A stretch of 64,000 nucleotides of DNA from Leisingera daeponensis (GTDB lineage Bacteria; Pseudomonadota; Alphaproteobacteria; Rhodobacterales; Rhodobacteraceae). The position numbers were made by a program, and so were the translations under genes. Below, piece by piece: positions 1-64,000 of this stretch. The first letter of the stretch is position 1. Each line of letters begins with the position of its first letter. The stretch spans positions 1-64,000 of the forward strand of contig NZ_JAHVJA010000015.1 in assembly GCF_019801465.1 (NCBI RefSeq), read 5' to 3'. Below the pieces are notes generated by a model. That model was given only the letters and a program-made list of their open reading frames with translations, had not been told where the DNA came from and made no database searches.

Positions 1-111
1 ACTGCGGGAATGGAAGTTGATGCTTCCATACGCACGGATGTCCGGTCCGTGCTGGACTATATCGTGTCGCCCATTGCTGACCCGATCCAGCGCGCGTTCC
101 ATGAGCGCTGA
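1..111 (+). CDS. HlyD-family type I secretion adaptor, C-terminal end only
   Basis: The frame starting at base 1 is open for 36 codons and ends with TGA at 109-111. It reads GMEVDASIRTDVRSVLDYIV and then SPIADPIQRAFHER. This resembles the conserved C-terminal tail of HlyD/type I secretion membrane-fusion proteins (pattern GM-x-V..I-x-T-x-x-R-x-x-L-x-Y-x-x-SP-x-x-D), which bridge an inner-membrane ABC exporter and TolC. The gene begins left of the window, so its N-terminus, partner exporter and substrate cannot be seen. The call rests on a short tail. It is followed by decayed DNA, which suggests it is the last gene before a degenerate region. Confidence 0.6.
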   Translation, partial: TAGMEVDASIRTDVRSVLDYIVSPIADPIQRAFHER

Positions 112-1169
112 AGGTTGGCAACGTTTCTGGGGAAGAGGTGGCGGTGTCGCACAAATCCACCAGAAGGATGAGTTTGCCCTTTTCCGCCTGAAAGCAGGCG
201 ACAGCTTCGAGCATTGCGTCACCAATGTCTGTGATTTGGTACATTGTGGGTATGCGGCACCGGATTTGGCCGGTCGGGCGGCCGGGGACTTGTGACTTGC
301 CCCTCTAGGAGAACCGCTGAAATTTACGGCAGCGCGCGTGAACGGTTTCTGCGTAAGCATTTCCTTCTGTCACACTGTTGGAGAATTTCGGCGGTGCAGC
401 GCTTTGGCACGCTGCATGGAAACGCTCCAAAAATTCAGCACTTCCGGTGTGGGCGGCAAAGAACCGGTCACAGGCAGAGCTTGATTCTTCGACTGTCTCG
501 GTCGCTGTGCCGACGTTTGCTTACCAGAAACCAACTTTTGTGCTGCAAGCGACGAAACCAGGCTCTGAGCCTATAGCACCGACTGCTGCAGCATCTACCA
601 ACTCTACCAACGTGCGCCTCTAAGTAGCTGCACCGTGCGATGCGCGGTACCGCTTGTCCTGATTGCACATGGCCAGAGCCGCTACGAGAACCAATTCCCC
701 CAGAGCAGACCCGCCTCATGTTCGGATGTTCCACACCAAAAAGAGCTGCGAGTAGGTCCGCGTCTCGGTTGTCTGATCTGGCTGCAGCGAAAGGGCGGTT
801 TACGCTCCGCCGATTTCCGCCGACCCGAATGACCGCAAGCAGGAAATTTGCCGCGCAGCCGGAAGTCTTGCGCTGCGGGAGCGCAGGGATTTCTGCGCAA
901 GCAATCGCTGCAAGAGCAAAACGCGGGTTTGCCCGGCGCTGTGTGCAATCACCGGCTCCAAAACCTCGCAGTCGCAGCGAACGGAAGAAACGGCGGGCTG
1001 CGCTGCAGCAGAAAACCTCAGCTGGCTGCCTCAAACGGTCGAGTTTGCAACGGGCGCTTTCTGCGCATAGCTGCCGCTCGGTAGTCCAAAAGCAGCGCCC
1101 GCAGCGATCATCCGCTTTGAGTGGGGTCGTTGGGGCCTTCGGAGAACCGGATGGGCTTTCCCCCGCGTG
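112..1169. other. non-coding or decayed region, no supportable gene
   Basis: About 1 kb in which short open frames occur on both strands but none has a recognisable domain, a convincing ribosome-binding site or a family-like composition. The longest (minus strand, 1034 to 468) is rich in Arg, Cys and Ser with no motif, as expected of out-of-frame high-GC DNA. The stretch lies between a secretion-gene tail and a recombinase relic and is best read as degenerate sequence. I see no tRNA, CRISPR or insertion-sequence end in it. Confidence 0.5.
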
Positions 1170-1481
1170 TTATACGGCTTGGATGAAACAGGGTCCAAAT
1201 CCTGCTCCCGCAACCAACGTTTCCGACCAAGCCTCCGCAAACAGCGGGGGCTTCGTCGCTTCAGGGCTCGCCAAAGCCATGATCCCGGCTAATTCCCCAA
1301 TAAGCTCAAGCTGGTGGCCGCCGGGCGCCTCAGCATCCGGAACAACCCGCACCTGCGAAATCAGTGCCCGCAGCGCTGCTGTAGCTTTCCGCTTCACCTC
1401 CGGCGCGTTCAGAGAAAGGGCGAGATCCTCGACCATCTCGCGGTAGTGCGGCGAAAGGCCGGGGTGCAGCCGCAGGGCAGG
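1170..1481 (-). pseudogene. serine recombinase C-terminal relic
   Basis: On the minus strand an open stretch from 1481 to a TAA at 1170-1172 reads LHPGLSPHYREMVEDLALSL, then an arm with ALRALISQVRVVPDAEAPGG and HQLELIGELAGIMALAS. This matches the C-terminal part of large serine recombinases common in Rhodobacteraceae and Rhizobiales mobile elements (L-x-P-x-x-x-x-x-YR-x-x-V-x-x-L ... LR-x-LI ... L-x-G-x-LA-x-I). The catalytic serine domain and zinc ribbon are absent, and an in-frame stop lies at 1482-1484. Its last residues (VAGAGF) read antisense through a tRNA 3' end at 1192-1216. Expression is unlikely. Confidence 0.65.
1192..1216 (+). repeat. degenerate tRNA-fMet 3' end (probable attachment-site scar)
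   Basis: The 3' part reads AATCCTGCTCCCGCAACCA, preceded by a slightly damaged T-arm (GGGTCC in place of GGTTC). This is the T-arm, acceptor stem and CCA of an alphaproteobacterial initiator tRNA. The 5' half of a tRNA (acceptor strand, D-arm, anticodon loop) is not present upstream, so it is not a functional gene. A tRNA 3' fragment lying inside the end of a serine recombinase relic is what a duplicated attachment site of an element integrated at that tRNA looks like. Confidence 0.55.
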
Positions 1482-1791
1482 TCACTGGCGGTCTGGCTGC
1501 GGTGCCATAACACCCGCAGCTTGCTGGCGTTGTCGCCATTTCTGTTGCTTTGTGGACGCCAAAATTCCTACGGATGCATTTGCTACTGATGGGGCTGGGA
1601 GCTCATTCAAGGCGCCCGGCAGAGGAACCCGCTGCAACCTTAAAACGGTCGTGGAGACGGTCGGCCAATCCCTGTAATTGCCCGGGTTCTTCCATTGGAT
1701 GCCCTTCGGATAGCGTTATTTTTTGAGTGTAGCAGCAAAGGAGGAATACTGACACAACAATGGACGTGTGTTTTACTGAATTGGACATAAC
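1482..1791. other. intergenic stretch, nothing recognised
   Basis: About 310 bases between the recombinase relic and the first intact gene. No coding motif or strong hairpin was found. It must contain the promoter of the GlxA-type regulator that follows, but I cannot point to a convincing -35/-10 pair. Confidence 0.4.
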
Positions 1792-2808
1792 ATGACCGAT
1801 TTTCACCGCCCGCTTCTGTTCCGGATCATTGTCACCCCAAACTTCAACATGTCCGCAACTATGGGGTTCGCGGATCCGTTCAGGGCTGTGAATTACCTTG
1901 AAGGGGTCACCCGCTTCCGTTGGGAATTTGTGTCCGAAAACGGCGGCGAGTGCCTGTCATCAAACGGTTTCAGCATCCTGACCCGGCCGCTGAAGGACGC
2001 CGCCGCGGAAGACGCGGATTTTCTGATCGTGTCGTCCAGCTGGACGCCCGAGGCCTACAGTTCTGCCGCAATCCAATCGGCATTGCGGCATGCGGCCCGC
2101 CGCAACGCCACGATCGGGGCAATCGATACCGGCGCCTTTGTGGTGGCGCAGGCAGGCTTGCTGAAGGGGCGGCGCGCGACGGTGCATTACGAGCATATGG
2201 ACGCGTTTCAGGAGCTCTACCCGGATACGGAGCTGAGCGAGAATCTTTATGTCTTCGACGGGAACCGGATCAGCTGCTGCGGCGGCGTGGCAGCGGTCGA
2301 TTTTGCGCTCCACATCATCCAGGGCACACATGGCAGCGCCATGGCAAATGCCGCCGCGCGCTACATATTCTTTCCGGCTTTGCGTGAACGGGGGACATCG
2401 CAGAACCCCCAGGAGTCCGAACCCTTGGGGATAACCGTTCCGGCCCCGGTCCGCAGGGCCATCAAGGCAATGGAAGACAACCTGGAGGACCCGCTGCCGA
2501 TTTCGGAGGTCTGCACGCATGCGGAGGTTTCCCACCGCCAGCTGGACCGCCTGTTCGCCCGCTACCTCAACAAGACTCCTGCGCTTTACTACCGCGACAT
2601 CCGTCTGGACCGGGCCCGCGGCCTGGTGACACAGACATCCCTGTCGATGGCGGAAATCGCCTTTGCGTCCGGGTTTTCCAGCCAGGTGCATTTCAGCCGC
2701 GCCTACAAGGCCCGGTTCGGCCTGCCCCCTATCAAGGACAGAATCGAAGGGCGCATCCCGTTCGAGTTCCGTGCCTGGCCGATGCACCGGAAAACAGACA
2801 GCGGCTGA
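1792..2808 (+). CDS. GlxA-family (AraC-type with DJ-1/PfpI domain) transcriptional regulator
   Basis: 338 residues. The N-terminal half (about 1-200) has the PfpI/DJ-1-like fold typical of GlxA regulators, with the marker IGAIDTGAFVVAQAGLL. The C-terminal half carries two AraC helix-turn-helices (PISEVCTHAEVSHRQLDRLF and MAEIAFASGFSSQVHFSRAY). The family includes GbdR and CdhR, which sense glycine betaine/dimethylglycine and carnitine in Pseudomonas. It lies 127 bases upstream of a CntA-like oxygenase on the same strand and is the obvious candidate activator of the catabolic operon to 10600. ATG 1792 is used, though the ribosome-binding site is weak. The ligand is inferred to be a quaternary ammonium compound and is not shown by the sequence. 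Confidence 0.88.
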   Translation: MTDFHRPLLFRIIVTPNFNMSATMGFADPFRAVNYLEGVTRFRWEFVSENGGECLSSNGFSILTRPLKDAAAEDADFLIVSSSWTPEAYSSAAIQSALRHAARRNATIGAIDTGAFVVAQAGLLKGRRATVHYEHMDAFQELYPDTELSENLYVFDGNRISCCGGVAAVDFALHIIQGTHGSAMANAAARYIFFPALRERGTSQNPQESEPLGITVPAPVRRAIKAMEDNLEDPLPISEVCTHAEVSHRQLDRLFARYLNKTPALYYRDIRLDRARGLVTQTSLSMAEIAFASGFSSQVHFSRAYKARFGLPPIKDRIEGRIPFEFRAWPMHRKTDSG

Positions 2809-2935
2809 GGAAATGGTCCAGTCAGGTTAAACGGGCGGCCAGCTGTGTCAGGTATTTGGGCAGAACTGGCGCGATCCTTGCGTGAGGCCGGCGGGGCATC
2901 TGCCGGCCGCAGCATCTACCCATGTGAGGTTCGCC

Positions 2936-4081
2936 ATGACGGAACTGCCCTCGGCAAAACAGTTTCAGCAAATCGCCCAAGGCTATGACAAAAGCAGCGC
3001 CGCGCGCTCGCTGTCGCTGCACAAGGACGCCTATGTGGCCCCGGCCTGGCACAATGTCGATCTGCAGGCGGTCATCGCGAAAACCTGGCAGTGGGTCTGC
3101 CATGTGGAAAAGCTGCGAGAGCCGGGATCCTATGTGACCATCGATATCGCGGGCCATCCCGTCGCCATCGTGCGCGACCGCGACGGCGGCAGGCTGCGGG
3201 CCTTCTACAACGTGTGCAAGCACCGCGCGCATGAACTGCTGAGCGGCGAGGGCACCACCACCCGCATCATGTGCCCCTATCATGCCTGGGTCTACAAGCT
3301 GGACGGCAGGCTGGTGCGCGCGCCGCATACCGAGACGCTGGAGAATTTCCGCACCGGGGACATCTGCCTGGACCAGGTGCAGGTCGAGGAGTTCTGCGGC
3401 TTCATCTATGTGAACCTGGATCCCGAGGCGGCGCCGCTGAAGGAAACTACCGGCGATCTGGAGATGGAAATCAAGCACTGGGCGCCGGATATCGAGAGGC
3501 TGACCCACGCCCACCGGCTGACCTACGACATCAAGTCGAACTGGAAGAACGTGGTCGACAATTTCCTGGAGTGCTATCACTGCCCGACCGCGCACAAGGA
3601 TTTCTGCGAGCTGGTGGACATGGACACCTACAAGGTGACCACGCACGGGATCTATTCCAGCCACATGGCGGATGCAGGCAACAGCCCCAACAGCGCCTAT
3701 GACGTCTCCAACGCCACGGTGAAAACCCATGCGGTGTGGTGGCTGTGGCCGAACACCTGCATCATGCGCTACCCCGGCCGGTCGTCGATGATCATCCTCA
3801 ACATCATTCCGGCAGGACCGGACCGGACGCTGGAAACCTATGACTTCTTTCTGGAGGAGAAAACTCCCAACGAGGCCGAGAAAGAGGCGATCCGCTACCT
3901 GGACGAGGTCCTGCAGGTCGAGGACATCAACCTGGTGGAGAGCGTCCAGCGCGGCATGAACACCCCGGCTTTCACCCAAGGACGGATCGTGAATGACCCC
4001 GACGGCTCCGGGAAATCGGAACATGCGGTGCATCACTTCCACGGGCTGGTGCTGGACGCCTACGCCCGCGCCGCGGAATGA
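2936..4081 (+). CDS. Rieske oxygenase, carnitine-monooxygenase (CntA)-like large subunit
   Basis: 381 residues from ATG 2936, chosen because GAGGT precedes it and the upstream extension has no family match. A Rieske [2Fe-2S] centre is visible (CKHRAHELL ... CPYHAWVY, C-x-H and C-x2-H), followed by the mononuclear-iron motif NVVDNFLECYHCPTAH. The C-terminal ESVQRGM...GSGKSEHAVHHFH block is like CntA, which splits carnitine to trimethylamine and malic semialdehyde, and like related glycine-betaine/stachydrine demethylases. Two-component enzymes of this kind need a flavin/ferredoxin reductase, and none is encoded nearby. It is the first enzyme gene of the operon, and its substrate is probably a trimethylammonium compound. 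Confidence 0.87.
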   Translation: MTELPSAKQFQQIAQGYDKSSAARSLSLHKDAYVAPAWHNVDLQAVIAKTWQWVCHVEKLREPGSYVTIDIAGHPVAIVRDRDGGRLRAFYNVCKHRAHELLSGEGTTTRIMCPYHAWVYKLDGRLVRAPHTETLENFRTGDICLDQVQVEEFCGFIYVNLDPEAAPLKETTGDLEMEIKHWAPDIERLTHAHRLTYDIKSNWKNVVDNFLECYHCPTAHKDFCELVDMDTYKVTTHGIYSSHMADAGNSPNSAYDVSNATVKTHAVWWLWPNTCIMRYPGRSSMIILNIIPAGPDRTLETYDFFLEEKTPNEAEKEAIRYLDEVLQVEDINLVESVQRGMNTPAFTQGRIVNDPDGSGKSEHAVHHFHGLVLDAYARAAE

Positions 4082-4198
4082 GCGCCAGCCTCTGCCCGGT
4101 CACTGCCGGCCGCAAGCCGATGTCTTTTGAACCTCCGCCCCGGGGCGGCGGGTTCCATGCGCAAAGACAAAGACGCCGGCCTGTCAGGGAGGACAACA

Positions 4199-5734
4199 AT
4201 GCCGACACGCCCCAATATCGTGGTGATCATGGCGGACCAGCTCGCGCCGCAGTTCTGCGGTGCTTATGGCCATCCCATTGCCAAGACCCCGCACATCGAC
4301 GCGCTGGCGGCGCGCGGGATGCGGTTTGACGCCGCCTACTGCAACTCGCCGCTGTGCGCGCCCTCGCGGTTCGCCTTCATGTCAGGGCAGCTGATCAGCC
4401 GCATCGCCGCCTATGACAACGCGTCCGAATTCCGCGCCACGGTGCCGACCTTCGCCCATTACCTCAAGGCGCTGGGATACCGCACCTGCCTGTCGGGCAA
4501 GATGCACTTTGTCGGCCCCGACCAGAAACACGGGTTCGAGGACCGGGTGACCACCGACATCTACCCTTCGGATTTCGCCTGGACGCCGGATTGGGAGGCG
4601 CCGGACGAGCGCATCGGCAAATGGTACCACAACATGCAGACGGTAAAGGAAAGCGGTGTCGCGGTGGCCACCTTCCAGACCGACTACGACGACGAGGTTG
4701 GCTTTGCCGCCCGCCGTTGGCTGATCGACCGGGGCCGGGCCCGCGCCCACGGGGATGACGCGCCGTTCTGCATGGTCGCGAGCTTCATCCACCCGCATGA
4801 CCCCTATGTGGCGCAGCCGGAATGGTGGGATCTCTATTCCGACGATGAAATCGATATGCCGGGCTTCGTGCTGGCGGCAGATGAGCAGGACCCGTTTTCG
4901 CGCCGGGTGATGGACGGGATCGAGGCCAGTTCTGTGCCGCTGAGCGAGGAGGAAGTCCGCCGCGCCCGCCGCGCCTATCTGGCCAATGTCAGCTATTTCG
5001 ACAGCAAGGCCGGCCAGATGGTGAAGACGCTGGAGGATATCGGCGCGCTGGACAACACCATTGTCATCGTCACCGCAGACCACGGCGACATGCTGGGCGA
5101 GCGCGGGCTGTGGTACAAGATGAACTTCTTCGAGCATTCCGCCCGGGTGCCGCTGATCATGGCCGGGCCGGGGGTGGCGCAGGGCAGCGCGTCCAATGCC
5201 TGTTCGCTGGTCGACATGCTCCCCACGTTCCTGGACATAGCCGGCGGCGGCAGCTCGCTCCTGGGTGAACCTGTCGACGGGCGCAGCCTGATGCCGCTGG
5301 CGCGCGGCGGCACGGATGAAACCGATCTGGCAATCGGCGAATACTGCGCCGAAATGACCCCCTGGCCGGTGTTCATGATCCGCCGCGGGGCGCTGAAATA
5401 CATCCACTGCGACGTTGATCCGCCGCAGCTTTTCGATCTGGCAAGGGACCCGCAGGAGCGGGTGAACCTGGCGGCCGATCCCGCCTATGCCGATGCAGTT
5501 GCAGGGTTTGCCGCCGAGGCCGCCGCGCGCTGGGACAGCGCCGCGCTGCGCCGCGACGTGATGACCACCCAGAAATCCCGCCGCGCGCTGCATGCGGCGA
5601 TGGAGGCCGGGGCGGGGGAGCATTGGGACTACAACCCGCCATCGGACGCCAGCCAGCAGTATGTCCGCAACCACATGGATTGGACCGAGGCCGCAGGCCG
5701 TTACCGGTTCCCGCCTCTGAAGGAAGGCCAGTGA
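4199..5734 (+). CDS. betC: choline sulfatase
   Basis: 511 residues. ATG 4199 is used because AGGGAGGA precedes it; an in-frame ATG at 4127 lacks any such signal. The sulfatase signature C-x-P-S-R is present in SPLCAPSRFAFMSGQL (its Cys matures to formylglycine), as are the N-terminal metal site NIVVIMADQ and the later HGDMLGERGLWYKM. The C-terminus (WDYNPPSDASQQYVRNHMDW) is the choline-sulfatase-specific tail. BetC hydrolyses choline-O-sulfate to choline and sulfate in the cytoplasm. No betA or betB sits next to it. It shares the operon with a CntA-like oxygenase and a carnitine-dehydrogenase-like enzyme, so its real substrate may be another sulfated amine. Confidence 0.9.
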   Translation: MPTRPNIVVIMADQLAPQFCGAYGHPIAKTPHIDALAARGMRFDAAYCNSPLCAPSRFAFMSGQLISRIAAYDNASEFRATVPTFAHYLKALGYRTCLSGKMHFVGPDQKHGFEDRVTTDIYPSDFAWTPDWEAPDERIGKWYHNMQTVKESGVAVATFQTDYDDEVGFAARRWLIDRGRARAHGDDAPFCMVASFIHPHDPYVAQPEWWDLYSDDEIDMPGFVLAADEQDPFSRRVMDGIEASSVPLSEEEVRRARRAYLANVSYFDSKAGQMVKTLEDIGALDNTIVIVTADHGDMLGERGLWYKMNFFEHSARVPLIMAGPGVAQGSASNACSLVDMLPTFLDIAGGGSSLLGEPVDGRSLMPLARGGTDETDLAIGEYCAEMTPWPVFMIRRGALKYIHCDVDPPQLFDLARDPQERVNLAADPAYADAVAGFAAEAAARWDSAALRRDVMTTQKSRRALHAAMEAGAGEHWDYNPPSDASQQYVRNHMDWTEAAGRYRFPPLKEGQ

Positions 5735-5735
5735 T

Positions 5736-6530
5736 ATGAAACTTGAAGGCAAGACCGCTCTGGTCACCGGCGGGCGCGGCGGCATCGGCCGCGCCATCGC
5801 GGCACGCTTCCTGCGCGAAGGCGCCGCCGTCTATGCCGCCGATCTGACGCCCGGGGGCTCGCTCGCGGCGCATGACGATGACGGCAGCCGTTTCGTGCAG
5901 ATGAACGTCGCCGACGAGACTGCGGTTCAGGCGGCGATGGCGCGGGTGCAGGAGGAGCGCGGCAAGCTCGATATTCTGGTCAATGCGGCGGGGATCGAGA
6001 TCGAAAAGACCATCGAGGACACCACGCTGGAGGAATGGAACCGCAGTTTTGCGGTCAATTGCACCGGCACCTTCCTGACCTCGAAACACGCGCTGCCGCT
6101 GCTGCGGGCGGCGGCGGCCTCTGGCAGCCCGGCCAGCATCATCAACTTCGGCAGTTATGACGGGTTCATCGCCGATCCCGGCCTTGCCGCCTATTGCGCG
6201 ACCAAGGGTGCGGTGCATGCGCTGACCCGTGCGATGGCCTGCGACCACGGCCCCGAAGGCATCCGCGTGAACGCGGTCTGCCCCGGCTATATCGATACGC
6301 CGATGCTGCAGAGCTTTTTCACCGGCGAGGGCTCGGGCGGCGGCGGCAAGACCATTGATCAGCTGCAGCAGGCGGTGCGCGACGTGCATCCGATGCGCAC
6401 CTACGGCACGCCCGAGGACATCGCCAATCTGGTCAACTGGCTGGCTTCCGACGAGGCGCGCTATGCCAGCGGCCAGCTGTGGGTGCTGGACGGCGGCCTG
6501 TCGGCCCAGGTGCAGCAGATGAAGCTCTGA
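5736..6530 (+). CDS. SDR family oxidoreductase
   Basis: 264 residues. Classical short-chain dehydrogenase features are present: the cofactor loop TGGRGGIGRAIA near residue 11, NAAGIE, the active-site Y-x3-K in YCATKGAVHALTRAM and the PG motif VCPGYIDTPM. It starts one base after the betC stop, so it is translationally linked to it. Such enzymes oxidise secondary alcohols or reduce ketones with NAD(P). In this operon it may act on a hydroxylated intermediate from the Rieske or sulfatase step. The exact substrate cannot be told from sequence. Confidence 0.88.
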   Translation: MKLEGKTALVTGGRGGIGRAIAARFLREGAAVYAADLTPGGSLAAHDDDGSRFVQMNVADETAVQAAMARVQEERGKLDILVNAAGIEIEKTIEDTTLEEWNRSFAVNCTGTFLTSKHALPLLRAAAASGSPASIINFGSYDGFIADPGLAAYCATKGAVHALTRAMACDHGPEGIRVNAVCPGYIDTPMLQSFFTGEGSGGGGKTIDQLQQAVRDVHPMRTYGTPEDIANLVNWLASDEARYASGQLWVLDGGLSAQVQQMKL

Positions 6531-6540
6531 GGAGGCAGTC

Positions 6541-7506
6541 ATGGCCAAGCAGAAATCCGTCATCATCACCTGCGCCCCCACCGGCGGCATCCACACGCCG
6601 ACCATGTCGGAGCATCTGCCGGTCGCCCCGGACGAGATCGCCGCCGCCAGCATCGGCGCGGCAGAGGCCGGCGCCTCGATCATCCATCTGCACGCCCGCA
6701 ACCCGGAGGACGGCCGCCCCGATCCGCGTCCGGAGCTGTTCATGGAATTCCTGCCGCGCATCAAACAGGCCTCGGATGCGGTGATCAATGTCTCCACCGG
6801 CGGCGGGCTGGGGATGAGCCGGGAGGAACGGCTGCGCGCGGCGGTCAGGACCAGCCCGGAGATGGCTAGCATGAACATCGGCTCGATGAATTTCGGCATC
6901 TGCCCGATGAAGGACAAGTATTCCAACTGGAAACACGCCTGGGAGCCGGAGTTCCTGGAGATGACGCGGGACTTTATCTTCCGCAACACCTTTGCCGACA
7001 TCGAATACTGCCTCAAGGAACTGGGCCAGGGTCACGGCAAAAGGTTCGAGTTCGAGTGCTACGACCTCGGCCACCTCTACAACCTCGCCTGGATCCGGGA
7101 TCAGGGCTGGATCGAGGGGCCGGTCTTTGTGCAGATGGTGTTCGGCATCCTGGGCGGGGTCGGCGCCGATCTCGACAACCTGATGCACATGCACACCATC
7201 GCCAGCAAGCTGTTCGGCGACGATTACGAATGGTCGGTTCTGGCGGCCGGGCGCCACCAGATGCCCTTCACCACCCAAAGCGCGCTGCTGGGCGGCAATG
7301 TCCGCGTCGGGATGGAGGACAGCCTGTATATCGGGCCGGGCGAAAAGGCCGTGTCCAGCGCGCAGCAGGTCAGAAAGATCCGCAGCATCATCGAAAACCT
7401 CGGCCTGGCAGTCGCCACCCCGGCGGAGGCGCGCGCGCCTGGGGCTGAAGGGCGGCAATCAGGTCGCGTTCTGACAGGGAGGGAAACATGCAGACAAAAA
7501 TGCTGA
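6541..7506 (+). CDS. beta-keto acid cleavage enzyme (BKACE, DUF849), probably frameshifted at its end
   Basis: 321 residues as read. The BKACE family condenses a beta-keto acid with acetyl-CoA to give acetoacetate and a new acyl-CoA. The zinc ligands are visible in [14 protein letters not shown] (H-x-H) and the phosphate/CoA loop in INVSTGGG. A family member cleaves dehydrocarnitine in carnitine catabolism, which fits the carnitine-dehydrogenase-like gene downstream. After codon 298 the frame gives an unlikely tail that overlaps the next gene by 19 bases. Removing one C at about 7439-7440 restores [12 protein letters not shown] and a stop at 7474, followed by a clean ribosome-binding site for the next gene. 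This is a real frameshift or a sequencing error. Confidence 0.87.
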
Positions 7507-8909
7507 TCGACGGCGAGATGGTGGAAGGCGAAGGCCAGCCTATTGCGGTTGTCGATCCCGCAACCGGAGAGGAGATCTGCGCCATCCGCCCGGCTTCGGC
7601 AGAGCAGGCCGGGGCGGCGGCCGCGGCCGCGCATGAAGCGTTCCAGACCTTTGGCCGCACCAGCCCCGCCGCGCGGGCCGAACTTCTGGGAAACATCGCC
7701 GATGTGCTGGCGCAGAACATCACCGAACTGGCGGAGCTGGAGAGCCTGGATGCGGGCAAGCCCTGGCCCTCGGCACTGGAGGACGAAACCCCGCTGACCT
7801 TGGACACATTCCGCTTTTTCGCGGGGGCCGCGCGCACCATGTCCGGGGTGGCGGCAGGCGAATATGCCGAGGGCCACACCAGCATGATCCGAAAGGACCC
7901 TATCGGCCCGGTGGCAGCGATTGCGCCCTGGAACTACCCGCTGATGATGGCGGCGTGGAAACTGGCGGCCCCGCTGGCGGCGGGCTGCCCGGTGACGCTG
8001 AAACCCTCGCAGCTGACGCCGCTGTCGACCCTGCGCGCGGCGGAGCTGATTGCGGAAGTGGTGCCGAAGGGCGTGGTCAACGTGCTGCATGGCACCGGCC
8101 GCGGGATCGGCAGCCTGATGATCAACGACCCGCGCACCGAGGCGATCTCGATCACCGGGTCGAATGCCACGGGGGCCGAGGCAATGAAGGCCGCCGCCCG
8201 CCAGATCCGCCATGTGCATCTGGAACTGGGCGGCAAGGCGCCGGTGATCGTGTTCGAGGATGCCGACATCGAGGCGGTGGCGGAGACCGTGCGCTACGGG
8301 TCGTTCTTCAACGCCGGGCAGGACTGCGCCCAGCCCTGCCGGATCATGGTTGCGGACAAGATTTTCGACAAGGTTGTAGCGGCCATTGCCGAGCAGGTGA
8401 GCCGGATCAGGACCGGCGCGCCCAAGGATGAAGGCACCGAGATGGGGCCTGTCATCTCAGCCGGGCAGCGCGACACGGTGGCGGGGTTTGTCGACCGCGC
8501 CCGCGCGTCTTGCGAGGTGGTCGCCGGCGGCGCCGCGATCGACGGGCCGGGGTTTTTCTATGCGCCCACGGTGCTGGCCAATGTGGACCATAGCGCCGAG
8601 GCCGCCACGACGGAAATTTTCGGTCCCGTGGTCACCATCTCGCGCTTCAGCGGCGAGGAAGAGGCGCTGCAGGTGGCCAATGGCGGGCGGTTCGGCCTTG
8701 CCTCTTCGGTCTGGACGCGGGACACAGGGCGGGCGATGCGGATGTCCGCGCAGCTGCGCTACGGATTCACCTGGGTCAACACCCACGGCGTTGCGACGCC
8801 GGAAATGCCCTGGGCGGCGATGAAATCCTCCGGCACCGGCTGCGACATGAGCGTCTATGCGCTGGATGCCTATACCGCCGTCCGCCACGTCATGATTGCA
8901 CACGGATAG
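7488..8909 (+). CDS. aldehyde dehydrogenase, betaine-aldehyde/aminobutyraldehyde type
   Basis: 473 residues, about family length. NAD-dependent aldehyde dehydrogenase motifs occur in order: [21 protein letters not shown] (oxyanion Asn and substrate channel), the cofactor loop SITGSNATG, the catalytic base region LELGGKAP and the catalytic cysteine in [12 protein letters not shown]. The overall pattern is closest to enzymes acting on betaine aldehyde and other amino-aldehydes. AGGGAGGG lies just before ATG 7488. In the operon it could oxidise the semialdehyde released by the CntA-like oxygenase or an aldehyde from choline. Confidence 0.9.
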
Positions 8910-8915
8910 GGAACC

Positions 8916-9665
8916 ATGAGCCAGCATACAGTTATCATCACCGGCGGCAGCCGCGGCATCGGCCGCGCGATTGTCGACCGCTTTCTGGCCGATGGGGCCA
9001 GTGTCGTCACCTGCGGCCGCGGGGCGCGTCCCGAGGATCTGCCGGACGCGGTGGTCTGGGAAACCGCCGATGTCTCCAGCCCGCAGGATGCGGCCCGGCT
9101 GCTGTCGGCGGCAAAACACGCGTTCGGCCCGGTCACGCATCTGGTCAACAATGCGGGCGTGCAGGTGGAAAAGACCGTCGCAGGCAGCAGCGACGACGAT
9201 TGGGACCTGGTGATGAACGTCAATTGCCGCGGTGTGTTCAACATGTGCCGCGCCGTGCTGCCGGACATGTGCGGGCACGGCGGCAACATCATCAACATCG
9301 GCTCGATTTCGGGCATGGCCGCGGATCCCTCGATGGCGCTCTACAATGCTTCCAAGGCCTGGGTGCACGGGCTGACCCGTTCGATCGCCGTTGACCACGG
9401 CCCCAAAGTGCGCTGCAACGCGATCCGCCCCGGCTGGATCATGACAGCGATGGCCGACGAGGCGTTTGCCCTGGCAGATGACCCGGACAAGGCGATGGCG
9501 GACGCGCTGGCCCGCCATCCGGTGGGCCGCTTCGGCCAGCCGGAGGATATCGCCAACATGGCGGCCTGGCTGGCCTCCGATCAATCTGCCTATGTGTCGG
9601 GCGAATGTTTCACCGTGGACGGCGGCATGACGGCAGCCTCCCCGCTCAATCCGGGATTGTTCTGA
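8916..9665 (+). CDS. SDR family oxidoreductase
   Basis: 249 residues. Short-chain dehydrogenase with TGGSRGIGRAIV (cofactor loop), NNAGVQVEKTV, the catalytic Y-x3-K in LYNASKAWVHGLTRS and AIRPGWIMTAM. It is clearly related to the other SDR of the operon but shorter and divergent, so it probably handles a different hydroxyl intermediate or the opposite enantiomer. Its stop overlaps the start of the next gene (TGATG, 9663-9667), which implies coupled translation. Confidence 0.88.
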   Translation: MSQHTVIITGGSRGIGRAIVDRFLADGASVVTCGRGARPEDLPDAVVWETADVSSPQDAARLLSAAKHAFGPVTHLVNNAGVQVEKTVAGSSDDDWDLVMNVNCRGVFNMCRAVLPDMCGHGGNIINIGSISGMAADPSMALYNASKAWVHGLTRSIAVDHGPKVRCNAIRPGWIMTAMADEAFALADDPDKAMADALARHPVGRFGQPEDIANMAAWLASDQSAYVSGECFTVDGGMTAASPLNPGLF

Positions 9666-10600
9666 TGGAATTTGCGCATACAGCCTGCCTGGGCGGCGGG
9701 GTCATCGGTGCCAGCTGGGCGGCGCTGTTTCTTGCCTCCGGCCGTTCCGTTGCCATGTTCGACCCGGCACCCGGCGCCGAAAAGGCGGTGCGCGATTATG
9801 TCGAGATGGCCTGGCCCGCATTGACGGAGCTTGGTCTGGCCGGTCACGGCAATCCTGACGCCCTCAGTTTTCACGACAGTGCCGCGCAGGCCGTGGCCGG
9901 TGCTGCCTTCGTGCAGGAGAACGTGCCCGAGCGCCTGCCCGTCAAACACGCCGTCTTTGCCGAAATCGAACGGGCTCTGGATGCTGAGGCCATCGTGGCC
10001 AGTTCGGCTTCGGGCCTGACATTGAGCCAGATGCAGGGCGGCTGGCAGGATCCCGCGCGGTTTGTGCTTGGCCATCCCTTCAATCCGCCGCACCTCATTC
10101 CTCTGGTGGAGGTTATGGGCAATGTCCGTACGCAGGACGGCGTTGCCGAGGCTGCCGAGCGGTTCTACCAAGCGGTTGGAAAGGTCACGATCCGCGTCAA
10201 CAAGGAAAAACCCGGCCACGTCGCCAACCGCCTGCAGGCCGCGATCTGGCGCGAGGCGATCAGCCTGGTGATGGAGGGGGTTGCCAGCGTCGAAGATGTC
10301 GACAAGGCTGTTTGGGCCGGACCCGGGCTGCGGTGGGCGGCCATGGGGCCGACCATGCTGTTCAACCTTGGCGCCGGCGAGGGCGGCCTGCGGGCTTTCT
10401 GCGACCATTTCAGCGATACATTCAACGGCTGGTGGGATGACCTTGGCCAAGTCCGGCTGAACGGTGAGGTCGCCGAAACCCTGATCAAGGGTGTCAGCGA
10501 GGAAGCGCGGGGGCAGACCCCGGCGGAACTGTCGGCCAGGCGCGATGCCCTGATCCTCGCGATGCAGAAGGCCACCGCCGCCCTGCGCGGCGGTGGCTGA
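9665..10600 (+). CDS. 3-hydroxyacyl-CoA dehydrogenase-fold enzyme, carnitine-3-dehydrogenase-like
   Basis: 311 residues from ATG 9665, which overlaps the preceding stop; an upstream in-frame start would lie inside the SDR gene. The N-terminus has a Rossmann dinucleotide site (CLGGGVIGASWAALFLASGR). The 3-hydroxyacyl-CoA dehydrogenase signature region GHPFNPPHLIPLVEVMG and the C-terminal helical domain follow. The length and motifs fit L-carnitine dehydrogenase and lambda-crystallin-type enzymes that oxidise a beta-hydroxy acid with NAD. The thioesterase fused or adjacent in many carnitine operons is missing. With the BKACE it forms a plausible beta-oxidation/cleavage pair: hydroxy acid to keto acid, then acetyl-CoA-dependent cleavage. 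Confidence 0.85.
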   Translation: MEFAHTACLGGGVIGASWAALFLASGRSVAMFDPAPGAEKAVRDYVEMAWPALTELGLAGHGNPDALSFHDSAAQAVAGAAFVQENVPERLPVKHAVFAEIERALDAEAIVASSASGLTLSQMQGGWQDPARFVLGHPFNPPHLIPLVEVMGNVRTQDGVAEAAERFYQAVGKVTIRVNKEKPGHVANRLQAAIWREAISLVMEGVASVEDVDKAVWAGPGLRWAAMGPTMLFNLGAGEGGLRAFCDHFSDTFNGWWDDLGQVRLNGEVAETLIKGVSEEARGQTPAELSARRDALILAMQKATAALRGGG

Positions 10601-10690
10601 AAACCACGCGAAGCGCATGCCGCCGGGTCTGCTGCCGCCGCCCTGACCGCCCGGCGGCATGAACCGCCGGGCAAAAATTGCGCCGGCCTG

Positions 10691-10719
10691 TGATCCAACT
10701 TTCACAGCGCAGCGTAACC
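10691..10719 (+). promoter_or_regulatory. sigmaE (RpoE) promoter of rpoE-chrR
   Basis: TGATCC (10691-10696), a 17-base spacer and GTAACC (10714-10719). The -35 sequence resembles that of RpoE-dependent promoters in Rhodobacter. The same hexamers and spacing occur twice more at 13517-13604, which supports the call. It predicts that the sigma factor activates its own gene, with transcription starting near 10726. Confidence 0.75.
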
Positions 10720-10799
10720 GGACTATGCTGACACTGAACATGGACAGTCCGCCCGGTGAAGACACTGTGCTTCGGGCATCCCCTGAGGGCAGAGCAGTA

Positions 10800-11354
10800 G
10801 TGTCAGAAGACCAAACCTTTTCACAGCTCACCGTCTGGCTGCTGGCGGTGCGCGATCACCGGGACCGGGAGGCCTTCGGTGACATGTTTGATTTTCTGGC
10901 GCCGCGGCTGAAGGGGTTTGTCATCCGCTGCGGCGCGCGGCCCGCGCTGGCGGAAGAGATCGTGCAGGATGTCATGCTCACCATCTGGCGCAAGGCGGCG
11001 CTGTTTGATCCGCACAAGGCGCAGGCGTCGGCCTGGATCTACCAGATCGCCCGCAACCGCCATATCGATATCATCCGCAAGGAACGCCGGCCGGTGCCCG
11101 ATGAGCTGGCAGAGGATCCCGGAACCGAACCCGATGCCAGCCAGGTTCTGGCGCTCGAGCAGGAGACCCTGCATCTGAAACAGGCCATCGCCCGCTTGCA
11201 GCCGGATCAGAGGGAGATGATCGAAAAGGCCTATATCGGCGACCTGACCCATCAGGAGATCAGCGCCCGGACGGGCCTGCCGCTGGGAACAGTCAAATCG
11301 CGCATCCGCCTTGGACTTGGGCGGCTGCGCAAGGAACTAAAAGGATTGCGTTGA
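10800..11354 (+). CDS. rpoE: ECF sigma factor RpoE (photo-oxidative stress)
   Basis: 184 residues from GTG 10800. GAGG lies 10-15 bases upstream, and this start gives the usual family length; in-frame ATGs at 10725 and 10740 would add 20-25 residues. Region 2 is seen in AEEIVQDVMLTIWRKAALFD with YQIARNRHIDIIRK, and region 4 in LTHQEISARTGLPLGTVKSR. It matches the ECF class paired with ChrR, which in Rhodobacter directs the singlet-oxygen response. The stop abuts the ATG of chrR directly. The downstream genes carry the same promoter pattern and are its likely regulon. Confidence 0.88.
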   Translation: MSEDQTFSQLTVWLLAVRDHRDREAFGDMFDFLAPRLKGFVIRCGARPALAEEIVQDVMLTIWRKAALFDPHKAQASAWIYQIARNRHIDIIRKERRPVPDELAEDPGTEPDASQVLALEQETLHLKQAIARLQPDQREMIEKAYIGDLTHQEISARTGLPLGTVKSRIRLGLGRLRKELKGLR

Positions 11355-11990
11355 ATGCCTGCAATCACACATCACATCCCCGACCCGATGATCGCGGCCT
11401 ATGCGGCGGGCAGCCTGCCGCATGCTTTTTCCCTGGTTGTCGCCAGCCACCTGTCGCTGTGCCGCGACTGCCGGGCCGCGCTTGGCGCGCATCAGGCGGT
11501 TGGCGGCGCGCTGCTGGAGGAGGCCGCCGCCGTGGCGATGTCGCAGGACGCGAAATCGAACCTGATGGCGCAGCTGGATGAGCCTGCAGCGCCCGAGCCG
11601 GTCTATGACGCCAGCGGCATCTATCCGGGGCCGGTGATGCAGTCGCTGAAGGGGCGGCCGCCGCGCTGGAAAACACTGGGTATGGGGGTCAGGCAGAACA
11701 TCCTGTTCGAGGATGATCTGGGTTCCGCCCGGCTGCTGTACATCCCTGGGGGACAGGCGGTGCCGGATCACAGCCACAACGGGTTGGAGCTGACGCTGGT
11801 GCTGCAGGGCAGTTTCAGCGACGAGACCGGGCGCTTTGGTGTCGGCGACGTTGAAATCGGCGATGAGACGCTGGAGCACACGCCGGTTGCGGACGCGGGC
11901 GATCCCTGCATTTGCCTGGCTGCGACCGATGCGCCGCTGCGTTTCAAAGCCTTCATGCCGCGCCTCTTGCAGCCCTTGTTCCGGATCTGA
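11355..11990 (+). CDS. chrR: ChrR-type zinc anti-sigma factor
   Basis: 211 residues. The N-terminal anti-sigma domain has the zinc site H...H-x3-C-x2-C (His in THHIPD, then SHLSLCRDCRAALGAH). It holds RpoE inactive until singlet oxygen or organic peroxide triggers its turnover. The C-terminal cupin domain (PGGQAVPDHSHNGLELTLVL, followed by GDEAL-like GDETLEHTPV) is the sensing half of ChrR. The gene follows rpoE with no gap, and translation is probably coupled. A GC-rich hairpin lies straight after its stop. Confidence 0.9.
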   Translation: MPAITHHIPDPMIAAYAAGSLPHAFSLVVASHLSLCRDCRAALGAHQAVGGALLEEAAAVAMSQDAKSNLMAQLDEPAAPEPVYDASGIYPGPVMQSLKGRPPRWKTLGMGVRQNILFEDDLGSARLLYIPGGQAVPDHSHNGLELTLVLQGSFSDETGRFGVGDVEIGDETLEHTPVADAGDPCICLAATDAPLRFKAFMPRLLQPLFRI

Positions 11991-12008
11991 CCGGGGCCGT
12001 CGCCCCGG
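11991..12008. terminator. hairpin between convergent genes
   Basis: CCGGGGC, loop CGTC, GCCCCGG: a perfect 7-bp stem with a tetraloop directly after the chrR stop and before the convergent SDR gene. There is no T-tract, so it is either a weak terminator or a transcript-end barrier. Confidence 0.4.
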
Positions 12009-12016
12009 CGGCGGAC

Positions 12017-12742
12017 CTACTTGCCGCGGTAGACCAGCCAATCGGGCAGCAGGCTGAACGCCTTGATCGCATAGGAAAACGGCCGCGGGAAATCCGTCCG
12101 GAACCGGCGCGACCGCATGGCGTCGACCACATGCCCGGCGGCCGCCTCCGGTGTCATCAGTTGCGGCATCTTAAAGCTGTTCTTGTCTGTCAGCCGGGTC
12201 TTGATGAAGCCGGGGTTTATCACGCGGACGGTGACGCCGCTGCCCTTCAGATCATGCCGCATGGTTTCCGCCAGGCTGATCAGCGCCGCCTTGCTGGCGC
12301 CATAGCCGATCGAGGCAGGCAAGCCCCGGTACCCGGCCAGCGAGCCGACCAGCGTGATATCGCCCCGGCCCGCCGCGATGAAACCGGGCAGCACCTGCCC
12401 CAGCACCCGCAGCGCGCCGGCGAAGTTCACGTCGCTCATCGCCAGCACCGCGGCGCTGTCCCAGGCTTGAGTGCGCATCGGCTCATAGGTGCCTGCGTTG
12501 TAGATGATGCCATCCACCGGCCCGGCCTGCTGCGCGGCCTGCCGGACCGACTGCATGTCGGTCACGTCCACCGGCACCGCTCTTGCCCCGCGCAGTTCCG
12601 CCGCCAGCGCCTCCAGCGCTTCAGCCGAGCGCGCCGACAGGATCAGCCGCGCCCCTTCGCGGTCGAGCTGCCGGGCGACTTCGCGGCCCAGCCCGTGGCT
12701 GGCGCCGACCAGCCAGAAGGTCTTGCCTGCAAACCGCGTCAC
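12017..12742 (-). CDS. SDR family oxidoreductase of the sigmaE regulon
   Basis: 241 residues, GTG start at 12742 four bases after the stop of the upstream DUF1365 gene. Short-chain dehydrogenase with VGASHGLGREVARQL, YNAGTYEP, the Y-x3-K in IGYGASKAALISLAETM and VINPGFIKT. The C-terminus has a hydrophobic/basic tail (AIKAFSLLPDWLVYRGK) that could be membrane-associated. Genes of this kind sit in the RpoE-controlled cluster of Rhodobacter sphaeroides next to the CFA-like methyltransferase. Lipid modification is a reasonable guess, but the substrate is unknown. Confidence 0.85.
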   Translation of the reverse strand: MTRFAGKTFWLVGASHGLGREVARQLDREGARLILSARSAEALEALAAELRGARAVPVDVTDMQSVRQAAQQAGPVDGIIYNAGTYEPMRTQAWDSAAVLAMSDVNFAGALRVLGQVLPGFIAAGRGDITLVGSLAGYRGLPASIGYGASKAALISLAETMRHDLKGSGVTVRVINPGFIKTRLTDKNSFKMPQLMTPEAAAGHVVDAMRSRRFRTDFPRPFSYAIKAFSLLPDWLVYRGK

Positions 12743-12746
12743 GCGC

Positions 12747-13511
12747 CTAACCTTTCGAAAAAGTTGAACTGTTTGAAATCAGCGGCTCCGGCGGCGCGGG
12801 CTTTTTCAGGAAGGGCGCGCGCTTGATCCACAGCTTCAGTGCCTGCCAGTAGATCAGCGCCACCACCCGCGCCGCGCCCAGCGGTCGGCGCAGCGCGGCG
12901 CGCGCCAGCCCGCCGGCGGTGGCAGGCCGGCGCAGGCCGTTCAGCGTGGCCAGCACGCCCTCGGCCCCGTTGGTGTAGTAAATCCGGATGTTGAAGGCGT
13001 GCTCGGTCATTCCGAAATTGAAGCGGTAGCACCCGGCCACCTGCTGGAACGGCGAGACATGCATCAGCTTCTCCGCCTCGATCACCTCGCTTTGCCGGAT
13101 CGGACGGAAATCGGGATGCGCCGCGAAATAGCAGTGGCGGTGGCCGAAAGTGTTGTTCACCTCGGCGATGAAGGCGCGCGGGCTGCCGTCCCTGACCGCG
13201 ATCCAGAAGCTGACAGGGTTGAAGTGGAACCACAGGAAGCTGGGCTGGGTCAGCAGCAGCAGCTCTGCGCCCTCCAGCGCGAAGCCGCGCCGTTCCAGCT
13301 CCGCGCGGAACCAGGCGATGCCGCGCCCCTTGCCGCGGGGGCCGCCGTGGCGGCGGTCATGGACCGAGAACAGGTTGAAGCGGTTGCGCGACAGCAGCGG
13401 CGGCGCGCCGCGGGTCATGTCGGTCAGGATGAAATCCACCCCGTAGCGAAAAGCGTTCTTCAGACGCCCCCGGCGCGCGTGAATGGTCTGGGCTGCAACA
13501 TGTTCGATCAT
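12747..13511 (-). CDS. DUF1365 family protein
   Basis: 254 residues from ATG 13511. Features of DUF1365 are FRYGVDFILTDM near the N-terminus, RGIAWFRAELERRG, LTQPSFLWFHFNPVSFWIAV and EVNNTFGHRHCYF. The family has no solved catalytic role here. It almost always lies beside an FAD amine-oxidase-like protein and a CFA-type methyltransferase, as it does in this locus, and takes part in lipid metabolism. The start codon falls about 7 bases from the -10 element of a sigmaE-type promoter, so the mRNA may be leaderless. It is co-transcribed with the SDR gene. Confidence 0.88.
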   Translation of the reverse strand: MIEHVAAQTIHARRGRLKNAFRYGVDFILTDMTRGAPPLLSRNRFNLFSVHDRRHGGPRGKGRGIAWFRAELERRGFALEGAELLLLTQPSFLWFHFNPVSFWIAVRDGSPRAFIAEVNNTFGHRHCYFAAHPDFRPIRQSEVIEAEKLMHVSPFQQVAGCYRFNFGMTEHAFNIRIYYTNGAEGVLATLNGLRRPATAGGLARAALRRPLGAARVVALIYWQALKLWIKRAPFLKKPAPPEPLISNSSTFSKG

Positions 13512-13516
13512 GCAAC

Positions 13517-13545
13517 GGATACGCGCGCACCTTCGCCCCGGATCA
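13517..13545 (-). promoter_or_regulatory. sigmaE (RpoE) promoter of the DUF1365-SDR operon
   Basis: On the minus strand TGATCC (13545-13540), a 17-base spacer and GTATCC (13522-13517). The pattern and spacing are the same as at rpoE. The predicted start of transcription, 13510-13511, coincides with the ATG of the DUF1365 gene. Confidence 0.75.
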
Positions 13546-13575
13546 CCGGCACGCACCGTTTTATCGGGAAAAATG

Positions 13576-13604
13576 TGATCCGCGTTCCTGCCTGCGGCGT
13601 ATCC
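13576..13604 (+). promoter_or_regulatory. sigmaE (RpoE) promoter of the FAD-CFA-photolyase operon
   Basis: TGATCC (13576-13581), a 17-base spacer and GTATCC (13599-13604). The expected transcript begins near 13611, 24 bases before the FAD-protein ATG. It stands back to back with the divergent promoter at 13517-13545, 30 bases apart. Confidence 0.75.
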
Positions 13605-13634
13605 GGTCCGAACAACAGCAAGGAAAGCCGTCGC

Positions 13635-14984
13635 ATGCTGGATCAAACACAGGGGCCACGCCGCAAGATCGCCATCGTGGGAGGCGGCATTTCCGGGCTG
13701 TCCGCCGCCTATTACCTGGCTGGCACACATGACGTCACCCTGTTCGAGGCCGCGCCCCGTCTCGGCGGCCATGCGCGCACCGTGATGGCAGGCAAGACCG
13801 GCGACCAGCCGGTCGATACCGGCTTCATCGTTTTCAACTACGCCACCTACCCATACCTGACCCGCCTGTTCCGCGAGCTGGACGTGCCGGTGATCAAGAG
13901 CGAGATGAGCTTTTGCGCCAGCATCGACGACGGCCGCCTGGAGTACGGGCTGAACAGTCTGCGCATGCTGACGGCCCAGAAGCGCAACCTGGTGCGGCCG
14001 CAATTCCACAAGATGGTCGCCGATATCGTGCGCTTCGGCAAACGGGCCGAGGCCGCCGCCACAGATGACGACAAGACCATCGGCGAGCTGGTGACGGAGC
14101 TGGGCCTCGGCAGCTGGTTCCGCAACCACTACCTGCTGCCGATGTGCGGTGCGATCTGGTCGACCCCGGTCACCGACGTCGATGCCTTCCCGGCCCAATC
14201 GCTGGTCCGCTTCTTCCGCAACCACGCGCTGCTGGCGGGCACCGGCAAGCATCAGTGGTGGACGGTCAAGGGCGGCAGCATCGAATACGTCCACCGTCTG
14301 GAGGCCGCGCTGATTGCCCGCGGCTGCGTGATCCGCACCGCCAGCCCGGTGCAGCGCGTTGTCCGCACTGCGGGCGGTGTTTCGGTGCAGGCGCAGGGCG
14401 CCGAAGCGCAGGTTTTTGACGATATCATCCTTGCCTGCCACTCCGATCAGGCGCTGGCGGTCCTGGGCGCGGATGCCACCCCGTCCGAAGCCGCGGCGCT
14501 GGGGGCGATCCGCTACCAGCCGAACACGGCGGTGCTGCACTGCGACGAAGGCCAGATGCCCAGGCGGCGCAGCTGCTGGTCCAGCTGGGCCTACCGCAGC
14601 CAAAACGGCGGCGTCGGCGTCACCTACTGGATGAACCGGCTGCAAAGCATCCCGGAAAGCGATCCGCTGTTTGTCACCCTGAATCCCTCGCGCCCCATCC
14701 CGGCTGAGAAAATCTATGACCGGGTGGAGTTCTCACACCCAATTTTCGACAAGGCCGCCCTGCGGGCGCAGCGCCAGATCCGGGCGATGCAGGGCGAGAA
14801 CAGCACCTGGTTTGCCGGCGCCTACAACCGGCATGGCTTTCACGAAGACGGCATCGCCAGCGCCATGCGGATTGTCCGTATGATGAATTCTCTCACCCCT
14901 TTCCCGGCCAAAGGAACAGATCATGGCATTCACGGACAAAGCCCTTCAGTTGCAATTCCTGACGGCCTGCGCGCGACTGCGTGA
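13635..14984 (+). CDS. NAD(P)/FAD-dependent amine-oxidase-like protein
   Basis: 449 residues from ATG 13635. The N-terminal FAD-binding site is KIAIVGGGISGLSAAYYLAG, then FEAAPRLGGHARTV and DTGFIVFNYATYPYLTRLF. The family (COG2907-like) accompanies DUF1365 and CFA-type methyltransferases and acts on fatty-acyl chains of membrane lipids. In Rhodobacter the RpoE-controlled genes of this cluster have been tied to methylated and furan fatty acids; assigning this protein to a given step is inference. The C-terminus runs 62 bases into the next gene, a long overlap. The first gene of a probable six-gene operon to 19914. Confidence 0.85.
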   Translation: MLDQTQGPRRKIAIVGGGISGLSAAYYLAGTHDVTLFEAAPRLGGHARTVMAGKTGDQPVDTGFIVFNYATYPYLTRLFRELDVPVIKSEMSFCASIDDGRLEYGLNSLRMLTAQKRNLVRPQFHKMVADIVRFGKRAEAAATDDDKTIGELVTELGLGSWFRNHYLLPMCGAIWSTPVTDVDAFPAQSLVRFFRNHALLAGTGKHQWWTVKGGSIEYVHRLEAALIARGCVIRTASPVQRVVRTAGGVSVQAQGAEAQVFDDIILACHSDQALAVLGADATPSEAAALGAIRYQPNTAVLHCDEGQMPRRRSCWSSWAYRSQNGGVGVTYWMNRLQSIPESDPLFVTLNPSRPIPAEKIYDRVEFSHPIFDKAALRAQRQIRAMQGENSTWFAGAYNRHGFHEDGIASAMRIVRMMNSLTPFPAKGTDHGIHGQSPSVAIPDGLRATA

Positions 14985-16080
14985 GGGCCGCCTGACGCTG
15001 CGCACCCCCGACGGCGCGCGCTATGAATTCGGCGACCGCGGGCCCGAGGCCGAAATGCAGATCAACGACTGGGCCGCGGTCCCGGCGATGGCGGCGCACG
15101 GCCAGGTTGGGCTGGGCGAGGCCTATGTGCAGGGCCTGTGGGACACGCCGTCGGTCGAGGGGCTGATGCGGCTGGCAATGCAGAACCGCGAGCATCTGGG
15201 AAACTATGATAAGGCCAGCCCGCTGAACCGCGCCAAATTCCGCATCGTCGACACGCTGCTGCGCGCCAACTCCAAGCGTGGCGCCCGCCGGAACATCCGC
15301 GCGCATTATGATGTGGGAAATGAGTTTTACCAGCTGTGGCTGGACGACGGCATGACCTATTCGTCCGGCCTGTTCGGCGCGGAGGGCGATGATCTGGCGC
15401 AGGCGCAGACCCGCAAGATCGCCCGCATCCTGTCGCGGCTGGGCGAAGGCGAGCGGGTGCTGGAGATCGGCTGCGGCTGGGGCGGCTTTGCTGAGCAGGC
15501 CAGCGCCGAGGGCCGCGACGTGACCGGCGTCACCATCTCGCGCAACCAGCACAGCTATGCCGAGAGCCGCCTGGACGGGCGCGCCGACATCCAGCTGCGC
15601 GACTACCGCGATATTGGCGGCAAATTCGACAACATCGTCTCGATCGAGATGATCGAAGCGGTGGGCGAGCGCTACTGGCCCAGTTATTTCGCCAAGCTGA
15701 AAGACAGCCTGGCCGAAGGCGGCCGGGTGCTGCTGCAGGCGATCACGGTGCGGGATGATTTCTTTCAGACCTACCGGACTTCTTCGGATTACATCCGCCA
15801 GTATGTCTTTCCCGGCGGCATGCTGCTGTCCGATCAGGTGATCGCGCAGCAGGCCAGGTCGGCGGGGCTGCAGGTGGCAGACAGTTTCGCCTTCGGCGGG
15901 GACTATGCCCGCACCTGCCGGATCTGGGCCGAGCGTCTGGCGGCGCAAAAGCGCCGGATCATGGATCTGGGCTATGGCGAGGCCTTCTTCCGCAACTGGC
16001 AGTACTACCTGGAGATCTGCGCTGCCTCCTTTGCCATCGGCCACACCAATGTTGTGCAGGTGGAACTGGCCCATGCGTAA
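14923..16080 (+). CDS. cyclopropane-fatty-acid-synthase-type SAM methyltransferase
   Basis: 385 residues. The SAM-binding site is LEIGCGWGGFAEQA, preceded by the CFA hallmark HYDVGNEFYQLWLDDGMTYS and followed by IVSIEMIEAVGERYW and YVFPGGMLLS. Enzymes of this family transfer a methylene or methyl group from S-adenosylmethionine to the double bond of phospholipid acyl chains. In the RpoE regulon of Rhodobacter a member is linked to methylated/furan fatty acids that protect against singlet oxygen. AAAGGAAC precedes ATG 14923 inside the end of the FAD gene. Whether the product is a ring or a methyl branch cannot be decided here. Confidence 0.9.
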   Translation: MAFTDKALQLQFLTACARLREGRLTLRTPDGARYEFGDRGPEAEMQINDWAAVPAMAAHGQVGLGEAYVQGLWDTPSVEGLMRLAMQNREHLGNYDKASPLNRAKFRIVDTLLRANSKRGARRNIRAHYDVGNEFYQLWLDDGMTYSSGLFGAEGDDLAQAQTRKIARILSRLGEGERVLEIGCGWGGFAEQASAEGRDVTGVTISRNQHSYAESRLDGRADIQLRDYRDIGGKFDNIVSIEMIEAVGERYWPSYFAKLKDSLAEGGRVLLQAITVRDDFFQTYRTSSDYIRQYVFPGGMLLSDQVIAQQARSAGLQVADSFAFGGDYARTCRIWAERLAAQKRRIMDLGYGEAFFRNWQYYLEICAASFAIGHTNVVQVELAHA

Positions 16081-16564
16081 GCTGCTCCTGACCCTCTGCC
16101 TGCTGGCGGTTCCGGCGGTCGGCTTTGCCTCTCCGGTTCAATCGCTGCTGCCGGGAGCCGAACAGCGCGGCGCGGCGACCTTCCGGCTGTTGGGCCTCCC
16201 GGTCTATCAGGCGCGGCTGTTCACCCGCGGCGGCGCACCGCTGGACTGGGGTCAGGATTTCGCGCTTGAGCTCACCTACCAGCGAAAGCTGAGCCAGACC
16301 GATCTGGTCGAGACCACCCTGCGCGAAATGCGGCGGCTCGGCCAGGCCGCGCCGGACCGCGCCCGGTTCGAGGCCTGCTTCCAGGGCGTTGCCCCCGGCG
16401 ATCGCTATCTGGCGGTCAGCGAAGGTCCGGACCGGATCCGCTTTCTGCGCAATGGCCGCAGCGCCTGCACCCTGTCCCAGCCGGGGATCAAGCGCGGCTT
16501 CATGTCGATCTTTGTGGGCCCCAACAGCCGCTCGCCCCGCTTCACCCGCGCGCTGCTGGGCTGA
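16073..16564 (+). CDS. chalcone-isomerase-like periplasmic protein
   Basis: 163 residues from ATG 16073, overlapping the previous stop by 8 bases. A signal peptide (MRKLLLTLCLLAVPAVGFAS) is followed by a chalcone-isomerase-like fold: GAATFRLLGLPVYQARLFT, LELTYQRKLSQTDLVETTL and FMSIFVGPNSRSP. Bacterial members of this family are thought to bind fatty acids and lack flavonoid activity. This fits a lipid-modifying operon, and the protein probably acts outside the inner membrane. Enzymatic function is not established. Confidence 0.8.
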   Translation: MRKLLLTLCLLAVPAVGFASPVQSLLPGAEQRGAATFRLLGLPVYQARLFTRGGAPLDWGQDFALELTYQRKLSQTDLVETTLREMRRLGQAAPDRARFEACFQGVAPGDRYLAVSEGPDRIRFLRNGRSACTLSQPGIKRGFMSIFVGPNSRSPRFTRALLG

Positions 16565-16566
16565 GG

Positions 16567-17793
16567 ATGCTGTATCCCCGGGTCAGCCTCTATGCGATGA
16601 TGCTCGCCTCGGCGGGGATCCCGCTGTATATTCACCTGCCGCAGTTTGCCTCGGTGAACCTCGGGATCGGGCTGGGCGCGCTCGGCGGCATCCTGCTGGC
16701 CATCCGCCTGTTCGACCTTGTGCAGGATCCGCTGATCGGCTGGGCCATCGACCGCTGGCCGCAGATGCAGCCGTGGTTCGCGCTGGCGGCTGCTGGCGGG
16801 CTGGCGATCGGATTTCCGCTGCTGTTCGGGCTGACGGCGGGGCCGCTGGCGGTGGCGAAACTGGTGCTGGTCCTGCTCCTGCTGTTTTCGGCCTACAGTC
16901 TGGGCATGATCCTGCTGTACGGCCGCAGCGCCACGCTGGCCAAGCAGTCCACCCCGCGAGAACTTCTGACACTGGCGGCCTTCCGCGAAGCGGGGATGCT
17001 GAGCGGCGTGATCTTTGCGGCCATCGCACCGGCGGTGCTGGTGGCACTCGGGGCCGCAGGTCAAGGCTACGCGGTCTTTGGTCTGGTGCTTGGGGTCTTT
17101 GCCCTGTTCACCGCGGCGGCGACCCGGCCGGTCTGGAGGCGCCCGGCGGTCACCGGCCAGCCGTTGTCAGCCATGGCCCTGGCACAGGCCGGGGCGCTGC
17201 GCCTGCTGACGCTCGCGGTGCTGAACAGCTTGCCGGTGGCGCTGACCTCCACCCTGTTTCTGTTCTTTGTCGAGGACCGCCTGCAGCTCGCGGGCTACGC
17301 CGGGCCGCTGCTGGTTCTGTTTTTCCTCTGCGCCGGCTTGAGCGTGCCGCTGTGGGCGCGCCTCAGCCGGCGGATCGGGGCGAAGCAGACGCTGCTCATC
17401 GCCATGCCGCTGGCGATCGCCAGCTTTGCCGGCGCCGCGGCGCTGGGTCCGGGCGGCCTGCCGGGGTTTGCCCTGATCTGCGCGGTCTCGGGTGCCACGC
17501 TTGGCGCTGACATGGTGCTGCTGCCCGCGATGTTCAGCATCGCGCTGACCCGCGCAGGCCTCAATGCCTCTGCCGCCTTCGGCATCTGGTCCTTTGCGGG
17601 CAAGCTGGCGCTGGCGCTGGCCGCCGCGCTGGCGCTGCCGCTTTTGCAGCAGCAGGGGTTCCGGCCCGGAGCGGACAACAGCCCGCAGGCGCTGCGCGCC
17701 CTTGCCCTGTCCTATGCGGTTCTGCCCTGCATCCTGAAAACCGCCGCCTTCGCCTTTGCCCTGACCCTGCCATCCGAAAGAGCAACAGCATGA
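16567..17793 (+). CDS. MFS transporter, GPH/MelB-like
   Basis: 408 residues, strongly hydrophobic with about 12 membrane segments. The motif RLFDLVQDPLIGWAIDRWP near residue 45 is typical of the glycoside-pentoside-hexuronide:cation symporter type. It begins 3 bases after the preceding stop and overlaps the next gene by 4. A counterpart lies in the RpoE-controlled cluster of Rhodobacter. Its cargo is unknown; given the neighbours it could move a lipid or lipid precursor. Confidence 0.85.
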   Translation: MLYPRVSLYAMMLASAGIPLYIHLPQFASVNLGIGLGALGGILLAIRLFDLVQDPLIGWAIDRWPQMQPWFALAAAGGLAIGFPLLFGLTAGPLAVAKLVLVLLLLFSAYSLGMILLYGRSATLAKQSTPRELLTLAAFREAGMLSGVIFAAIAPAVLVALGAAGQGYAVFGLVLGVFALFTAAATRPVWRRPAVTGQPLSAMALAQAGALRLLTLAVLNSLPVALTSTLFLFFVEDRLQLAGYAGPLLVLFFLCAGLSVPLWARLSRRIGAKQTLLIAMPLAIASFAGAAALGPGGLPGFALICAVSGATLGADMVLLPAMFSIALTRAGLNASAAFGIWSFAGKLALALAAALALPLLQQQGFRPGADNSPQALRALALSYAVLPCILKTAAFAFALTLPSERATA

Positions 17794-18338
17794 AACTTCT
17801 CACCATCTGCTTTGCGGTCCTGCTTCTCGCCACCTTTGCGCGCAGCTACCTGTTCAGTTTCCGCGCGCAGGCACCCGAAGATTATTCCGGCACCGGCCCC
17901 GATTTCGTCCTGACCAAACACCTCTCGGGCGAGATCCGCTCCGAAGGGGTGATCTTCGGGCCTGATGGCCGGATGTCCAACAGCTTCACTGCCCGCATGG
18001 TCGGCGACTGGAACGGGGATACCGGCACGCTGAGCGAGGAGTTCACCTATTCCAACGGCACCAGCCAAAGCCGCAAATGGCACCTGAGCCTTGGTCCCGG
18101 CAACAGCTTCACCGCCACTGCGGATGACATTGTCGGAGAGGCGCAGGGCACGGTTTCCGGCTCCACCGTGCGCCTCAGCTACGAGATCATCCTGCCGGAA
18201 CGCTCCGGCGGGCACCGGCTGACGGCCACCGACTGGCTGTATCTGACCGAGGACGGTGTCATCATGAACCGGGCCGAGATGCGCAAGTTCGGCGTCAAGG
18301 TTGCCGAGCTGGTCGCCACCATGCGGCCCGCGCAATGA
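17790..18338 (+). CDS. DUF3833 family protein
   Basis: 182 residues, ATGA overlap with the MFS gene. The N-terminal hydrophobic stretch (MKLLTICFAVLLLATFARSY) is an uncleaved anchor or signal, and no lipobox cysteine is present. The rest shows the DUF3833 pattern: FVLTKHLSGEIRSEGVIFGP, a central W-G-T-L-x-E-E-F-x-Y segment and LTATDWLYLTEDGVIMNR. These are small beta-rich periplasmic proteins of unknown role that accompany CFA/FAD/DUF1365 clusters. A lipocalin-like lipid carrier role is possible but unproven. Confidence 0.8.
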   Translation: MKLLTICFAVLLLATFARSYLFSFRAQAPEDYSGTGPDFVLTKHLSGEIRSEGVIFGPDGRMSNSFTARMVGDWNGDTGTLSEEFTYSNGTSQSRKWHLSLGPGNSFTATADDIVGEAQGTVSGSTVRLSYEIILPERSGGHRLTATDWLYLTEDGVIMNRAEMRKFGVKVAELVATMRPAQ

Positions 18339-18357
18339 ACCGCCCGGGCGCCGCGGC

Positions 18358-19914
18358 ATGACCGACGAACGCGAACCCGCTGCCGATGGCAATCTCATCC
18401 TCATCCTGGGTGATCAGCTCAGCCGCAATATTCCTTCGCTGACGGACGCGGACCCCTCGCGCGACATCCTTCTGATGGCCGAAGTGATGGAAGAGGCCTC
18501 CTATGTCCGCCACCACAAGAAGAAGATCGCCTTTGTGTTTTCGGCCATGCGCCATTTCGCGCAAGAGCTGGAGGCCGGCGGCTGGCGGCTGCGCTATGTG
18601 CGGCTGGACGATCCCGGCAACTCCGGCAGCCTGACCGGCGAGATCGACCGGCTGCGCACGGACCATCCGCAGGCGCGGGTGGTGGTTACGGAGCCCGGAG
18701 AACACCGGCTGAAGTCCGCGCTGCTGGATTGGGCCGAACAGGCGGGCGTCGAACTGGACATGCGGCAGGACAGCCGCTTTCTCTGCTCCCACCAGCGATT
18801 CCAGCAATGGGCCGAGGGGCGCAAGCAGCTGCGGATGGAGTATTTCTACCGCGAGATGCGCCGCGAGACCGGGCTGCTGATGGATGGCGGTCAGCCGGAG
18901 GGCGGCAAGTGGAACTTCGACCACGAAAACCGCAAACCCGCGAGCGGTGGAATGTTCCTGCCGCGCCCGCTGCAAACCACGCCCGACGGCATCACGGAGG
19001 AGGTTCTGGACCTGGTTGACGCCCGCTTTGGCGGCAATTTCGGCACCCTGCGCCCGTTCTGGTTCGCAGTAACGCGGACCGGCGCGCTGGAGGCGCTTGA
19101 AGGCTTCGTGGAACAGGCGCTGCCGGATTTCGGCGACTATCAGGACGCCATGCTGGAAGGCGAGCGGTTCCTCTACCACTCGGTCCTGTCGCATTACATC
19201 AACGCAGGCCTGCTGGAGCCGCTGGAGGTCTGCCGCCGGGTCGAGCGCGCCTATTTCGAGGGGCGCGCACCGCTCAACGCGGCGGAGGGGTTCATCCGCC
19301 AGATCATCGGCTGGCGCGAGTACATGCGCGGCATCTACTGGCTCAACATGCCGGGCTATACCGATCAGAATTTCCTTGAGGCCACCCGCCCCCTGCCGGA
19401 ATTCTACTGGACCGGCGAAACCGGCATGGCCTGCCTGGCTGCCGCCATCAGCCAGACCCTAGAAGAGGCCTACGCGCATCACATCCAGCGCCTGATGGTG
19501 ACGGGAAACTTTGCCCTGCTGGCCGGGGTCGATCCGTTTCAGGTGCATGAATGGTATCTGGCGGTCTATGCCGACGCCTATGAATGGGTCGAGGCGCCGA
19601 ATGTCATCGGCATGAGCCAGTTTGCCGACGGCGGCCTGCTGGGATCAAAGCCCTATGCCGCCAGCGGCAATTACATCAACAAGATGTCAGACCACTGCGC
19701 CGGCTGCCGGTATGACGTGAAGCGCAAGACCGGCGCGGACGCCTGCCCGTTCAACCCGCTCTACTGGGACTTCCTTGCGCGCAATGCGCAAAAGTTGCGT
19801 GAACACCCCCGCCTGCGCCACGTTTACCGCACCTGGGACAGGATGACTGCTGAGCGGCAGAACGAATATCTGGACACCGCCCGGAAGGTACTGGCGCGGC
19901 ATTTCGGCGAATAG
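18358..19914 (+). CDS. iron-sulfur cryptochrome/(6-4) photolyase (CryB/PhrB type)
   Basis: 518 residues from ATG 18358. The family (FeS-BCP, deoxyribodipyrimidine photolyase-related) binds FAD, a ribolumazine antenna and a [4Fe-4S] cluster. The late cysteines of the cluster are seen as C-x2-C-x12-C in DHCAGCRYDVKRKTGADACP. The FAD-domain motif HHIQRLMVTGNFALL (written AHHIQRLMV in the protein) is present. Members repair (6-4) photoproducts or act as blue-light sensors. Placement at the end of a sigmaE-driven operon links light-damage repair with singlet-oxygen defence. A terminator follows at 19969. Confidence 0.9.
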   Translation: MTDEREPAADGNLILILGDQLSRNIPSLTDADPSRDILLMAEVMEEASYVRHHKKKIAFVFSAMRHFAQELEAGGWRLRYVRLDDPGNSGSLTGEIDRLRTDHPQARVVVTEPGEHRLKSALLDWAEQAGVELDMRQDSRFLCSHQRFQQWAEGRKQLRMEYFYREMRRETGLLMDGGQPEGGKWNFDHENRKPASGGMFLPRPLQTTPDGITEEVLDLVDARFGGNFGTLRPFWFAVTRTGALEALEGFVEQALPDFGDYQDAMLEGERFLYHSVLSHYINAGLLEPLEVCRRVERAYFEGRAPLNAAEGFIRQIIGWREYMRGIYWLNMPGYTDQNFLEATRPLPEFYWTGETGMACLAAAISQTLEEAYAHHIQRLMVTGNFALLAGVDPFQVHEWYLAVYADAYEWVEAPNVIGMSQFADGGLLGSKPYAASGNYINKMSDHCAGCRYDVKRKTGADACPFNPLYWDFLARNAQKLREHPRLRHVYRTWDRMTAERQNEYLDTARKVLARHFGE

Positions 19915-19968
19915 CCTGGCCATATCCCGATTTCGAGGAGCTCGAGCATCCAGGCCTGGAGCGGATGG

Positions 19969-19998
19969 AAGGCGCCAGCCGGTCGCGAGGCGCCTTTT
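19969..19998 (+). terminator. intrinsic terminator of the sigmaE operon
   Basis: AAGGCGCC, a 12-base loop and GGCGCCTT followed by TTTC. It is an 8-bp perfect stem with a short T-run, 54 bases after the photolyase stop and before nasT. Confidence 0.75.
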
Positions 19999-20113
19999 CT
20001 TCAGCCGAAAGATTGGACGGCGTGCTTAAAAAAGCGGCGCCGGCAGGGTTCCGGGCGGGCGCCCGGCGTGCCGGGCCTTTACAGCATTCTCCGCCGCAAC
20101 CCATGCTCCGGCC

Positions 20114-20698
20114 ATGCCGGATGCCCTGTCCATTGTTGTCGTCGAAACAGACCGCGAACGCGCGTTCATGATCGTGGACGGGCTGCGGGATGCCGGCGAA
20201 TTCGACATTCAGGTGATCTCGGAACCCTCGGGCCTGGCGCGTCAGATACAGATGCGGGACCCGGATGTGGTGCTGATCGATATCGCCAATCCCTCCCGCG
20301 ATGTGCTGGAGGAGCTGACGCTGGCGTCCGGCCCTAAGGACCGGCCGGTGGCCATTTTCGCCGACCGCAGCGAGGACGGGCTGTCCGCCGCCGCGGTGGA
20401 GGCGGGGGTGTCGGCCTATGTGGTCGACGGTCTGCAGCCCGCCCGGCTGAAACCGGTGCTGGATGCCGCCATTGCGCGGTTCCGCCTGTTCCAGCGGATG
20501 CGCACCGAGCTTGCCGAAGCCAAGCGCGCGCTGGAGGAGCGCAAGGTCATCGACCGTGCCAAGGGAATGGTGATGAAGGCGCGGGGCATTGGCGAGGATG
20601 AGGCCTATGCGCTGCTGCGCAAGGCGGCGATGGACCAGAACAAGCGCGTCGCCGAGGTGGCGCAGGCGCTGGTCACGGCGGCGGGGCTGCTGGCATGA
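20114..20698 (+). CDS. nasT: NasT, ANTAR-domain RNA-binding antiterminator
   Basis: 194 residues. An N-terminal receiver-like domain (VVVETDRERAFMIVDGLRDA ... VVLIDIANPSRD) is followed by a coiled linker and an ANTAR domain (KVIDRAKGMVMKARGIGEDE, AYALLRKAAMD). NasT binds a hairpin pair in the leader of nitrate/nitrite assimilation transcripts and stops termination when nitrate frees it from NasS. The target leader is visible at 21972-22091. The stop overlaps the nasS start (ATGA), so the two are co-translated, consistent with forming a complex. Confidence 0.9.
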   Translation: MPDALSIVVVETDRERAFMIVDGLRDAGEFDIQVISEPSGLARQIQMRDPDVVLIDIANPSRDVLEELTLASGPKDRPVAIFADRSEDGLSAAAVEAGVSAYVVDGLQPARLKPVLDAAIARFRLFQRMRTELAEAKRALEERKVIDRAKGMVMKARGIGEDEAYALLRKAAMDQNKRVAEVAQALVTAAGLLA

Positions 20699-21873
20699 GC
20701 GTGACGCGGATCCCCGCCGGCTATGTCCCGCTGACCGATGCGGCGCCGCTGATTGCGGCGCAGGAAATGGGCTTTGCCGCCGAGGAGAAACTGACGCTGG
20801 AGCTGCACCGCGCGCCGTCCTGGTCGTCGCTGCGGGACATGCTGGCCTTCGGCCAGGTGGATGCCGCCCAGATGCTGTCGCCGGTGCCGGTGGCCGCGGC
20901 GCTTGGCCTCGGCGGCGCCAGCGCGCCCCTGTCGGTGCTGTCGGTGCTGTCCGTCAACGGCACGGTGATCGGGGTCAGCAGCGCCCTGGCCCGCAGGCTG
21001 GCCGGCGCCGGGCACAGTTTTGCCTTTGATGACGCCGTGTCCGCGGGCAGGGCGCTGCTTGCCGCCGCAGGTCCGGATCTGCGGATTGGCGTCCCGTTTC
21101 CCTTCTCCATGCATGCCGAACTGCTGACTTACTGGCTGAAAGGGCTGGGGGCGGAGATGCCCCGGGACATCGGCATCCGCACGGTGCCGCCGCCGCTGAT
21201 GGCCGAGGCCATCCGCTGCGGGGAGATCGACGCCTTCTGCGTCGGCGAGCCATGGGGGTCGATGGCGGTGGAGCAGGGGGCAGGGGCGCTGTTGCTGCCG
21301 GGCCGGGCGATCTGGTCCTTTGCGCCGGAAAAGGTGCTGGCGGTCCGCAGCGCCTGGGCGGACGCGGAACCCGGCCTGGCCGGCCGTCTGATCCGGGCGC
21401 TGTGGCGCGCGGGCCGCTGGCTGGCCGATCCGGCCTCGCGCGGGCTGGCGGCGGAAATCCTGTCCTCCCGGCGCTATCTTGACCTGCCCGCCGAAATCAT
21501 CGAGCGCGCGCTCTCCGGGTCATTCACGGTCACCGCCCAGGGGCTGCAGCGCGAAGCGGCGGACTTCTTAGGTTTCCACGATGGCGCTGCAGGCTTCCCC
21601 TGGCGCAGCCAGGCCCAATGGATCGCGCTGCAGCTTGCGGACCGGAACGGGCTGGACCGCGCGGCGGCGCTGGCAATGGCCGGGCGCGTGTTCCGCAGCG
21701 ATCTGTACCGCGATGCCCTGCGCGGGACCGGCGCGGATTTGCCCGGCGCCTCTTCGAAACTGGAAGGCGCGATCGGCGCCCCGCTGCTGGCAGCGGGAGA
21801 ATCGGATGACCTCAGCCTGCTGCCGAACCGGTTCTTCGATGGCCGCGTTTTTGATCCCTTGGCCGCGGGTTGA
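20695..21873 (+). CDS. nasS: NasS, nitrate/nitrite-sensing partner of NasT
   Basis: 392 residues. Related to the nitrate-binding proteins NrtA/CmpA (GYVPLTDAAPLIAAQEMGF; FCVGEPWGSMAVEQGAG) but without a signal peptide, so it is cytoplasmic. In Azotobacter and Paracoccus NasS sequesters NasT and releases it on binding nitrate or nitrite. The gene overlaps nasT by 4 bases and is followed by the regulated leader. Family resemblance to the transporter component and the absence of an export signal distinguish it from nrtA downstream. Confidence 0.9.
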   Translation: MSVTRIPAGYVPLTDAAPLIAAQEMGFAAEEKLTLELHRAPSWSSLRDMLAFGQVDAAQMLSPVPVAAALGLGGASAPLSVLSVLSVNGTVIGVSSALARRLAGAGHSFAFDDAVSAGRALLAAAGPDLRIGVPFPFSMHAELLTYWLKGLGAEMPRDIGIRTVPPPLMAEAIRCGEIDAFCVGEPWGSMAVEQGAGALLLPGRAIWSFAPEKVLAVRSAWADAEPGLAGRLIRALWRAGRWLADPASRGLAAEILSSRRYLDLPAEIIERALSGSFTVTAQGLQREAADFLGFHDGAAGFPWRSQAQWIALQLADRNGLDRAAALAMAGRVFRSDLYRDALRGTGADLPGASSKLEGAIGAPLLAAGESDDLSLLPNRFFDGRVFDPLAAG

Positions 21874-21971
21874 TGAAAAAGCAGGCAGCTTTCCGGCATC
21901 TGACGCCGCAGTGCAGAAAAGTTTGCTGCGACAGCGAAGAAACCTTTGGCGCCGCCCGGTTCTTCCGGCAG

Positions 21972-22000
21972 TCTGAGGTCAGACAGGCAACGGAGCCTGA
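21972..22000 (+). promoter_or_regulatory. ANTAR (NasT) target hairpins in the nrt leader
   Basis: The second hairpin (21985-22000) is CAGGC, hexaloop AACGGA, GCCTG, with A at loop position 1 and G at position 4, the ANTAR recognition rule. Just before it, 21972-21985 can fold as GTCT, GAGGTC, AGAC: also a hexaloop with G at 4 but G instead of A at 1. The pair precedes the terminator at 22036. It is the expected binding site of NasT. Confidence 0.7.
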
Positions 22001-22035
22001 CTGAGAATTATCCCGAAGACCGGGTTTCACTGAGC

Positions 22036-22091
22036 AAAGCCGCTCGACCCACCGCCACTCCTCCCGGCGGTGCGCGTCAGCGGCTTTTTTT
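22036..22091 (+). terminator. leader attenuator terminator before nrtA
   Basis: AAAGCCGCT ... AGCGGCTTTTTTT with an inner stem ACCGCC/GGCGGT, followed by seven T. The terminator lies 49 bases before nrtA and after the ANTAR hairpins. It should stop transcription unless NasT holds the leader in the antiterminated form. Confidence 0.8.
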
Positions 22092-22139
22092 CTGTCCGGG
22101 CTTCTGCCCCGGACGCAGCAAACAAAGGAAACCGACCCG

Positions 22140-23507
22140 ATGAAGACCCTGATCCTTGCCCTCGCAGGCTCCACCGCGCTGACCGCCCCGGCCCTGGCTG
22201 ACATGCTGGAGCTGGAAAAGGACGTGCTGACCTTCGGTTTCATCAAGCTGACGGACATGGCGCCGCTGGCGGTGGCCTATGAGCAGGGCTTTTTCGACGA
22301 CGAGGGGCTGTTCGTGACGCTGGAGGCGCAGGCCAACTGGAAAGTGCTGCTGGACGGCGTCATCGACGGCACCCTGGACGGCGCCCATATGCTGGCGGGC
22401 CAACCGCTGGCCGCCACCATCGGCTATGGTACCGAGGCACATATCATCACGCCGTTTTCCATGGATCTGAACGGCAACGGCATCACCCTGTCCAATGAGG
22501 TCTGGGAGATGATGAAGCCGAACCTGCCGAGGGACGCGGATGGCAGGATCGCGCACCCGATCTCTGCCTCCTACCTCAAGCCGGTGATCGAGGACTTCAA
22601 CGCCAAGGGCAAGCCCTTCAACATGGGCATGGTGTTCCCGGTCTCCACCCATAATTATGAACTGCGCTACTGGCTGGCCGCGGGCGGCATCAACCCCGGC
22701 TATTACTCCCCCGAGAACGTGACCGGCCAGATCGCCGCCGAGGCCTTCCTGTCGGTGACCCCGCCGCCGCAGATGCCCGCGACGCTGGAGGCGGGCACCA
22801 TCTCCGGCTACTGCGTGGGCGAGCCGTGGAACCAGCAGGCGGTGTTCAAGGGCATCGGCGTGCCAGTGATCACCGATTACGAAATCTGGAAGAACAACCC
22901 GGAAAAGGTGTTCGGCATCACTGCCGGGTTCGCCGAGGAAAACCCCAACACCACCCGTGCCGTGGTCAAGGCGCTGATCCGCGCCGCCATGTGGCTGGAT
23001 GAAAACGGCAACGCCAACCGCGCCGAGGCGGTCGAGATCCTGTCGCGTCCCGATTACGTCGGCGCCGATCCGGAGGTGATCGCCAACTCGATGACCGGGA
23101 CGTTTGAATACGAGCCGGGCGACAAGCGCGACGTGCCGGACTTCAACGTGTTCTTCCGCTACAACGCCACCTATCCCTTCTATTCGGACGCGGTCTGGTA
23201 CCTGACCCAGATGCGCCGCTGGGGGCAGATCGATGAGGCCAAGCCCGATAGCTGGTATGACGAGGTCGCGCGTTCGGTTTACAAGCCCGAAATCTACCTG
23301 GAAGCGGCAAAGATGCTGGTCGATGAAGGACTTGCCGATGCCGCCGACTTCCCCTGGGATAGCGATGGCTACAAAGCGCCGACCCCGGCCGAAGACATCA
23401 TCGACGGCATCCCCTTCGATGGCAAAACCCCCAACGCCTATATCGACAGCCTGCCGATCGGCCTGAAAGCCGGCCAGACCGTCGTCGGCAGCGCCGTACA
23501 GGGCTGA
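22140..23507 (+). CDS. nrtA: nitrate ABC transporter substrate-binding protein
   Basis: 455 residues with a signal peptide ([20 protein letters not shown]). CmpA/NrtA family motifs: [40 protein letters not shown] and [20 protein letters not shown]. It captures nitrate (or nitrite/cyanate) in the periplasm for the NrtB-NrtC importer encoded next. It follows the NasT-controlled leader, so its expression should depend on nitrate and NasT. No lipobox is evident. Confidence 0.9.
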
Positions 23508-23586
23508 CCCCTGGCAGGCGCGCGGCGCGGCCAGCCAAGGCCGCTGCCGCCGCCCGGCTGCAGCATTCCCCGAAAAGGACCCAGTT

Positions 23587-24660
23587 ATGACCACCGCCGA
23601 CCCCGACACGCTCAGCTCTGACGCCCGCCGCGCGCGGCTGTTTACCCGGATCAACAAGCTGGATGCCTGGTTCCAGGTCTTTGGCCTGGCCTGGATCACC
23701 CCGGTTCTGAAGGCCGCCGCCGGCGACAACCCCCGTGCCCAGATAAAGGAAATCTGGCGCCTGCTGGCGGTGCCGCTAATTGCCATCGCCGCGTTTCTGC
23801 TGCTGTGGGGCAGCCTGGCGCCGAAGGTGCAGACCTCGCTCGGTGCCATTCCCGGCCCCGCCGCGGTCTGGGCCGAGGCCGTCAACCTGCATCAGGACGC
23901 CCAGGCCAAGGCCGTCAAGGAGCGCGCCCACTACGAGAAGGTCGAGGCCCGCAATCAGCGCTTCATCGACCGCGGCCAGCCCGAGCGGGTGAAAGACATC
24001 CCCTATACCGGCGCGCCGTCCTACTATCAGCAGATCTGGACCTCGATCCAGACGGTGTTCTTCGGCTTCCTGATCGCATCGGCAGTGGCCATTCCGCTGG
24101 GCATTCTGGCGGGGCTGTCGCCGGTGGCCAATTCCGCCATCAACCCGCTGGTGCAGATCTTCAAGCCGGTGTCGCCGCTGGCCTGGCTGCCGATCGTCAC
24201 CATGATCGTCTCGGCGCTTTATGCCAGCAATGACGGGCTGTTCGCCAAATCCTTCCTGGTTTCCGCCATCACCGTGACGCTGTGTTCGCTGTGGCCGACG
24301 CTGATCAACACCGCGCTGGGGGTGGCCTCCATCGACAAGGATCTGGTCAACGTCTCCAAGGTTCTGAAAATGAACACCTATACCAAGATCACCAAGCTGG
24401 TGCTGCCCTCGGCGCTGCCGCTGATCTTCACCGGCTTGCGGCTGTCGCTGGGCGTAGGCTGGATGGTGCTGATCGCCGCCGAGATGCTGGCGCAGAACCC
24501 CGGCTTGGGCAAATTCGTCTGGGATGAATTCCAGAACGGCTCCTCGCAGTCGCTGGCCAAGATCATCGTTGCGGTGCTGACCATCGGCATCATCGGCTTC
24601 CTGCTGGACCGGGTGATGTTCGCGCTGCAGTCGCTGTTTACCTTCACGAACAACCGGTGA
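23587..24660 (+). CDS. nrtB: nitrate ABC transporter permease
   Basis: 357 residues, membrane permease with the BPD_transp_1 domain in the C-terminal half. The cytoplasmic EAA-type loop is seen around IDKDLVNVSKVLKMNTYTKI, then LPSALPLIFTGLRLSLGVGW. The N-terminal part carries a longer-than-usual region between membrane segments 1 and 2 (about residues 80-145) with many charged residues. AAAAGGA lies before ATG 23587. It forms the channel of the nitrate importer. Confidence 0.9.
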   Translation: MTTADPDTLSSDARRARLFTRINKLDAWFQVFGLAWITPVLKAAAGDNPRAQIKEIWRLLAVPLIAIAAFLLLWGSLAPKVQTSLGAIPGPAAVWAEAVNLHQDAQAKAVKERAHYEKVEARNQRFIDRGQPERVKDIPYTGAPSYYQQIWTSIQTVFFGFLIASAVAIPLGILAGLSPVANSAINPLVQIFKPVSPLAWLPIVTMIVSALYASNDGLFAKSFLVSAITVTLCSLWPTLINTALGVASIDKDLVNVSKVLKMNTYTKITKLVLPSALPLIFTGLRLSLGVGWMVLIAAEMLAQNPGLGKFVWDEFQNGSSQSLAKIIVAVLTIGIIGFLLDRVMFALQSLFTFTNNR

Positions 24661-24666
24661 TCCGCC

Positions 24667-26349
24667 ATGAGCGTTCTTGAGTTCAAAAACGTCTCCAAGA
24701 GCTTTGGCGAGGGCACCGCCCGCACCGATGTTCTGAAAAACATCAACCTGCAGGTTCAGGAGGGCGAGTTTCTGGTGCTCCTGGGCTTTTCCGGCACCGG
24801 CAAGACCACGCTGATCAACCTGATGGCCGGGCTGGACCAGCCCTCCAGCGGCTCGGTCACCTACCGTGGCGAGGCGATCACCGGCCCCGGTCCGGAGCGC
24901 GGCGTGATCTTTCAGCGCTATTCGCTGATGCCCTGGCTGACGGTGAACGGCAATGTCTCGCTGGCGGTGGACACGATCTTCCCCGGCATGGCCCGTGCCG
25001 AAAAACAGGCCAAGGTGGATCACTATGTCGGCATGGTCGGTCTCAGCCACGCTGCGCACCGGCGCCCGGCGGAGCTGTCGGGCGGCATGCGCCAGCGGGT
25101 CAACGTGGCGCGCGCACTGGCGATGGACCCGGAGGTGCTGCTGCTGGATGAGCCGCTGTCGGCGCTGGATGCGCTGACCCGCGCAAACCTCGCCGATGAG
25201 ATCGAGGCGATCTGGCAGGCCGACAGGAAGACCTGCGTGCTGATCACCAATGACGTGGACGAGGCGATCCTGCTGGCCGACCGCATCATCGCGCTGAATC
25301 CGGACGGCACCCTGGGCGAGGCGTTCCAGGTCTCCATCCCCCGCCCGCGCGACCGCTCTGCCATGAACACAAATGACAGCTTCAAACGTCTGCGCGCCGA
25401 GGTGACCTCCTGCCTGATGGACGCAGGCATCGCCGCCCGCGTCGAAGGCTCCCGCAGCCTGCCGGACGTGACCCCGATCCACGGGCTGCCCGCGGCGGTG
25501 GCCGAGGCGTCGAAAACCATGACCGAGGAGCGCTTCCTCGACTTCTCGCAGCTGCACAAGATCTACCCGACCCCGAAGGGGCCGCTGACGGTGGTTGAGG
25601 ATTTCAACCTCAAGATAAACAAGGGCGAGTTCATCTCGCTGATCGGCCATTCGGGCTGCGGCAAATCCACCGTGCTGACGATGGCGGCGGGGCTGAATGC
25701 GATTTCCGAAGGGGCGATCAAGCTGGACCGCCGCCATGTGGAGGGCGCCGACCCGGAACGCGCGGTGGTGTTTCAGTCGCCCAACCTGTTCCCCTGGCTG
25801 ACCGCGCGGGAGAACTGCGCCATCGGCGTCGACAAGGTCTACCCCAAGGCGTCGCAGGCGGAGCGGCAGGACGTGGTGGAATACTACCTCGAGCGCGTCG
25901 GCCTGGCGGATGCGATGGACAAGCCCGCAAACGCCATGTCGAACGGCATGCAGCAGCGGGTCGGCATCGCCCGCGCCTTTGCGCTGTCGCCCAAGCTTTT
26001 GCTGCTCGATGAACCCTTCGGCATGCTCGACAGCCTGACACGCTGGGAGCTGCAGGAGGTGCTGATGGAGGTCTGGAGCCGCACCAAGGTGACCGCGATC
26101 TGCGTCACGCATGACGTGGACGAGGCGATCCTGCTGGCCGACCGGGTGGTGATGATGACCAACGGACCCCAAGCCACCATCGGCAGGATCACCGACGTGG
26201 ACCTGCCGCGCCCGCGCACCCGCAAGGCGCTGCTGGAGCACCCGGATTACTACACCTACCGGCAGGAGGTGCTCGATTTCCTGGAGGAATACGAGCACGG
26301 GGCCAAGCCGGCCCCCAAACCGGCCGCAGACAAGATTGCAGCGGAGTGA
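24667..26349 (+). CDS. nitrate ABC transporter ATPase, two fused ATPase domains (NrtC/NrtD type)
   Basis: 560 residues made of two ABC ATPase domains in tandem. Domain 1 has Walker A GFSGTGKTTL, signature ELSGGMRQRVNVARAL and Walker B EVLLLDEPL. Domain 2 (from about residue 285) has Walker A GHSGCGKSTV, signature AMSNGMQQRVGIARAF and Walker B LLLLDEPFGML. In cyanobacteria these are separate NrtC and NrtD, and NrtC carries an NrtA-like regulatory domain. Here the two nucleotide-binding domains are one polypeptide and the regulatory domain is absent. It lies six bases after nrtB in the same operon. Confidence 0.9.
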   Translation: MSVLEFKNVSKSFGEGTARTDVLKNINLQVQEGEFLVLLGFSGTGKTTLINLMAGLDQPSSGSVTYRGEAITGPGPERGVIFQRYSLMPWLTVNGNVSLAVDTIFPGMARAEKQAKVDHYVGMVGLSHAAHRRPAELSGGMRQRVNVARALAMDPEVLLLDEPLSALDALTRANLADEIEAIWQADRKTCVLITNDVDEAILLADRIIALNPDGTLGEAFQVSIPRPRDRSAMNTNDSFKRLRAEVTSCLMDAGIAARVEGSRSLPDVTPIHGLPAAVAEASKTMTEERFLDFSQLHKIYPTPKGPLTVVEDFNLKINKGEFISLIGHSGCGKSTVLTMAAGLNAISEGAIKLDRRHVEGADPERAVVFQSPNLFPWLTARENCAIGVDKVYPKASQAERQDVVEYYLERVGLADAMDKPANAMSNGMQQRVGIARAFALSPKLLLLDEPFGMLDSLTRWELQEVLMEVWSRTKVTAICVTHDVDEAILLADRVVMMTNGPQATIGRITDVDLPRPRTRKALLEHPDYYTYRQEVLDFLEEYEHGAKPAPKPAADKIAAE

Positions 26350-26353
26350 GACC

Positions 26354-28795
26354 ATGACCCAGAAACTCGTCATTATCGGGGCCGGCATGGCCTCTGGCCG
26401 GGTGATCGAGCATCTGCTCGACGCGGACCCTAGCGCCTATGACATCACCCTGTTCAACGCCGAGCCGCGCGGCAACTACAACCGCATCATGCTGAGCCCG
26501 GTGCTGTCGGGCGAGAAGACCTATGAGGAGATCGTCACCCATTCCGACGCGTGGTACGCTGAGCACGGCGTTACCTGCCGGTTCGGCGAGCATGTGGTGA
26601 AGATCGATCCCGAGATGAAAGTGGTCGAGGGCGAGAACGGCCATGTGCCGTATGACAAGCTGGTGATCGCCACCGGATCCGCGCCCTTTATCATCCCGGT
26701 GCCGGGGCATGATCTGCCGGGAGTGATCTCCTACCGCGACCTGGATGACACCAACGCGATGATCGAGGCCGCTGCCAAGGGAGGCAAGGCAGTGGTGATC
26801 GGCGGCGGCCTGCTGGGGCTGGAAGCGGCCGCGGGGCTGAAAGAGCGCGGCATGGATGTGACCGTGCTGCACCTGATGGGCCACCTGATGGAGCGCCAGC
26901 TGGATGAGGCCGCGGGGTACCTGCTGCGCAAGGATCTGGAGGTGCGCGGCATAACCGTGAAGACCCAGGCCGCCACCAAGGCGATCCTGGGCGAGGACCG
27001 CGCCCGGGCGGTACTGCTGGAAAGCGGCGAAACGCTGGGGGCCGATCTGGTGGTGATGGCGGTGGGTATCCGCCCGGAAACCCGGCTGGCCACTGACGCG
27101 CATCTGGATGTGGCGCGCGGCATCGAGGTGAACGCGCAGATGCAGACCTCGGCCCCGGATATCTATGCGGTGGGCGAATGCGTGGAGTTCGATGGCCATC
27201 TGTTCGGTCTGGTGGCGCCGCTCTATGATCAGGCGAAGGTGCTGGCGGACAGCCTGCTGGGCCAGCCGAATGCCTTCGTCGTCAAGGAACTGGCGACAAA
27301 GCTGAAGGTCACCGGCTGCGACCTGTTCAGCGCGGGCGACTTTGCCGAGAGCGAGACCCGCGAGGATATCGTGTTCCGCGACCCGGCCCGCGGCATCTAC
27401 AAGCGGCTGGTGATCGAGGACGACCGGCTGATCGGTGCCGTCATGTATGGCGACACCGCCGATGGCAGCTGGTTCTTCGGCCTGATCAAGGACGGCACGG
27501 ATATCGAGGACATGCGCGAGACGCTGATCTTCGGCCCGGCCTTCCAGGGGGGCGCCTCCGCGGACCCTCTGTCAGCCGTTGCAGCCTTGCCGCCTGAGGC
27601 GGAGATCTGCGGCTGCAACGGCGTCTGCAAGAGTCAGATCACCAGCGCCATCGAAAGCGGCGCCACCGACCTCGGCGCCATCCGCGCCACAACCAAGGCC
27701 AGCGCCTCCTGCGGCACCTGCACCGGGCTGGTGGAGCAGCTGCTGCAAGTGACGCTGGGCGACGACTTCCAGATGCCGCAGGCGCAGCCGGTCTGCGGCT
27801 GCACCGATCTCAGCCACGAAGACGTCCGCCGCCTGATCAAATCTCAGGAGCTGAAGAGCCAGGCCGCGGTCTGGCAGGAGCTTGGCTGGACCACCCCGAA
27901 CGGCTGCCATGTCTGCCGCCCGGCGGTGAACTACTACCTGCTGGCGGACTGGCCGCTGGAGTACCGCGACGACCCGCAAAGCCGTTTCGTGAACGAGCGC
28001 AAGCACGCCAACATCCAGAAGGACGGCACGTTTTCCGTTGTGCCGCGGATGTGGGGCGGCATCACCACCCCGGATGAGCTGCGCGCCATTGCCGATGCCG
28101 CGGACAAATACGACGTGCCGACGGTCAAAGTGACCGGCGGCCAGCGCATTGACCTGCTGGGCGTCAGGGGCGAGGACCTGCCTGCGATGTGGGCAGATTT
28201 GAACCGGGCCGGGCTGGTGTCGGGCCATGCCTATTCCAAGGGGCTGCGCACGGTGAAGACCTGCGTCGGCACCGATCACTGCCGTTTCGGCACCCAGGAC
28301 TCGACCGGGCTGGGCATCAAGCTGGAAAAGCACCTGTGGGGGTCCTGGACGCCGCACAAGCTGAAGCTCGCGGTCTCCGGCTGCCCGCGCAACTGCGCCG
28401 AGGCGACCTGCAAGGACATCGGCGTGGTCTGTGTCGACAGCGGCTACGAGATCCACGTCGGCGGTGCTGCGGGCATGGAGATCAAGGGCACTGAGCTGCT
28501 GTGCAAGGTGGCAACCGAGGAGGAGGCGATCGAGGTGATTTCGGCGATGACCCAGATCTACCGCGAGAATGCCCGGTATCTGGACCGGATCTACAAGTGG
28601 CTGGCCAGGGTCGGGCTCGACTGGGTCAAGGAACAGATCGTGGACGACACGGAGAACCGCAGGGCGCTGGCGGAGCGGTTCGAGCTGTCGCAGTCCGTCT
28701 ACCGCAAGGACCCCTGGGCGGAGCACGCGCAGGACAGCGCCACCCGGGCGCAATACGCGCCGCTTGCCAATCTCACACTGGAGGCCGCGGAATGA
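26354..28795 (+). CDS. nirB: assimilatory nitrite reductase large subunit
   Basis: 813 residues from ATG 26354. Order of domains: FAD/NAD-binding reductase (KLVIIGAGMASGRVIEHLL; VVIGGGLLGLEAAAGL), two BFD-like [2Fe-2S] segments (CGCNGVCKSQI; CGTCTGLVEQL; CGCTD), then the sulfite/nitrite reductase core with the siroheme-[4Fe-4S] cysteines (TCVGTDHCRFGT; SGCPRNCAEATCKD). It reduces nitrite to ammonium with six electrons from NADH. The ATGA overlap with nirD implies coupled translation. Siroheme synthase is not in this operon. Confidence 0.93.
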   Translation: MTQKLVIIGAGMASGRVIEHLLDADPSAYDITLFNAEPRGNYNRIMLSPVLSGEKTYEEIVTHSDAWYAEHGVTCRFGEHVVKIDPEMKVVEGENGHVPYDKLVIATGSAPFIIPVPGHDLPGVISYRDLDDTNAMIEAAAKGGKAVVIGGGLLGLEAAAGLKERGMDVTVLHLMGHLMERQLDEAAGYLLRKDLEVRGITVKTQAATKAILGEDRARAVLLESGETLGADLVVMAVGIRPETRLATDAHLDVARGIEVNAQMQTSAPDIYAVGECVEFDGHLFGLVAPLYDQAKVLADSLLGQPNAFVVKELATKLKVTGCDLFSAGDFAESETREDIVFRDPARGIYKRLVIEDDRLIGAVMYGDTADGSWFFGLIKDGTDIEDMRETLIFGPAFQGGASADPLSAVAALPPEAEICGCNGVCKSQITSAIESGATDLGAIRATTKASASCGTCTGLVEQLLQVTLGDDFQMPQAQPVCGCTDLSHEDVRRLIKSQELKSQAAVWQELGWTTPNGCHVCRPAVNYYLLADWPLEYRDDPQSRFVNERKHANIQKDGTFSVVPRMWGGITTPDELRAIADAADKYDVPTVKVTGGQRIDLLGVRGEDLPAMWADLNRAGLVSGHAYSKGLRTVKTCVGTDHCRFGTQDSTGLGIKLEKHLWGSWTPHKLKLAVSGCPRNCAEATCKDIGVVCVDSGYEIHVGGAAGMEIKGTELLCKVATEEEAIEVISAMTQIYRENARYLDRIYKWLARVGLDWVKEQIVDDTENRRALAERFELSQSVYRKDPWAEHAQDSATRAQYAPLANLTLEAAE

Positions 28796-29124
28796 GCTGG
28801 ATCGACATCGGACACATCGAAGACATCCCGCTGCATGGCGCGCGGGTGGTGAAAACCCCCGTGGGCTGCGTTGCGCTGTTCCGCACCGGCGCGGCGGAGG
28901 TGTTTGCCGCCGACGACCGCTGCCCGCACAAGGGCGGCCCGCTGTCCGAGGGGATCGTGCACGGCCAGAGTGTCACCTGCCCGCTGCACAACTGGGTGTT
29001 CGATTTGAACACCGGCCAGGCGCAGGGGGCGGACGAGGGCCGGATCGGCACCTACCCGGTGCGCGTCGAAAGCGGCCGCCTGCTGATTGACGGCGATGCC
29101 ATCGGCAAGCGGAGCGCCGCGTGA
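28792..29124 (+). CDS. nirD: nitrite reductase small subunit, Rieske-like
   Basis: 110 residues from ATG 28792. A Rieske-type domain with CPHKGGPLSEGIVHGQ and CPLHNWVFDLNTGQA; the C-x-H and C-x2-H pairs are present (NirD of some bacteria lacks them), so it probably carries a [2Fe-2S] centre. It is the partner of NirB in NADH-dependent nitrite reduction. Overlaps at both ends (ATGA with nirB, TGATG with nasA) show a tightly coupled operon. Confidence 0.92.
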   Translation: MSWIDIGHIEDIPLHGARVVKTPVGCVALFRTGAAEVFAADDRCPHKGGPLSEGIVHGQSVTCPLHNWVFDLNTGQAQGADEGRIGTYPVRVESGRLLIDGDAIGKRSAA

Positions 29125-31754
29125 TGGCGGTTGCAGCTTGCCAGGAGGTCCGCTCCGCCTGTCCCTATTGCGGCACCGGCTGCGGCGTGCTGCTGCGCCC
29201 GGACGGCGCCGGCGGGCTGGCAGTGCGCGGCGACCCGGAGCATCCGGCCAACCGGGGGCGGCTCTGCTCCAAGGGGCTGGCGCTGGGAGAGACCCTGGGG
29301 CTGGAGGGCCGCCTGCTGGCGCCGCAGGTGAACGGGCAGGAGACCGATTGGGACAGCGCGCTGGATCTGGTGGCCGCCAGGTTCCGGCAGGCGGTGGAGC
29401 AGCACGGGCCGGACAGTGTCGGCTTCTACCTGTCGGGCCAAATGCTGACCGAGGACTATTACGTCGCCAACAAGCTGATGAAGGGCTTCCTCGGCTCGGC
29501 CAATATCGACACCAACTCGCGCCTGTGCATGGCCTCCACCGTGGCGGGGCACAAGCGCGCCTTTGGCACCGACACGGTGCCCGGCACCTATGAGGATCTG
29601 GAAGAGGCCGATTTGATCGTTCTGGCGGGCTCCAACCTGGCCTGGTGCCACCCGGTTCTGTACCAGCGCATTCTGGCGGCGCGCGAGGCACGCGGCACCC
29701 GGCTGGTGGTGATCGACCCGCGCCGCACTGCCAGCTGCGATCAGGCGGACATGCATCTGAAGCTGCGGGCAGGCAGCGATGCGGCGCTGTTCAACCGGCT
29801 GCTGGCGGCGCTTTATGAGGGCGGGGCGCTGGATGCGGAGTACCTGCAGCATGTGGAGGGGCTGGGCGCGGCGCTGGAAGCCGCCTTTGCCGCCGATGCC
29901 GCGGTGACCGGGCTGGAGGAGGCTGAAATCGCAGCGTTCTGCGATCTGTGGATGCGCACCGAAAAGGTGGTGACGATCTTCAGCCAGGGGGTGAACCAGT
30001 CCACCTCCGGCGCCGACAAGGTGAACGCCATCCTGAATTGCCATCTGGCCGCCGGCCGCATCGGCAAGCTCGGCTGCGGGCCGTTTTCGGTGACCGGCCA
30101 GCCCAACGCCATGGGCGGGCGCGAGGTCGGGGGGCTGGCCAATATGCTGGCCTGCCACATGGATCTGGAAAACAGCAGCCATCGGGCTGCGGTGCAGGAG
30201 TTCTGGGGCGCCCCGGCGATGCCGGAGCGGGCGGGGCTGAAGGCGGTCGACCTGTTCCGCGCGGCAGGGGAGGGGCGGCTGAAGGCGCTGTGGATCATCC
30301 ATACCAACCCCGCCGTCACCATGCCGGAGGCCGATGCCGTCTCCGCCGCGATCAAGGCTTGCGATTTTACCGTGGTCAGCGACGTCACCGCCGCCACCGA
30401 CACCGCCCGGCTGGCGGATGTGCTGCTGCCCGCTGCTGCCTGGGCGGAAAAGGACGGCACCGTCACCAACTCGGACCGCACCATCAGCCGCCAGCGCGCC
30501 GTCCTGCCGCCGCCCGGCCAGGCCCGCGCCGATTGGGACATCCTGGCCGATGCGGGCCGGCGCATGGGCTGGGGCGCGGCGTTTGACTATCAGTCTCCTG
30601 CGCAGATCTTCCGCGAACATGCGGCCTTGTCCGGTCTGGCCGGCAGCTTCGGGCTGGATTTCGACATTTCCGGGCTCAGCAGTCTGTCCGACTCTGATTA
30701 CGAAGGGCTCGCCCCGGTGCGCTGGCCGGTGAGCCGCAAACGCCAGGGCGGGCGCTTCTTTGCGGACGGGCGGTTCTTTCACCCGGACGGCAAGGCCCGC
30801 ATGCTGCCGGTCCGCTGGCGCCCGCCGGCTGCTGCGCAGGACCGCCGCTATCCGTTCCGCCTGAACACCGGCCGCATCCGGGACCAGTGGCACACGATGA
30901 CCCGCACCGGCAAAGCGCCGCGCCTGTCGGGGCACCTGGCGGAACCCTTTGCCGACATTCACCCGGAGGACGCCCGGCGGCTGGGGGTGCAGCCCGCGGA
31001 CCTGCTGCGCCTCAGCAGCCCGCACGGGCAGGCGATCCTGCGCGCCCGGATCACTGCAGACGTGCAGCCCGGCGACCTGTTCGTGCCGATCCACTGGACC
31101 GGGGAAACCGCCCCTTCGGCGCGCATTGACACCCTCGTCGCCGCCGCCACCGACCCCGTTTCGGGGCAGCCCGAAAGCAAGGGGGCCGTTGTTGCGGCGG
31201 AACGCTGGCAGGCTGCCTGGTACGGGTTTGCCGTCTCCTGCCGCCCGATGGCGCCGCGGACGGAGTACTGGGCGGTGGCACGGACCGGCGCCGGGTACCG
31301 GGCGGAACTGGCCGGGCTGGCCCCGCTGGCGGACCTTGAGGCGATTGCGCGGGACCTGTTTGCTCTGCCGGAGGCCGAAGCGCAGGTGATGACGGACCGC
31401 CGCAAGGGCATTGCCCGGCTGGCGCTGCATCAGGATGGCAAAGTCATGGCGGCGCTGTTCACCGCGCCGGAGCCGGTGGCGGTGCGCCGGGATTATCTGG
31501 CAGGAGTGCCGGGCAGCAGCGCGGCGGAGGTTCTGACCGGCATTCCGGCGGCGGGGCGGCCCGATCCCGGCCCGGTGGTCTGCGCCTGTTTCAGCGTCGG
31601 GGCCAACACCATTCTGCACGCTATCGAAAGCGGCGGGCTGATGAGCGTTGCCGATGTTGGCGCGGCCTTGCAGGCGGGCACGAACTGCGGCTCCTGCCGG
31701 CCTGACATCGCGGAACTGCTGTCGCGGCGCCCGTTCCGGCAGGCTGCGGAGTAG
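29124..31754 (+). CDS. nasA: assimilatory nitrate reductase catalytic subunit
   Basis: 876 residues from ATG 29124 (a GTG three bases earlier is also possible). The N-terminal [4Fe-4S] motif is SACPYCGTGCGVLL with a later LCSKG. The molybdopterin-guanine-dinucleotide domain follows (SANIDTNSRLCMASTVAGHK; VVIDPRRTASC; GQPNAMGGREVG), then the C-terminal aspartate-decarboxylase-like domain (LNTGRIRDQWHTMTRTGK). A BFD-like [2Fe-2S] segment ends the protein (CACFSVGANTILHAIES ... GTNCGSCRPD). It reduces nitrate to nitrite in the cytoplasm. An inverted repeat follows at 31761. Confidence 0.93.
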   Translation: MAVAACQEVRSACPYCGTGCGVLLRPDGAGGLAVRGDPEHPANRGRLCSKGLALGETLGLEGRLLAPQVNGQETDWDSALDLVAARFRQAVEQHGPDSVGFYLSGQMLTEDYYVANKLMKGFLGSANIDTNSRLCMASTVAGHKRAFGTDTVPGTYEDLEEADLIVLAGSNLAWCHPVLYQRILAAREARGTRLVVIDPRRTASCDQADMHLKLRAGSDAALFNRLLAALYEGGALDAEYLQHVEGLGAALEAAFAADAAVTGLEEAEIAAFCDLWMRTEKVVTIFSQGVNQSTSGADKVNAILNCHLAAGRIGKLGCGPFSVTGQPNAMGGREVGGLANMLACHMDLENSSHRAAVQEFWGAPAMPERAGLKAVDLFRAAGEGRLKALWIIHTNPAVTMPEADAVSAAIKACDFTVVSDVTAATDTARLADVLLPAAAWAEKDGTVTNSDRTISRQRAVLPPPGQARADWDILADAGRRMGWGAAFDYQSPAQIFREHAALSGLAGSFGLDFDISGLSSLSDSDYEGLAPVRWPVSRKRQGGRFFADGRFFHPDGKARMLPVRWRPPAAAQDRRYPFRLNTGRIRDQWHTMTRTGKAPRLSGHLAEPFADIHPEDARRLGVQPADLLRLSSPHGQAILRARITADVQPGDLFVPIHWTGETAPSARIDTLVAAATDPVSGQPESKGAVVAAERWQAAWYGFAVSCRPMAPRTEYWAVARTGAGYRAELAGLAPLADLEAIARDLFALPEAEAQVMTDRRKGIARLALHQDGKVMAALFTAPEPVAVRRDYLAGVPGSSAAEVLTGIPAAGRPDPGPVVCACFSVGANTILHAIESGGLMSVADVGAALQAGTNCGSCRPDIAELLSRRPFRQAAE

Positions 31755-31760
31755 GACGGC

Positions 31761-31814
31761 CCGCCCGGAGTCTTCCCCGGCGCCCCGGCGCCCCGGCTGG
31801 CCGGGTCCGGGCGG
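31761..31814. terminator. GC-rich inverted repeat between convergent genes
   Basis: CCGCCCGGA (31761-31769) and TCCGGGCGG (31806-31814) form a 9-bp stem around a GC-rich loop, between the ends of nasA and the convergent aldolase gene. No T-run; a likely transcript-end structure for either strand. Confidence 0.45.
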
Positions 31815-31823
31815 CAGGCGCGG

Positions 31824-32588
31824 CTACAGTGCATAGTCCGGGCTGTTCCTGTCGAGCATGCGGATCAGCCCGGCCCATTCGGTCTTGCCGTCGTAATTGT
31901 AATGCGCGGATTTTGCCATTTGGTCCTGGTAGTGCGCGACCTTCTGCGGCTCGATGAGGTGCAGATCCCGTCCCATCGACAGGGTCTTGATCTGGGTGGA
32001 GCAGGTCTGGCGCAGGAAATAGGCCCGGAAGAACGCTTCGGCCGCGGTGGTGCCAAGCGCGTAATAGCCGTGATTGCGGCTGATCAGGATCTGGTGCCGG
32101 CCGAGGGTCTGCACGAAATGCTCACCGAAGGCGTCGTCCTCGTCGAACTCGTATTCGATGTACCCGGTCAGGTTGCCCAGGTAGACCGCGGGCTGGTTCA
32201 GGGGCAGCAGGCCATCCTCGATGGAGCCGACCGCCATGACCTCTTCCTCGTGGCCGTGCACAAAGAACATGGTTTCGGGGCGGGAGCCGAAGATCCACTG
32301 GCACAGGTTCTGCACCCCGTCGTTCAGCCATGGCCCGTCGGGGTCCACGGGCAGGCCATCCGGGCCGATCTTGATCATCGCCGATGCGGTGGCCTCCTCC
32401 CAGAACATGCCGTAGGGGTGGACGAGGTAGTGGTCCGGCTGGTCCGGCACGCGGGCTGCTGCGGCGCCATTGGCAAGGTCGGACATGCCGTATTGGGCCA
32501 GAATGCGGAAGACGGCGGCAAGCTCCACACGGGCCTGCCATTCGGCCTTGCTGCAGGAGGCGGGGGGGGCATTGGCTGCAATGTTCAT
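31824..32588 (-). CDS. class II aldolase/adducin family protein
   Basis: 254 residues. Zinc-site features of class II aldolases are seen: FVHGHEEEVMA (H-x-H) and the later RNHGYYALGTTAAEAFF. Enzymes of this fold cleave carbon-carbon bonds of hydroxy-acids or sugar phosphates, or act as epimerases or decarboxylases. Its start overlaps the stop of the dioxygenase gene (ATGA at 32585-32588), so the two act together. A dioxygenase that installs a hydroxyl group followed by a retro-aldol enzyme is a plausible pair, but the substrate is unknown. Confidence 0.85.
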   Translation of the reverse strand: MNIAANAPPASCSKAEWQARVELAAVFRILAQYGMSDLANGAAAARVPDQPDHYLVHPYGMFWEEATASAMIKIGPDGLPVDPDGPWLNDGVQNLCQWIFGSRPETMFFVHGHEEEVMAVGSIEDGLLPLNQPAVYLGNLTGYIEYEFDEDDAFGEHFVQTLGRHQILISRNHGYYALGTTAAEAFFRAYFLRQTCSTQIKTLSMGRDLHLIEPQKVAHYQDQMAKSAHYNYDGKTEWAGLIRMLDRNSPDYAL

Positions 32589-33775
32589 GATGTCTTTCCC
32601 TTGGAGAGCGAGCGTTCAAGCGACCGGATGGCAGAATGCAGATCGTCCCGGTCCGAGTAGAGGCCTTCGATGAAGCGCGTGCCGCCGCGGGCGTCATAGC
32701 CGTTGCGCCCGTGCAGCGCGCGGCGGTTGTCGAAGGCCAGGAGATCGCCGGGCTTGTAGGCGAATTTCATCTGGCACTTCGCATCCTGCGCCCGCGCGGT
32801 GAAGGCGCGGTAGCTGCGATAGGCCCGGTCCTGCTCCGCCAGCGGGGCGACCAGCGGCGCGCGCAGCCAGGTGTTGTAGCGGATGCCGGTGATCCGGCCG
32901 GTCCTGCTGCGTTCGATCACCGGGCCGGTGGCCTTGTAGCTGCTGGTCTTCGAGCGGTTGTTGTAGGTCCAGCGGATATCGCAGAGCGCCTCGAAATGCC
33001 GGGGTTCTTCTGCGGCCAGGTCGGCGGCGATGCGGTAGGCGTCGGCATAGATGCCCTCGCCGCCGCTGGTGGTGTTGCCGCGGCAGAACAGGAACTGGAG
33101 CCCGTGCGGGCACTCCCGCGTCGGCATGTCGATATGCTGCATCAGGGCCGCGGAGGTGAAGGCGTTGCTGTCCGGATCGTCCTTGATCTCCAGCGTGTAC
33201 ATGCGCCCGAAATTCGACTCGCGCACCGGACCGACCCGTTCGGCGATGCGTATCAGCAGACCGTCCTCACTGGGGAGGTTTTCGAGCCGGGCCACACCGT
33301 AATCCCTGAGTGCCGTCAGCCAGGCCAGGAAGAGCGCAGGGTCGCGCAGGGCTTCCGGTCCGTCAAAGGTCGGCGGTTCGGGCTGCTCCGCGGCGGTCCA
33401 GAGCACCTCCGCAGCGGACTCCGGTTCGCCGCCGAACCAGCCGTTGCCGCGCAGCCAGCCCGGATGGAAGCGGCTGGCGGCCCGGCCGTGGGACCACTGC
33501 ACCGCGATTGTGCCATCCGGCTCGATGTCTGCGGAGACAGCGGCCAGGTCTTCTGGAAGGTCGAGCGGAGAGAGCGTGGTTTCCCGCGACAGCGGGTGCA
33601 GCGTATCCGGCGAGGGATCATTCTCTGCGAGGAAAAACGGGTGATAGCGGCTGACCTGACCGTCAGCCCATTCCACCGCAAGGGCGCCGTCTTCCGGCCG
33701 AGCCGCCACGGGCGGGACCGTCACCGGCCAGCCGTCGAAGTCGGGTGTGATTGGGTACCGTTCCGTGTCCTTCAT
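32585..33775 (-). CDS. gamma-butyrobetaine hydroxylase-like Fe(II)/2-oxoglutarate dioxygenase
   Basis: 396 residues from ATG 33775, preceded by AAGGGAGG. The N-terminal GBBH-like domain shows VEWADGQVSRYHPFFL and VQWSHGRAASRFHPGWLR. The TauD/TfdA-type catalytic domain has the iron ligands H-x-D in ALMQHIDMPTRE and the distal His in RRALHGRNGY. Family members hydroxylate gamma-butyrobetaine or trimethyllysine. The zinc-binding cysteines normally found after the first N-terminal motif are replaced (NDPSPDTLHP), so the zinc site is lost. Divergent from a GlxA regulator and coupled to an aldolase; an N-methylated amino acid is a likely substrate. Confidence 0.85.
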   Translation of the reverse strand: MKDTERYPITPDFDGWPVTVPPVAARPEDGALAVEWADGQVSRYHPFFLAENDPSPDTLHPLSRETTLSPLDLPEDLAAVSADIEPDGTIAVQWSHGRAASRFHPGWLRGNGWFGGEPESAAEVLWTAAEQPEPPTFDGPEALRDPALFLAWLTALRDYGVARLENLPSEDGLLIRIAERVGPVRESNFGRMYTLEIKDDPDSNAFTSAALMQHIDMPTRECPHGLQFLFCRGNTTSGGEGIYADAYRIAADLAAEEPRHFEALCDIRWTYNNRSKTSSYKATGPVIERSRTGRITGIRYNTWLRAPLVAPLAEQDRAYRSYRAFTARAQDAKCQMKFAYKPGDLLAFDNRRALHGRNGYDARGGTRFIEGLYSDRDDLHSAIRSLERSLSKGKTS

Positions 33776-33872
33776 GTGCGAACCTCCCTTGTATGGATTG
33801 AGCATAGGGTCCGCAAAGCGCATCCGCTTGATACCAGATGACGTAAACCTTGCGGCAAAGTACAGTTCCGCC

Positions 33873-34787
33873 ATGGTCCAACTTGCACTCCACCTGGCGG
33901 ACGGCTTTCCGATCCTGTCTCTCACACTGATCACGGAGCCCTTGCGGGTCGCCAACCGGGAACTGGGGCGGCAGAGGTTTGAATGGCGGGCCGTTTCGGA
34001 CCGGGGCGGCATCTGCCAGTCGTCGAGCGGCATCCCGCTGGACACCGCCGCCCTAAACGGGGAGGTCCCGGATGCCGCCATCCTGCTGTCCTCATACAAG
34101 CCGGAGCGGTCGTCGACGGCCGAAGCCCTGTTCTGGCTGCGCCGCCTGGACCGGAAGGGGTGCCTGCTGGGCTGTGTCGATACGGGGGCGCTGGTCTTCG
34201 CCCGGGCCGGGCTGCTTGGGGTCAGGCCCGCGGCCGCGCATCCCGAAGCCATTGCCGGCTTTCACCGGCAGTTCCCCGACAGTCTGTTCGTGGACCGGAT
34301 GTTCGACTTTTCGCCGCCGAGGTTCTCAAGCGCGGGCGGGGTCGCGACGCTGGACATGACGCTGGCCCTGATTGCGCATTTCTCCAGCCGGCGCCTGGCG
34401 CAGCGGGTGGCGCAAATTCTCACCTATGATCCGCCGGTGGCGGGCTGGGTGCCGCAGGCGATCCCGCAGAGCGTCCCGCAGGAAGTGCGCGATGCGGTGG
34501 CCATCATGCAGTCGAACCTGTCGCGGGGGATGCGGATTTCGCAAATGGCGGGCGCGCTGGGGGTTCCGGTGTGGAAATTCAACCGGCTGTTCAACAGGTA
34601 TCTTCACTGCTCGCCGACGACCTATTTCATGCAGCTCCGGCTGGCCAAGGCCCGCGACATGCTGCGCAACACGATATTGGCCGTCGGGGATATCGCGGCG
34701 GAGTGCGGCTATGACAACATGGAGGCTTTCAGCCGTGCCTACCGGTTGCAGTACGGCCGGCCGCCGAGCCAGGACCGGGAGCTGTGA
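33873..34787 (+). CDS. GlxA-family transcriptional regulator
   Basis: 304 residues from ATG 33873; the longer frame to 33747 lacks family similarity and overlaps the promoter region. The DJ-1/PfpI domain (GFPILSLTLITEPLRVANRE; GCVDTGALVFARAGLL) is followed by AraC helix-turn-helices (RISQMAGALGVPVWKFNRLF; GDIAAECGYDNMEAFSRAY). It is transcribed divergently from the dioxygenase-aldolase pair across a 97-base gap, the standard arrangement of regulator and target. By analogy with GbdR and CdhR it may sense a quaternary amine. Confidence 0.87.
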   Translation: MVQLALHLADGFPILSLTLITEPLRVANRELGRQRFEWRAVSDRGGICQSSSGIPLDTAALNGEVPDAAILLSSYKPERSSTAEALFWLRRLDRKGCLLGCVDTGALVFARAGLLGVRPAAAHPEAIAGFHRQFPDSLFVDRMFDFSPPRFSSAGGVATLDMTLALIAHFSSRRLAQRVAQILTYDPPVAGWVPQAIPQSVPQEVRDAVAIMQSNLSRGMRISQMAGALGVPVWKFNRLFNRYLHCSPTTYFMQLRLAKARDMLRNTILAVGDIAAECGYDNMEAFSRAYRLQYGRPPSQDREL

Positions 34788-34827
34788 CGGCCTGCGGCGT
34801 GCGGGCAGCCGCAAGCGGACGCCGGCC

Positions 34828-35736
34828 CTAGTCGCGGCCGGCCGGAAAGGCGGCTTCCAGCAGCCCGAGGCAGCGCTGCGCCGCCGGGTTGCTGCGGCCG
34901 AACCGGGTGAGCTTTGCATAGAGCCGGGTGTTTCTTGAATGCCAGCTGACCGGCATTTCCACCAGCGAGCCCCTGGAGAGATAGGGATCGGCGAAGCTGC
35001 GCCAGCCCAGCCCCAGGCCGGCCCCGGCCGCGGCGGCTTCGAGCAGGTAGACGTAGCTGTCGAATTGCTCTCCGACCTGCCAGCCGCCGAAGCCGGGATG
35101 CGCCCGTTGCCAGTCCCGCCAGTTCATCCAGCCGTAGTTGTCCTTGCTCAGTTCCAGAAGCGGCGGCGGGGCACAGGCCCCGTTCAGCGCGCCCTTGGCC
35201 TGATCGATCACTTCGGGCGTGCCGACCGGTTTGATTTCCTCTTCGCAGACCACGACATGCGCTTCGGACGGCGGGACCTGGGCATATTCGAACACGATAT
35301 CAGCGCCAGTATCGATGGCCGACCGGGTGAGGTTGTATTCAGCCGTCAGCAGGCGCAGGTCCGCCTCCGGGCCGAGCGCCTTGCGCAACTGCCCGTGGCG
35401 CGGCATCAGCAGAAGATGCGACACCGAATGGGAGCAGACCAGGGTGACCAGGTTTCCGGACCGGGCCAGATCGCGGACTGTGTCCTGCAGCACGTCGAGG
35501 CCCTGAACCATACCCGCATAGAATTGCTGGCCCTTTCCAGTCAGGCGGACGGGCGAGCTGTTGCGATCAAAAAGCAGGGTGCCGAAGCGGATTTCAAGGT
35601 TGCGGATATGGCGGCTTATGGCGGGTTGCGACGTGTTCAGCTCCTCCGCTGCGCGGGCAAACCCCTGCAGGCGGGCCACCGCTTCGAATGCGGCAAGCGC
35701 GTTGAAGGATGGGAGGGTGTATTTCCTGCCAGACAT
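34828..35736 (-). CDS. LysR-family transcriptional regulator
   Basis: 302 residues from ATG 35736. The N-terminal winged helix-turn-helix (PSFNALAAFEAVARLQGFAR, AAEELNTSQPAISRHIRNLE) is GcvA-like, followed by a substrate-binding domain. An in-frame start 36 bases upstream would run through a palindrome at 35736-35754, so the shorter start is preferred. It is divergent from the racemase-like/sulfotransferase/FrhB genes and probably controls them and itself. Confidence 0.88.
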   Translation of the reverse strand: MSGRKYTLPSFNALAAFEAVARLQGFARAAEELNTSQPAISRHIRNLEIRFGTLLFDRNSSPVRLTGKGQQFYAGMVQGLDVLQDTVRDLARSGNLVTLVCSHSVSHLLLMPRHGQLRKALGPEADLRLLTAEYNLTRSAIDTGADIVFEYAQVPPSEAHVVVCEEEIKPVGTPEVIDQAKGALNGACAPPPLLELSKDNYGWMNWRDWQRAHPGFGGWQVGEQFDSYVYLLEAAAAGAGLGLGWRSFADPYLSRGSLVEMPVSWHSRNTRLYAKLTRFGRSNPAAQRCLGLLEAAFPAGRD

Positions 35737-35754
35737 ATCATTTCCGATATGATA
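35736..35754. promoter_or_regulatory. inverted repeat, probable LysR operator
   Basis: TATCAT, seven bases, ATGATA (35736-35754), at the LysR start codon and 86 bases before the divergent racemase-like gene. The arm spacing is like the T-N11-A boxes bound by LysR proteins and suggests autoregulation. Confidence 0.5.
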
Positions 35755-35839
35755 CCATGGACGCAAAAGCAATGGAAAAACGGGTGGAACCGAAAGAAGC
35801 TCGGATGCGGAACACCCTTATCGAGCGGCGGATTGCAGC

Positions 35840-36676
35840 ATGGAAGATTACGAAAAACCACGGAAATGGGCGGACCCCAGGGTAAAGCTCTTCCCGCATC
35901 AGGTCGGCTTTACCTGCCCGCCGCATGACTTCGATGCGGCCCCTTCGGATTTCCTGCGCATGGCGCCGCGCAGCGTCGGCGTCCACGGCTGGATGCTGCA
36001 TGTGCCCGATTATGCGCACCGGCTGGACCAGCGGAGAAAGAACTTCGGCATGCTCGAGGATTTTCTTGAATGCATGGCGAACAACGGGGCCGATGTCTGC
36101 GCGCAGGTGGGATCGAACTGGGTGCATGCCTCCGGCCTGGGGGTCGAAGGGATCCGCCGGCATTGCGAGATGCTGAGCGACAAATACGAGACCCCGTTCC
36201 ACATGGCGGGCTATGCAATGGTCGAAGCGCTGCGCGCAAGCAACGTCGAGAAGGTCGCGCTGAATGCCTGCTACCATCCTGACAGCTGGTATAAGGGCAC
36301 CGTCCATTTCCTGAAGGAAGCCGGGTTCGACGTGGTCTGGGCCGGAAACTTCCACGACCAGGGCTGGTTCGCCTCGCAGCAGGAGGTCGACGACTGCATC
36401 TGGTGCTTTGACGAGGAGCTGATCTGGCGATCCTTCGACCGCACCGCCGAGCAAGCGCCCGATGCCGACGCCTACCTGATCAACGGAATGAGCAACTACC
36501 GCCGCCCGGCGGACGGGATCGCGCAGCGCCCGGTCCATTACGCCGCGGCGCTGGAGGAGCGCCTGGGCAAGCCGGTCATCGGCCATGACATCGCGCTTTA
36601 CTGGCGGATTTTCAAAACCCTTGGCCTCGCGCCGGAAACCGGACAGGGCAGCCTGCTCTCCTCACTGAAGGACTGA
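35840..36676 (+). CDS. Asp/Glu racemase-superfamily protein (maleate isomerase/arylmalonate decarboxylase-like)
   Basis: 278 residues. Fold markers of the maleate isomerase-arylmalonate decarboxylase group: DFLECMANNGADVCAQVGSN in the middle and HYAAALEERLGKPVIGHDIA with LYWRIFKTLGL at the C-terminus. The two catalytic cysteines of the superfamily appear to be absent. The positions usually occupied by Cys-Thr read QVGSNW and INGMSNY, with Gly where Cys is expected. It may be a non-canonical lyase or a binding protein. The first gene of a three-gene unit with a sulfotransferase-like protein and an FrhB-like flavoprotein. Confidence 0.75.
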   Translation: MEDYEKPRKWADPRVKLFPHQVGFTCPPHDFDAAPSDFLRMAPRSVGVHGWMLHVPDYAHRLDQRRKNFGMLEDFLECMANNGADVCAQVGSNWVHASGLGVEGIRRHCEMLSDKYETPFHMAGYAMVEALRASNVEKVALNACYHPDSWYKGTVHFLKEAGFDVVWAGNFHDQGWFASQQEVDDCIWCFDEELIWRSFDRTAEQAPDADAYLINGMSNYRRPADGIAQRPVHYAAALEERLGKPVIGHDIALYWRIFKTLGLAPETGQGSLLSSLKD

Positions 36677-36678
36677 CC

Positions 36679-37434
36679 ATGCACAAGATCGTTGCCCTTT
36701 GGGCCATTCCCCGCTCCACCTCCACTGCCTTCGAATGGATGATGCGGCAGCGCGGAGACCTGGACTGCCTGCACGAGCCGTTCGGCGAGGCCTGGTATCA
36801 GGGCGAGGACCCGCTTTGGCCGCGGTTCAGGGCGGGCGCGAAGACCACGCCCGGCCTCACCCTGGAAAGCGTCTGGGACGGCATCCGGGAGCGGGCCCGC
36901 TGCGGGCCGGTCTTCATCAAGGACTTTCCGCATTACATCAGCCACATGTGGAACCCGGAGTTCCTGTCGCATTTCACCCATGCCTTCCTGATCCGCGATC
37001 CGGCCAAGACAATCACCTCGATGCACCATAAGTGGCCCGATTTTGACGAGCTGGAAGTGGGCTTTCCCGAGCAGCGTGCGCTGTTCGACCTGCTGACCGC
37101 GCTGAACGGCACGCCGCCGCCGGTGATCGACAGCGACGACCTGCTGGAAAACCCTGCGGAGATGACGCGGGCCTTCTGTGAGGCTGTCGGCATCCCCTTC
37201 ATCGAAGAAGCGCTGAGCTGGGACGCCGGGGGCGACCCTTCCGCCCACAGCTGGTGGGACGGCGGCTCCTTCCATGCGAACCTCGCAAAATCCACCGGTC
37301 TCACGCCGCAAAAGCGCAAATACATCGATCTGCAGGACACGCCGGAGCGGGTGCGCCGGGTGCACCGCCGCATGAAACCGCATTACGACCACCTGCACGG
37401 GCACCGCCTCCGTGCAGGACTGGTCCCCTCCTAG
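36679..37434 (+). CDS. sulfotransferase family protein
   Basis: 251 residues. The N-terminal phosphosulfate-binding-like loop is WAIPRSTSTAFEWMM, followed by HEPFGEAWYQG, KDFPHYISHMW and the 3' phosphate-site-like segment AFLIRDPAKTITSMH. Proteins of this type move a sulfate from PAPS, but several members of the family in bacteria have no proven activity. It starts two bases after the racemase-like gene. Coexistence with a sulfatase and with sulfonate genes elsewhere in the window is notable, but the acceptor cannot be inferred. Confidence 0.82.
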   Translation: MHKIVALWAIPRSTSTAFEWMMRQRGDLDCLHEPFGEAWYQGEDPLWPRFRAGAKTTPGLTLESVWDGIRERARCGPVFIKDFPHYISHMWNPEFLSHFTHAFLIRDPAKTITSMHHKWPDFDELEVGFPEQRALFDLLTALNGTPPPVIDSDDLLENPAEMTRAFCEAVGIPFIEEALSWDAGGDPSAHSWWDGGSFHANLAKSTGLTPQKRKYIDLQDTPERVRRVHRRMKPHYDHLHGHRLRAGLVPS

Positions 37435-37452
37435 CGCGGAAGGAGCAGGGGC

Positions 37453-38652
37453 ATGCGGTCGCCGGGCTCTGTGAAAGAGGTTGTTGAAGCCGGGCTGTGC
37501 ATCGGTTGCGGGCTGTGCGAGGCGCTGGCGCCCGAGCAATGGAAGATGGGCTACACGCCGCAGGGACGGTTGCGCCCGTCGCGGACCGGATCAGGGTCCG
37601 ATGACGCGATCCTGCAGGCCTGCCCGGGCGCGGTTGCCCGCGCCAACGGCGAAGCTGCCCCGCTGGCGGATGCGGTCTGGGGCGGCTTTCACCGGATGCA
37701 GGAAGCCTGGGCCGGCGATCCGGACACCCGGTTCCGGGCGGCAACCGGCGGTGTCCTGACCGCGCTGGCCGCGCAGCTTCTGCGGTCCGGCGAGGCGCGT
37801 TTCATCCTGCATTGCGCCGCCAGCCCGGAAGCGCCGATGCGCAGCAGCTGGTGCATCAGTGAAACGCCCGGCCAGCTGTTGGAGCGCGCGGGGTCGCGCT
37901 ACGGGCCAAGCGACACGCTGGCCGGGCTGCGCGCGGCGCTGGACCGGGACGTGCCTTTCGCCGTTGTCGCGAAACCCTGCGATGCCGGCGCGCTGCGCGA
38001 GCTTGCCAAATCCGACCGGCGGCTGGCCCGGAACCTGGTGGCGGTGCTTGCCATGGTGTGCGGCGGCGCTTCGGATCTGGGCAAATCGCAGGCCGTGCTG
38101 GACGAATACGGGCTGTCCGAAGCGGATGTCACGCTGTTCCGCTACCGGGGCCACGGCAATCCGGGGCCGACCCGGATCGAAACGCGCGACGGCCGTGCCT
38201 TTGAAAAAACCTATGGCGAGATGTGGGCTGACGAAAGCGGGTGGCGTATCCAGACCCGCTGCAAGATCTGTCCCGACGCCCTGGGCGAAGCCGCGGATAT
38301 TGCAGCCGCGGACATATGGCCCGGCGCCAGCCCGGAGGGCGAAGACGCGGGGTTCAACGGGGTGATCACGCGGACGGAAGCCGGCGAACGGCTTTTCCGT
38401 GCCGCCTGCGAGGCCGGGGGGCTGACCGCCGGCGCTGCGATCACGCCCCGTCAGTTCGACTCCTTTCAGCCGCATCAGGTCCGCAAGAAACAGGCGCTGC
38501 TTGCCAGGCTCAGGGGCATGGCCGCAGCAGGGTCGCCGGTGTATGCGCACGAGGGGCTGCGGCTGGAAGCGCTTGACAGCCAGGATGCGCAGGAAGAGGC
38601 GGGGACCCTGCTGCGGGTCAGCGGCGGCAGGTTCCGCGAAGATCTTGCCTAG
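37453..38652 (+). CDS. FrhB-like (coenzyme F420 hydrogenase/dehydrogenase beta subunit family) flavoprotein
   Basis: 399 residues. A ferredoxin-like start (GLCIGCGLCEALAPEQW) is followed by the FrhB N domain (FRAATGGVLTALAAQLLRSG) and FrhB C domain (VAKPCDAGALRELAKSDRRL; RCKICPDALGEAADIAAADI). These iron-sulfur flavoproteins move electrons between ferredoxin-like clusters and a flavin or deazaflavin; bacterial members without F420 include hydroxymethyl-chlorophyllide reductase. Rhodobacteraceae are not known for F420, so the electron donor is probably ferredoxin. A reductase for the product of the dioxygenase/aldolase cassette is one guess. No start-proximal oddity; 18 bases after the sulfotransferase. 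Confidence 0.82.
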   Translation: MRSPGSVKEVVEAGLCIGCGLCEALAPEQWKMGYTPQGRLRPSRTGSGSDDAILQACPGAVARANGEAAPLADAVWGGFHRMQEAWAGDPDTRFRAATGGVLTALAAQLLRSGEARFILHCAASPEAPMRSSWCISETPGQLLERAGSRYGPSDTLAGLRAALDRDVPFAVVAKPCDAGALRELAKSDRRLARNLVAVLAMVCGGASDLGKSQAVLDEYGLSEADVTLFRYRGHGNPGPTRIETRDGRAFEKTYGEMWADESGWRIQTRCKICPDALGEAADIAAADIWPGASPEGEDAGFNGVITRTEAGERLFRAACEAGGLTAGAAITPRQFDSFQPHQVRKKQALLARLRGMAAAGSPVYAHEGLRLEALDSQDAQEEAGTLLRVSGGRFREDLA

Positions 38653-38693
38653 CGGCGGCGAGGCCGCGGGGACCCCGGCTGCACGCGGGCCTT

Positions 38694-38725
38694 GGCTGCG
38701 ATCCGGGGCGCGAAGGATCGCAGCC
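38694..38725. terminator. hairpin terminator between convergent genes
   Basis: GGCTGCGATCC, loop GGGGCGCGAA, GGATCGCAGCC: a perfect 11-bp stem between the ends of the FrhB-like gene (plus) and the quinone oxidoreductase gene (minus). It is followed by TTCAG and has no long T-run. Confidence 0.65.
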
Positions 38726-38726
38726 T

Positions 38727-39776
38727 TCAGGGAACCGCAAGAACGATTTTGCCGGTATGACCCTTTCGGCCGAAGCTTTCCTGTGCCTTGGCAATGTCCG
38801 CCAGAGCGTAGGTTTCCGCGACCAGGGGCCTGATGTCGCCGCGTTCGATACGGGCCACCAGATTGGCGAAGACCCCGGGCGCCAGAACCGTGCAGCCGAA
38901 GAAGCTGAGATCCTTCAGGTAGAGTGTGCGCACGTCCAGCTCGACCGTGTGGCCGCCGATTGCGCCTGCGACCGCATAGCGCCCGCCCGGGCGCAGCACA
39001 TCCAGCAAGGCCGGCCATTTCGGGCCTGCCACCAGATCGATCACCGCATCGGCCCGGTCGGCGCCGAGTTCCGCAACCACATCATCCTCACGGCTGAGCG
39101 TCCTTGCAGCGCCAAGATCGCGCAGGGCGCCGGCCTTGGCAGGGCTGGTTACCGCGATCACGGTGGCGCCGCGGGCGCGCGCCAGCTGCACGGCGGCCGA
39201 GCCCACGCCCCCCGAGGCGCCGGTCACCAGAACCGTTTCGCCGGATTGAACATTCGCCCGGGTGAGCATGTTTTCGGCGGTCGAGTAAGAGCAGGGAAAG
39301 GAGGCCAGCTCAGCATCCGTCAGGCTGCTGCTGACAGGGTGGGCATGGCGGCCGGCAACCCGCGCATATTGGGCAAAACCGCCGTCGCACTCGGACCCGA
39401 AGTACCAGGGGGTTTCCAGAACCTCCCCGTCCGCTTCGCGGATGCAGGGTTCGATCAGGACGCGTTCCCCGATCCTGCCGGGGTCAACCTCAGCACCGAC
39501 CGCGGCGATTTCCCCGCAGACGTCCGCGCCCTGGATGCGGGGAAATTCCAACGCCTTGCCGGACCAGCTTGCGTCATCCGCGGCTCCCTCCCCTTTCGAA
39601 TACCAGGCGGTCCGGGTGTTGATATCGGTGTTGTTCACCGCCGCCGCCCGCACCCGCACGACCACGTCGCGCGGCCCCGGCCGCGGAACAGGCAGGTCAT
39701 CGCGCCATTCCAGCCTTTCCGGCCCGCCGTGCCCGGTCAGCACCACGCCGCTCATTCTGTCGCTCAGCATATCCAT
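38727..39776 (-). CDS. zinc-type alcohol dehydrogenase/quinone oxidoreductase family protein
   Basis: 349 residues. Medium-chain reductase fold: N-terminal GroES-like domain (VRVRAAAVNNTDINTR; IQGADVCGEIAAVG) and NAD(P) site VLVTGASGGVGSAAVQLARA. The catalytic zinc ligands of true alcohol dehydrogenases are not all present, so NADPH:quinone or enone reductase activity is more likely. It is divergent from a TetR regulator, with two operator-like palindromes in between. The pair looks like a small stress or detoxification unit induced by an electrophile. Confidence 0.87.
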   Translation of the reverse strand: MDMLSDRMSGVVLTGHGGPERLEWRDDLPVPRPGPRDVVVRVRAAAVNNTDINTRTAWYSKGEGAADDASWSGKALEFPRIQGADVCGEIAAVGAEVDPGRIGERVLIEPCIREADGEVLETPWYFGSECDGGFAQYARVAGRHAHPVSSSLTDAELASFPCSYSTAENMLTRANVQSGETVLVTGASGGVGSAAVQLARARGATVIAVTSPAKAGALRDLGAARTLSREDDVVAELGADRADAVIDLVAGPKWPALLDVLRPGGRYAVAGAIGGHTVELDVRTLYLKDLSFFGCTVLAPGVFANLVARIERGDIRPLVAETYALADIAKAQESFGRKGHTGKIVLAVP

Positions 39777-39785
39777 CCGCCTTCT

Positions 39786-39803
39786 GTAGAATCATCATTC
39801 TAC
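39786..39803. promoter_or_regulatory. TetR operator 1
   Basis: GTAGAATCATCATTCTAC: arms GTAGAAT/ATTCTAC around four bases. It lies 10 bases upstream of the oxidoreductase ATG. A second copy begins 26 bases further on. Confidence 0.7.
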
Positions 39804-39811
39804 TTGCCTTG

Positions 39812-39829
39812 GTAGAATGATCGTTCTAC
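39812..39829. promoter_or_regulatory. TetR operator 2
   Basis: GTAGAATGATCGTTCTAC: arms GTAGAA/TTCTAC, nearly palindromic throughout. It lies 11 bases upstream of the tetR ATG. With operator 1 it would let the regulator repress both divergent genes. Confidence 0.7.
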
Positions 39830-39839
39830 ACAGTCAAGC

Positions 39840-40358
39840 ATGACCGACACCGCCACCAGAATTGCTGCCGGCCTGGAACAGGCCTTTGTCGAGTTCGGCT
39901 TTGCCGAACCGGCCGTGGAGACTCTGCGAGAGGCCGCCGGGGTCAGCATGCGCACGCTTTACAAGTACACGCCGTCCCGCGACGACATGGTTCTGAGCGC
40001 CTTGGAGCACCGCCACCGCCGCTACTTGGAGCACATCTTCGGGGGGCTGCCGGACACCGGTCCGGGCGCGCTTGCAGAGATTATCAGCCGGATTGCGCAA
40101 TGGATGGCGCAGGAGGCGCCGCGCGGCTGCCTGTTTCATGCCGCCGTTGCAGCTGCGCCTCAGAACGAGCGCCTTCGGGAATTGCTGAAGCACCACAAGG
40201 CCGAAGTCGCGTCCAGGGCGGCCAGGGCCGCCGGCATCGAGGACCGAGAACTGGATCTTTCGCTGATCTTCGAGGGTCTTACTCAAAGCTGGCCGCTGCA
40301 CGGGGAGGCCGCTGCAAACAGCGCCCGGAGCCTGACGGAAAGCCTGTTCGCAGGCTGA
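39840..40358 (+). CDS. TetR-family transcriptional regulator
   Basis: 172 residues, shorter than most of the family. The N-terminal helix-turn-helix region reads GFAEPAVETLREAAGVSMRT, LYKYTPSRDDMV. It is divergent from the quinone oxidoreductase gene across two matching palindromes, which are very likely its binding sites. The ligand is unknown; electrophilic quinones or enones are typical inducers for such pairs. Confidence 0.85.
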   Translation: MTDTATRIAAGLEQAFVEFGFAEPAVETLREAAGVSMRTLYKYTPSRDDMVLSALEHRHRRYLEHIFGGLPDTGPGALAEIISRIAQWMAQEAPRGCLFHAAVAAAPQNERLRELLKHHKAEVASRAARAAGIEDRELDLSLIFEGLTQSWPLHGEAAANSARSLTESLFAG

Positions 40359-40426
40359 GCGGGGCGCGTTGCTTTCCGGCCTGCGCAACCGGAAAAGTCT
40401 CTCAGTTGGAGAAAGATAAAGGAATG

Positions 40427-40484
40427 ATTCAGCTTTTCAGGGTACTCTCAAAGCCTGGGTATCCCCGCAAGAAAAGCTGAGAAT
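40427..40484. repeat. long nested inverted repeat
   Basis: ATTCAGCTTTTC (40427-40438) and GAAAAGCTGAGAAT (40471-40484) pair over 10 or more bases. Inside are GGGTAC and GTATCCC, which can extend the stem. The 40359-40569 gap holds no gene. The structure may be the tetR terminator (a short T-run follows, GAATTTTAG) or a structured element upstream of the PhnD-like gene. Confidence 0.5.
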
Positions 40485-40569
40485 TTTAGTCTTTGCCTTC
40501 CTGGCCGCGCAGTATGCGGTATTCAATTCCTTGCCTTGTGCTGTCTGCAGAAATGAGAGGAATAGCCCC

Positions 40570-41466
40570 TTGAACCTCAAGAATGCAGTCCCCTTAGCCA
40601 TTCTTTGCCTTGGCCTGCTGTTCAGTCATGCTGCCGCGGCCGGCAGCCTGGTCATCGGCACAATCAGCGACGAGTCAGTGAAGGAAACCCGTATTTTCCT
40701 GCCCTTTGCCGAATACCTGGCAGCGCAGCTCCAGGAGGAAGGGATCACGGCAGGCGAAGTCAGAATTGCCCGGAACATTGCCCATATGGCGGAATTGCTG
40801 AGCAGAGGAGAGGTCGATGTCTTTGTTGACAGCCCTCTTGTCTCGCTTGCGGTCCGGGCAAGATGCGGCAGCCGTTTGGTGGCGCGGAGGTGGAAAAAGG
40901 GTGTCGCCGAATACCGGTCTGTCGTCTTTGTCCGCCGGGACAGCGGCATCCAATCGCTGGAAGACCTGAAGGGCAGGGTCATCGCATTTGAAGAGGCATT
41001 CTCGTCCAGCGGCTACATCCTGCCGCGGCACTCGATCGCAACCCAGGGCGTGCAATTGGCTGCGATGAGCGGCCCGCGTGCGGAGCGGCCTGCGGATGCC
41101 ACGGGCTATGTGTTTTCCGGGGACGACGAAAACACCATCGAATGGGTGCTGCGCGGGCTGGTGGACGCCGGTGCCATGTCGCTGAGGGGGCTGAAAAGGC
41201 GCGCTGGCGATGACTTCGGCAGCCTCGAAGTGCTGTTGGAAACCGAAAGCATCCCCCGCCATGTGGTCAGCGTGTCCCCTGGAACAACCGCAGCCTTCTC
41301 CTCGGCGCTGCAGGCAGCGCTGGTCAGTATGGACCAAGGCAATGAAGGCCGCAAAGTTCTGGAGAGCTTTGAAAGAACCACGAAATTCGATGCCATACCG
41401 GACCAGACGCTGGACATGCTGGATGAATTCGAGAAACCGGTGACAGCCCTGATCGGCGGAAATTGA
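40570..41466 (+). CDS. PhnD-like phosphate/phosphonate-type periplasmic binding protein
   Basis: 298 residues from TTG 40570. GAGAGGA lies 8 bases before it, and this start places the signal peptide (LKNAVPLAILCLGLLFSHAA) at the N-terminus. The PhnD/SsuA-like fold shows LVIGTISDESVKETRIFLPF, VDVFVDSPLVSLAVRA, VVFVRRDSGIQSLEDLKGRV and AFEEAFSSSGYILPR. No phosphonate permease or ATPase is near. The histidine kinase gene that follows after one base suggests this is a sensor-accessory protein that presents a ligand to the kinase, as known for other PhnD-like sensors. The ligand may be an oxyanion but is unknown. Confidence 0.85.
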   Translation: MNLKNAVPLAILCLGLLFSHAAAAGSLVIGTISDESVKETRIFLPFAEYLAAQLQEEGITAGEVRIARNIAHMAELLSRGEVDVFVDSPLVSLAVRARCGSRLVARRWKKGVAEYRSVVFVRRDSGIQSLEDLKGRVIAFEEAFSSSGYILPRHSIATQGVQLAAMSGPRAERPADATGYVFSGDDENTIEWVLRGLVDAGAMSLRGLKRRAGDDFGSLEVLLETESIPRHVVSVSPGTTAAFSSALQAALVSMDQGNEGRKVLESFERTTKFDAIPDQTLDMLDEFEKPVTALIGGN

Positions 41467-41473
41467 GTTGCCT

Positions 41474-42970
41474 ATGGCGGGCCTCACGACAAAACTGGTG
41501 GTCTACACGGTTCTGATCGTCTTTGCGGTTGCAGGAGCGGTTTCGGCCATTTCGATCACCCTGGCCCACCAGGCATCCGTTGCCGCGTACGAGCGACACG
41601 CAAACGTTCTGGCAAAGACACTGGGCGAGGCGGTTCTGGAACCGCTGTATGAGCTGAATGTCAAACAGATGCGCCAGCAGGTGAGCTCGGTCCATGCCGG
41701 AGAGGGCGCCTTGCGGGTGATGATCCTGGATGCCGGGACCCGTGTCCTGACCGACGGCACCGATGACAACCCGCTGCGGGGCAGGCAGTTCAGCGCACCC
41801 TTTCTGCGGCAGGCCCGGGAGAATGCCGAATGGGTCACCCGGCTTGAGGACGGGGTGATCCAGGTTGCCGGCCCGGTGCAGGCCACCGCCGACCGGCGTC
41901 TGGGGTATGTGGTGCTTGAGTTCTCCACCGCCCGGCTTGACGCCGAATGGATGCAGCATGTCCGGCTGACCCTGCTTCTGGCCGGTGTCTGTGCCGGTCT
42001 TGCGTCCGTTGCCGCTGTCATCATGGCGAATTGGATAACCCGGCCGATCAAGCGGCTGACGGACTTTGCCACCAGCATCCGCCTGGGCAGCACCAAGCGT
42101 TCAGTGCCCGAGTGCGGACAGGATGAAGTCGGCCGCCTGGCGGATGCATTCACCGATGTTCTGAACCATTTGGACCGCAGCAATGCGGAGCTGAAGGCGC
42201 TGGCGAACTCGCTTGAGCACAAGGTGAAGGAAAGGACGCAGGCCGCTGAAGCGGGGAACAAGGCAAAGTCCGAGTTTCTGGCGACAATGAGCCACGAGAT
42301 CAGGACCCCGATGAATGCGGTGCTGGGAATGGCCTCCCTGCTGGAGGAAACCAGCCTGGACGAGGAGCAGGCGCTGTATGCCAGGACAATTTCGGAATCC
42401 GGCGAAGCGCTGCTGGCTGTCATCAACGGGATTCTGGACTTCTCGAAGATCGAGGCCGGGAAGCTGGAGCTGCGGACCGCGCCGCTTGACCTGGAGGAGC
42501 TCCTGAGCGGGGTGGTCCGGATGCTGGCTCCCAATCCGGCGGAAAACCAGGTCGCGCTGCGGCTGGAGTATGATGCCGGGGCGCCTAAGGGGATTCTGGG
42601 AGATGAAGGCCGGATCCGGCAGATCATTGTGAACCTGGTCGGCAATGCGCTGAAATTCACCGAAGCCGGGTCGGTGACGGTCAGAGTCACCGGCCGGGTC
42701 GCTGACAGAAGGGCGGGGCTGCGGATTGCGGTGACGGATACCGGCGTCGGCATTCCCGAAGACAGTCTGGAGAAAATCTTCACGGCATTTTCACAGGCCA
42801 ACAGCACCGCGTCCCGGGACTTCGGCGGCACCGGGCTGGGGCTGGCGATCGCTTCCCGTCTCGCGCATCTGATGGGGGGCGGTATTGAGGTCCAGTCCAT
42901 GCCCGGCAAGGGGTCCACGTTCACCTTCACTTGCGACTTTGCCACCGCTGACGATCTGGTGACGGGGTAA
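41474..42970 (+). CDS. hybrid-type sensor histidine kinase without receiver domain
   Basis: 498 residues from ATG 41474; a TTG at 41468 is also possible. Membrane segments near residues 8-30 and 165-185 flank a periplasmic sensor region. HAMP (NWITRPIKRLTDFATSIRLG), a coiled linker, the HisKA H-box (ATMSHEIRTPMNAVLGMASL) and the ATPase domain (NLVGNALKFTEAG; DTGVGIPEDSLEKIF; GGTGLGLAIASRL) follow. The domain style is that of hybrid kinases, but no receiver or Hpt follows and no response regulator gene is adjacent. It is paired with the PhnD-like protein. Confidence 0.88.
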   Translation: MAGLTTKLVVYTVLIVFAVAGAVSAISITLAHQASVAAYERHANVLAKTLGEAVLEPLYELNVKQMRQQVSSVHAGEGALRVMILDAGTRVLTDGTDDNPLRGRQFSAPFLRQARENAEWVTRLEDGVIQVAGPVQATADRRLGYVVLEFSTARLDAEWMQHVRLTLLLAGVCAGLASVAAVIMANWITRPIKRLTDFATSIRLGSTKRSVPECGQDEVGRLADAFTDVLNHLDRSNAELKALANSLEHKVKERTQAAEAGNKAKSEFLATMSHEIRTPMNAVLGMASLLEETSLDEEQALYARTISESGEALLAVINGILDFSKIEAGKLELRTAPLDLEELLSGVVRMLAPNPAENQVALRLEYDAGAPKGILGDEGRIRQIIVNLVGNALKFTEAGSVTVRVTGRVADRRAGLRIAVTDTGVGIPEDSLEKIFTAFSQANSTASRDFGGTGLGLAIASRLAHLMGGGIEVQSMPGKGSTFTFTCDFATADDLVTG

Positions 42971-43132
42971 TCCCTGTGTGCAATGCCGGCGGCCTTGGCC
43001 CGGCGGAGCGGCCTTGCAGGGGCGGGAATAACCCAACAGCGGAACTGAGCTGACCGGCGGCCCGGGCCGCGTGGCTCTTGGATTGCGTTTGCCTTTGTTG
43101 CTAGGAAGGCCAGGCAGCAGGTGGAGACAGGC

Positions 43133-44041
43133 ATGAGCGCAAAGATCAGCTTCAAGCAGCTGCAGGCCCTGGAAGCGGTGGCCCGGCTTGGCAGCTTCAC
43201 ACTGGCCGCCAAGGAGCTCGGGGTGTCGCAGCCGACAGTGTCCAATCTCGTCTACTCGCTGGAGCAGCAGTATCAGTGCCGTCTGCTTGACCGGACCGGC
43301 ACAACGATTTCACCGACCGCGGCGCTGGACGAGGTGAGGGCCGACATCAGGGCGCTTATCGCGTTGGGCAATTCCATTGCCAGCCAGCTCAGCTCCGGCC
43401 AGGATTTACTGACCGGCAAGTTTCAGATCGGGTACTCAACTTATCAAATCGCGATGCCGCCGATTGCGGAGTTTGTCCGGGCCCATCCCGGCGTTGATGT
43501 TACCGCCCGTGCCTTGGCCTCGCATGATCTGCTGCCGCTGCTGTATGCGGGGGACTTCGATGTGGGGTTCGTCACGGCAAAAGAGCTGCCCCCGGACCTG
43601 GAGGGGATAAAGATCGCGGAAACCCGGATCGGGCTGGTGGTGCCGGATGCACACCCGCTGGCCAAGGCCGGTACGGCGGCCTGGGAGGACGCGGCAAATC
43701 TGAAACTGATCCAGCGCGAACCGTCGTCGTCCACCCGTCAGATTTTCGAAGCGGCAGCGCGGCTGGCGCAAACCTCGCTGACAACTATCCTGGGCCTTGG
43801 GTCCTGGGGGTCGATCCGCACGCTGGTGAAATCCGGTGCCGGTATCGGCGTTGCCTTTGCGCAGGAATGCCAGGACGAGCCGGGCGTCAGCTTTGTGCCG
43901 ATCAAGGACAACAATCTGACGGCGCATCATTGTCTGGCCTGCCTTCCCGCCATGCGCGGGACGGCGGCGGTGGACAGGTTCTTCCGGATCGCGGATGGGC
44001 TGCGCGATTGTGACGCTTTGTTGTCATCGGCCAAGCCATAG
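43133..44041 (+). CDS. LysR-family transcriptional regulator
   Basis: 302 residues from ATG 43133, with GGTGGA before it. The helix-turn-helix is FKQLQALEAVARLGSFTLAA, KELGVSQPTVSNLVYSLEQ. The effector domain contains KFQIGYSTYQIAMPPIAEF. It stands 80 bases upstream of the ABC transporter operon on the same strand and probably controls it, with or without the kinase upstream. The 162-base gap before it holds no gene. Confidence 0.87.
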   Translation: MSAKISFKQLQALEAVARLGSFTLAAKELGVSQPTVSNLVYSLEQQYQCRLLDRTGTTISPTAALDEVRADIRALIALGNSIASQLSSGQDLLTGKFQIGYSTYQIAMPPIAEFVRAHPGVDVTARALASHDLLPLLYAGDFDVGFVTAKELPPDLEGIKIAETRIGLVVPDAHPLAKAGTAAWEDAANLKLIQREPSSSTRQIFEAAARLAQTSLTTILGLGSWGSIRTLVKSGAGIGVAFAQECQDEPGVSFVPIKDNNLTAHHCLACLPAMRGTAAVDRFFRIADGLRDCDALLSSAKP

Positions 44042-44121
44042 CTTTTTTCTATTCCGGTAAATCCATCATAAATTTGTTAACTTGAGCCTCTACCGCTCCC
44101 GGCGTCACATCAAACGCTGGG

Positions 44122-46182
44122 ATGGCCATGAAACTCCGTTGCTCTCTTCTTTCCTTCACCGCGCTGGCTGCATTGGGCGCGCCTGCGCTGGCAAACTGCC
44201 CTGCCGCAACCGTTGCTGATCCAATGGGCCTGAAGCCCGTCTTCCCGCAGCAGCTGGAACTGACGGAATTGCAGGAGGCCGCATCCTGCGAGATGGCGTT
44301 CGCGCAAAACCCGGCGATTGCCGATCTGAACGCCCGCATCCTTGGCAACAGCGTACTGCCTGCCGTGGCGGATCGCCTGCCGGCCGAGCCGCTGGTGGTG
44401 ATGCCATATGACACGATCGGCCAGTACGGCGGCATCATCACCGGCCTGTCCAAGGGCACTGAATCCGGAACCTCCGACCTGCTGTCGGTGCGCCACGTGA
44501 ACTTTGTCCGTTACGCCGACGATCTGCAGACCGTTGTGCCGAACATCGCCAAGAGCTGGTCCTGGAACGGGGATTACACGCAGCTGACCATCTCCCTTCG
44601 CGAGGGCCACAAGTGGTCGGACGGAAAAGCCTTTACCGCCGAGGACGTTGTCTTCTGGATGGACGACATCATCTACAACGCCGACATTTATGACAAAACC
44701 CCGGACCGCTGGCTGTTTGCCGGAGAAAAGGCCGTGGTGGAAGCGCTGGATGCCACCACCGTCAGGTTCACCTTCCCGGTGCCGACCCCGGGCATCCTGA
44801 ACCGATTTGCCGTGGATTACGGCCAGCCGTTCCAGCCCAAGCATTTCCTGGGCCAGTTCATGCCCAAACACAATGAAAACGCCGAAGCGCTGGCGCAGGA
44901 ATACGGCTTTGAGAACGCAGCTGCCGCAGTTGATTTCTATTACGGCGGATCAGACTGGAAAGACGTTCCCAGTCCATTGCTGAAAGACGCCGAGAAAGCC
45001 GCCAAGATCGGCCGTGCCGTGGTGCCGACGCTGGAAAGCCACATCGTTGTCGAGGAAACCTCAGAGGGCCGGAAGCTGGTGGCTAATCCCTATTTCCACC
45101 AGGTCGACACGGCGGGCAACCAGCTGCCCTATATCAACGAAATCGTCGAAAGCTATGTGGGCGACAAAGAGGTTCAGAACCTCAAGATCATGAACGGCGA
45201 AGTGGTCTGGAAACAGCAGGCCGTGTTCCTGGAGGATTTCCCCCTGCTGAAGGAGAACGAAGAGAAGGGCGGCTACACCATTAACTTCGCCCCCACCTTC
45301 GGCGAAAATGTCTTCTACTCCTTCAACCGCACCCACCAGGATGAGGTCCTGCGGCAAATCTTCTCGGACGTCCGCTTCAACCGCGCGATGTCGCTGGCGA
45401 TGAACCGGGACGAGATCAACGAGATCGTCTACCTGGGCCAGGGCAAGCCGATGCAGGGCGTGCCGGCCGAGCCCAAGACCGTTTCCTTCGTCTCTGACGG
45501 CGTGCTGAACCGTGACGTCGGCTATGATCCTGAAGCCGCCAAGGCCCTGCTGGCAGGGATGGGCCTGAAGGACAGCGATGGCGACGGCACCCTGGAGCGC
45601 CCGGACGGCAAGCCGCTGGTTGTGCGGCTGGTCTATTCCTCGCAGGGCGCGCCGGTGAAAATGCAGGAACTGGTCCGCGATTACTGGTCAGCCGTGGGCG
45701 TGCGGGTCGACCTGAAAGAGGTGACCTCGGACGAGTACCGCGCGGCAGGCAACAACAACGACCTGGACCTGACCGTCTGGAAATACGACGGCAATGCCGG
45801 CCCGACCATCAGCCAGGACGTGACCGCGTTCGTGCCGCCCTTCGGCGATTTCTTCAACCCGGGAACAGGGTTCGGCTGGGCCGCATGGAAGACCAGCGGC
45901 GGATCGGAAGGCATCGAGCCGCCGGCCGATATCAAGAAGCTGTGGGACCTCAGCGAGCGGTTCATCCAGGTCGAAATGGGCACGGATGCCAGCAACAAGC
46001 TGGGTGAGGAGATCGTCAGGATCCACACCGACAACATGCTGAAGATCGGCACTATCGGCGACATTGTGGCGCCCTTCCTGTACCGTAACGACCTGCAGAA
46101 CGTGAAGCCGATCAAGTCGAAGACCTACGACTTCTACTGGACCTACCCCTACCGCCCCGCGCAGTGGTGGCTGGAGCAGTAA
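44122..46182 (+). CDS. ABC transporter family-5 substrate-binding protein
   Basis: 686 residues, longer than the usual 530 for peptide-binding proteins and similar to the AgpA-type group of rhizobia. A signal peptide begins at KLRCSLLSFTALAALGAPAL (ATG 44122 or the in-frame ATG 44128). Family-5 features are the extracellular-solute block SWSWNGDYTQLTISLREGHK, WSDGKAFTAEDVVFWMDDI and RFNRAMSLAMNRDEINEIVY. It delivers a peptide, opine or oligosaccharide to the two permeases downstream. Cargo is not evident. Confidence 0.88.
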   Translation: MAMKLRCSLLSFTALAALGAPALANCPAATVADPMGLKPVFPQQLELTELQEAASCEMAFAQNPAIADLNARILGNSVLPAVADRLPAEPLVVMPYDTIGQYGGIITGLSKGTESGTSDLLSVRHVNFVRYADDLQTVVPNIAKSWSWNGDYTQLTISLREGHKWSDGKAFTAEDVVFWMDDIIYNADIYDKTPDRWLFAGEKAVVEALDATTVRFTFPVPTPGILNRFAVDYGQPFQPKHFLGQFMPKHNENAEALAQEYGFENAAAAVDFYYGGSDWKDVPSPLLKDAEKAAKIGRAVVPTLESHIVVEETSEGRKLVANPYFHQVDTAGNQLPYINEIVESYVGDKEVQNLKIMNGEVVWKQQAVFLEDFPLLKENEEKGGYTINFAPTFGENVFYSFNRTHQDEVLRQIFSDVRFNRAMSLAMNRDEINEIVYLGQGKPMQGVPAEPKTVSFVSDGVLNRDVGYDPEAAKALLAGMGLKDSDGDGTLERPDGKPLVVRLVYSSQGAPVKMQELVRDYWSAVGVRVDLKEVTSDEYRAAGNNNDLDLTVWKYDGNAGPTISQDVTAFVPPFGDFFNPGTGFGWAAWKTSGGSEGIEPPADIKKLWDLSERFIQVEMGTDASNKLGEEIVRIHTDNMLKIGTIGDIVAPFLYRNDLQNVKPIKSKTYDFYWTYPYRPAQWWLEQ

Positions 46183-46271
46183 TCCGCCCTCAGACCCGAC
46201 AACACACCGGGGCGCAGCTGGCCTGCGCTCCGGCCTCAGTCCTCTTGCGGGCTGACTTAGGAGATACCGCT

Positions 46272-47264
46272 TTGCTCAGATTCACTCTGGAACGATTTGC
46301 GGGAATGGTTGTCACGATGCTGCTGGTATCGGTGATGGTCTTCCTGATCATGGAAATACCGCCTGGGGACTATGCGGACCGCTACGCTTTCCGGAAGTAC
46401 TCCGGAACCGGGGTGAATGTGACCGAGGCGGATATCGAAGCGATCCGGCGCGATCTGGGTTTGGATCAGCCGATGCTGCTGCGCTATTTCGACTGGATCG
46501 GCGGCATCGTGTTGCGCGGCGATTTCGGGCAGGCGTTTGCTTTTGAAACCTCCGTCGCCAAGGTGATCGGCGATAAGGTCTGGCTGACCGCAGGCATCCT
46601 GTTTGCGACCCTGCTGCTTACCTATCTGGTGTCGATACCCGTGGGCATCTACGCCGCCGTGCGCCGCGGCTCGGCGGTGGATTATGGCCTCACGGTGTTT
46701 TCCTACCTGGGCCTGGCGCTGCCGAATTTCCTGCTGGCGCTGGTGATGCTCTACTTCGCCAACCGCTGGTTCGGCGCCGATATCGGCGGGCTGTTCTCGG
46801 ACCAGTACCGCGACGCGCCCTGGTCGCTGGCCAAGGCATGGGACATGGCAAAGCACCTGTGGCTGTCTGCGGTGGTGCTGGCCTGGTCGGCGGTGGCCTA
46901 CCAGATCCAGACGGTGCGGGCGACGATGTCGGACGAGCTGAACAAGCTTTCGGTCACGGCAGCCCGGGCGCGCGGGGTGCCGGAGTTGAAACTGCTCGTC
47001 AAATACCCGGCCCGGCTGGCGATCAACCCGGTGGTGTCCACCATCGGCTTTGACGTGAACCGCATTTTCTCGGAGCTGCCGATTGTGGCGGTGGTGCTGG
47101 GGCTGACCGAGTTGGGGGAGTTGCTGCTCAAGGCTTACCTCGACCTCGACATGAACGTGGCTGGTGCGATCCTGCTGCTGCTGACCTTTGCCATCGTGTT
47201 CATGAACTTCCTGTCCGACCTGCTGCTGGGCTGGCTGGATCCGCGTATCAAACTGGGGGTTTGA
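46272..47264 (+). CDS. ABC transporter permease (DppB/OppB type)
   Basis: 330 residues from TTG 46272, preceded by AGGAGA at a good distance; the frame further upstream overlaps the binding-protein gene and has no family match. It has about six membrane segments and the EAA-like loop in ELNKLSVTAARARGVPELKL. The first segment is MVVTMLLVSVMVFLIMEIPP. It pairs with the second permease. Confidence 0.88.
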   Translation: MLRFTLERFAGMVVTMLLVSVMVFLIMEIPPGDYADRYAFRKYSGTGVNVTEADIEAIRRDLGLDQPMLLRYFDWIGGIVLRGDFGQAFAFETSVAKVIGDKVWLTAGILFATLLLTYLVSIPVGIYAAVRRGSAVDYGLTVFSYLGLALPNFLLALVMLYFANRWFGADIGGLFSDQYRDAPWSLAKAWDMAKHLWLSAVVLAWSAVAYQIQTVRATMSDELNKLSVTAARARGVPELKLLVKYPARLAINPVVSTIGFDVNRIFSELPIVAVVLGLTELGELLLKAYLDLDMNVAGAILLLLTFAIVFMNFLSDLLLGWLDPRIKLGV

Positions 47265-47267
47265 GCG

Positions 47268-48428
47268 ATGAGTGACGCAACCCATCTGACGGGTGACCTG
47301 ACGGTAGCCGGGGCCTGCGAGCATGAGGCCCGGCTGAAGTACTATTCCGCCTCGCAATGGACGCTGATCTGGTGGCGCTTCCGCCGCCACCGCGCCGCGA
47401 TGGTTGCTGCCGCGCTGCTGGGGGTGATGGCGCTGGCCGGGATCTTTGCCGAGTTCGTAGCGCCCTACGGGCCGGTGACGCGGGACACGCAGTATATCGA
47501 AGGTGCGCCGCAAATACCGAAATTCTGCGATGCGGCCGGCTGTTCGTTCGTGCCCTTCATCAACGGCACCAAAACCGAGCGCGACCCGGTGACGCTGCGT
47601 GCGATTTCGGTGCCGGACCCGGAGGTGCGCCATTACGTGCAGTTTTACGTGAAGGGCGAGATGGTCAAGCTGCTGGGCTTTATCCCGATTGACCGGCACC
47701 TGATCGGCCTCCGCCCGGAATCCGGCCAGAAAATCCATTTCTGGGGCACAGATGATCTGGGACGGGACGTGTTCAGCCGCACGATCTATGCTACCCGCAC
47801 GTCGCTTTCGATCGGCGTGCTGGGAGTGCTGATCTCCTTTGTGCTTGCGCTGATCATCGGCGGTGCGGCCGGCTACTTGGGCGGCATGACCGACAACGTG
47901 ATCCAGCGGGCGACCGAAGTGATCCGGGTGGTGCCGATCATTCCGCTGTACATGGGGCTGGCGGCGGCGATGCCCAAGGAATGGTCGACGACGCAGGTCT
48001 ACTTTGCGATGACACTGATCCTGGGCCTTTTCGGCTGGCCGACACTGGCGCGGCGCATCCGTTCGCAGCTGCTGTCGATCCGCAATGAGGATTACGTGAT
48101 CGCGGCACGGCTGGCCGGTGCCCGGCCGGGACGGATCATCGCACAGCACATGCTGCCGGGCTTTACCAGCTTCATCATTGTCGATCTGGTGATCTCCTTT
48201 CCTTACATGATCCTGTCGGAAACCGCGCTGAGCTTTGTCGGCCTGGGCCTGCGGCCGCCGTCGGTGTCCTGGGGCGTGCTGCTGCAGCAGGCGCAATCCG
48301 TGCGCGCGATCGAGCAGACGCCGTGGCTGTTCATCCCTGCAGTTTTTGTCGTGGTGGCGGTTCTGGCCTTCACCGTGATCGGTGACGGGCTGCGCGATGC
48401 GGCAGACCCCTATGCGGAGGCAAGCTGA
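47268..48428 (+). CDS. ABC transporter permease (DppC/OppC type) with large periplasmic insertion
   Basis: 386 residues, about 90 more than DppC. The first membrane segment (AAMVVAALLGVMALAGIFAEF in the protein's start region) is followed by a loop of roughly 100 residues holding CDAAGCSFVPF. The standard core begins at HFWGTDDLGRDVFSRTIYAT. The EAA loop is EDYVIAARLAGARPGRIIAQ. The insert may contact the large binding protein. It begins 4 bases after the first permease. Confidence 0.87.
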   Translation: MSDATHLTGDLTVAGACEHEARLKYYSASQWTLIWWRFRRHRAAMVAAALLGVMALAGIFAEFVAPYGPVTRDTQYIEGAPQIPKFCDAAGCSFVPFINGTKTERDPVTLRAISVPDPEVRHYVQFYVKGEMVKLLGFIPIDRHLIGLRPESGQKIHFWGTDDLGRDVFSRTIYATRTSLSIGVLGVLISFVLALIIGGAAGYLGGMTDNVIQRATEVIRVVPIIPLYMGLAAAMPKEWSTTQVYFAMTLILGLFGWPTLARRIRSQLLSIRNEDYVIAARLAGARPGRIIAQHMLPGFTSFIIVDLVISFPYMILSETALSFVGLGLRPPSVSWGVLLQQAQSVRAIEQTPWLFIPAVFVVVAVLAFTVIGDGLRDAADPYAEAS

Positions 48429-48429
48429 C

Positions 48430-49440
48430 ATGTCCAAGATGCTGAGTGTTGAGAACCTGTCGATTTCCTTTCGCACCGACGAAGGTGTGATCACTCCGGT
48501 GAAGGGCGTCAGCTTCACGGTCGAAAAAGGCCGGACGCTGGGGCTGGTCGGAGAGTCAGGCTCGGGCAAATCGATCTCCACCAAGGCTCTAATGCAGCTG
48601 TTGCCGGGAACAGCCCGTTTGGGGGCGGCCAGCAGGATGATCTACACCGCCAAGGACGGGCAGCAGATCTCCCTGGGCAACCTGAGGCACGGCAGCAAGG
48701 AGCTGCGGCGCATCCGGGGCGGAGAGATCGGGATGATATTCCAGGAGCCGATGGCCAGCTTCTCGCCGGTCTACACCATCGGCAACCAGATGATGGAAGC
48801 CATCATGCTGCACCGCGGCCTGAAAAAGCGCGAGGCACGGCAGTTTGCCATCGGGATGCTGAACAAGGTCGGCATTTCCAATGCCGCGGCGCGGGTGGAC
48901 CAGTACCCGCATGAACTGTCGGGCGGTATGCGCCAGCGGGCGATGATCGCGCTGACCCTGTCCGCAGGCCCGGCGCTGCTGATCGCCGATGAGCCGACCA
49001 CGGCGCTGGACGTGACCATCCAGGCGCAGGTACTGGATCTGATGCGGGATTTGCAGCGGGAGCTGGGAATGGGGATGATCTTCATCACCCATGACCTGGG
49101 TGTGATTGCGCAGATTGCGGACGACGTGGCGGTGATGTACCTGGGCACAATTGTCGAGCGCGGCCCCGCCAAGGAGGTGATCCGCAACCCGCAGCACCCC
49201 TATACCCAGGGGCTGCTGGACGCGATCCCCAGTCTGGATCATCTGCACGACCGCCTGAAGCCGGTGCCCGGCGACATTCCGAGCCCCACGGCACGCCCCG
49301 GTGGCTGCCCTTTCCACACCCGCTGCACCCAGGCCATCGCGGGCACCTGTGAAGTGCATGAGCCGCCGGAAACCTCGGCAATTCCAGGCTGCGCGGTGCG
49401 CTGCTGGCTGCACACCAGCCAGGGACGGAGCGCAGCATGA
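48430..49440 (+). CDS. oligopeptide-type ABC transporter ATPase (DppD-like)
   Basis: 336 residues from ATG 48430. Walker A GESGSGKSISTKAL, Q-loop IFQEPMASFSPVYTIGNQMM, signature ELSGGMRQRAMIALTLS, Walker B ALLIADEPTTALD. The C-terminal oligopeptide-family extension has the iron-sulfur-like cysteine set GGCPFHTRCTQAIAGTCEVH. It energises import together with the next ATPase and overlaps it by 4 bases. Confidence 0.9.
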   Translation: MSKMLSVENLSISFRTDEGVITPVKGVSFTVEKGRTLGLVGESGSGKSISTKALMQLLPGTARLGAASRMIYTAKDGQQISLGNLRHGSKELRRIRGGEIGMIFQEPMASFSPVYTIGNQMMEAIMLHRGLKKREARQFAIGMLNKVGISNAAARVDQYPHELSGGMRQRAMIALTLSAGPALLIADEPTTALDVTIQAQVLDLMRDLQRELGMGMIFITHDLGVIAQIADDVAVMYLGTIVERGPAKEVIRNPQHPYTQGLLDAIPSLDHLHDRLKPVPGDIPSPTARPGGCPFHTRCTQAIAGTCEVHEPPETSAIPGCAVRCWLHTSQGRSAA

Positions 49441-50540
49441 GCAAGCACAAGGACACGCTGATCGAAGTCAGGGACCTGTCAGTTCATTTCCCGATCAAAA
49501 CCCGAAAGCTGTTCAAGACCGAAGTGCAGATGCTGCGTGCGGTGGACGGGGTGAGCTTTGACATCAAGCGGGGCGAGACGGTGGGCCTTGTGGGCGAATC
49601 CGGTTCCGGCAAGACCACCGTGGGCCGCGCCATCCTGCGTGCCATCGACCCGACGGACGGCGAGGTGATTTTTCACCGCAAGAAAAAGGGCGGCATCGAC
49701 CTGGCGCATGCCTCGGAGGCCGAGTTGCGCAAGGTCCGGTCCAAGTTGAACATGGCTTTTGGTGAAAGCGGCGGCGGCATCAAGGTGCATAACCTGGCCG
49801 ACGACCTGCTGCGGGCCTTCCGTCCGGAGATGAGCCTGGTGTTCCAGGATCCCTATTCGTCGCTGAACCCGCGGATGACGGTGCGCGATATCATTGCCGA
49901 GCCGCTGATCGCCTCCGGTAAATACAAGAACCGCGAGAAGGTCGACGCCCGGGTGCGTGAGATTGCCGCCCGCTGCAAGCTGAACCTGGAGCACCTGCGC
50001 CGCTTTCCGCATGCGTTTTCCGGCGGCCAGCGGCAGCGGATCTGCATTGCGCGGGCGCTGGTCAGCAAACCGAAGTTCGTGGTCTGCGACGAAAGCGTTT
50101 CGGCGCTGGACGTTTCCATTCAGGCCGAGATCGTGAATCTGCTGAAGGATCTGCAGGAGGAAACGGGCGTTTCCTTCCTGTTCATCGCCCATGACCTGAG
50201 TGTTGTCGCGCAGATGTCGCACCGGGTGGCGGTGCTGTATGTCGGCAAGTTGGTGGAATATGCGCCGACAGAGAAGCTCTTCTTCGCGCCCAAGCATCCC
50301 TATACCCATGCGCTGCTCAGTGCGATCCCGTCGGCTGACCCCGATGCCGGATTCGATCCGATCCGGCTGCAGGGGGAAATCCCGAACCCGCTGGCGGCGC
50401 CCTCCGGCTGCCGCTTCCATACCCGGTGCCCGTTTGCCAGGGACCGCTGCAGCGCTGAGCAGCCGGAATGGCGCGAGATTGAGCCGGATCACTTTGTCGC
50501 GTGCCACTACGCCAAGGAGTTCAATTTCAGTAGAAGCTGA
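49437..50540 (+). CDS. oligopeptide-type ABC transporter ATPase (DppF-like)
   Basis: 367 residues. Walker [17 protein letters not shown]-loop [20 protein letters not shown], signature [17 protein letters not shown], Walker [13 protein letters not shown], and the C-terminal [20 protein letters not shown]. An insertion of some 35 residues between Walker A and the Q-loop ([20 protein letters not shown] and following) is longer than in DppF. The last gene of the five-gene operon; an insertion sequence starts about 85 bases later. Confidence 0.9.
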
Positions 50541-50625
50541 AAGGGGCAGAGGTCTGCGATGCAAAAGGAGGTGCGCTGGACCGCACCAATTTTTGCAGTG
50601 GCTGCGTATGATCGGCGCTGCTCTC

Positions 50626-51671
50626 TGACGTGCTCCCCTGAAAAGTCCGCGATTTGAAGTTAGCCTGTTCTCCAAGCGAGGAGACAGACGATGCGGAAAA
50701 GCCGTTTCAGCGAAGAGCAGATCATTGGCATCCTGAAGGAGCACCAAGCCGGAATGGGGGCGAAGGAACTGTGCCGGAAGCACGGCATCAGCGATGGCAC
50801 TTTCTACAAATGGCGTTCGAAGTATGGCCGCATGGATGTGTCCGAGGCCAAGAGGCTGAAGGCTCTGGAGATCGAGAACGCCAAGCTCAAGAAGATGTTG
50901 GCCGAGCACATGCTTGATGTGGCCACGCTGAAGGAAATGCTGGGAAAAAACTTTTGAAGCCCGGTGCAAGGCGGAGAGCCGTGGACTGGGCCATGACAGA
51001 GAAGAACTACAACCAGCGGCGGGCCTGTGCCCTGGCCGGGATCGATCCGCGCGTCTATCGGCGTGGATCAACCAGGCCTGCGGACGCCGAGTTGCGAGAG
51101 AGGCTGAAGGAGCTGTCCAGCGAACGGCGGCGCTTCGGCTATCGTCGGCTGCACCTGCTGCTCGGCCGCGAGGGCTGGAAGGTGAACTGGAAGAAGCTCT
51201 ACCGGATCTTCCGCGAAGAGGGGCTGAGCGTGCGCAAGCGCGGCGGGCGGAAACGCGCCATCGGGACGCGTGCGCCCATGGCGATCCCGCAAGGGCCGAA
51301 CCAGAGATGGTCGCTGGACTTCGTCTCGGACAGCCTGCCCGATGGCCGCCGATTCCGGGTGCTATGCGTCATAGATGACTTCAGCCGGGAATGCCTGGCC
51401 GCGGTCGTGGACACCTCACTCTCCGGTCAGCGGGTTGCCCGTGAGCTCGATAATATCGCCCGAACGCGTGGCTATCCCTGCATGGTGGTCAGCGATAATG
51501 GGACCGAACTGACGTCGAATGCCATTCTGAAATGGCAGGAAGACCGGAAGGTCGAGTGGCACTACATCGCGCCAGGCAAGCCCATGCAGAACGGCTTTGT
51601 CGAAAGCTTCAACGGCCGCCTCCGGGACGAGTGCCTGAACGAGCACTTGTTCGCCAACCTGCGCTACGCCA
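50626..51671 (+). mobile_element. IS3-family insertion sequence, 3' end missing
   Basis: The left end starts about 50626 (TGACGTGCTCCCCTGAAAAG), 65 bases before OrfA. OrfA and OrfB follow in the -1 relation. The 3' end of OrfB, the right inverted repeat and the second target repeat are absent. From about 51665-51672 the sequence becomes the antisense of a YeiH-like gene. A deletion next to the element has removed both the end of the element and the rest of that gene. Confidence 0.75.
50691..50957 (+). CDS. IS3-family transposase OrfA
   Basis: 88 residues. Helix-turn-helix [46 protein letters not shown], then a leucine-zipper-like coiled coil ([20 protein letters not shown]). It binds the element ends. 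A slippery A6C run near 50943-50951, just before the stop, would allow -1 frameshifting to make the OrfAB fusion transposase. Confidence 0.88.
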
Positions 51672-51858
51672 AAACGCAACACGCTGCGCACGGTGAAGTC
51701 GATGCCTGCGCGACAAGTCTCTTCCGCGCTGAGAAACTGCAGCGCGATGCCGAGGAGCAGTGCCATCAGCATTGCAGGCGCGCCATAGTGTCCCGAAGTA
51801 AACTGCGCGGCGACGGCCACGACAATAGACACCAGAACACCCCGCGCACGGGACCGTA
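50954..51858 (+). pseudogene. IS3-family transposase OrfB, 3' truncated
   Basis: The catalytic domain is read as far as [12 protein letters not shown] (about 51671) and then runs into unrelated sequence up to a stop at 51859. The DDE triad is visible: D in [13 protein letters not shown] in [12 protein letters not shown] and E in [14 protein letters not shown]. The last 40 or so residues found in intact copies (the AAWRxDYNxxRPHSSL region) are missing. It starts at TTG 50954 in the -1 frame to OrfA. Confidence 0.8.
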
Positions 51859-51907
51859 GGACCTGTACCGGATCGATACTTCCAAATTGGACAACCGGCT
51901 GGTACAT
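51672..51907 (-). pseudogene. YeiH/UPF0324 putative sulfate/sulfite exporter, N-terminal fragment
   Basis: About 78 codons from ATG 51907. The fragment has [40 protein letters not shown] and [18 protein letters not shown], the N-terminal membrane segments of the YeiH family (putative sulfate exporter; some members are named TauZ in sulfonate clusters). It is cut by the insertion-sequence remnant. It lies downstream of the HisD-like gene on the same strand, so it was the last gene of the cysteate operon. An anion exporter is what a desulfonating pathway needs to remove sulfite or sulfate. Confidence 0.75.
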
Positions 51908-52015
51908 ATTCGTTTTTCCGGTTTCCTGGTGGCAATGAAGGACTGTTCGGCGACGTCGTTTCAGATTGACGTCCCCGTTTTCGAGATTCGCTGGCCTGGA
52001 AGGCGCGCGAGGGTG

Positions 52016-53281
52016 TTAGCTCAGACGCAGTTCCGCCGCCCGGGCATGACCCTCCATGCCTTCCATCCGGCTGATCCGCGCTGTGCGCAGCGCCAGTTCA
52101 TGAGACGCTGCTGCATTGCTGCGTTGCCAGGTGACGGTCTTGGTAAACTTGTGCACCGACAAGCCGCCAGTATAGCGTGCCGCGCCACTGGTGGGCAGGA
52201 CATGGTTCGGGCCGGAGGTCTTGTCACCGAAGGACACCGTGGTTTCTTTGCCCAGAAACAGCGAGCCATAAGCGGACAGACGGTCCAGCCACCAATCGAG
52301 ATCTTCGGCTTGGACCTGCAGGTGCTCGGGAGCGTAGCGGTCACTGACTTGGGCTGCTTCTTGACGGCTGTCGCAATGGATGACTTCGGCGCGATCTGCC
52401 CAGGCCTGGCGAGCAGCCGACTGGTTGGGCTCCGGCAGCTGGCTGATCAGGCCCTCCGCACGGGCCATGACACCTTCGGCAAGGTTCCGGCAGGTTGTGA
52501 CCAGCCAGACGGGGCTGTCGGCACCGTGTTCCGCCTGGCTGACCAGATCCCAGGCAACCGTTTCGACCTCAGCGGTATGGTCGGCAATGACGAGCGAGTC
52601 CGTCGGCCCGGCGAACATGTCGATCCCCACTTCTCCAAACAGCATCCGCTTGGCCTCGGCGACATACGAGTTGCCCGGGCCGACCAGAATATCGGCGGGT
52701 TTGGCCCCAAACAGGCCCTCGGCCATGGCGGCAATGGCCTGTATCCCTCCCAAGTTGAGGATCAGATCCGCACCGCACAGATCCATCGCATAGATGATCG
52801 CATCCGGTATGCCGGTTTCCGGCCGGGTTGGCGAAACTGCCGTAATATGTTTGACTCCGGCCACTTTGGCGGTGGTGATCGTCATCAGAGCGCTGGCAAT
52901 ATGGCTGTAGCGGCCGCCAGGCACATAACAGCCGGCGCTGGAGACCGGTATCTGCTTCTGGCCTGCGATAAGGCCCGGAATGACTTCAATCTCGCACTCC
53001 GCCATCGTCGCTTTCTGGGCTTCAGCAAAACGGCGGATATTGGCATGCGCGAACTGAATATCGTCCTTCAGCTCCTGCGAGACGCGAGCACAGGCGGCCG
53101 CCCGGTTTTCGTCGGACAGCACGATGTCGCCAGTCCAGCCGTCCAATTGTTCTGCATAGCGCCTAACGGCCTCTTCGCCCTCACGTTCGATGTTGGCTAG
53201 CATGACAGAGACAAGGTCTCGAATGTCGCTGTTTTCCGCCTCAGGCCGCGGGGCGGCCTTTTTCAGGTAGGTAATTGCCAT
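52016..53281 (-). CDS. histidinol-dehydrogenase-family enzyme (HpsN-like)
   Basis: 421 residues from ATG 53281. HisD fold with all key parts: GCYVPGGRYSHIASALMTIT, VGPGNSYVAEAKRMLFGEVG, zinc ligands in SQAEHGADSP and YAPEHLQV, and NHVLPTSGAARY. HisD enzymes oxidise a primary alcohol to a carboxylate in two NAD steps. In roseobacters a close relative, HpsN, converts dihydroxypropanesulfonate to sulfolactate. Placement with cysteate sulfo-lyase and not with his genes argues against histidine biosynthesis. Likely substrate is a C3 sulfonate alcohol such as cysteinolate (the sulfonate analogue of histidinol) or dihydroxypropanesulfonate. Confidence 0.85.
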   Translation of the reverse strand: MAITYLKKAAPRPEAENSDIRDLVSVMLANIEREGEEAVRRYAEQLDGWTGDIVLSDENRAAACARVSQELKDDIQFAHANIRRFAEAQKATMAECEIEVIPGLIAGQKQIPVSSAGCYVPGGRYSHIASALMTITTAKVAGVKHITAVSPTRPETGIPDAIIYAMDLCGADLILNLGGIQAIAAMAEGLFGAKPADILVGPGNSYVAEAKRMLFGEVGIDMFAGPTDSLVIADHTAEVETVAWDLVSQAEHGADSPVWLVTTCRNLAEGVMARAEGLISQLPEPNQSAARQAWADRAEVIHCDSRQEAAQVSDRYAPEHLQVQAEDLDWWLDRLSAYGSLFLGKETTVSFGDKTSGPNHVLPTSGAARYTGGLSVHKFTKTVTWQRSNAAASHELALRTARISRMEGMEGHARAAELRLS

Positions 53282-53285
53282 TGGA

Positions 53286-53987
53286 TCAGCTCGCTTCGTT
53301 GGTGATGTGGCTGTGAATTGCAGAGGCCAGAACATCGACAGTGTCGATGAAAGGCACTTCCGCGATCAAATCATGAGACATCAGGGAAAATTCGGAGCAG
53401 GCGATGAACAGCATGTCCGCGCCTTTCCGGGTCAGTTCGGCTGCCGCGTCCGCCAGAATGCTCCGCGCTTCCGGCACCGGGCCTGCCGCCTTGACCATCT
53501 TGATGGCAATCAGCATCTTATCGATATCTTCGGGCCAAAGCGCTGAAAATTTGTCGGTTTTCAACGCATCCTCAAAAACACGCGAGAAATAGACGGCGGG
53601 AGAGGCTAGGATGCCGATCTTGCTCTTTGGACTTAAGCGGCGTGCGGCGGCGCCGACAGAGAGTGTCACCATATTGAGCAAGGGCACTGTAGTCTTAACG
53701 GAAATGTAAGGCACATAGTGATGGGCCGTGTTGCAAGGCATGGCCAGCGCAGTAGCCCCCGCATCTTCCAGCCTCTGAGCCATTTCGGCCAGAACAGGGC
53801 CGGGGCTTTCACCTCGTTTCTCAATCAGATGCGCAATCCGCGAGGGAACCTGCGGGTTCATGTCAATCAACAGCGGCAGGTGGTCCGCGTCATCATGCGC
53901 ATCGACTTTCTTCAGCAGTCGCTGTTGCAGAAGAATGGTGGCTTCCGGCCCCATGCCGCCTAAGATTCCAACGACGCGGCGCGTCAT
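53286..53987 (-). CDS. aspartate/glutamate racemase family protein
   Basis: 233 residues. Both catalytic cysteines are present (ALAMPCNTAHHYV and ADMLFIACSEFSL), with the phosphate-loop-like start RVVGILGGMGPEATILLQQR. Family members racemise acidic amino acids. Cysteate is the sulfonate analogue of aspartate, so a cysteate racemase role is attractive. It overlaps the DegT gene (ATGA) and ends 4 bases before the HisD-like gene. Confidence 0.87.
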   Translation of the reverse strand: MTRRVVGILGGMGPEATILLQQRLLKKVDAHDDADHLPLLIDMNPQVPSRIAHLIEKRGESPGPVLAEMAQRLEDAGATALAMPCNTAHHYVPYISVKTTVPLLNMVTLSVGAAARRLSPKSKIGILASPAVYFSRVFEDALKTDKFSALWPEDIDKMLIAIKMVKAAGPVPEARSILADAAAELTRKGADMLFIACSEFSLMSHDLIAEVPFIDTVDVLASAIHSHITNEAS

Positions 53988-55189
53988 GACGTTACCTCAT
54001 CCACCGCTTCGCAGATCAGCTCGGAAATGAAGGCGCAGTCACCTGTGCTGAAGGTCAACGGCAAGCGCATATCAAACAGCGTGGCCAGCACACTGTCGGT
54101 GCGCGGTAAGAGCTGGGCGTCCATATAGCGCCAGCTTTGGTGGGCCGAAGTGAAGCCAACAGGCTCAGATCCTCCAAACCACTTCAACTCGACACCGCGC
54201 TTTGCTGCAGCGGCCAGCAAGGCTTGGCATTGCGCAGCGCCGAAACCCGGCAGGCGGAACTGGATTGACGACCCCACCGGTGTTTCCGCAGCAGGGCGCG
54301 CAATGGTTTTGATCCGGTCTGAAATTGCAAGACCTTGATCGGTAGCGGCATAGAGCGCGTTCCAGGCGCTTATGCTTTCTTCGATCCGGGCCAGTTGCGG
54401 GCGCAGAATAGCCGCGCGAAGGGCATCCATCCGGGCGGAACAGTTTGGCATCTGATAGCGGGCTTCAGCAAATGTCCCAGGTACAGGACCAGCGCCGTGA
54501 CGCTCATACAGCATGTAGCTGCCCGACAAGATCGTCGCACGAGCGGCGATCCCGGCGTCATCAGTGGTCAGAAACCCGCCTTCGCCCGAGTTCATGTGTT
54601 TGTATGTCTGTGTCGAGAAACAAGCGGCCTTCCCGAAGTTCCCCGACCGTTTCCCGTTCCAGCGCGCCCCCATCGTGTGGGCACAATCCTCGATCACCGT
54701 GATCCCGGCACTGTCGCAGATACGCATGAGGGCTTCCATGTCGCACAGGTGACCGCGCATATGGGACAGCAATAGAAAACGCGCACTGGTCCGGGCAATC
54801 TTTCGTTCAAGGTCTCCGAGGTCCAGACGCAGGTTTTCGTTGATTTCCACGAGTGCGGCTCGGCCGCTGACAGCGGCGATGGCACCCGGCACCGGGGCTA
54901 GCGTGAAGGCATTGGTCAGAACAACATCACCCGGTTCAACGCCGCAGGCGCGCATGGCGATCTGCAAGGCCTGGCCGCCCGAGGTGACCGCGAGGCAATA
55001 AGAGCTGCCTTGCCAGTCGCGGTATTCGGCCTCCAGTGCCGCCACGTCGCCGGTTTCACCCGGCAACAGATTGTAGCGGTGCAGCCGGCCGCTTTCCAGT
55101 ACGGACATCGCGGCCTGCATCGCCTCAGCAGGCAAAGCTGCCTGCTGCGTAAAAGCTCCGGTGAATTTGCGGGCCACGATGTCCCCCAT
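53984..55189 (-). CDS. DegT/DnrJ/EryC1-family PLP aminotransferase
   Basis: 401 residues from ATG 55189; two bases separate it from cuyA. Pyridoxal-phosphate fold with LAVTSGGQALQIAMRACGVE, the cofactor Asp in VIEDCAHTMGARW and the Schiff-base lysine in FSTQTYKHMNSGEGG. Most of the family aminate keto-sugars, but it also contains enzymes with other substrates. Here it could interconvert an amino-sulfonate and its keto form (for instance cysteate/sulfopyruvate or cysteinolate/sulfo-aldehyde). The specific partner is not evident. Confidence 0.85.
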   Translation of the reverse strand: MGDIVARKFTGAFTQQAALPAEAMQAAMSVLESGRLHRYNLLPGETGDVAALEAEYRDWQGSSYCLAVTSGGQALQIAMRACGVEPGDVVLTNAFTLAPVPGAIAAVSGRAALVEINENLRLDLGDLERKIARTSARFLLLSHMRGHLCDMEALMRICDSAGITVIEDCAHTMGARWNGKRSGNFGKAACFSTQTYKHMNSGEGGFLTTDDAGIAARATILSGSYMLYERHGAGPVPGTFAEARYQMPNCSARMDALRAAILRPQLARIEESISAWNALYAATDQGLAISDRIKTIARPAAETPVGSSIQFRLPGFGAAQCQALLAAAAKRGVELKWFGGSEPVGFTSAHQSWRYMDAQLLPRTDSVLATLFDMRLPLTFSTGDCAFISELICEAVDEVTS

Positions 55190-55191
55190 GA

Positions 55192-56205
55192 CTACAGGTT
55201 GACCCAACGGTTTGCGTGATCAAAGGCGAAGTCATACCCGCCCAGAGCTGCTGCGCCGCCGGTATGCAGGAACACCACTCGCTCGTCTTTGAACACCCCC
55301 TTGCGGGCCAGATCGATCAGCCCGGCCGCACCCTTGGCAGAATAGCAGGGGTCAAGCAGGATGCCCTCAAGCTCGGCAAACATTCGAATTGCTTCGATGC
55401 CGCTGTCGGTTGGCAGGCCATAACCCTCACCGACGTAGTCGGTGTTGGCCATCACGTCTTCGCGCTTGACTACGCCTTGGCAACCCAGTTTTTCAGCGGT
55501 CTTGCAGGCGAGGTCATAGACCATCTGTTCCTGTTTCGGCTGGGGCGCCCGTGTTCCGATGCCCAGCACGGGGATTTGGCTGTTCATGGCACACATGCCG
55601 GTTACAAGCCCTGCCTGGGTGCCAGACGATCCGGTCGCATGCACGACCCGGTCGATTTTCAATCCGGCATCATTGGCTTGGGACAGCAGCTCAAATGCGC
55701 AATTCACGTAGCCAAGAGCACCGGTCGGATTGGATCCGCCGCCGGGAATAACATAGACCTTATGGCCCTTGGCACGCATTTTTTCGGCTGCGCGTTCCAT
55801 CTCGGCGGGCATGTCGTGGCCTCCGGGGAACTTTTCGGTCGTGGCGCCATGCAAGTGGTCCAGCAGCACGTTTCCGTTGGAGTTATAGTTGCCGTCCTGG
55901 TACCCGGTCCGGTCCTCCAGCAGGATATGGCATTTCAGCCCCAGCTTTGCGGCAAATGCAGCTGTCTGGCGGCCGTGATTGGTTTGGGTCGCACCTTGCG
56001 TCATCACCATATCCGCACCTTGTTCCAGAGCCTCGGCCATCAGGAATTCAAGCTTGCGGGTCTTGTTGCCGCCAGTCGACATACCGGTGCAGTCGTCACG
56101 TTTGATCCAGAGATCAACCCCCAGCTCCTTGGACAAGCGTTTCATGGGCTCCAGCGGTGTGGACAAATGAGCGAGGTGCACCCGGGGAAAGCGGGAGAGA
56201 TGCAT
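55192..56205 (-). CDS. cuyA: L-cysteate sulfo-lyase (CuyA), D-cysteine-desulfhydrase family
   Basis: 337 residues. The pyridoxal-phosphate fold type II N-terminus [20 protein letters not shown] and [20 protein letters not shown] with the cofactor lysine (GNKTRK), then [40 protein letters not shown] and [17 protein letters not shown]. The sequence is close to what is known of CuyA from Ruegeria, which splits L-cysteate to pyruvate, ammonium and sulfite. D-cysteine desulfhydrase or ACC deaminase are the alternatives in the family. Neighbours (HisD-like, racemase, YeiH fragment) support sulfonate use. The end of the upstream regulator gene overlaps its first 92 bases. Confidence 0.85.
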
Positions 56206-57199
56206 GGCATGATCCTTGATTTTCAGAGGTAAGTTGATGCCGGTACGGGCCTACAGACAGTTGAACCCGCCGCTTGGAAGGGGAAATCCCGAATTCCAGG
56301 ATGTATCTTTTTGCGAAGCTCGATGGGCTTCCAAAACCGCAGGCCACGGAAATTTCGGTAATGGGCAATACGGTCTGTTCAACCAGAGCTTTCGCGCGGC
56401 GTAAGCGCAAAAACCTATAATATGATGCAGGACTCCGGCCAATTAGAGCTTTGAACTTGCGTTCCATCTGACGAACGGAAAAACCTGCAATTTCCGCCAG
56501 TTCTGCTATCGAGAGGGGGGTCTCGAGTGCGTTTTCCATGGCGGCGATGATGGGTTCGAGTTTGCCGTGGCGCAGGGACATCACATCATTTTCGCTGCGC
56601 GGCTGACTGGCCGCGCCATCACGAATGTCGCCTATCAAAAGCACATGTGCGACAGATTGGGCCAGGTACAGCGAATGCGGTGCCACGATCCGCGTCAACA
56701 CTAAATCCGCTGTTGACGCCATGCCGGCCCCCGTCGCGACTTGCGCTTTCTGAGTAAACAAGGGCAAACGGCTCTCGGTCGAGCTTCCTGCGTCCCTGTC
56801 CACCTGCAGGTTTTCCCAATGGGTGGTAATGTGATCTGTATCGGGATGCAGGCATTTCCACTCGGCTGCAGCGTCGGACAGCAGTGTGAGTCCGACTCCC
56901 ATGCGCTCCATCAAGGACAAACGTCCTTTGAGGCCACGGAAGGCCGAGCGAATGCCCGCCCCGCCCAAGACCAGAAGATGGTCTGGCAGGGCGGTGCAGC
57001 CGGTCTGGAATGGGACGGCACGCACCAAGCTGCCCCCCAATCCTTCAACCAGCCTGTCATCCTGTGCCGTGCAAACCTGATGTTCAAAGCGGACACCGGA
57101 CCCAAGCCGTGTGGCGATGCGCAGAACATCAACCACCAACGCCAGCTCGGTCGGGACAAAACCTTGCTCTGCCAGGATTGTGACACGGACGGCCTTCAT
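56114..57199 (-). CDS. GlxA-family transcriptional regulator with C-terminal read-through
   Basis: 361 residues from ATG 57199, 7 bases after the demethylase stop. The DJ-1/PfpI-type domain ([40 protein letters not shown]) precedes AraC helix-turn-helices ([40 protein letters not shown]). GlxA proteins normally end soon after GISPSKRR. Here another 45 residues of low-similarity sequence run 92 bases into cuyA in a different frame, so a stop codon was probably lost. A regulator placed inside the operon suggests autoregulation of the whole unit. Confidence 0.85.
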
Positions 57200-57206
57200 G
57201 ACTGGA

Positions 57207-59642
57207 TCAACCGCGCATCAGTTCGTAGCTGGGGTCATAGGGCGACGGAGCGATGACTTCGACCTCTACCATGTCGCCATACATATCCAGCTGCATCCTG
57301 TTGCCTTCGCCCGCCAGCTGCGGTTCGACAAAGGCATAGGCCAGATTCATGCCCACCCGGTGCCCCCAGTCGCCGGAGGTCACGGTACCCACGACCTTGC
57401 TGCCTTGCATCAACGAGGCACCGCCATGGGCCGGAGCATGGGTTGCGTCCACTTTCAGAGTGACCAGCTTTTTGCGAAGGCCCTCTTCCCTACGTTTCAG
57501 CAGGGCCCCTTTGCCAATGAAATCGCCCTTGTCGATCTTCACGAAACGATCCAGCGAGGTCTCATAGGGGTCGAATTCGGTAAGAATGTCGGCCTTCCAG
57601 TGCAGGAAACCTTTTTCCATACGCATCGATTCCACCGCCCTTGCACCGAACAGTTTGAGGCCATGGGCTTCTCCTGACTCGCGCAATGCGAGATAGGCAG
57701 CATAGAGCGAGGCATTGGGGATGTGGATTTCGTAGGCCAGTTCACCCGAAAAGCTGACGCCCATCACCGTGGCGGGCGCAAACCCGATGAAACATTCGCG
57801 GACGGACAGCCAGGGAAAGGCCTCTTTGGACCAGTCTCCGCGGGCGCAGCCCGAAAGCACATCGCGCGCCTTCGGACCTGCCAGAACCAGGATGGTCTGT
57901 TCATTGGTCAGCGAGCGGATCTGGACGTCCTCGTCTTCACCGATGTGCTGGGTCAGCCAGTCCATGTCGTGGTATTCGCTGGCGGCAGCAGAACCGTACC
58001 AGACCCGCGCAGGACCACGGTCCGACGCAGGCAGGTTGGCCACCGTGGCCTCGCCTTTGACCATACCGTGGTGGTTCAGCAAATAGCCCAGGCCAACGCG
58101 GCCGTCGCGCTTGGTGACAGTGCCGCAAAACATGCGGTCAAGGAAGCTATGGCGGTCGGCGCCGGTGATCTCGAACCGGTTGAAGCCGTTGACTTCGCAC
58201 AGGCCGACATTTTCCTGCACGTTCTTCACATCATCTGCAACGATGCCAAAGGCTTCGTCGAAGTTGAAGCTAAGCGTGGGATGGAACTCAGGAGACGGCT
58301 TGATGTAGTCCATCCGCTCCCAGCCGTTCACAACGGTGAACTCGGCCCCTTCGGCGGCAAGAATCGGCGTCAGAGGGGTTGTTTTGGCTGGGCGTCCGGC
58401 GGGGCGGTGCTCATGGGGGAAATGGAACCGGAATTCGTTCTGGTAGTCTTCAATCGCCTTAAGCGAGGTCAGTTCGACGTTGGTGTGGCCGGTGAACCGG
58501 CGCGGGTCAATGCACCAGGTGTCATAGCAGGCTTCGCCATGCACGATCTGCTGCGCCAGCAGCCAGCCGTGACCGCCGCCTTCACCCAGACCTGCCCGCA
58601 ACCCGATAATGCAGAAGGCGTTGCGCTTGCCCGGGATCGGCCCCACGAGCGGCGCGCCGTCGATGGTATAGGTGATCGGGCCGTTGACGATGGAGCGGAT
58701 GCCGGTCTCTTCCAGTGCAGGCATTCTTTCGAAGGCGCCGGCCAGCACGTCCATCACGCGGTCCAGGTCGTCCGGGCACAAGGCATTCACAAAATTCGGG
58801 TCGATGCCGTCCATGCCCCAGGTTTTGCAATCCTGCTCATAGAACCCGACAAGCAACCCGCCTTTCTCCTGCCGGCTGTAGTAGTCACTGATCGGGCAGC
58901 GCAGCAGCGGCATCCGGTGCCCGGCTTCGGCAATCCCCGGCATATCCTCGGTGAGGAAGTATTGGTGCTCCATCGAAGCCACGGGGTGGTGAACACCCAT
59001 CATCGCCGCCACTTCGTTCACGCGGTATCCGCAGGCATTGACAACGATGTCGCAATCGATGCCCCCTTGTTCGGTATGCACGGTCCAGGTGTCATCCTTG
59101 TGCTGGGTCAGTGCGGTGACAGGCGTGTTGCGGTAGACCTCGGCACCGGCCTTGCGCGCGTGATAGGCCAGCGCTTGGCAAAGCTGCGCCGGATCAATGT
59201 CGCCATCCAGCGGGTCCCAAAGCCCGCCCAGCAGGTTCGCGGTCGAAATCAGCGGGTGGCGGCGGGCGCATTCTTCGGCATCGATCACTTCAAAATCGGC
59301 CCCCATCCCCCGCGCCATCGAAGCGAAGTGGCGGTAGCCCTGCATCTGCGCTTCAGTATTCGCTAGGCGGATTCCGCCGTCGGCATGATGATAGTTGATC
59401 GGATATTCAGGGCTCTCGGAGAGTTCTTTATACAGATTGATCGAATGAGTCTTGAGGCCCACCATGGTTTGGTTCATGCCGAAGTTCGTCACCTGTGCCG
59501 CTGAATGCCAGGTGGTGCCGCTGGTCAGTTCGTTGCGTTCGACCAGAACGACGTCGCTCCAGCCTTCCTGAGTAAGGTGGTAGAGAGTGGAGCAGCCGGC
59601 GATGCCGCCGCCGATAACCACAACTTTGGTGCGGGATTTCAT
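57207..59642 (-). CDS. dimethylglycine/sarcosine-dehydrogenase-type FAD and folate demethylase
   Basis: 811 residues from ATG 59642. The N-terminal FAD domain (KVVVIGGGIAGCSTLYHLTQ) has the GTTWHSAAQV segment whose His covalently holds FAD in this family. The C-terminal half is a GcvT-like folate domain (EVNGFNRFEITGADRHSFLD; GFLHWKADILTEFDPYETSL). Such enzymes oxidise an N-methyl group and pass the one-carbon unit to tetrahydrofolate, giving methylenetetrahydrofolate. The first gene of the minus-strand operon that continues with GlxA and cuyA, and divergent to mttB. The methyl donor may be dimethylglycine, sarcosine or an N-methylated sulfonate. Confidence 0.88.
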   Translation of the reverse strand: MKSRTKVVVIGGGIAGCSTLYHLTQEGWSDVVLVERNELTSGTTWHSAAQVTNFGMNQTMVGLKTHSINLYKELSESPEYPINYHHADGGIRLANTEAQMQGYRHFASMARGMGADFEVIDAEECARRHPLISTANLLGGLWDPLDGDIDPAQLCQALAYHARKAGAEVYRNTPVTALTQHKDDTWTVHTEQGGIDCDIVVNACGYRVNEVAAMMGVHHPVASMEHQYFLTEDMPGIAEAGHRMPLLRCPISDYYSRQEKGGLLVGFYEQDCKTWGMDGIDPNFVNALCPDDLDRVMDVLAGAFERMPALEETGIRSIVNGPITYTIDGAPLVGPIPGKRNAFCIIGLRAGLGEGGGHGWLLAQQIVHGEACYDTWCIDPRRFTGHTNVELTSLKAIEDYQNEFRFHFPHEHRPAGRPAKTTPLTPILAAEGAEFTVVNGWERMDYIKPSPEFHPTLSFNFDEAFGIVADDVKNVQENVGLCEVNGFNRFEITGADRHSFLDRMFCGTVTKRDGRVGLGYLLNHHGMVKGEATVANLPASDRGPARVWYGSAAASEYHDMDWLTQHIGEDEDVQIRSLTNEQTILVLAGPKARDVLSGCARGDWSKEAFPWLSVRECFIGFAPATVMGVSFSGELAYEIHIPNASLYAAYLALRESGEAHGLKLFGARAVESMRMEKGFLHWKADILTEFDPYETSLDRFVKIDKGDFIGKGALLKRREEGLRKKLVTLKVDATHAPAHGGASLMQGSKVVGTVTSGDWGHRVGMNLAYAFVEPQLAGEGNRMQLDMYGDMVEVEVIAPSPYDPSYELMRG

Positions 59643-59833
59643 TGAAGAGCGCCTCCGAAACAGTTTGAGACAGATACGGCTCCAGATTGCCGCTCCGGGC
59701 AATCTCATGGCCCTGTTTTCATAAAACTTCGAATTCAAAGTGCGATTTTTTAAAATAACGGCGGTGAAGATTGCACTAAACGCCATCAAAGCCCCTGGAT
59801 CACCGCTGTAACACCTGCTTCAAAGGATTTGGT
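59643..59833. promoter_or_regulatory. divergent promoter region, demethylase operon and mttB
   Basis: 191 bases, AT-richer than the genes around it, including TTTTTTAAAATAA-like stretches. It must contain both promoters and any operator, but I cannot mark a specific GlxA or LysR box. AAAGGA precedes the mttB ATG. Confidence 0.5.
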
Positions 59834-61357
59834 ATGGCTGGACAGCGTGGAAAAAGAGGTGGACGCCTTGAGCGTCTGGCGCAGCGAGCGGCAAAGCCTG
59901 CAGTGGACCCGTGCCCCCCTGGCCAGATTGGCGGCACATACAAACCACTCAGCGATTCTGATTTACGGCGCATATACGATACTGCGCTCGACTTGCTCGA
60001 AAAACTCGGCATCGGCGAAGTGCCGGACAGACTGCACGCTGATTTGCTGGCCATTGGTGCCATCGACAATGGCAAAGGACGGGTCCTGTTCCCGCCAGCA
60101 TTGGTCGAAGAGGCAATTGATCAGGCTGCCAAGACCTTTACCCTGCATGGCCGCGACTCGGAACGCTCGATCGAGGTCGGTGGCAACAAAGTGTACTTCG
60201 GCACCGGTGGCGCGGCTGTACAGACGCTGGATATGGACAGCGGGATCTACCGCCCGTCCACTCTGGAAGATCTTCATGACTTCACACGGCTTCAGGACAC
60301 GCTGGCCAATGTCAGCTGGTTCACGCGTTGCTGTGTGGCGACTGACGTGCCCGACAACTACGACTTGGACGTCAACACTGTTTTTGCGCTGCTGAAAAAC
60401 ACCACCAAGCCGACCGCAACATCCTTCACCCTGGCGGAATATGTCGCCCCGATCGTCGAAATGCTGGATATCGCGGCAGGCGGACCGGGAGAGTTTTCCA
60501 AGCGCCCCTTCATGAAGGCCCATATCAGCCCGATGATCTCGCCGATGCGCTATGGCGAGGATGCGGTCGACGTTGTCTATGAATGCATCAAGCACAACAT
60601 TCCGATTTCCTGCATCACCGCCGCGCAGGCGGGGGCGACCGCACCTGCCACATTGGCCGGCTTTCTGGCGCAGTCGCTTGCCGAAACTCTTGGCAGCCTG
60701 CTGATGGTACACGCCATTCAGCCCGGCTATCCCATGGTGTTCTCCAACTGGCCGCTGGTGATTGACCTGCGCACCGGCGCGTTTTCCGGGGGCAGCGGTG
60801 AGACGGCAGTGCTGAACGCGGCTTCGGCGCAGCTGTCGAACTGGCTGGGCTTGCCGTCAGGGGTGGCCTGTTCGATGACTGACGCCAAGGCCATTGATGC
60901 TCAGTACGGCATGGAAAAAGGCATCACGTCGATAGCGGCGGCGCTGGCGGGCGGGAACCTGATCTATGAAAGTTCCGGCATGACCGCATCTCTGTTGGGG
61001 GCAAGTTTCGAGGGCTTTGTTCTGGATGACGAAATGCACTCGAACACTTACCGCGCACTACGCGGGATCGAGGTGACAGATGAGAATCTGGGGTTCGAGG
61101 CCATTTGCAACGCTGTTCTGGAAGAGGGCCATTTTTTAGGCGGTCAGCACACATACGCCGCGATGGAGCGCGACTACTTCTATCCAACACTTGCAGACCG
61201 CAACGAACCGCGCACATGGGCTGAAAACGGAGCTCAGGATGCCTGGGGGCGTGCCAAGACCAAAGCCCGTGAGATATTGAGCAGCCACAACCCGGCCTAT
61301 CTTACCCCACAGCAAGAGCAGGAAATCCGGTCCCGGTTCAACATCCTAGTGTCCTGA
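59834..61357 (+). CDS. MttB-family (trimethylamine/betaine) methyltransferase, non-pyrrolysine type
   Basis: 507 residues. The MttB superfamily barrel has FTRLQDTLANVSWFTRCCVA, AHISPMISPMRYGEDAVDVV, VHAIQPGYPMVFSNWPLVID and QHTYAAMERDYFYPTLADR near the end. There is no in-frame amber codon, so pyrrolysine is not used; such homologues (MtgB and relatives) act on glycine betaine or other quaternary amines and normally pass the methyl to a corrinoid protein. No corrinoid protein gene is seen. It is divergent to the folate-linked demethylase and followed by a betaine-type transporter. Confidence 0.88.
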   Translation: MAGQRGKRGGRLERLAQRAAKPAVDPCPPGQIGGTYKPLSDSDLRRIYDTALDLLEKLGIGEVPDRLHADLLAIGAIDNGKGRVLFPPALVEEAIDQAAKTFTLHGRDSERSIEVGGNKVYFGTGGAAVQTLDMDSGIYRPSTLEDLHDFTRLQDTLANVSWFTRCCVATDVPDNYDLDVNTVFALLKNTTKPTATSFTLAEYVAPIVEMLDIAAGGPGEFSKRPFMKAHISPMISPMRYGEDAVDVVYECIKHNIPISCITAAQAGATAPATLAGFLAQSLAETLGSLLMVHAIQPGYPMVFSNWPLVIDLRTGAFSGGSGETAVLNAASAQLSNWLGLPSGVACSMTDAKAIDAQYGMEKGITSIAAALAGGNLIYESSGMTASLLGASFEGFVLDDEMHSNTYRALRGIEVTDENLGFEAICNAVLEEGHFLGGQHTYAAMERDYFYPTLADRNEPRTWAENGAQDAWGRAKTKAREILSSHNPAYLTPQQEQEIRSRFNILVS

Positions 61358-61365
61358 CTCCGGCA

Positions 61366-62340
61366 TCAGTCTACCAGTTTGAAGCTGTCGGAAAGCCATG
61401 GCATATGCTGAATCTGCGCTGAAATAACCTGTTCGCGAAGTAAGCTCCGCATTTTGCTGTCAATCAGTTCCAGAACTGATCTGGAGCAATCGGGTGTCGC
61501 GACAACGGCCAATGTGCGTGAAAAACTCTTGCCTGGAAAGCGGTGCATCGTCAGTTTTTGTTGGAATCGTTTTGCCCGTGAAAACAGCAGGGGGGTAGTG
61601 ATGGTCCATCCGGCCCCTGCTGCGACCATGGCCATCAGTGTCTGGTTGTTGCTGCATTCGAAATTGGAAGGAGCCGTCAATCCCAGACGCCGCATCTGCG
61701 ATTCAATCTGCCGTGCTATGATGAGGTTGCTTGAAAACCGCAAGAACGGCAGTTTGGTGCGTCCCTCGACAATTTCCGCCAGAGAATGCTCACTGAAGCG
61801 CGGAAGGACTACAACAAACGGATCTCGCAGTAATGGACGGTCCTGCAAGTCACGCAGCTTTTCATCCGGCGTGGTCGTAATCCCCAAATCGAGATGCCGG
61901 TTGCGCAGCATCTCGATAATCGCGTGACTGGAATCCGTTTGGTACATGAAGTCACAGGACGACATGTTTCTCGACAGGAAGACTGCCAGTTCCGGTATGA
62001 TATCGCTGTCGAAATCCTCAATCGTGCCGATCCTCAGATAACTTGCGTCTGCAATACTTCCAGCCGAGGCTTCGGCCTTGGCCTTGCGAATAGCGTACAA
62101 CGCGTCATCAATGTTGCGTAGAAAAGCCTGTCCCTTCGGGGTTAGCACCATCGGCCTGCGGGAGTGGTTAAACAACTCGACCCCAAGGTGATCCTCCAGA
62201 TTGCGCAGATGATGAGACACGGTACTGATGGTCAGGCCGGTTTCCTCGGATGCCGCCTGAAGCGATCCTTTCTGTGCGCATATCTGAAAGAGCTCCAGCC
62301 ACTTGAGGCTGAGATCTTTAGGGGCTGAATGACGGGGCAT
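61366..62340 (-). CDS. LysR-family transcriptional regulator
   Basis: 324 residues from ATG 62340. The helix-turn-helix reads LELFQICAQKGSLQAASEET, GLTISTVSHHLRNLEDHLG, and the effector domain follows. The gene ends 8 bases after mttB (convergent) and is divergent to proX. A palindrome at 62402-62418 between them is its likely site. It probably controls uptake of the quaternary amine. Confidence 0.87.
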   Translation of the reverse strand: MPRHSAPKDLSLKWLELFQICAQKGSLQAASEETGLTISTVSHHLRNLEDHLGVELFNHSRRPMVLTPKGQAFLRNIDDALYAIRKAKAEASAGSIADASYLRIGTIEDFDSDIIPELAVFLSRNMSSCDFMYQTDSSHAIIEMLRNRHLDLGITTTPDEKLRDLQDRPLLRDPFVVVLPRFSEHSLAEIVEGRTKLPFLRFSSNLIIARQIESQMRRLGLTAPSNFECSNNQTLMAMVAAGAGWTITTPLLFSRAKRFQQKLTMHRFPGKSFSRTLAVVATPDCSRSVLELIDSKMRSLLREQVISAQIQHMPWLSDSFKLVD

Positions 62341-62401
62341 GTAATCTCTCTTTCTTAAGATCTGCATCACACAAATCTTATATTTTGATAATAATGTTCA
62401 T

Positions 62402-62418
62402 AATTGATCGTATCAATT
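62402..62418. promoter_or_regulatory. palindrome, probable LysR operator
   Basis: AATTGAT CGT ATCAATT: 7-base arms around a 3-base centre, which places T and A at the T-N11-A distance typical of LysR boxes. It lies between the LysR gene and proX. Confidence 0.55.
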
Positions 62419-62514
62419 GAATATTTGTCTTCCATGTCAGGAAGCTGTGGGAGCGTTGCAAATCACGGCAGATTGGGCCTCTGGCGGCGCCAGGCCAAAA
62501 TTTGGGAGGAAAAA

Positions 62515-63477
62515 ATGAAGAGACTGCTTTTGACATCCGCGTTTGCCATGGGCCTTGCTGCGCCTGCTTGGGCCGAAGGCTGCGGTGACGTGACAATCAC
62601 GCAAATGGATTGGGCGTCAGCAAACGTGGTTACTTCGGTTGCGAAATTCCTGATGGAACAGGGTTACGGTTGCACTGTCACAACTGTTCCCTCCTCGACA
62701 CCGACAGCTTTGACGTCGGTGGCCGAAACCGGCACGCCGGATATCCTGACCGAGCTGTGGGTCAATACCGCTCCGGCCTATGCAAAACTGGTCGCAGACG
62801 GCAAGCTGGTCGAACTGGCTGACGTCCTGTCGGATGGTGGGATCGAAGGCTGGTGGGTGCCGCAGTATGTGGTTGATGCGCACCCCGAAGCGGCAACCTT
62901 GGATGGCATTCTGGCCAACCCCGATCTCGTCGGCCGCCGGTTTGACAATTGCCCGGATGGCTGGGGCTGCCGAACCGTCAATGACAACATGAACCGTGCC
63001 ATTGATATGGAGAGCAAGGGGATCGAGGTGTTCAATCACGGATCGGGCGAAACGCTGGCCACGGCTATCGCGGCGGCCTATGCAGACCAGAAACCCTGGT
63101 TCGGTTTCTATTGGGCTCCAACCGCTGTTCTGGGCAAATACCCGATGGTCCTAGTTGATATTGGCGTGCATGATGCTGAAACGCATACCTGTAACGGCTC
63201 CAACGACTGTGCAGAACCAGGAGTCTCAGCCTATCCGAGTGCGGCGGTCAAAACGGCTGCGACAGCCGATTTTCAGCAGCGCGAACCTGCAATCGCCGAA
63301 TTGATGTCGAACATTTCTTTCACCAACGACCAGATGAACGGGGTGCTCGCCTGGATGGAAGACAACAATGCCTCTGCCGAGGAAGGCGCTGTGTACTTCC
63401 TGACAAACAACAAGGATCAGTGGAGCGACTGGCTGAACGACGACGCCCGCTCAAAGCTGTCCGCGATCCTGAAATAA
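62515..63477 (+). CDS. proX: glycine-betaine/choline-type ABC transporter substrate-binding protein
   Basis: 320 residues from ATG 62515, with GGGAGGA before it. A signal peptide (MKRLLLTSAFAMGLAAPAWA) is followed by the OpuAC/ProX fold: ITQMDWASANVVTSVAKFLM, PDILTELWVNTAPAYAKL, KPWFGFYWAPTAVLGKYPM. Aromatic residues in the last motif are of the cation-pi type used to bind quaternary amines. Cysteines CNGSNDC may form a disulfide. The permease gene follows after 75 bases. Confidence 0.88.
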   Translation: MKRLLLTSAFAMGLAAPAWAEGCGDVTITQMDWASANVVTSVAKFLMEQGYGCTVTTVPSSTPTALTSVAETGTPDILTELWVNTAPAYAKLVADGKLVELADVLSDGGIEGWWVPQYVVDAHPEAATLDGILANPDLVGRRFDNCPDGWGCRTVNDNMNRAIDMESKGIEVFNHGSGETLATAIAAAYADQKPWFGFYWAPTAVLGKYPMVLVDIGVHDAETHTCNGSNDCAEPGVSAYPSAAVKTAATADFQQREPAIAELMSNISFTNDQMNGVLAWMEDNNASAEEGAVYFLTNNKDQWSDWLNDDARSKLSAILK

Positions 63478-63552
63478 AGCAAGGAATGAGCGTGTCCCGG
63501 TAATCAGTGCCTTGGGGCACGCTTAAATGAAGATCAGTTAAGGGGCCAAAGC

Positions 63553-64000
63553 GTGACGAGCTACGAGAAACTGTTTGACTGGTTGGGATTGCGCGGCTGG
63601 TGCGATGCCGATGCGGCGGATTCGCCAATGAGCATGGCCCAATTGCTAGCACAGACCAAAGAAGGCCATGCGGATAGATCCGGCACACTCCCGTTTCCTT
63701 CGTTGGATGCGCTTCATGAGGCCTGCAACGCTATTCCCCAAACCCGGGACATGACCATCAGCGTCGAGCAAGGTTTCCTTTCCATCAAGGACAGCCTCAA
63801 GTTCATCCTTGACCCGCTGACACAGCCGTTGTCGTGGATACTGGAAGGAGCGCTATTTGCCTTCATGACCACACCCTGGTGGTTTCTGATCCCGCTTTTG
63901 ATCTTGGCGACTTGGCTAGCCACGCGCACATTGAGCATCACCGCATTTGTCGCGGCTGTATTCCTGTTTTTCGGATTGATTGACCACCTCGAGGTCGCCT
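63553..64000 (+). CDS. proW: glycine-betaine/proline ABC transporter permease, partial
   Basis: The frame from GTG 63553 (AAGGGG just upstream) is open to the right edge: 149 codons. The N-terminus is soluble, then the ProW-like segment PLTQPLSWILEGALFAFMTT and membrane stretches PWWFLIPLLILATWLATRTL and TAFVAAVFLFFGLIDHLEV. The rest of the gene and the ATPase (ProV) are beyond the window. It is the channel for the ProX-bound quaternary amine. Confidence 0.82.
   Translation, partial: MTSYEKLFDWLGLRGWCDADAADSPMSMAQLLAQTKEGHADRSGTLPFPSLDALHEACNAIPQTRDMTISVEQGFLSIKDSLKFILDPLTQPLSWILEGALFAFMTTPWWFLIPLLILATWLATRTLSITAFVAAVFLFFGLIDHLEVA

Follow-up and report, generated by a model that had tools for sequence, protein, structure and literature searches.

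The dehydrogenase HpsN, represented by the structures 8wwe and 8v35, is encoded with hpsO/hpsP and TRAP transporter genes as neighbours, and the assayed HpsN enzymes favour R-DHPS (PMC11382572, PMC11131964). A scheme that leads from DHPS through HpsN, SlcD, and CuyA has been described, in which HpsN-type and CuyA enzymes act in one route; according to the same paper, no genes are known in Ruegeria pomeroyi for the aminotransferase and the racemase of this route (PMC11382572). In the part of the source consulted, the R. pomeroyi genes cuyA, cuyR, and cuyZ encode a CuyA sulfo-lyase, a regulator, and a sulfite exporter (PMC4334477). All of the dinoflagellate, haptophyte, and diatom groups surveyed contained cysteinolic acid, and its levels can match those of DMSP, according to the sections consulted (PMC8703288). 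No catabolic gene set or pathway for cysteinolate was found in the portions of the literature searched.

In this study, we analysed a 64,000-nucleotide stretch of Leisingera daeponensis DNA (the window) in which one gene run looks like a near-complete candidate route for cysteinolate breakdown. Four intact genes lie contiguously on the minus strand, and each junction spans a few bases. These encode CuyA, the D-cysteate sulfo-lyase (55192..56205); a DegT-family aminotransferase of the group seen with CuyA/CuyB (53984..55189); CuyB, the cysteate racemase (53286..53987); and an HpsN-type sulfonate dehydrogenase of the HisD fold (52016..53281), the proposed cysteinolate dehydrogenase, which was assigned from Pfam, PDB comparison, linkage, tree, and residues. 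The respective Pfam scores were 194 (PALP), 184 (DegT), 125 (Asp_Glu_race), and 439 bits (Histidinol_dh). The DegT and HisD-like start codons were taken from Leisingera gene models; alternative starts lie at 53335 (HisD-like), 55207 (DegT, TTG), and, further upstream, 59789 (DMGDH-like). An earlier note on this DNA had proposed a consecutive operon that included an exporter; the four genes are indeed adjacent on one strand, but only 93 codons of the exporter are left. Compared with the R. pomeroyi cuy genes, as far as these are covered in the consulted part of PMC4334477, the window adds CuyB, the HpsN-type dehydrogenase, DegT, and demethylation genes. We consider it moderately probable that the window carries a catabolic operon for cysteinolate (2-amino-3-hydroxypropanesulfonate), which here would probably be imported in N-methylated form.

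The "HisD-like" enzyme of the earlier note does have the HisD fold, but its type is HpsN. Among PDB chains, it scored highest against 8wwe, an (R)-DHPS dehydrogenase (549 bits), followed by 8v35, a sulfopropanediol 3-dehydrogenase (502 bits); histidinol dehydrogenase chains scored at most 243 bits. The two HpsN chains are presumably the Ruegeria and Cupriavidus enzymes of PMC11131964 and PMC11382572. The HpsN motif G-R-Y-[AS]-H is present as GRYSH, and the catalytic and zinc-site residues of HpsN are common to the window protein. His126 and Lys353, the sulfonate contacts of HpsN (PMC11382572), were kept in all 49 cuy-linked rows tested, the window protein among them (five rows were left out of this check). 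Histidinol dehydrogenases have a G-S-A-P-L motif and mostly Leu at position 126 (PMC11382572), a pattern from which the window protein departs with its His at 126; at positions 126 and 353, 6an0, a histidinol dehydrogenase, carries Leu and Tyr, respectively. The window protein also scored 431.7 bits against TIGR00069 (hisD), over the cut-off, as would be expected if it were a histidinol dehydrogenase or acted on a non-sulfonated amino alcohol. Given His126 and Lys353 in place of Leu and Tyr, and the approximately twofold higher scores of the HpsN chains, the identity as histidinol dehydrogenase was set aside, and this explanation is very improbable. Judged by its residues and structural matches, the window dehydrogenase is of the HpsN type and is no histidinol dehydrogenase.

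Because the assayed HpsN enzymes prefer R-DHPS, L-(R)-cysteate is the predicted product of the window dehydrogenase. L-cysteate inhibits CpHpsN and co-crystallises with it (PMC11382572); hence, the HpsN fold accommodates the proposed product. The ten HpsN-named positions checked are identical in cuy- and hps-linked proteins, except for K248 in one cuy row, and therefore DHPS and cysteinolate are not told apart by sequence at these positions. Nine columns differ between the two groups at 80% conservation, one of which (357) is near an active-site loop; as a sign of a cysteinolate-specific pocket, they are not decisive.

CuyA and CuyB of the window exceed the equivalog cut-offs of the NCBIfam models named D-cysteate sulfo-lyase (NF052482; 529.9 bits, cut-off 450) and cysteate racemase (NF052483; 267 bits, cut-off 190), respectively. 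CuyA was the only match in the whole genome at E<=1e-20. Among the matches listed for this protein, the CuyA model was the best and the sole equivalog over its cut-off. CuyA also exceeds the cut-off of TIGR01275, the D-cysteine desulfhydrase/ACC deaminase superfamily, and such membership would suit a homologue that uses D-cysteine or ACC instead of cysteate. However, CuyA scored below the cut-offs of the models for D-cysteine desulfhydrase and for ACC deaminase, and it is linked to CuyB, which makes this use highly unlikely. The identity as D-cysteine desulfhydrase was set aside, since its own model is below the cut-off and the CuyA model is the best match. CuyA is said to prefer D-cysteate (PMC11382572). 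From this preference and the name of the enzyme, it follows that CuyB should make D- from L-cysteate. Racemisation thus probably runs from L- to D-cysteate, opposite to the D-to-L direction that had been suggested earlier.

The neighbourhoods (9 kb) of 79 HisD homologues were compared, with limits of 45% and 40% identity for hpsO/hpsP. Of these homologues, 53 were linked to cuyA/cuyB, 14 to hpsO/hpsP, 12 to neither, and none to both. When only the 40 loci fetched via HisD matches were counted, the split was 15, 14, 11, and 0 (exclusivity p = 0.0003). No CuyA/CuyB match at any identity lay within 9 kb of the 14 hps-linked loci, and no hpsO/hpsP at the set limits lay within 9 kb of the 53 cuy-linked HisD genes; a weaker SDR match (32%) was found near one of the latter (L060). 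TRAP transporter genes were present at 9 of the 14 hps-linked loci versus 0 of the 53 cuy-linked loci. Unlike HpsN, the window dehydrogenase has CuyA and CuyB as neighbours and is not encoded with hpsO/hpsP.

CuyA, CuyB, and a HisD homologue occurred together around 49 of the 79 homologues. The trio was on one strand in 49/49 loci and tightly packed in 46 (among recognised genes, no gap >250 bases and no opposite-strand gene), the exceptions being L079, L106, and L122. These 49 loci are not a random sample (29 were found via CuyB and 7 via DegT); they come from Rhodobacterales, Hyphomicrobiales, and one MAG labelled Thioglobus. The clustering of the three genes exceeds chance. It counts against two independent functions, in which CuyA/CuyB would act on cysteate from the medium, and the HisD-like enzyme and the demethylase on another sulfonate. 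For such a separation speak the HisD homologue at only 31 of 80 CuyB loci, so that the majority lack one, and a second locus of the window genome (C5), which has no cuy genes but combines DMGDH and HisD genes with that of a taurine-family binding protein. On balance, we regard independent functions as improbable.

In the tree of the dehydrogenases, 50 of 54 cuy rows fell into one 64-row group (support 100/99), whereas 8wwe was inside an 11-row hps group; most of the cuy-linked dehydrogenases thus branch apart from 8wwe. The linkage labels changed 4 times on the tree, compared with 13.1 times in shuffles, and 0/500 shuffles were as low. Counting against the cysteinolate reading, four cuy-linked rows (L039, L102, L122, and L137) were outside the main group, and L122 pairs with an hps row.

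These comparisons bear on a DHPS route that ends in CuyA. Here, HpsN would form R-sulfolactate, another enzyme sulfopyruvate, and DegT L-cysteate, followed by CuyB and CuyA. The dehydrogenase belongs to the HpsN family, DegT is located between CuyA and CuyB, and the HpsN-SlcD-CuyA scheme is a published one. In addition, for 272 hpsNOP-type genes, the neighbouring proteins were reported to include a CuyA cluster of 34 (PMC11382572, section 2.8), so that exclusivity between cuyA and hpsNOP is not universal; these 272 were kept from 1000 sequences for nearby hpsO and hpsP families by broad family criteria (PMC11382572). Against this route, none of the 53 cuy-linked HisD genes had hpsO/hpsP at the limits used, and 28 of them had no DegT within 9 kb, which makes DegT optional in such loci. 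Two genomes (G193 and G286) each carry one cuy-linked and a separate hps-linked copy (L042/L284 and L257/L283; L283 shows HpsP only). The window genome has no close match to HpsP (best, 32%) or SlcD; the best match to an FMN_dh protein taken as SlcD was 42%, the query being a neighbour-derived proxy and not the R. pomeroyi sequence. Its Ldh_2 protein scored 186 against the sulfolactate dehydrogenase model, below the cut-off of 500. Taken together, the linkage split, the tree, the lack of a close HpsP or SlcD match, and the loci without DegT favour an amino-alcohol substrate over the DHPS–sulfolactate–CuyA route, which we judge unlikely.

Given the DegT-free loci, DegT is also unlikely to act as an obligate step of cysteinolate breakdown. 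Transamination, of cysteinolate or of the corresponding keto form, is its probable but uncertain role. Of 295 genomes of the family, 251 contain DegT at E<=1e-60. For co-occurrence with SalA, an HX5D-motif acyltransferase of the window genome (L293) was taken as the SalA candidate. Matches to it at <=1e-80 were found in 219/251 DegT-positive and 4/44 DegT-negative genomes, the latter being the complement of the listed positives. We do not rely on this association, which may reflect both genes tracking the same lineage. The choice of L293 as SalA is weakened by a second HX5D protein in the genome (L292), and its one NCBIfam match at E<=1e-15 was OlsF, below the cut-off. In the part of PMC8319176 consulted, the 37 gene groups unique to producers of SAL, the cysteinolic-acid aminolipid, include no DegT or other aminotransferase. 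A scan of viral contigs for DegT gave no lead.

Upstream of CuyA, the cluster extends through genes absent from the earlier note. These are an AraC-family regulator (56114..57199, minus strand), weakly GbdR-like (choline metabolism; 124 bits, where the GbdR cut-off is 480); a DMGDH-like demethylase with FAD oxidase and GcvT domains (57207..59642, minus), assigned from Pfam, NCBIfam, and genome paralogues; an MttB-superfamily protein (59834..61357, plus; Pfam and NCBIfam) with an open frame of 507 codons; a LysR-family regulator (61366..62370, minus) with relatives in several like clusters elsewhere; and the OpuAC substrate-binding protein of a betaine-type ABC transporter (62404..63477, plus), followed by the permease and ATPase genes up to contig position 65669. 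The flavoprotein demethylase, MttB-family, and betaine-type transporter genes are likewise upstream in Leisingera. Adjacent DMGDH-like, MttB-superfamily, and ProXWV/OpuA-type ABC genes resemble glycine betaine uptake and demethylation systems, but the window set instead adjoins sulfonate cleavage genes.

These demethylation and betaine-uptake genes suggest an N-methylated substrate; hence, the operon substrate may be N-methylated cysteinolate. The window DMGDH-like copy and its C5 counterpart (87%) both adjoin HisD, and the next paralogue in the genome is at 40%. On the other hand, DMGDH and MttB genes were within 9 kb of only 10 and 5 of the 53 cuy-linked HisD genes, respectively. Genes of the pyrrolysine-containing MttB proteins carry an in-frame TAG for pyrrolysine, and MttB proteins depend on a corrinoid partner. 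The window MttB-family protein scored 346.7 bits against TIGR02369 (cut-off 525), outside the pyrrolysine trimethylamine methyltransferases, and the one B12-binding_2 protein found is encoded elsewhere in the genome, which counts against an MttB role. Only tentatively do we propose a quaternary N-methylated substrate, cysteinolate betaine, with betaine-type demethylation and C-S cleavage in one pathway and DegT interconverting cysteinolate and 3-hydroxy-2-oxopropanesulfonate. Cysteinolic betaine terms were not met among the matches listed from the literature on sulfonate betaines. If true, such an osmolyte would exist at sea and be eaten by roseobacters and perhaps by Thioglobus relatives.

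Oxidation of cysteinolate to cysteate by the HisD-fold enzyme, racemisation, and desulfonation by CuyA best fits the comparative evidence, which supports this proposal in part. The gene identities, their contiguity, the conserved linkage, and the lack of a close HpsP or SlcD match are observations; we infer the substrate and reaction at each step, including the N-methyl part. The betaine-type ABC transporter would bring the compound in, and the MttB-family protein and the DMGDH-like demethylase would strip the N-methyl groups to yield cysteinolate. The HpsN-type dehydrogenase would then convert CH2OH to COO- with two NAD+, yielding (L-)cysteate; CuyB would supply D-cysteate, and CuyA would cleave it to pyruvate, ammonium, and sulfite. 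The cysteinolate reading would account for a racemase beside the dehydrogenase, and the HisD-CuyB-CuyA module is a directly testable gene set for cysteinolate breakdown. HpsN-type genes are counted as markers of DHPS in ocean data, and part of this count may reflect another sulfonate.

The sulfite produced would be expelled by a YeiH-type exporter, as the earlier note had assumed. In the window, this gene is broken: of the putative sulfite/sulfate exporter, a YeiH-family (PF03601) membrane protein of ~340 residues when complete, only residues 1-93 are left (51629..51907, minus strand), with 68% identity to the Leisingera protein. This fragment adjoins, and is partly antisense to, the remnant of an IS3-family, orfB-like transposase (50954..51859, plus strand; NF033516, residues 8-242 of 301). 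A second YeiH homologue (61%) is encoded in the genome at C3:264649 and may take over sulfite export.

The minus strand of the window carries genes for an AraC-type regulator (57199-56114), CuyA (56205-55192), DegT (55189-53984), CuyB (53987-53286), and an HpsN-type dehydrogenase (53281-52016). The YeiH-type exporter named in the earlier note is not intact here: its first 93 codons (51907-51629, minus strand) adjoin an IS3 remnant. Further upstream are genes for a DMGDH-like demethylase, an MttB-family protein, and a LysR regulator, together with those of a betaine-type ABC transporter; the window includes the gene for the binding protein of this transporter. The same gene order occurs on Leisingera methylohalidivorans plasmid NC_023136, there with a full-length exporter gene, and the start sites of DegT, the dehydrogenase, and DMGDH were taken from its gene models. 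On the far side of the IS remnant, an oligopeptide-type ABC transporter (44122-50540) comprises, by eye, a binding protein, two permeases, and two ATPases.

NCBIfam equivalogs identified CuyA as D-cysteate sulfo-lyase (529.9 bits; cut-off, 450) and CuyB as cysteate racemase (267 bits; cut-off, 190). Two PDB entries, assumed here to be HpsN of Ruegeria and of Cupriavidus, matched the dehydrogenase at 549 bits (8wwe) and 502 bits (8v35), whereas histidinol dehydrogenases reached no more than 243 bits. Conserved in the protein are the HpsN motif and the zinc- and sulfonate-contacting residues, whose roles follow PMC11382572. The HisD-like enzyme proposed earlier thus retains its HisD fold, but its type is HpsN. 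The residue comparison covered 49 of 54 cuy-linked rows (all but L039, L102, L122, L137, and L279) and 14 hps rows, a set that includes 8wwe but not L274.

A total of 143 loci were annotated: 80 around CuyB in the GTDB set (the best 80 of at least 577 confirmed), 4 plasmid loci (of 11 matches), 16 around DegT matches, 3 from the L. daeponensis genome, and 40 around HisD matches. The last were selected non-randomly, as 20 of the most similar not already included and 20 chosen lower down, two of these (genomes G104 and G021) for a nearby DegT. HisD homologues were counted at 330 or more aligned residues, and linkage was scored within 9 kb (cuyA at ≥60% identity or cuyB; hpsO, 45%; hpsP, 40%). 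The 79 homologues were 60-92% identical to the window protein, and the proteins of L084 and L259 were identical. Linkage was to cuy genes in 53, to hps genes in 14, to neither in 12, and to both in none; the 40 HisD-anchored loci alone gave 15, 14, 11, and 0, respectively (p = 0.0003). Even without identity limits, no CuyA or CuyB match was found near any of the 14 hps-linked genes; near the cuy-linked genes, a single SDR match turned up, a weak one at 32%. As a positive control, the hps-type order (LacI regulator, TRAP transporter, HpsN, SDR, MDR) agreed with that of R. pomeroyi SPO0590-SPO0596, as given in PMC4334477. At L258, L120, and L134, a HisD homologue had CuyB in its neighborhood but lacked a CuyA match at 60% there; L258 additionally carries a class-III aminotransferase.

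In a tree of 83 rows, 50 of the 54 cuy rows (counting the window protein) fell within one 64-row group (support 100/99), and 10 hps rows formed the main hps group with 8wwe (11 rows; support 94/18). The label changed 4 times, versus a shuffled mean of 13.1. The split was not clean. Outside the 64-row group were cuy-linked L039, L102, L137, and L122, the last as sister of hps row L270. L274, with HpsO alone nearby, paired inside that group with long-branched 8v35, and hps rows L263 and L264 were unplaced. Because near-relatives make labels cluster, the tree speaks for an association, not for function.

Judged from sequence, the operon somewhat more likely than not encodes a catabolic route for cysteinolate, here probably in N-methylated form. 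The HpsN-type enzyme would oxidize the CH2OH group to give cysteate, as histidinol is oxidized to histidine in the same fold. In the published route for dihydroxypropanesulfonate (DHPS), HpsN instead yields sulfolactate, followed by SlcD, an aminotransferase, and CuyB/CuyA; we consider this unlikely here. Against it, the best own-genome matches reached 32% for HpsP and 42% for an FMN_dh protein presumed to stand in for SlcD, and the sole Ldh_2 protein of the genome fell below the sulfolactate dehydrogenase cut-off. In its favor, PMC11382572 examined 272 HpsN genes, themselves picked for nearby hpsO and hpsP by the broad families PF13561 and PF00107/PF08240, and reports a cluster of 34 CuyA proteins among their neighbors up to ten reading frames away. 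For this reason, cuyA and hpsNOP cannot be called exclusive in general, and our estimate was moved slightly from cysteinolate toward DHPS. No DegT (≥50% identity) lay within 9 kb at 28 of the 53 cuy-linked loci, although one may exist elsewhere in those genomes; since CuyA requires an amino acid, the simplest reading is that the dehydrogenase substrate is already aminated. The same source, PMC11382572, reports that L-cysteate inhibits CpHpsN (IC50 2.4 mM) and, serving to mimic the product, was co-crystallized in the active site of that enzyme; the term "cysteinol-" is absent from its text. TRAP genes occurred at 9 of 14 hps loci and at none of the 53 cuy-linked loci, whose binding proteins were TauA-type (20), a second taurine-like type (8), or glycine-betaine type (5), with none found at 20. 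No catabolic gene set for cysteinolate was found in the literature covered, including the consulted parts of PMC8703288, PMC11131964, PMC9695272, PMC11631085, and PMC8319176; subscription papers were mostly outside this search, and a pathway may have been published.

PMC11382572, citing other work, describes CuyA as preferring D-cysteate and CuyB as interconverting the L and D forms; it also equates L-cysteate with R-cysteic acid, an analogue of R-sulfolactate. If the R preference of HpsN holds, the product would be L-cysteate and CuyB would be needed ahead of CuyA, the reverse of the D- to L-cysteate direction put forward earlier. D-Cysteinolate should be the S form and, if accepted by the enzyme, would give D-cysteate directly.

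Cuy-linked DegT stood largely apart from the family's widespread DegT in a quick tree (18-row group; support 81). Its best PDB relatives by sequence were 3-amino-5-hydroxybenzoate synthase, perosamine synthase, and scyllo-inositol transaminase; hence, it seems more likely to transaminate cysteinolate or 3-hydroxy-2-oxopropanesulfonate than an alpha-keto acid. In Marivita L096, L115, and L129, DegT accompanied CuyA/CuyB with HisD absent. At L052 (G269:C1), it stood with DMGDH, MttB, LysR, and a betaine-type ABC transporter, and that stretch held no CuyA, CuyB, or HisD match. A DegT of the widespread kind in L. daeponensis (L036:8331-9524, contig C1) adjoins a phosphoglycolate-phosphatase-like gene and lies near GlmU- and GlmS-like frames (named by eye).

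Within 9 kb of the 53 cuy-linked HisD genes, DMGDH (≥60%) was found at 10 and MttB (≥50%) at 5, and demethylation genes were missing from most. One MttB-bearing locus, L103, is a low-coverage MAG contig labeled Candidatus Thioglobus, a gammaproteobacterium. On a Paracoccus plasmid, CuyA-DegT-CuyB-HisD is surrounded by genes that could process the methyl groups taken off: a DMGDH-like gene, ETF, FolD, PurU, and two Rieske oxygenase genes forming a pair. From this distribution and gene set, we propose a core module of HisD, CuyB, and CuyA, combined with uptake and demethylation modules that can be exchanged, the window version acting on N-methylated cysteinolate; at loci without demethylation genes, the substrate would be cysteinolate as such. 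Among the papers listed for sulfonate betaines, none contained a cysteinolic betaine term. At L278 (G123:C1), an hpsNOP cluster is directly adjoined by DMGDH and MttB. The MttB corrinoid partner is uncertain, as a sole B12-binding_2 match was found in the L. daeponensis genome, at C1:296082-296303 in a 247-residue frame. That genome holds two DMGDH-like copies (87% identical), both adjoining HisD-type genes; the next paralogue is at 40%. The second cluster, L035 (C5:200500-219500), combines DMGDH, a taurine-family ABC transporter, LysR, and HisD with no cuy genes; a single in-frame TAG occurs within the DMGDH match there.
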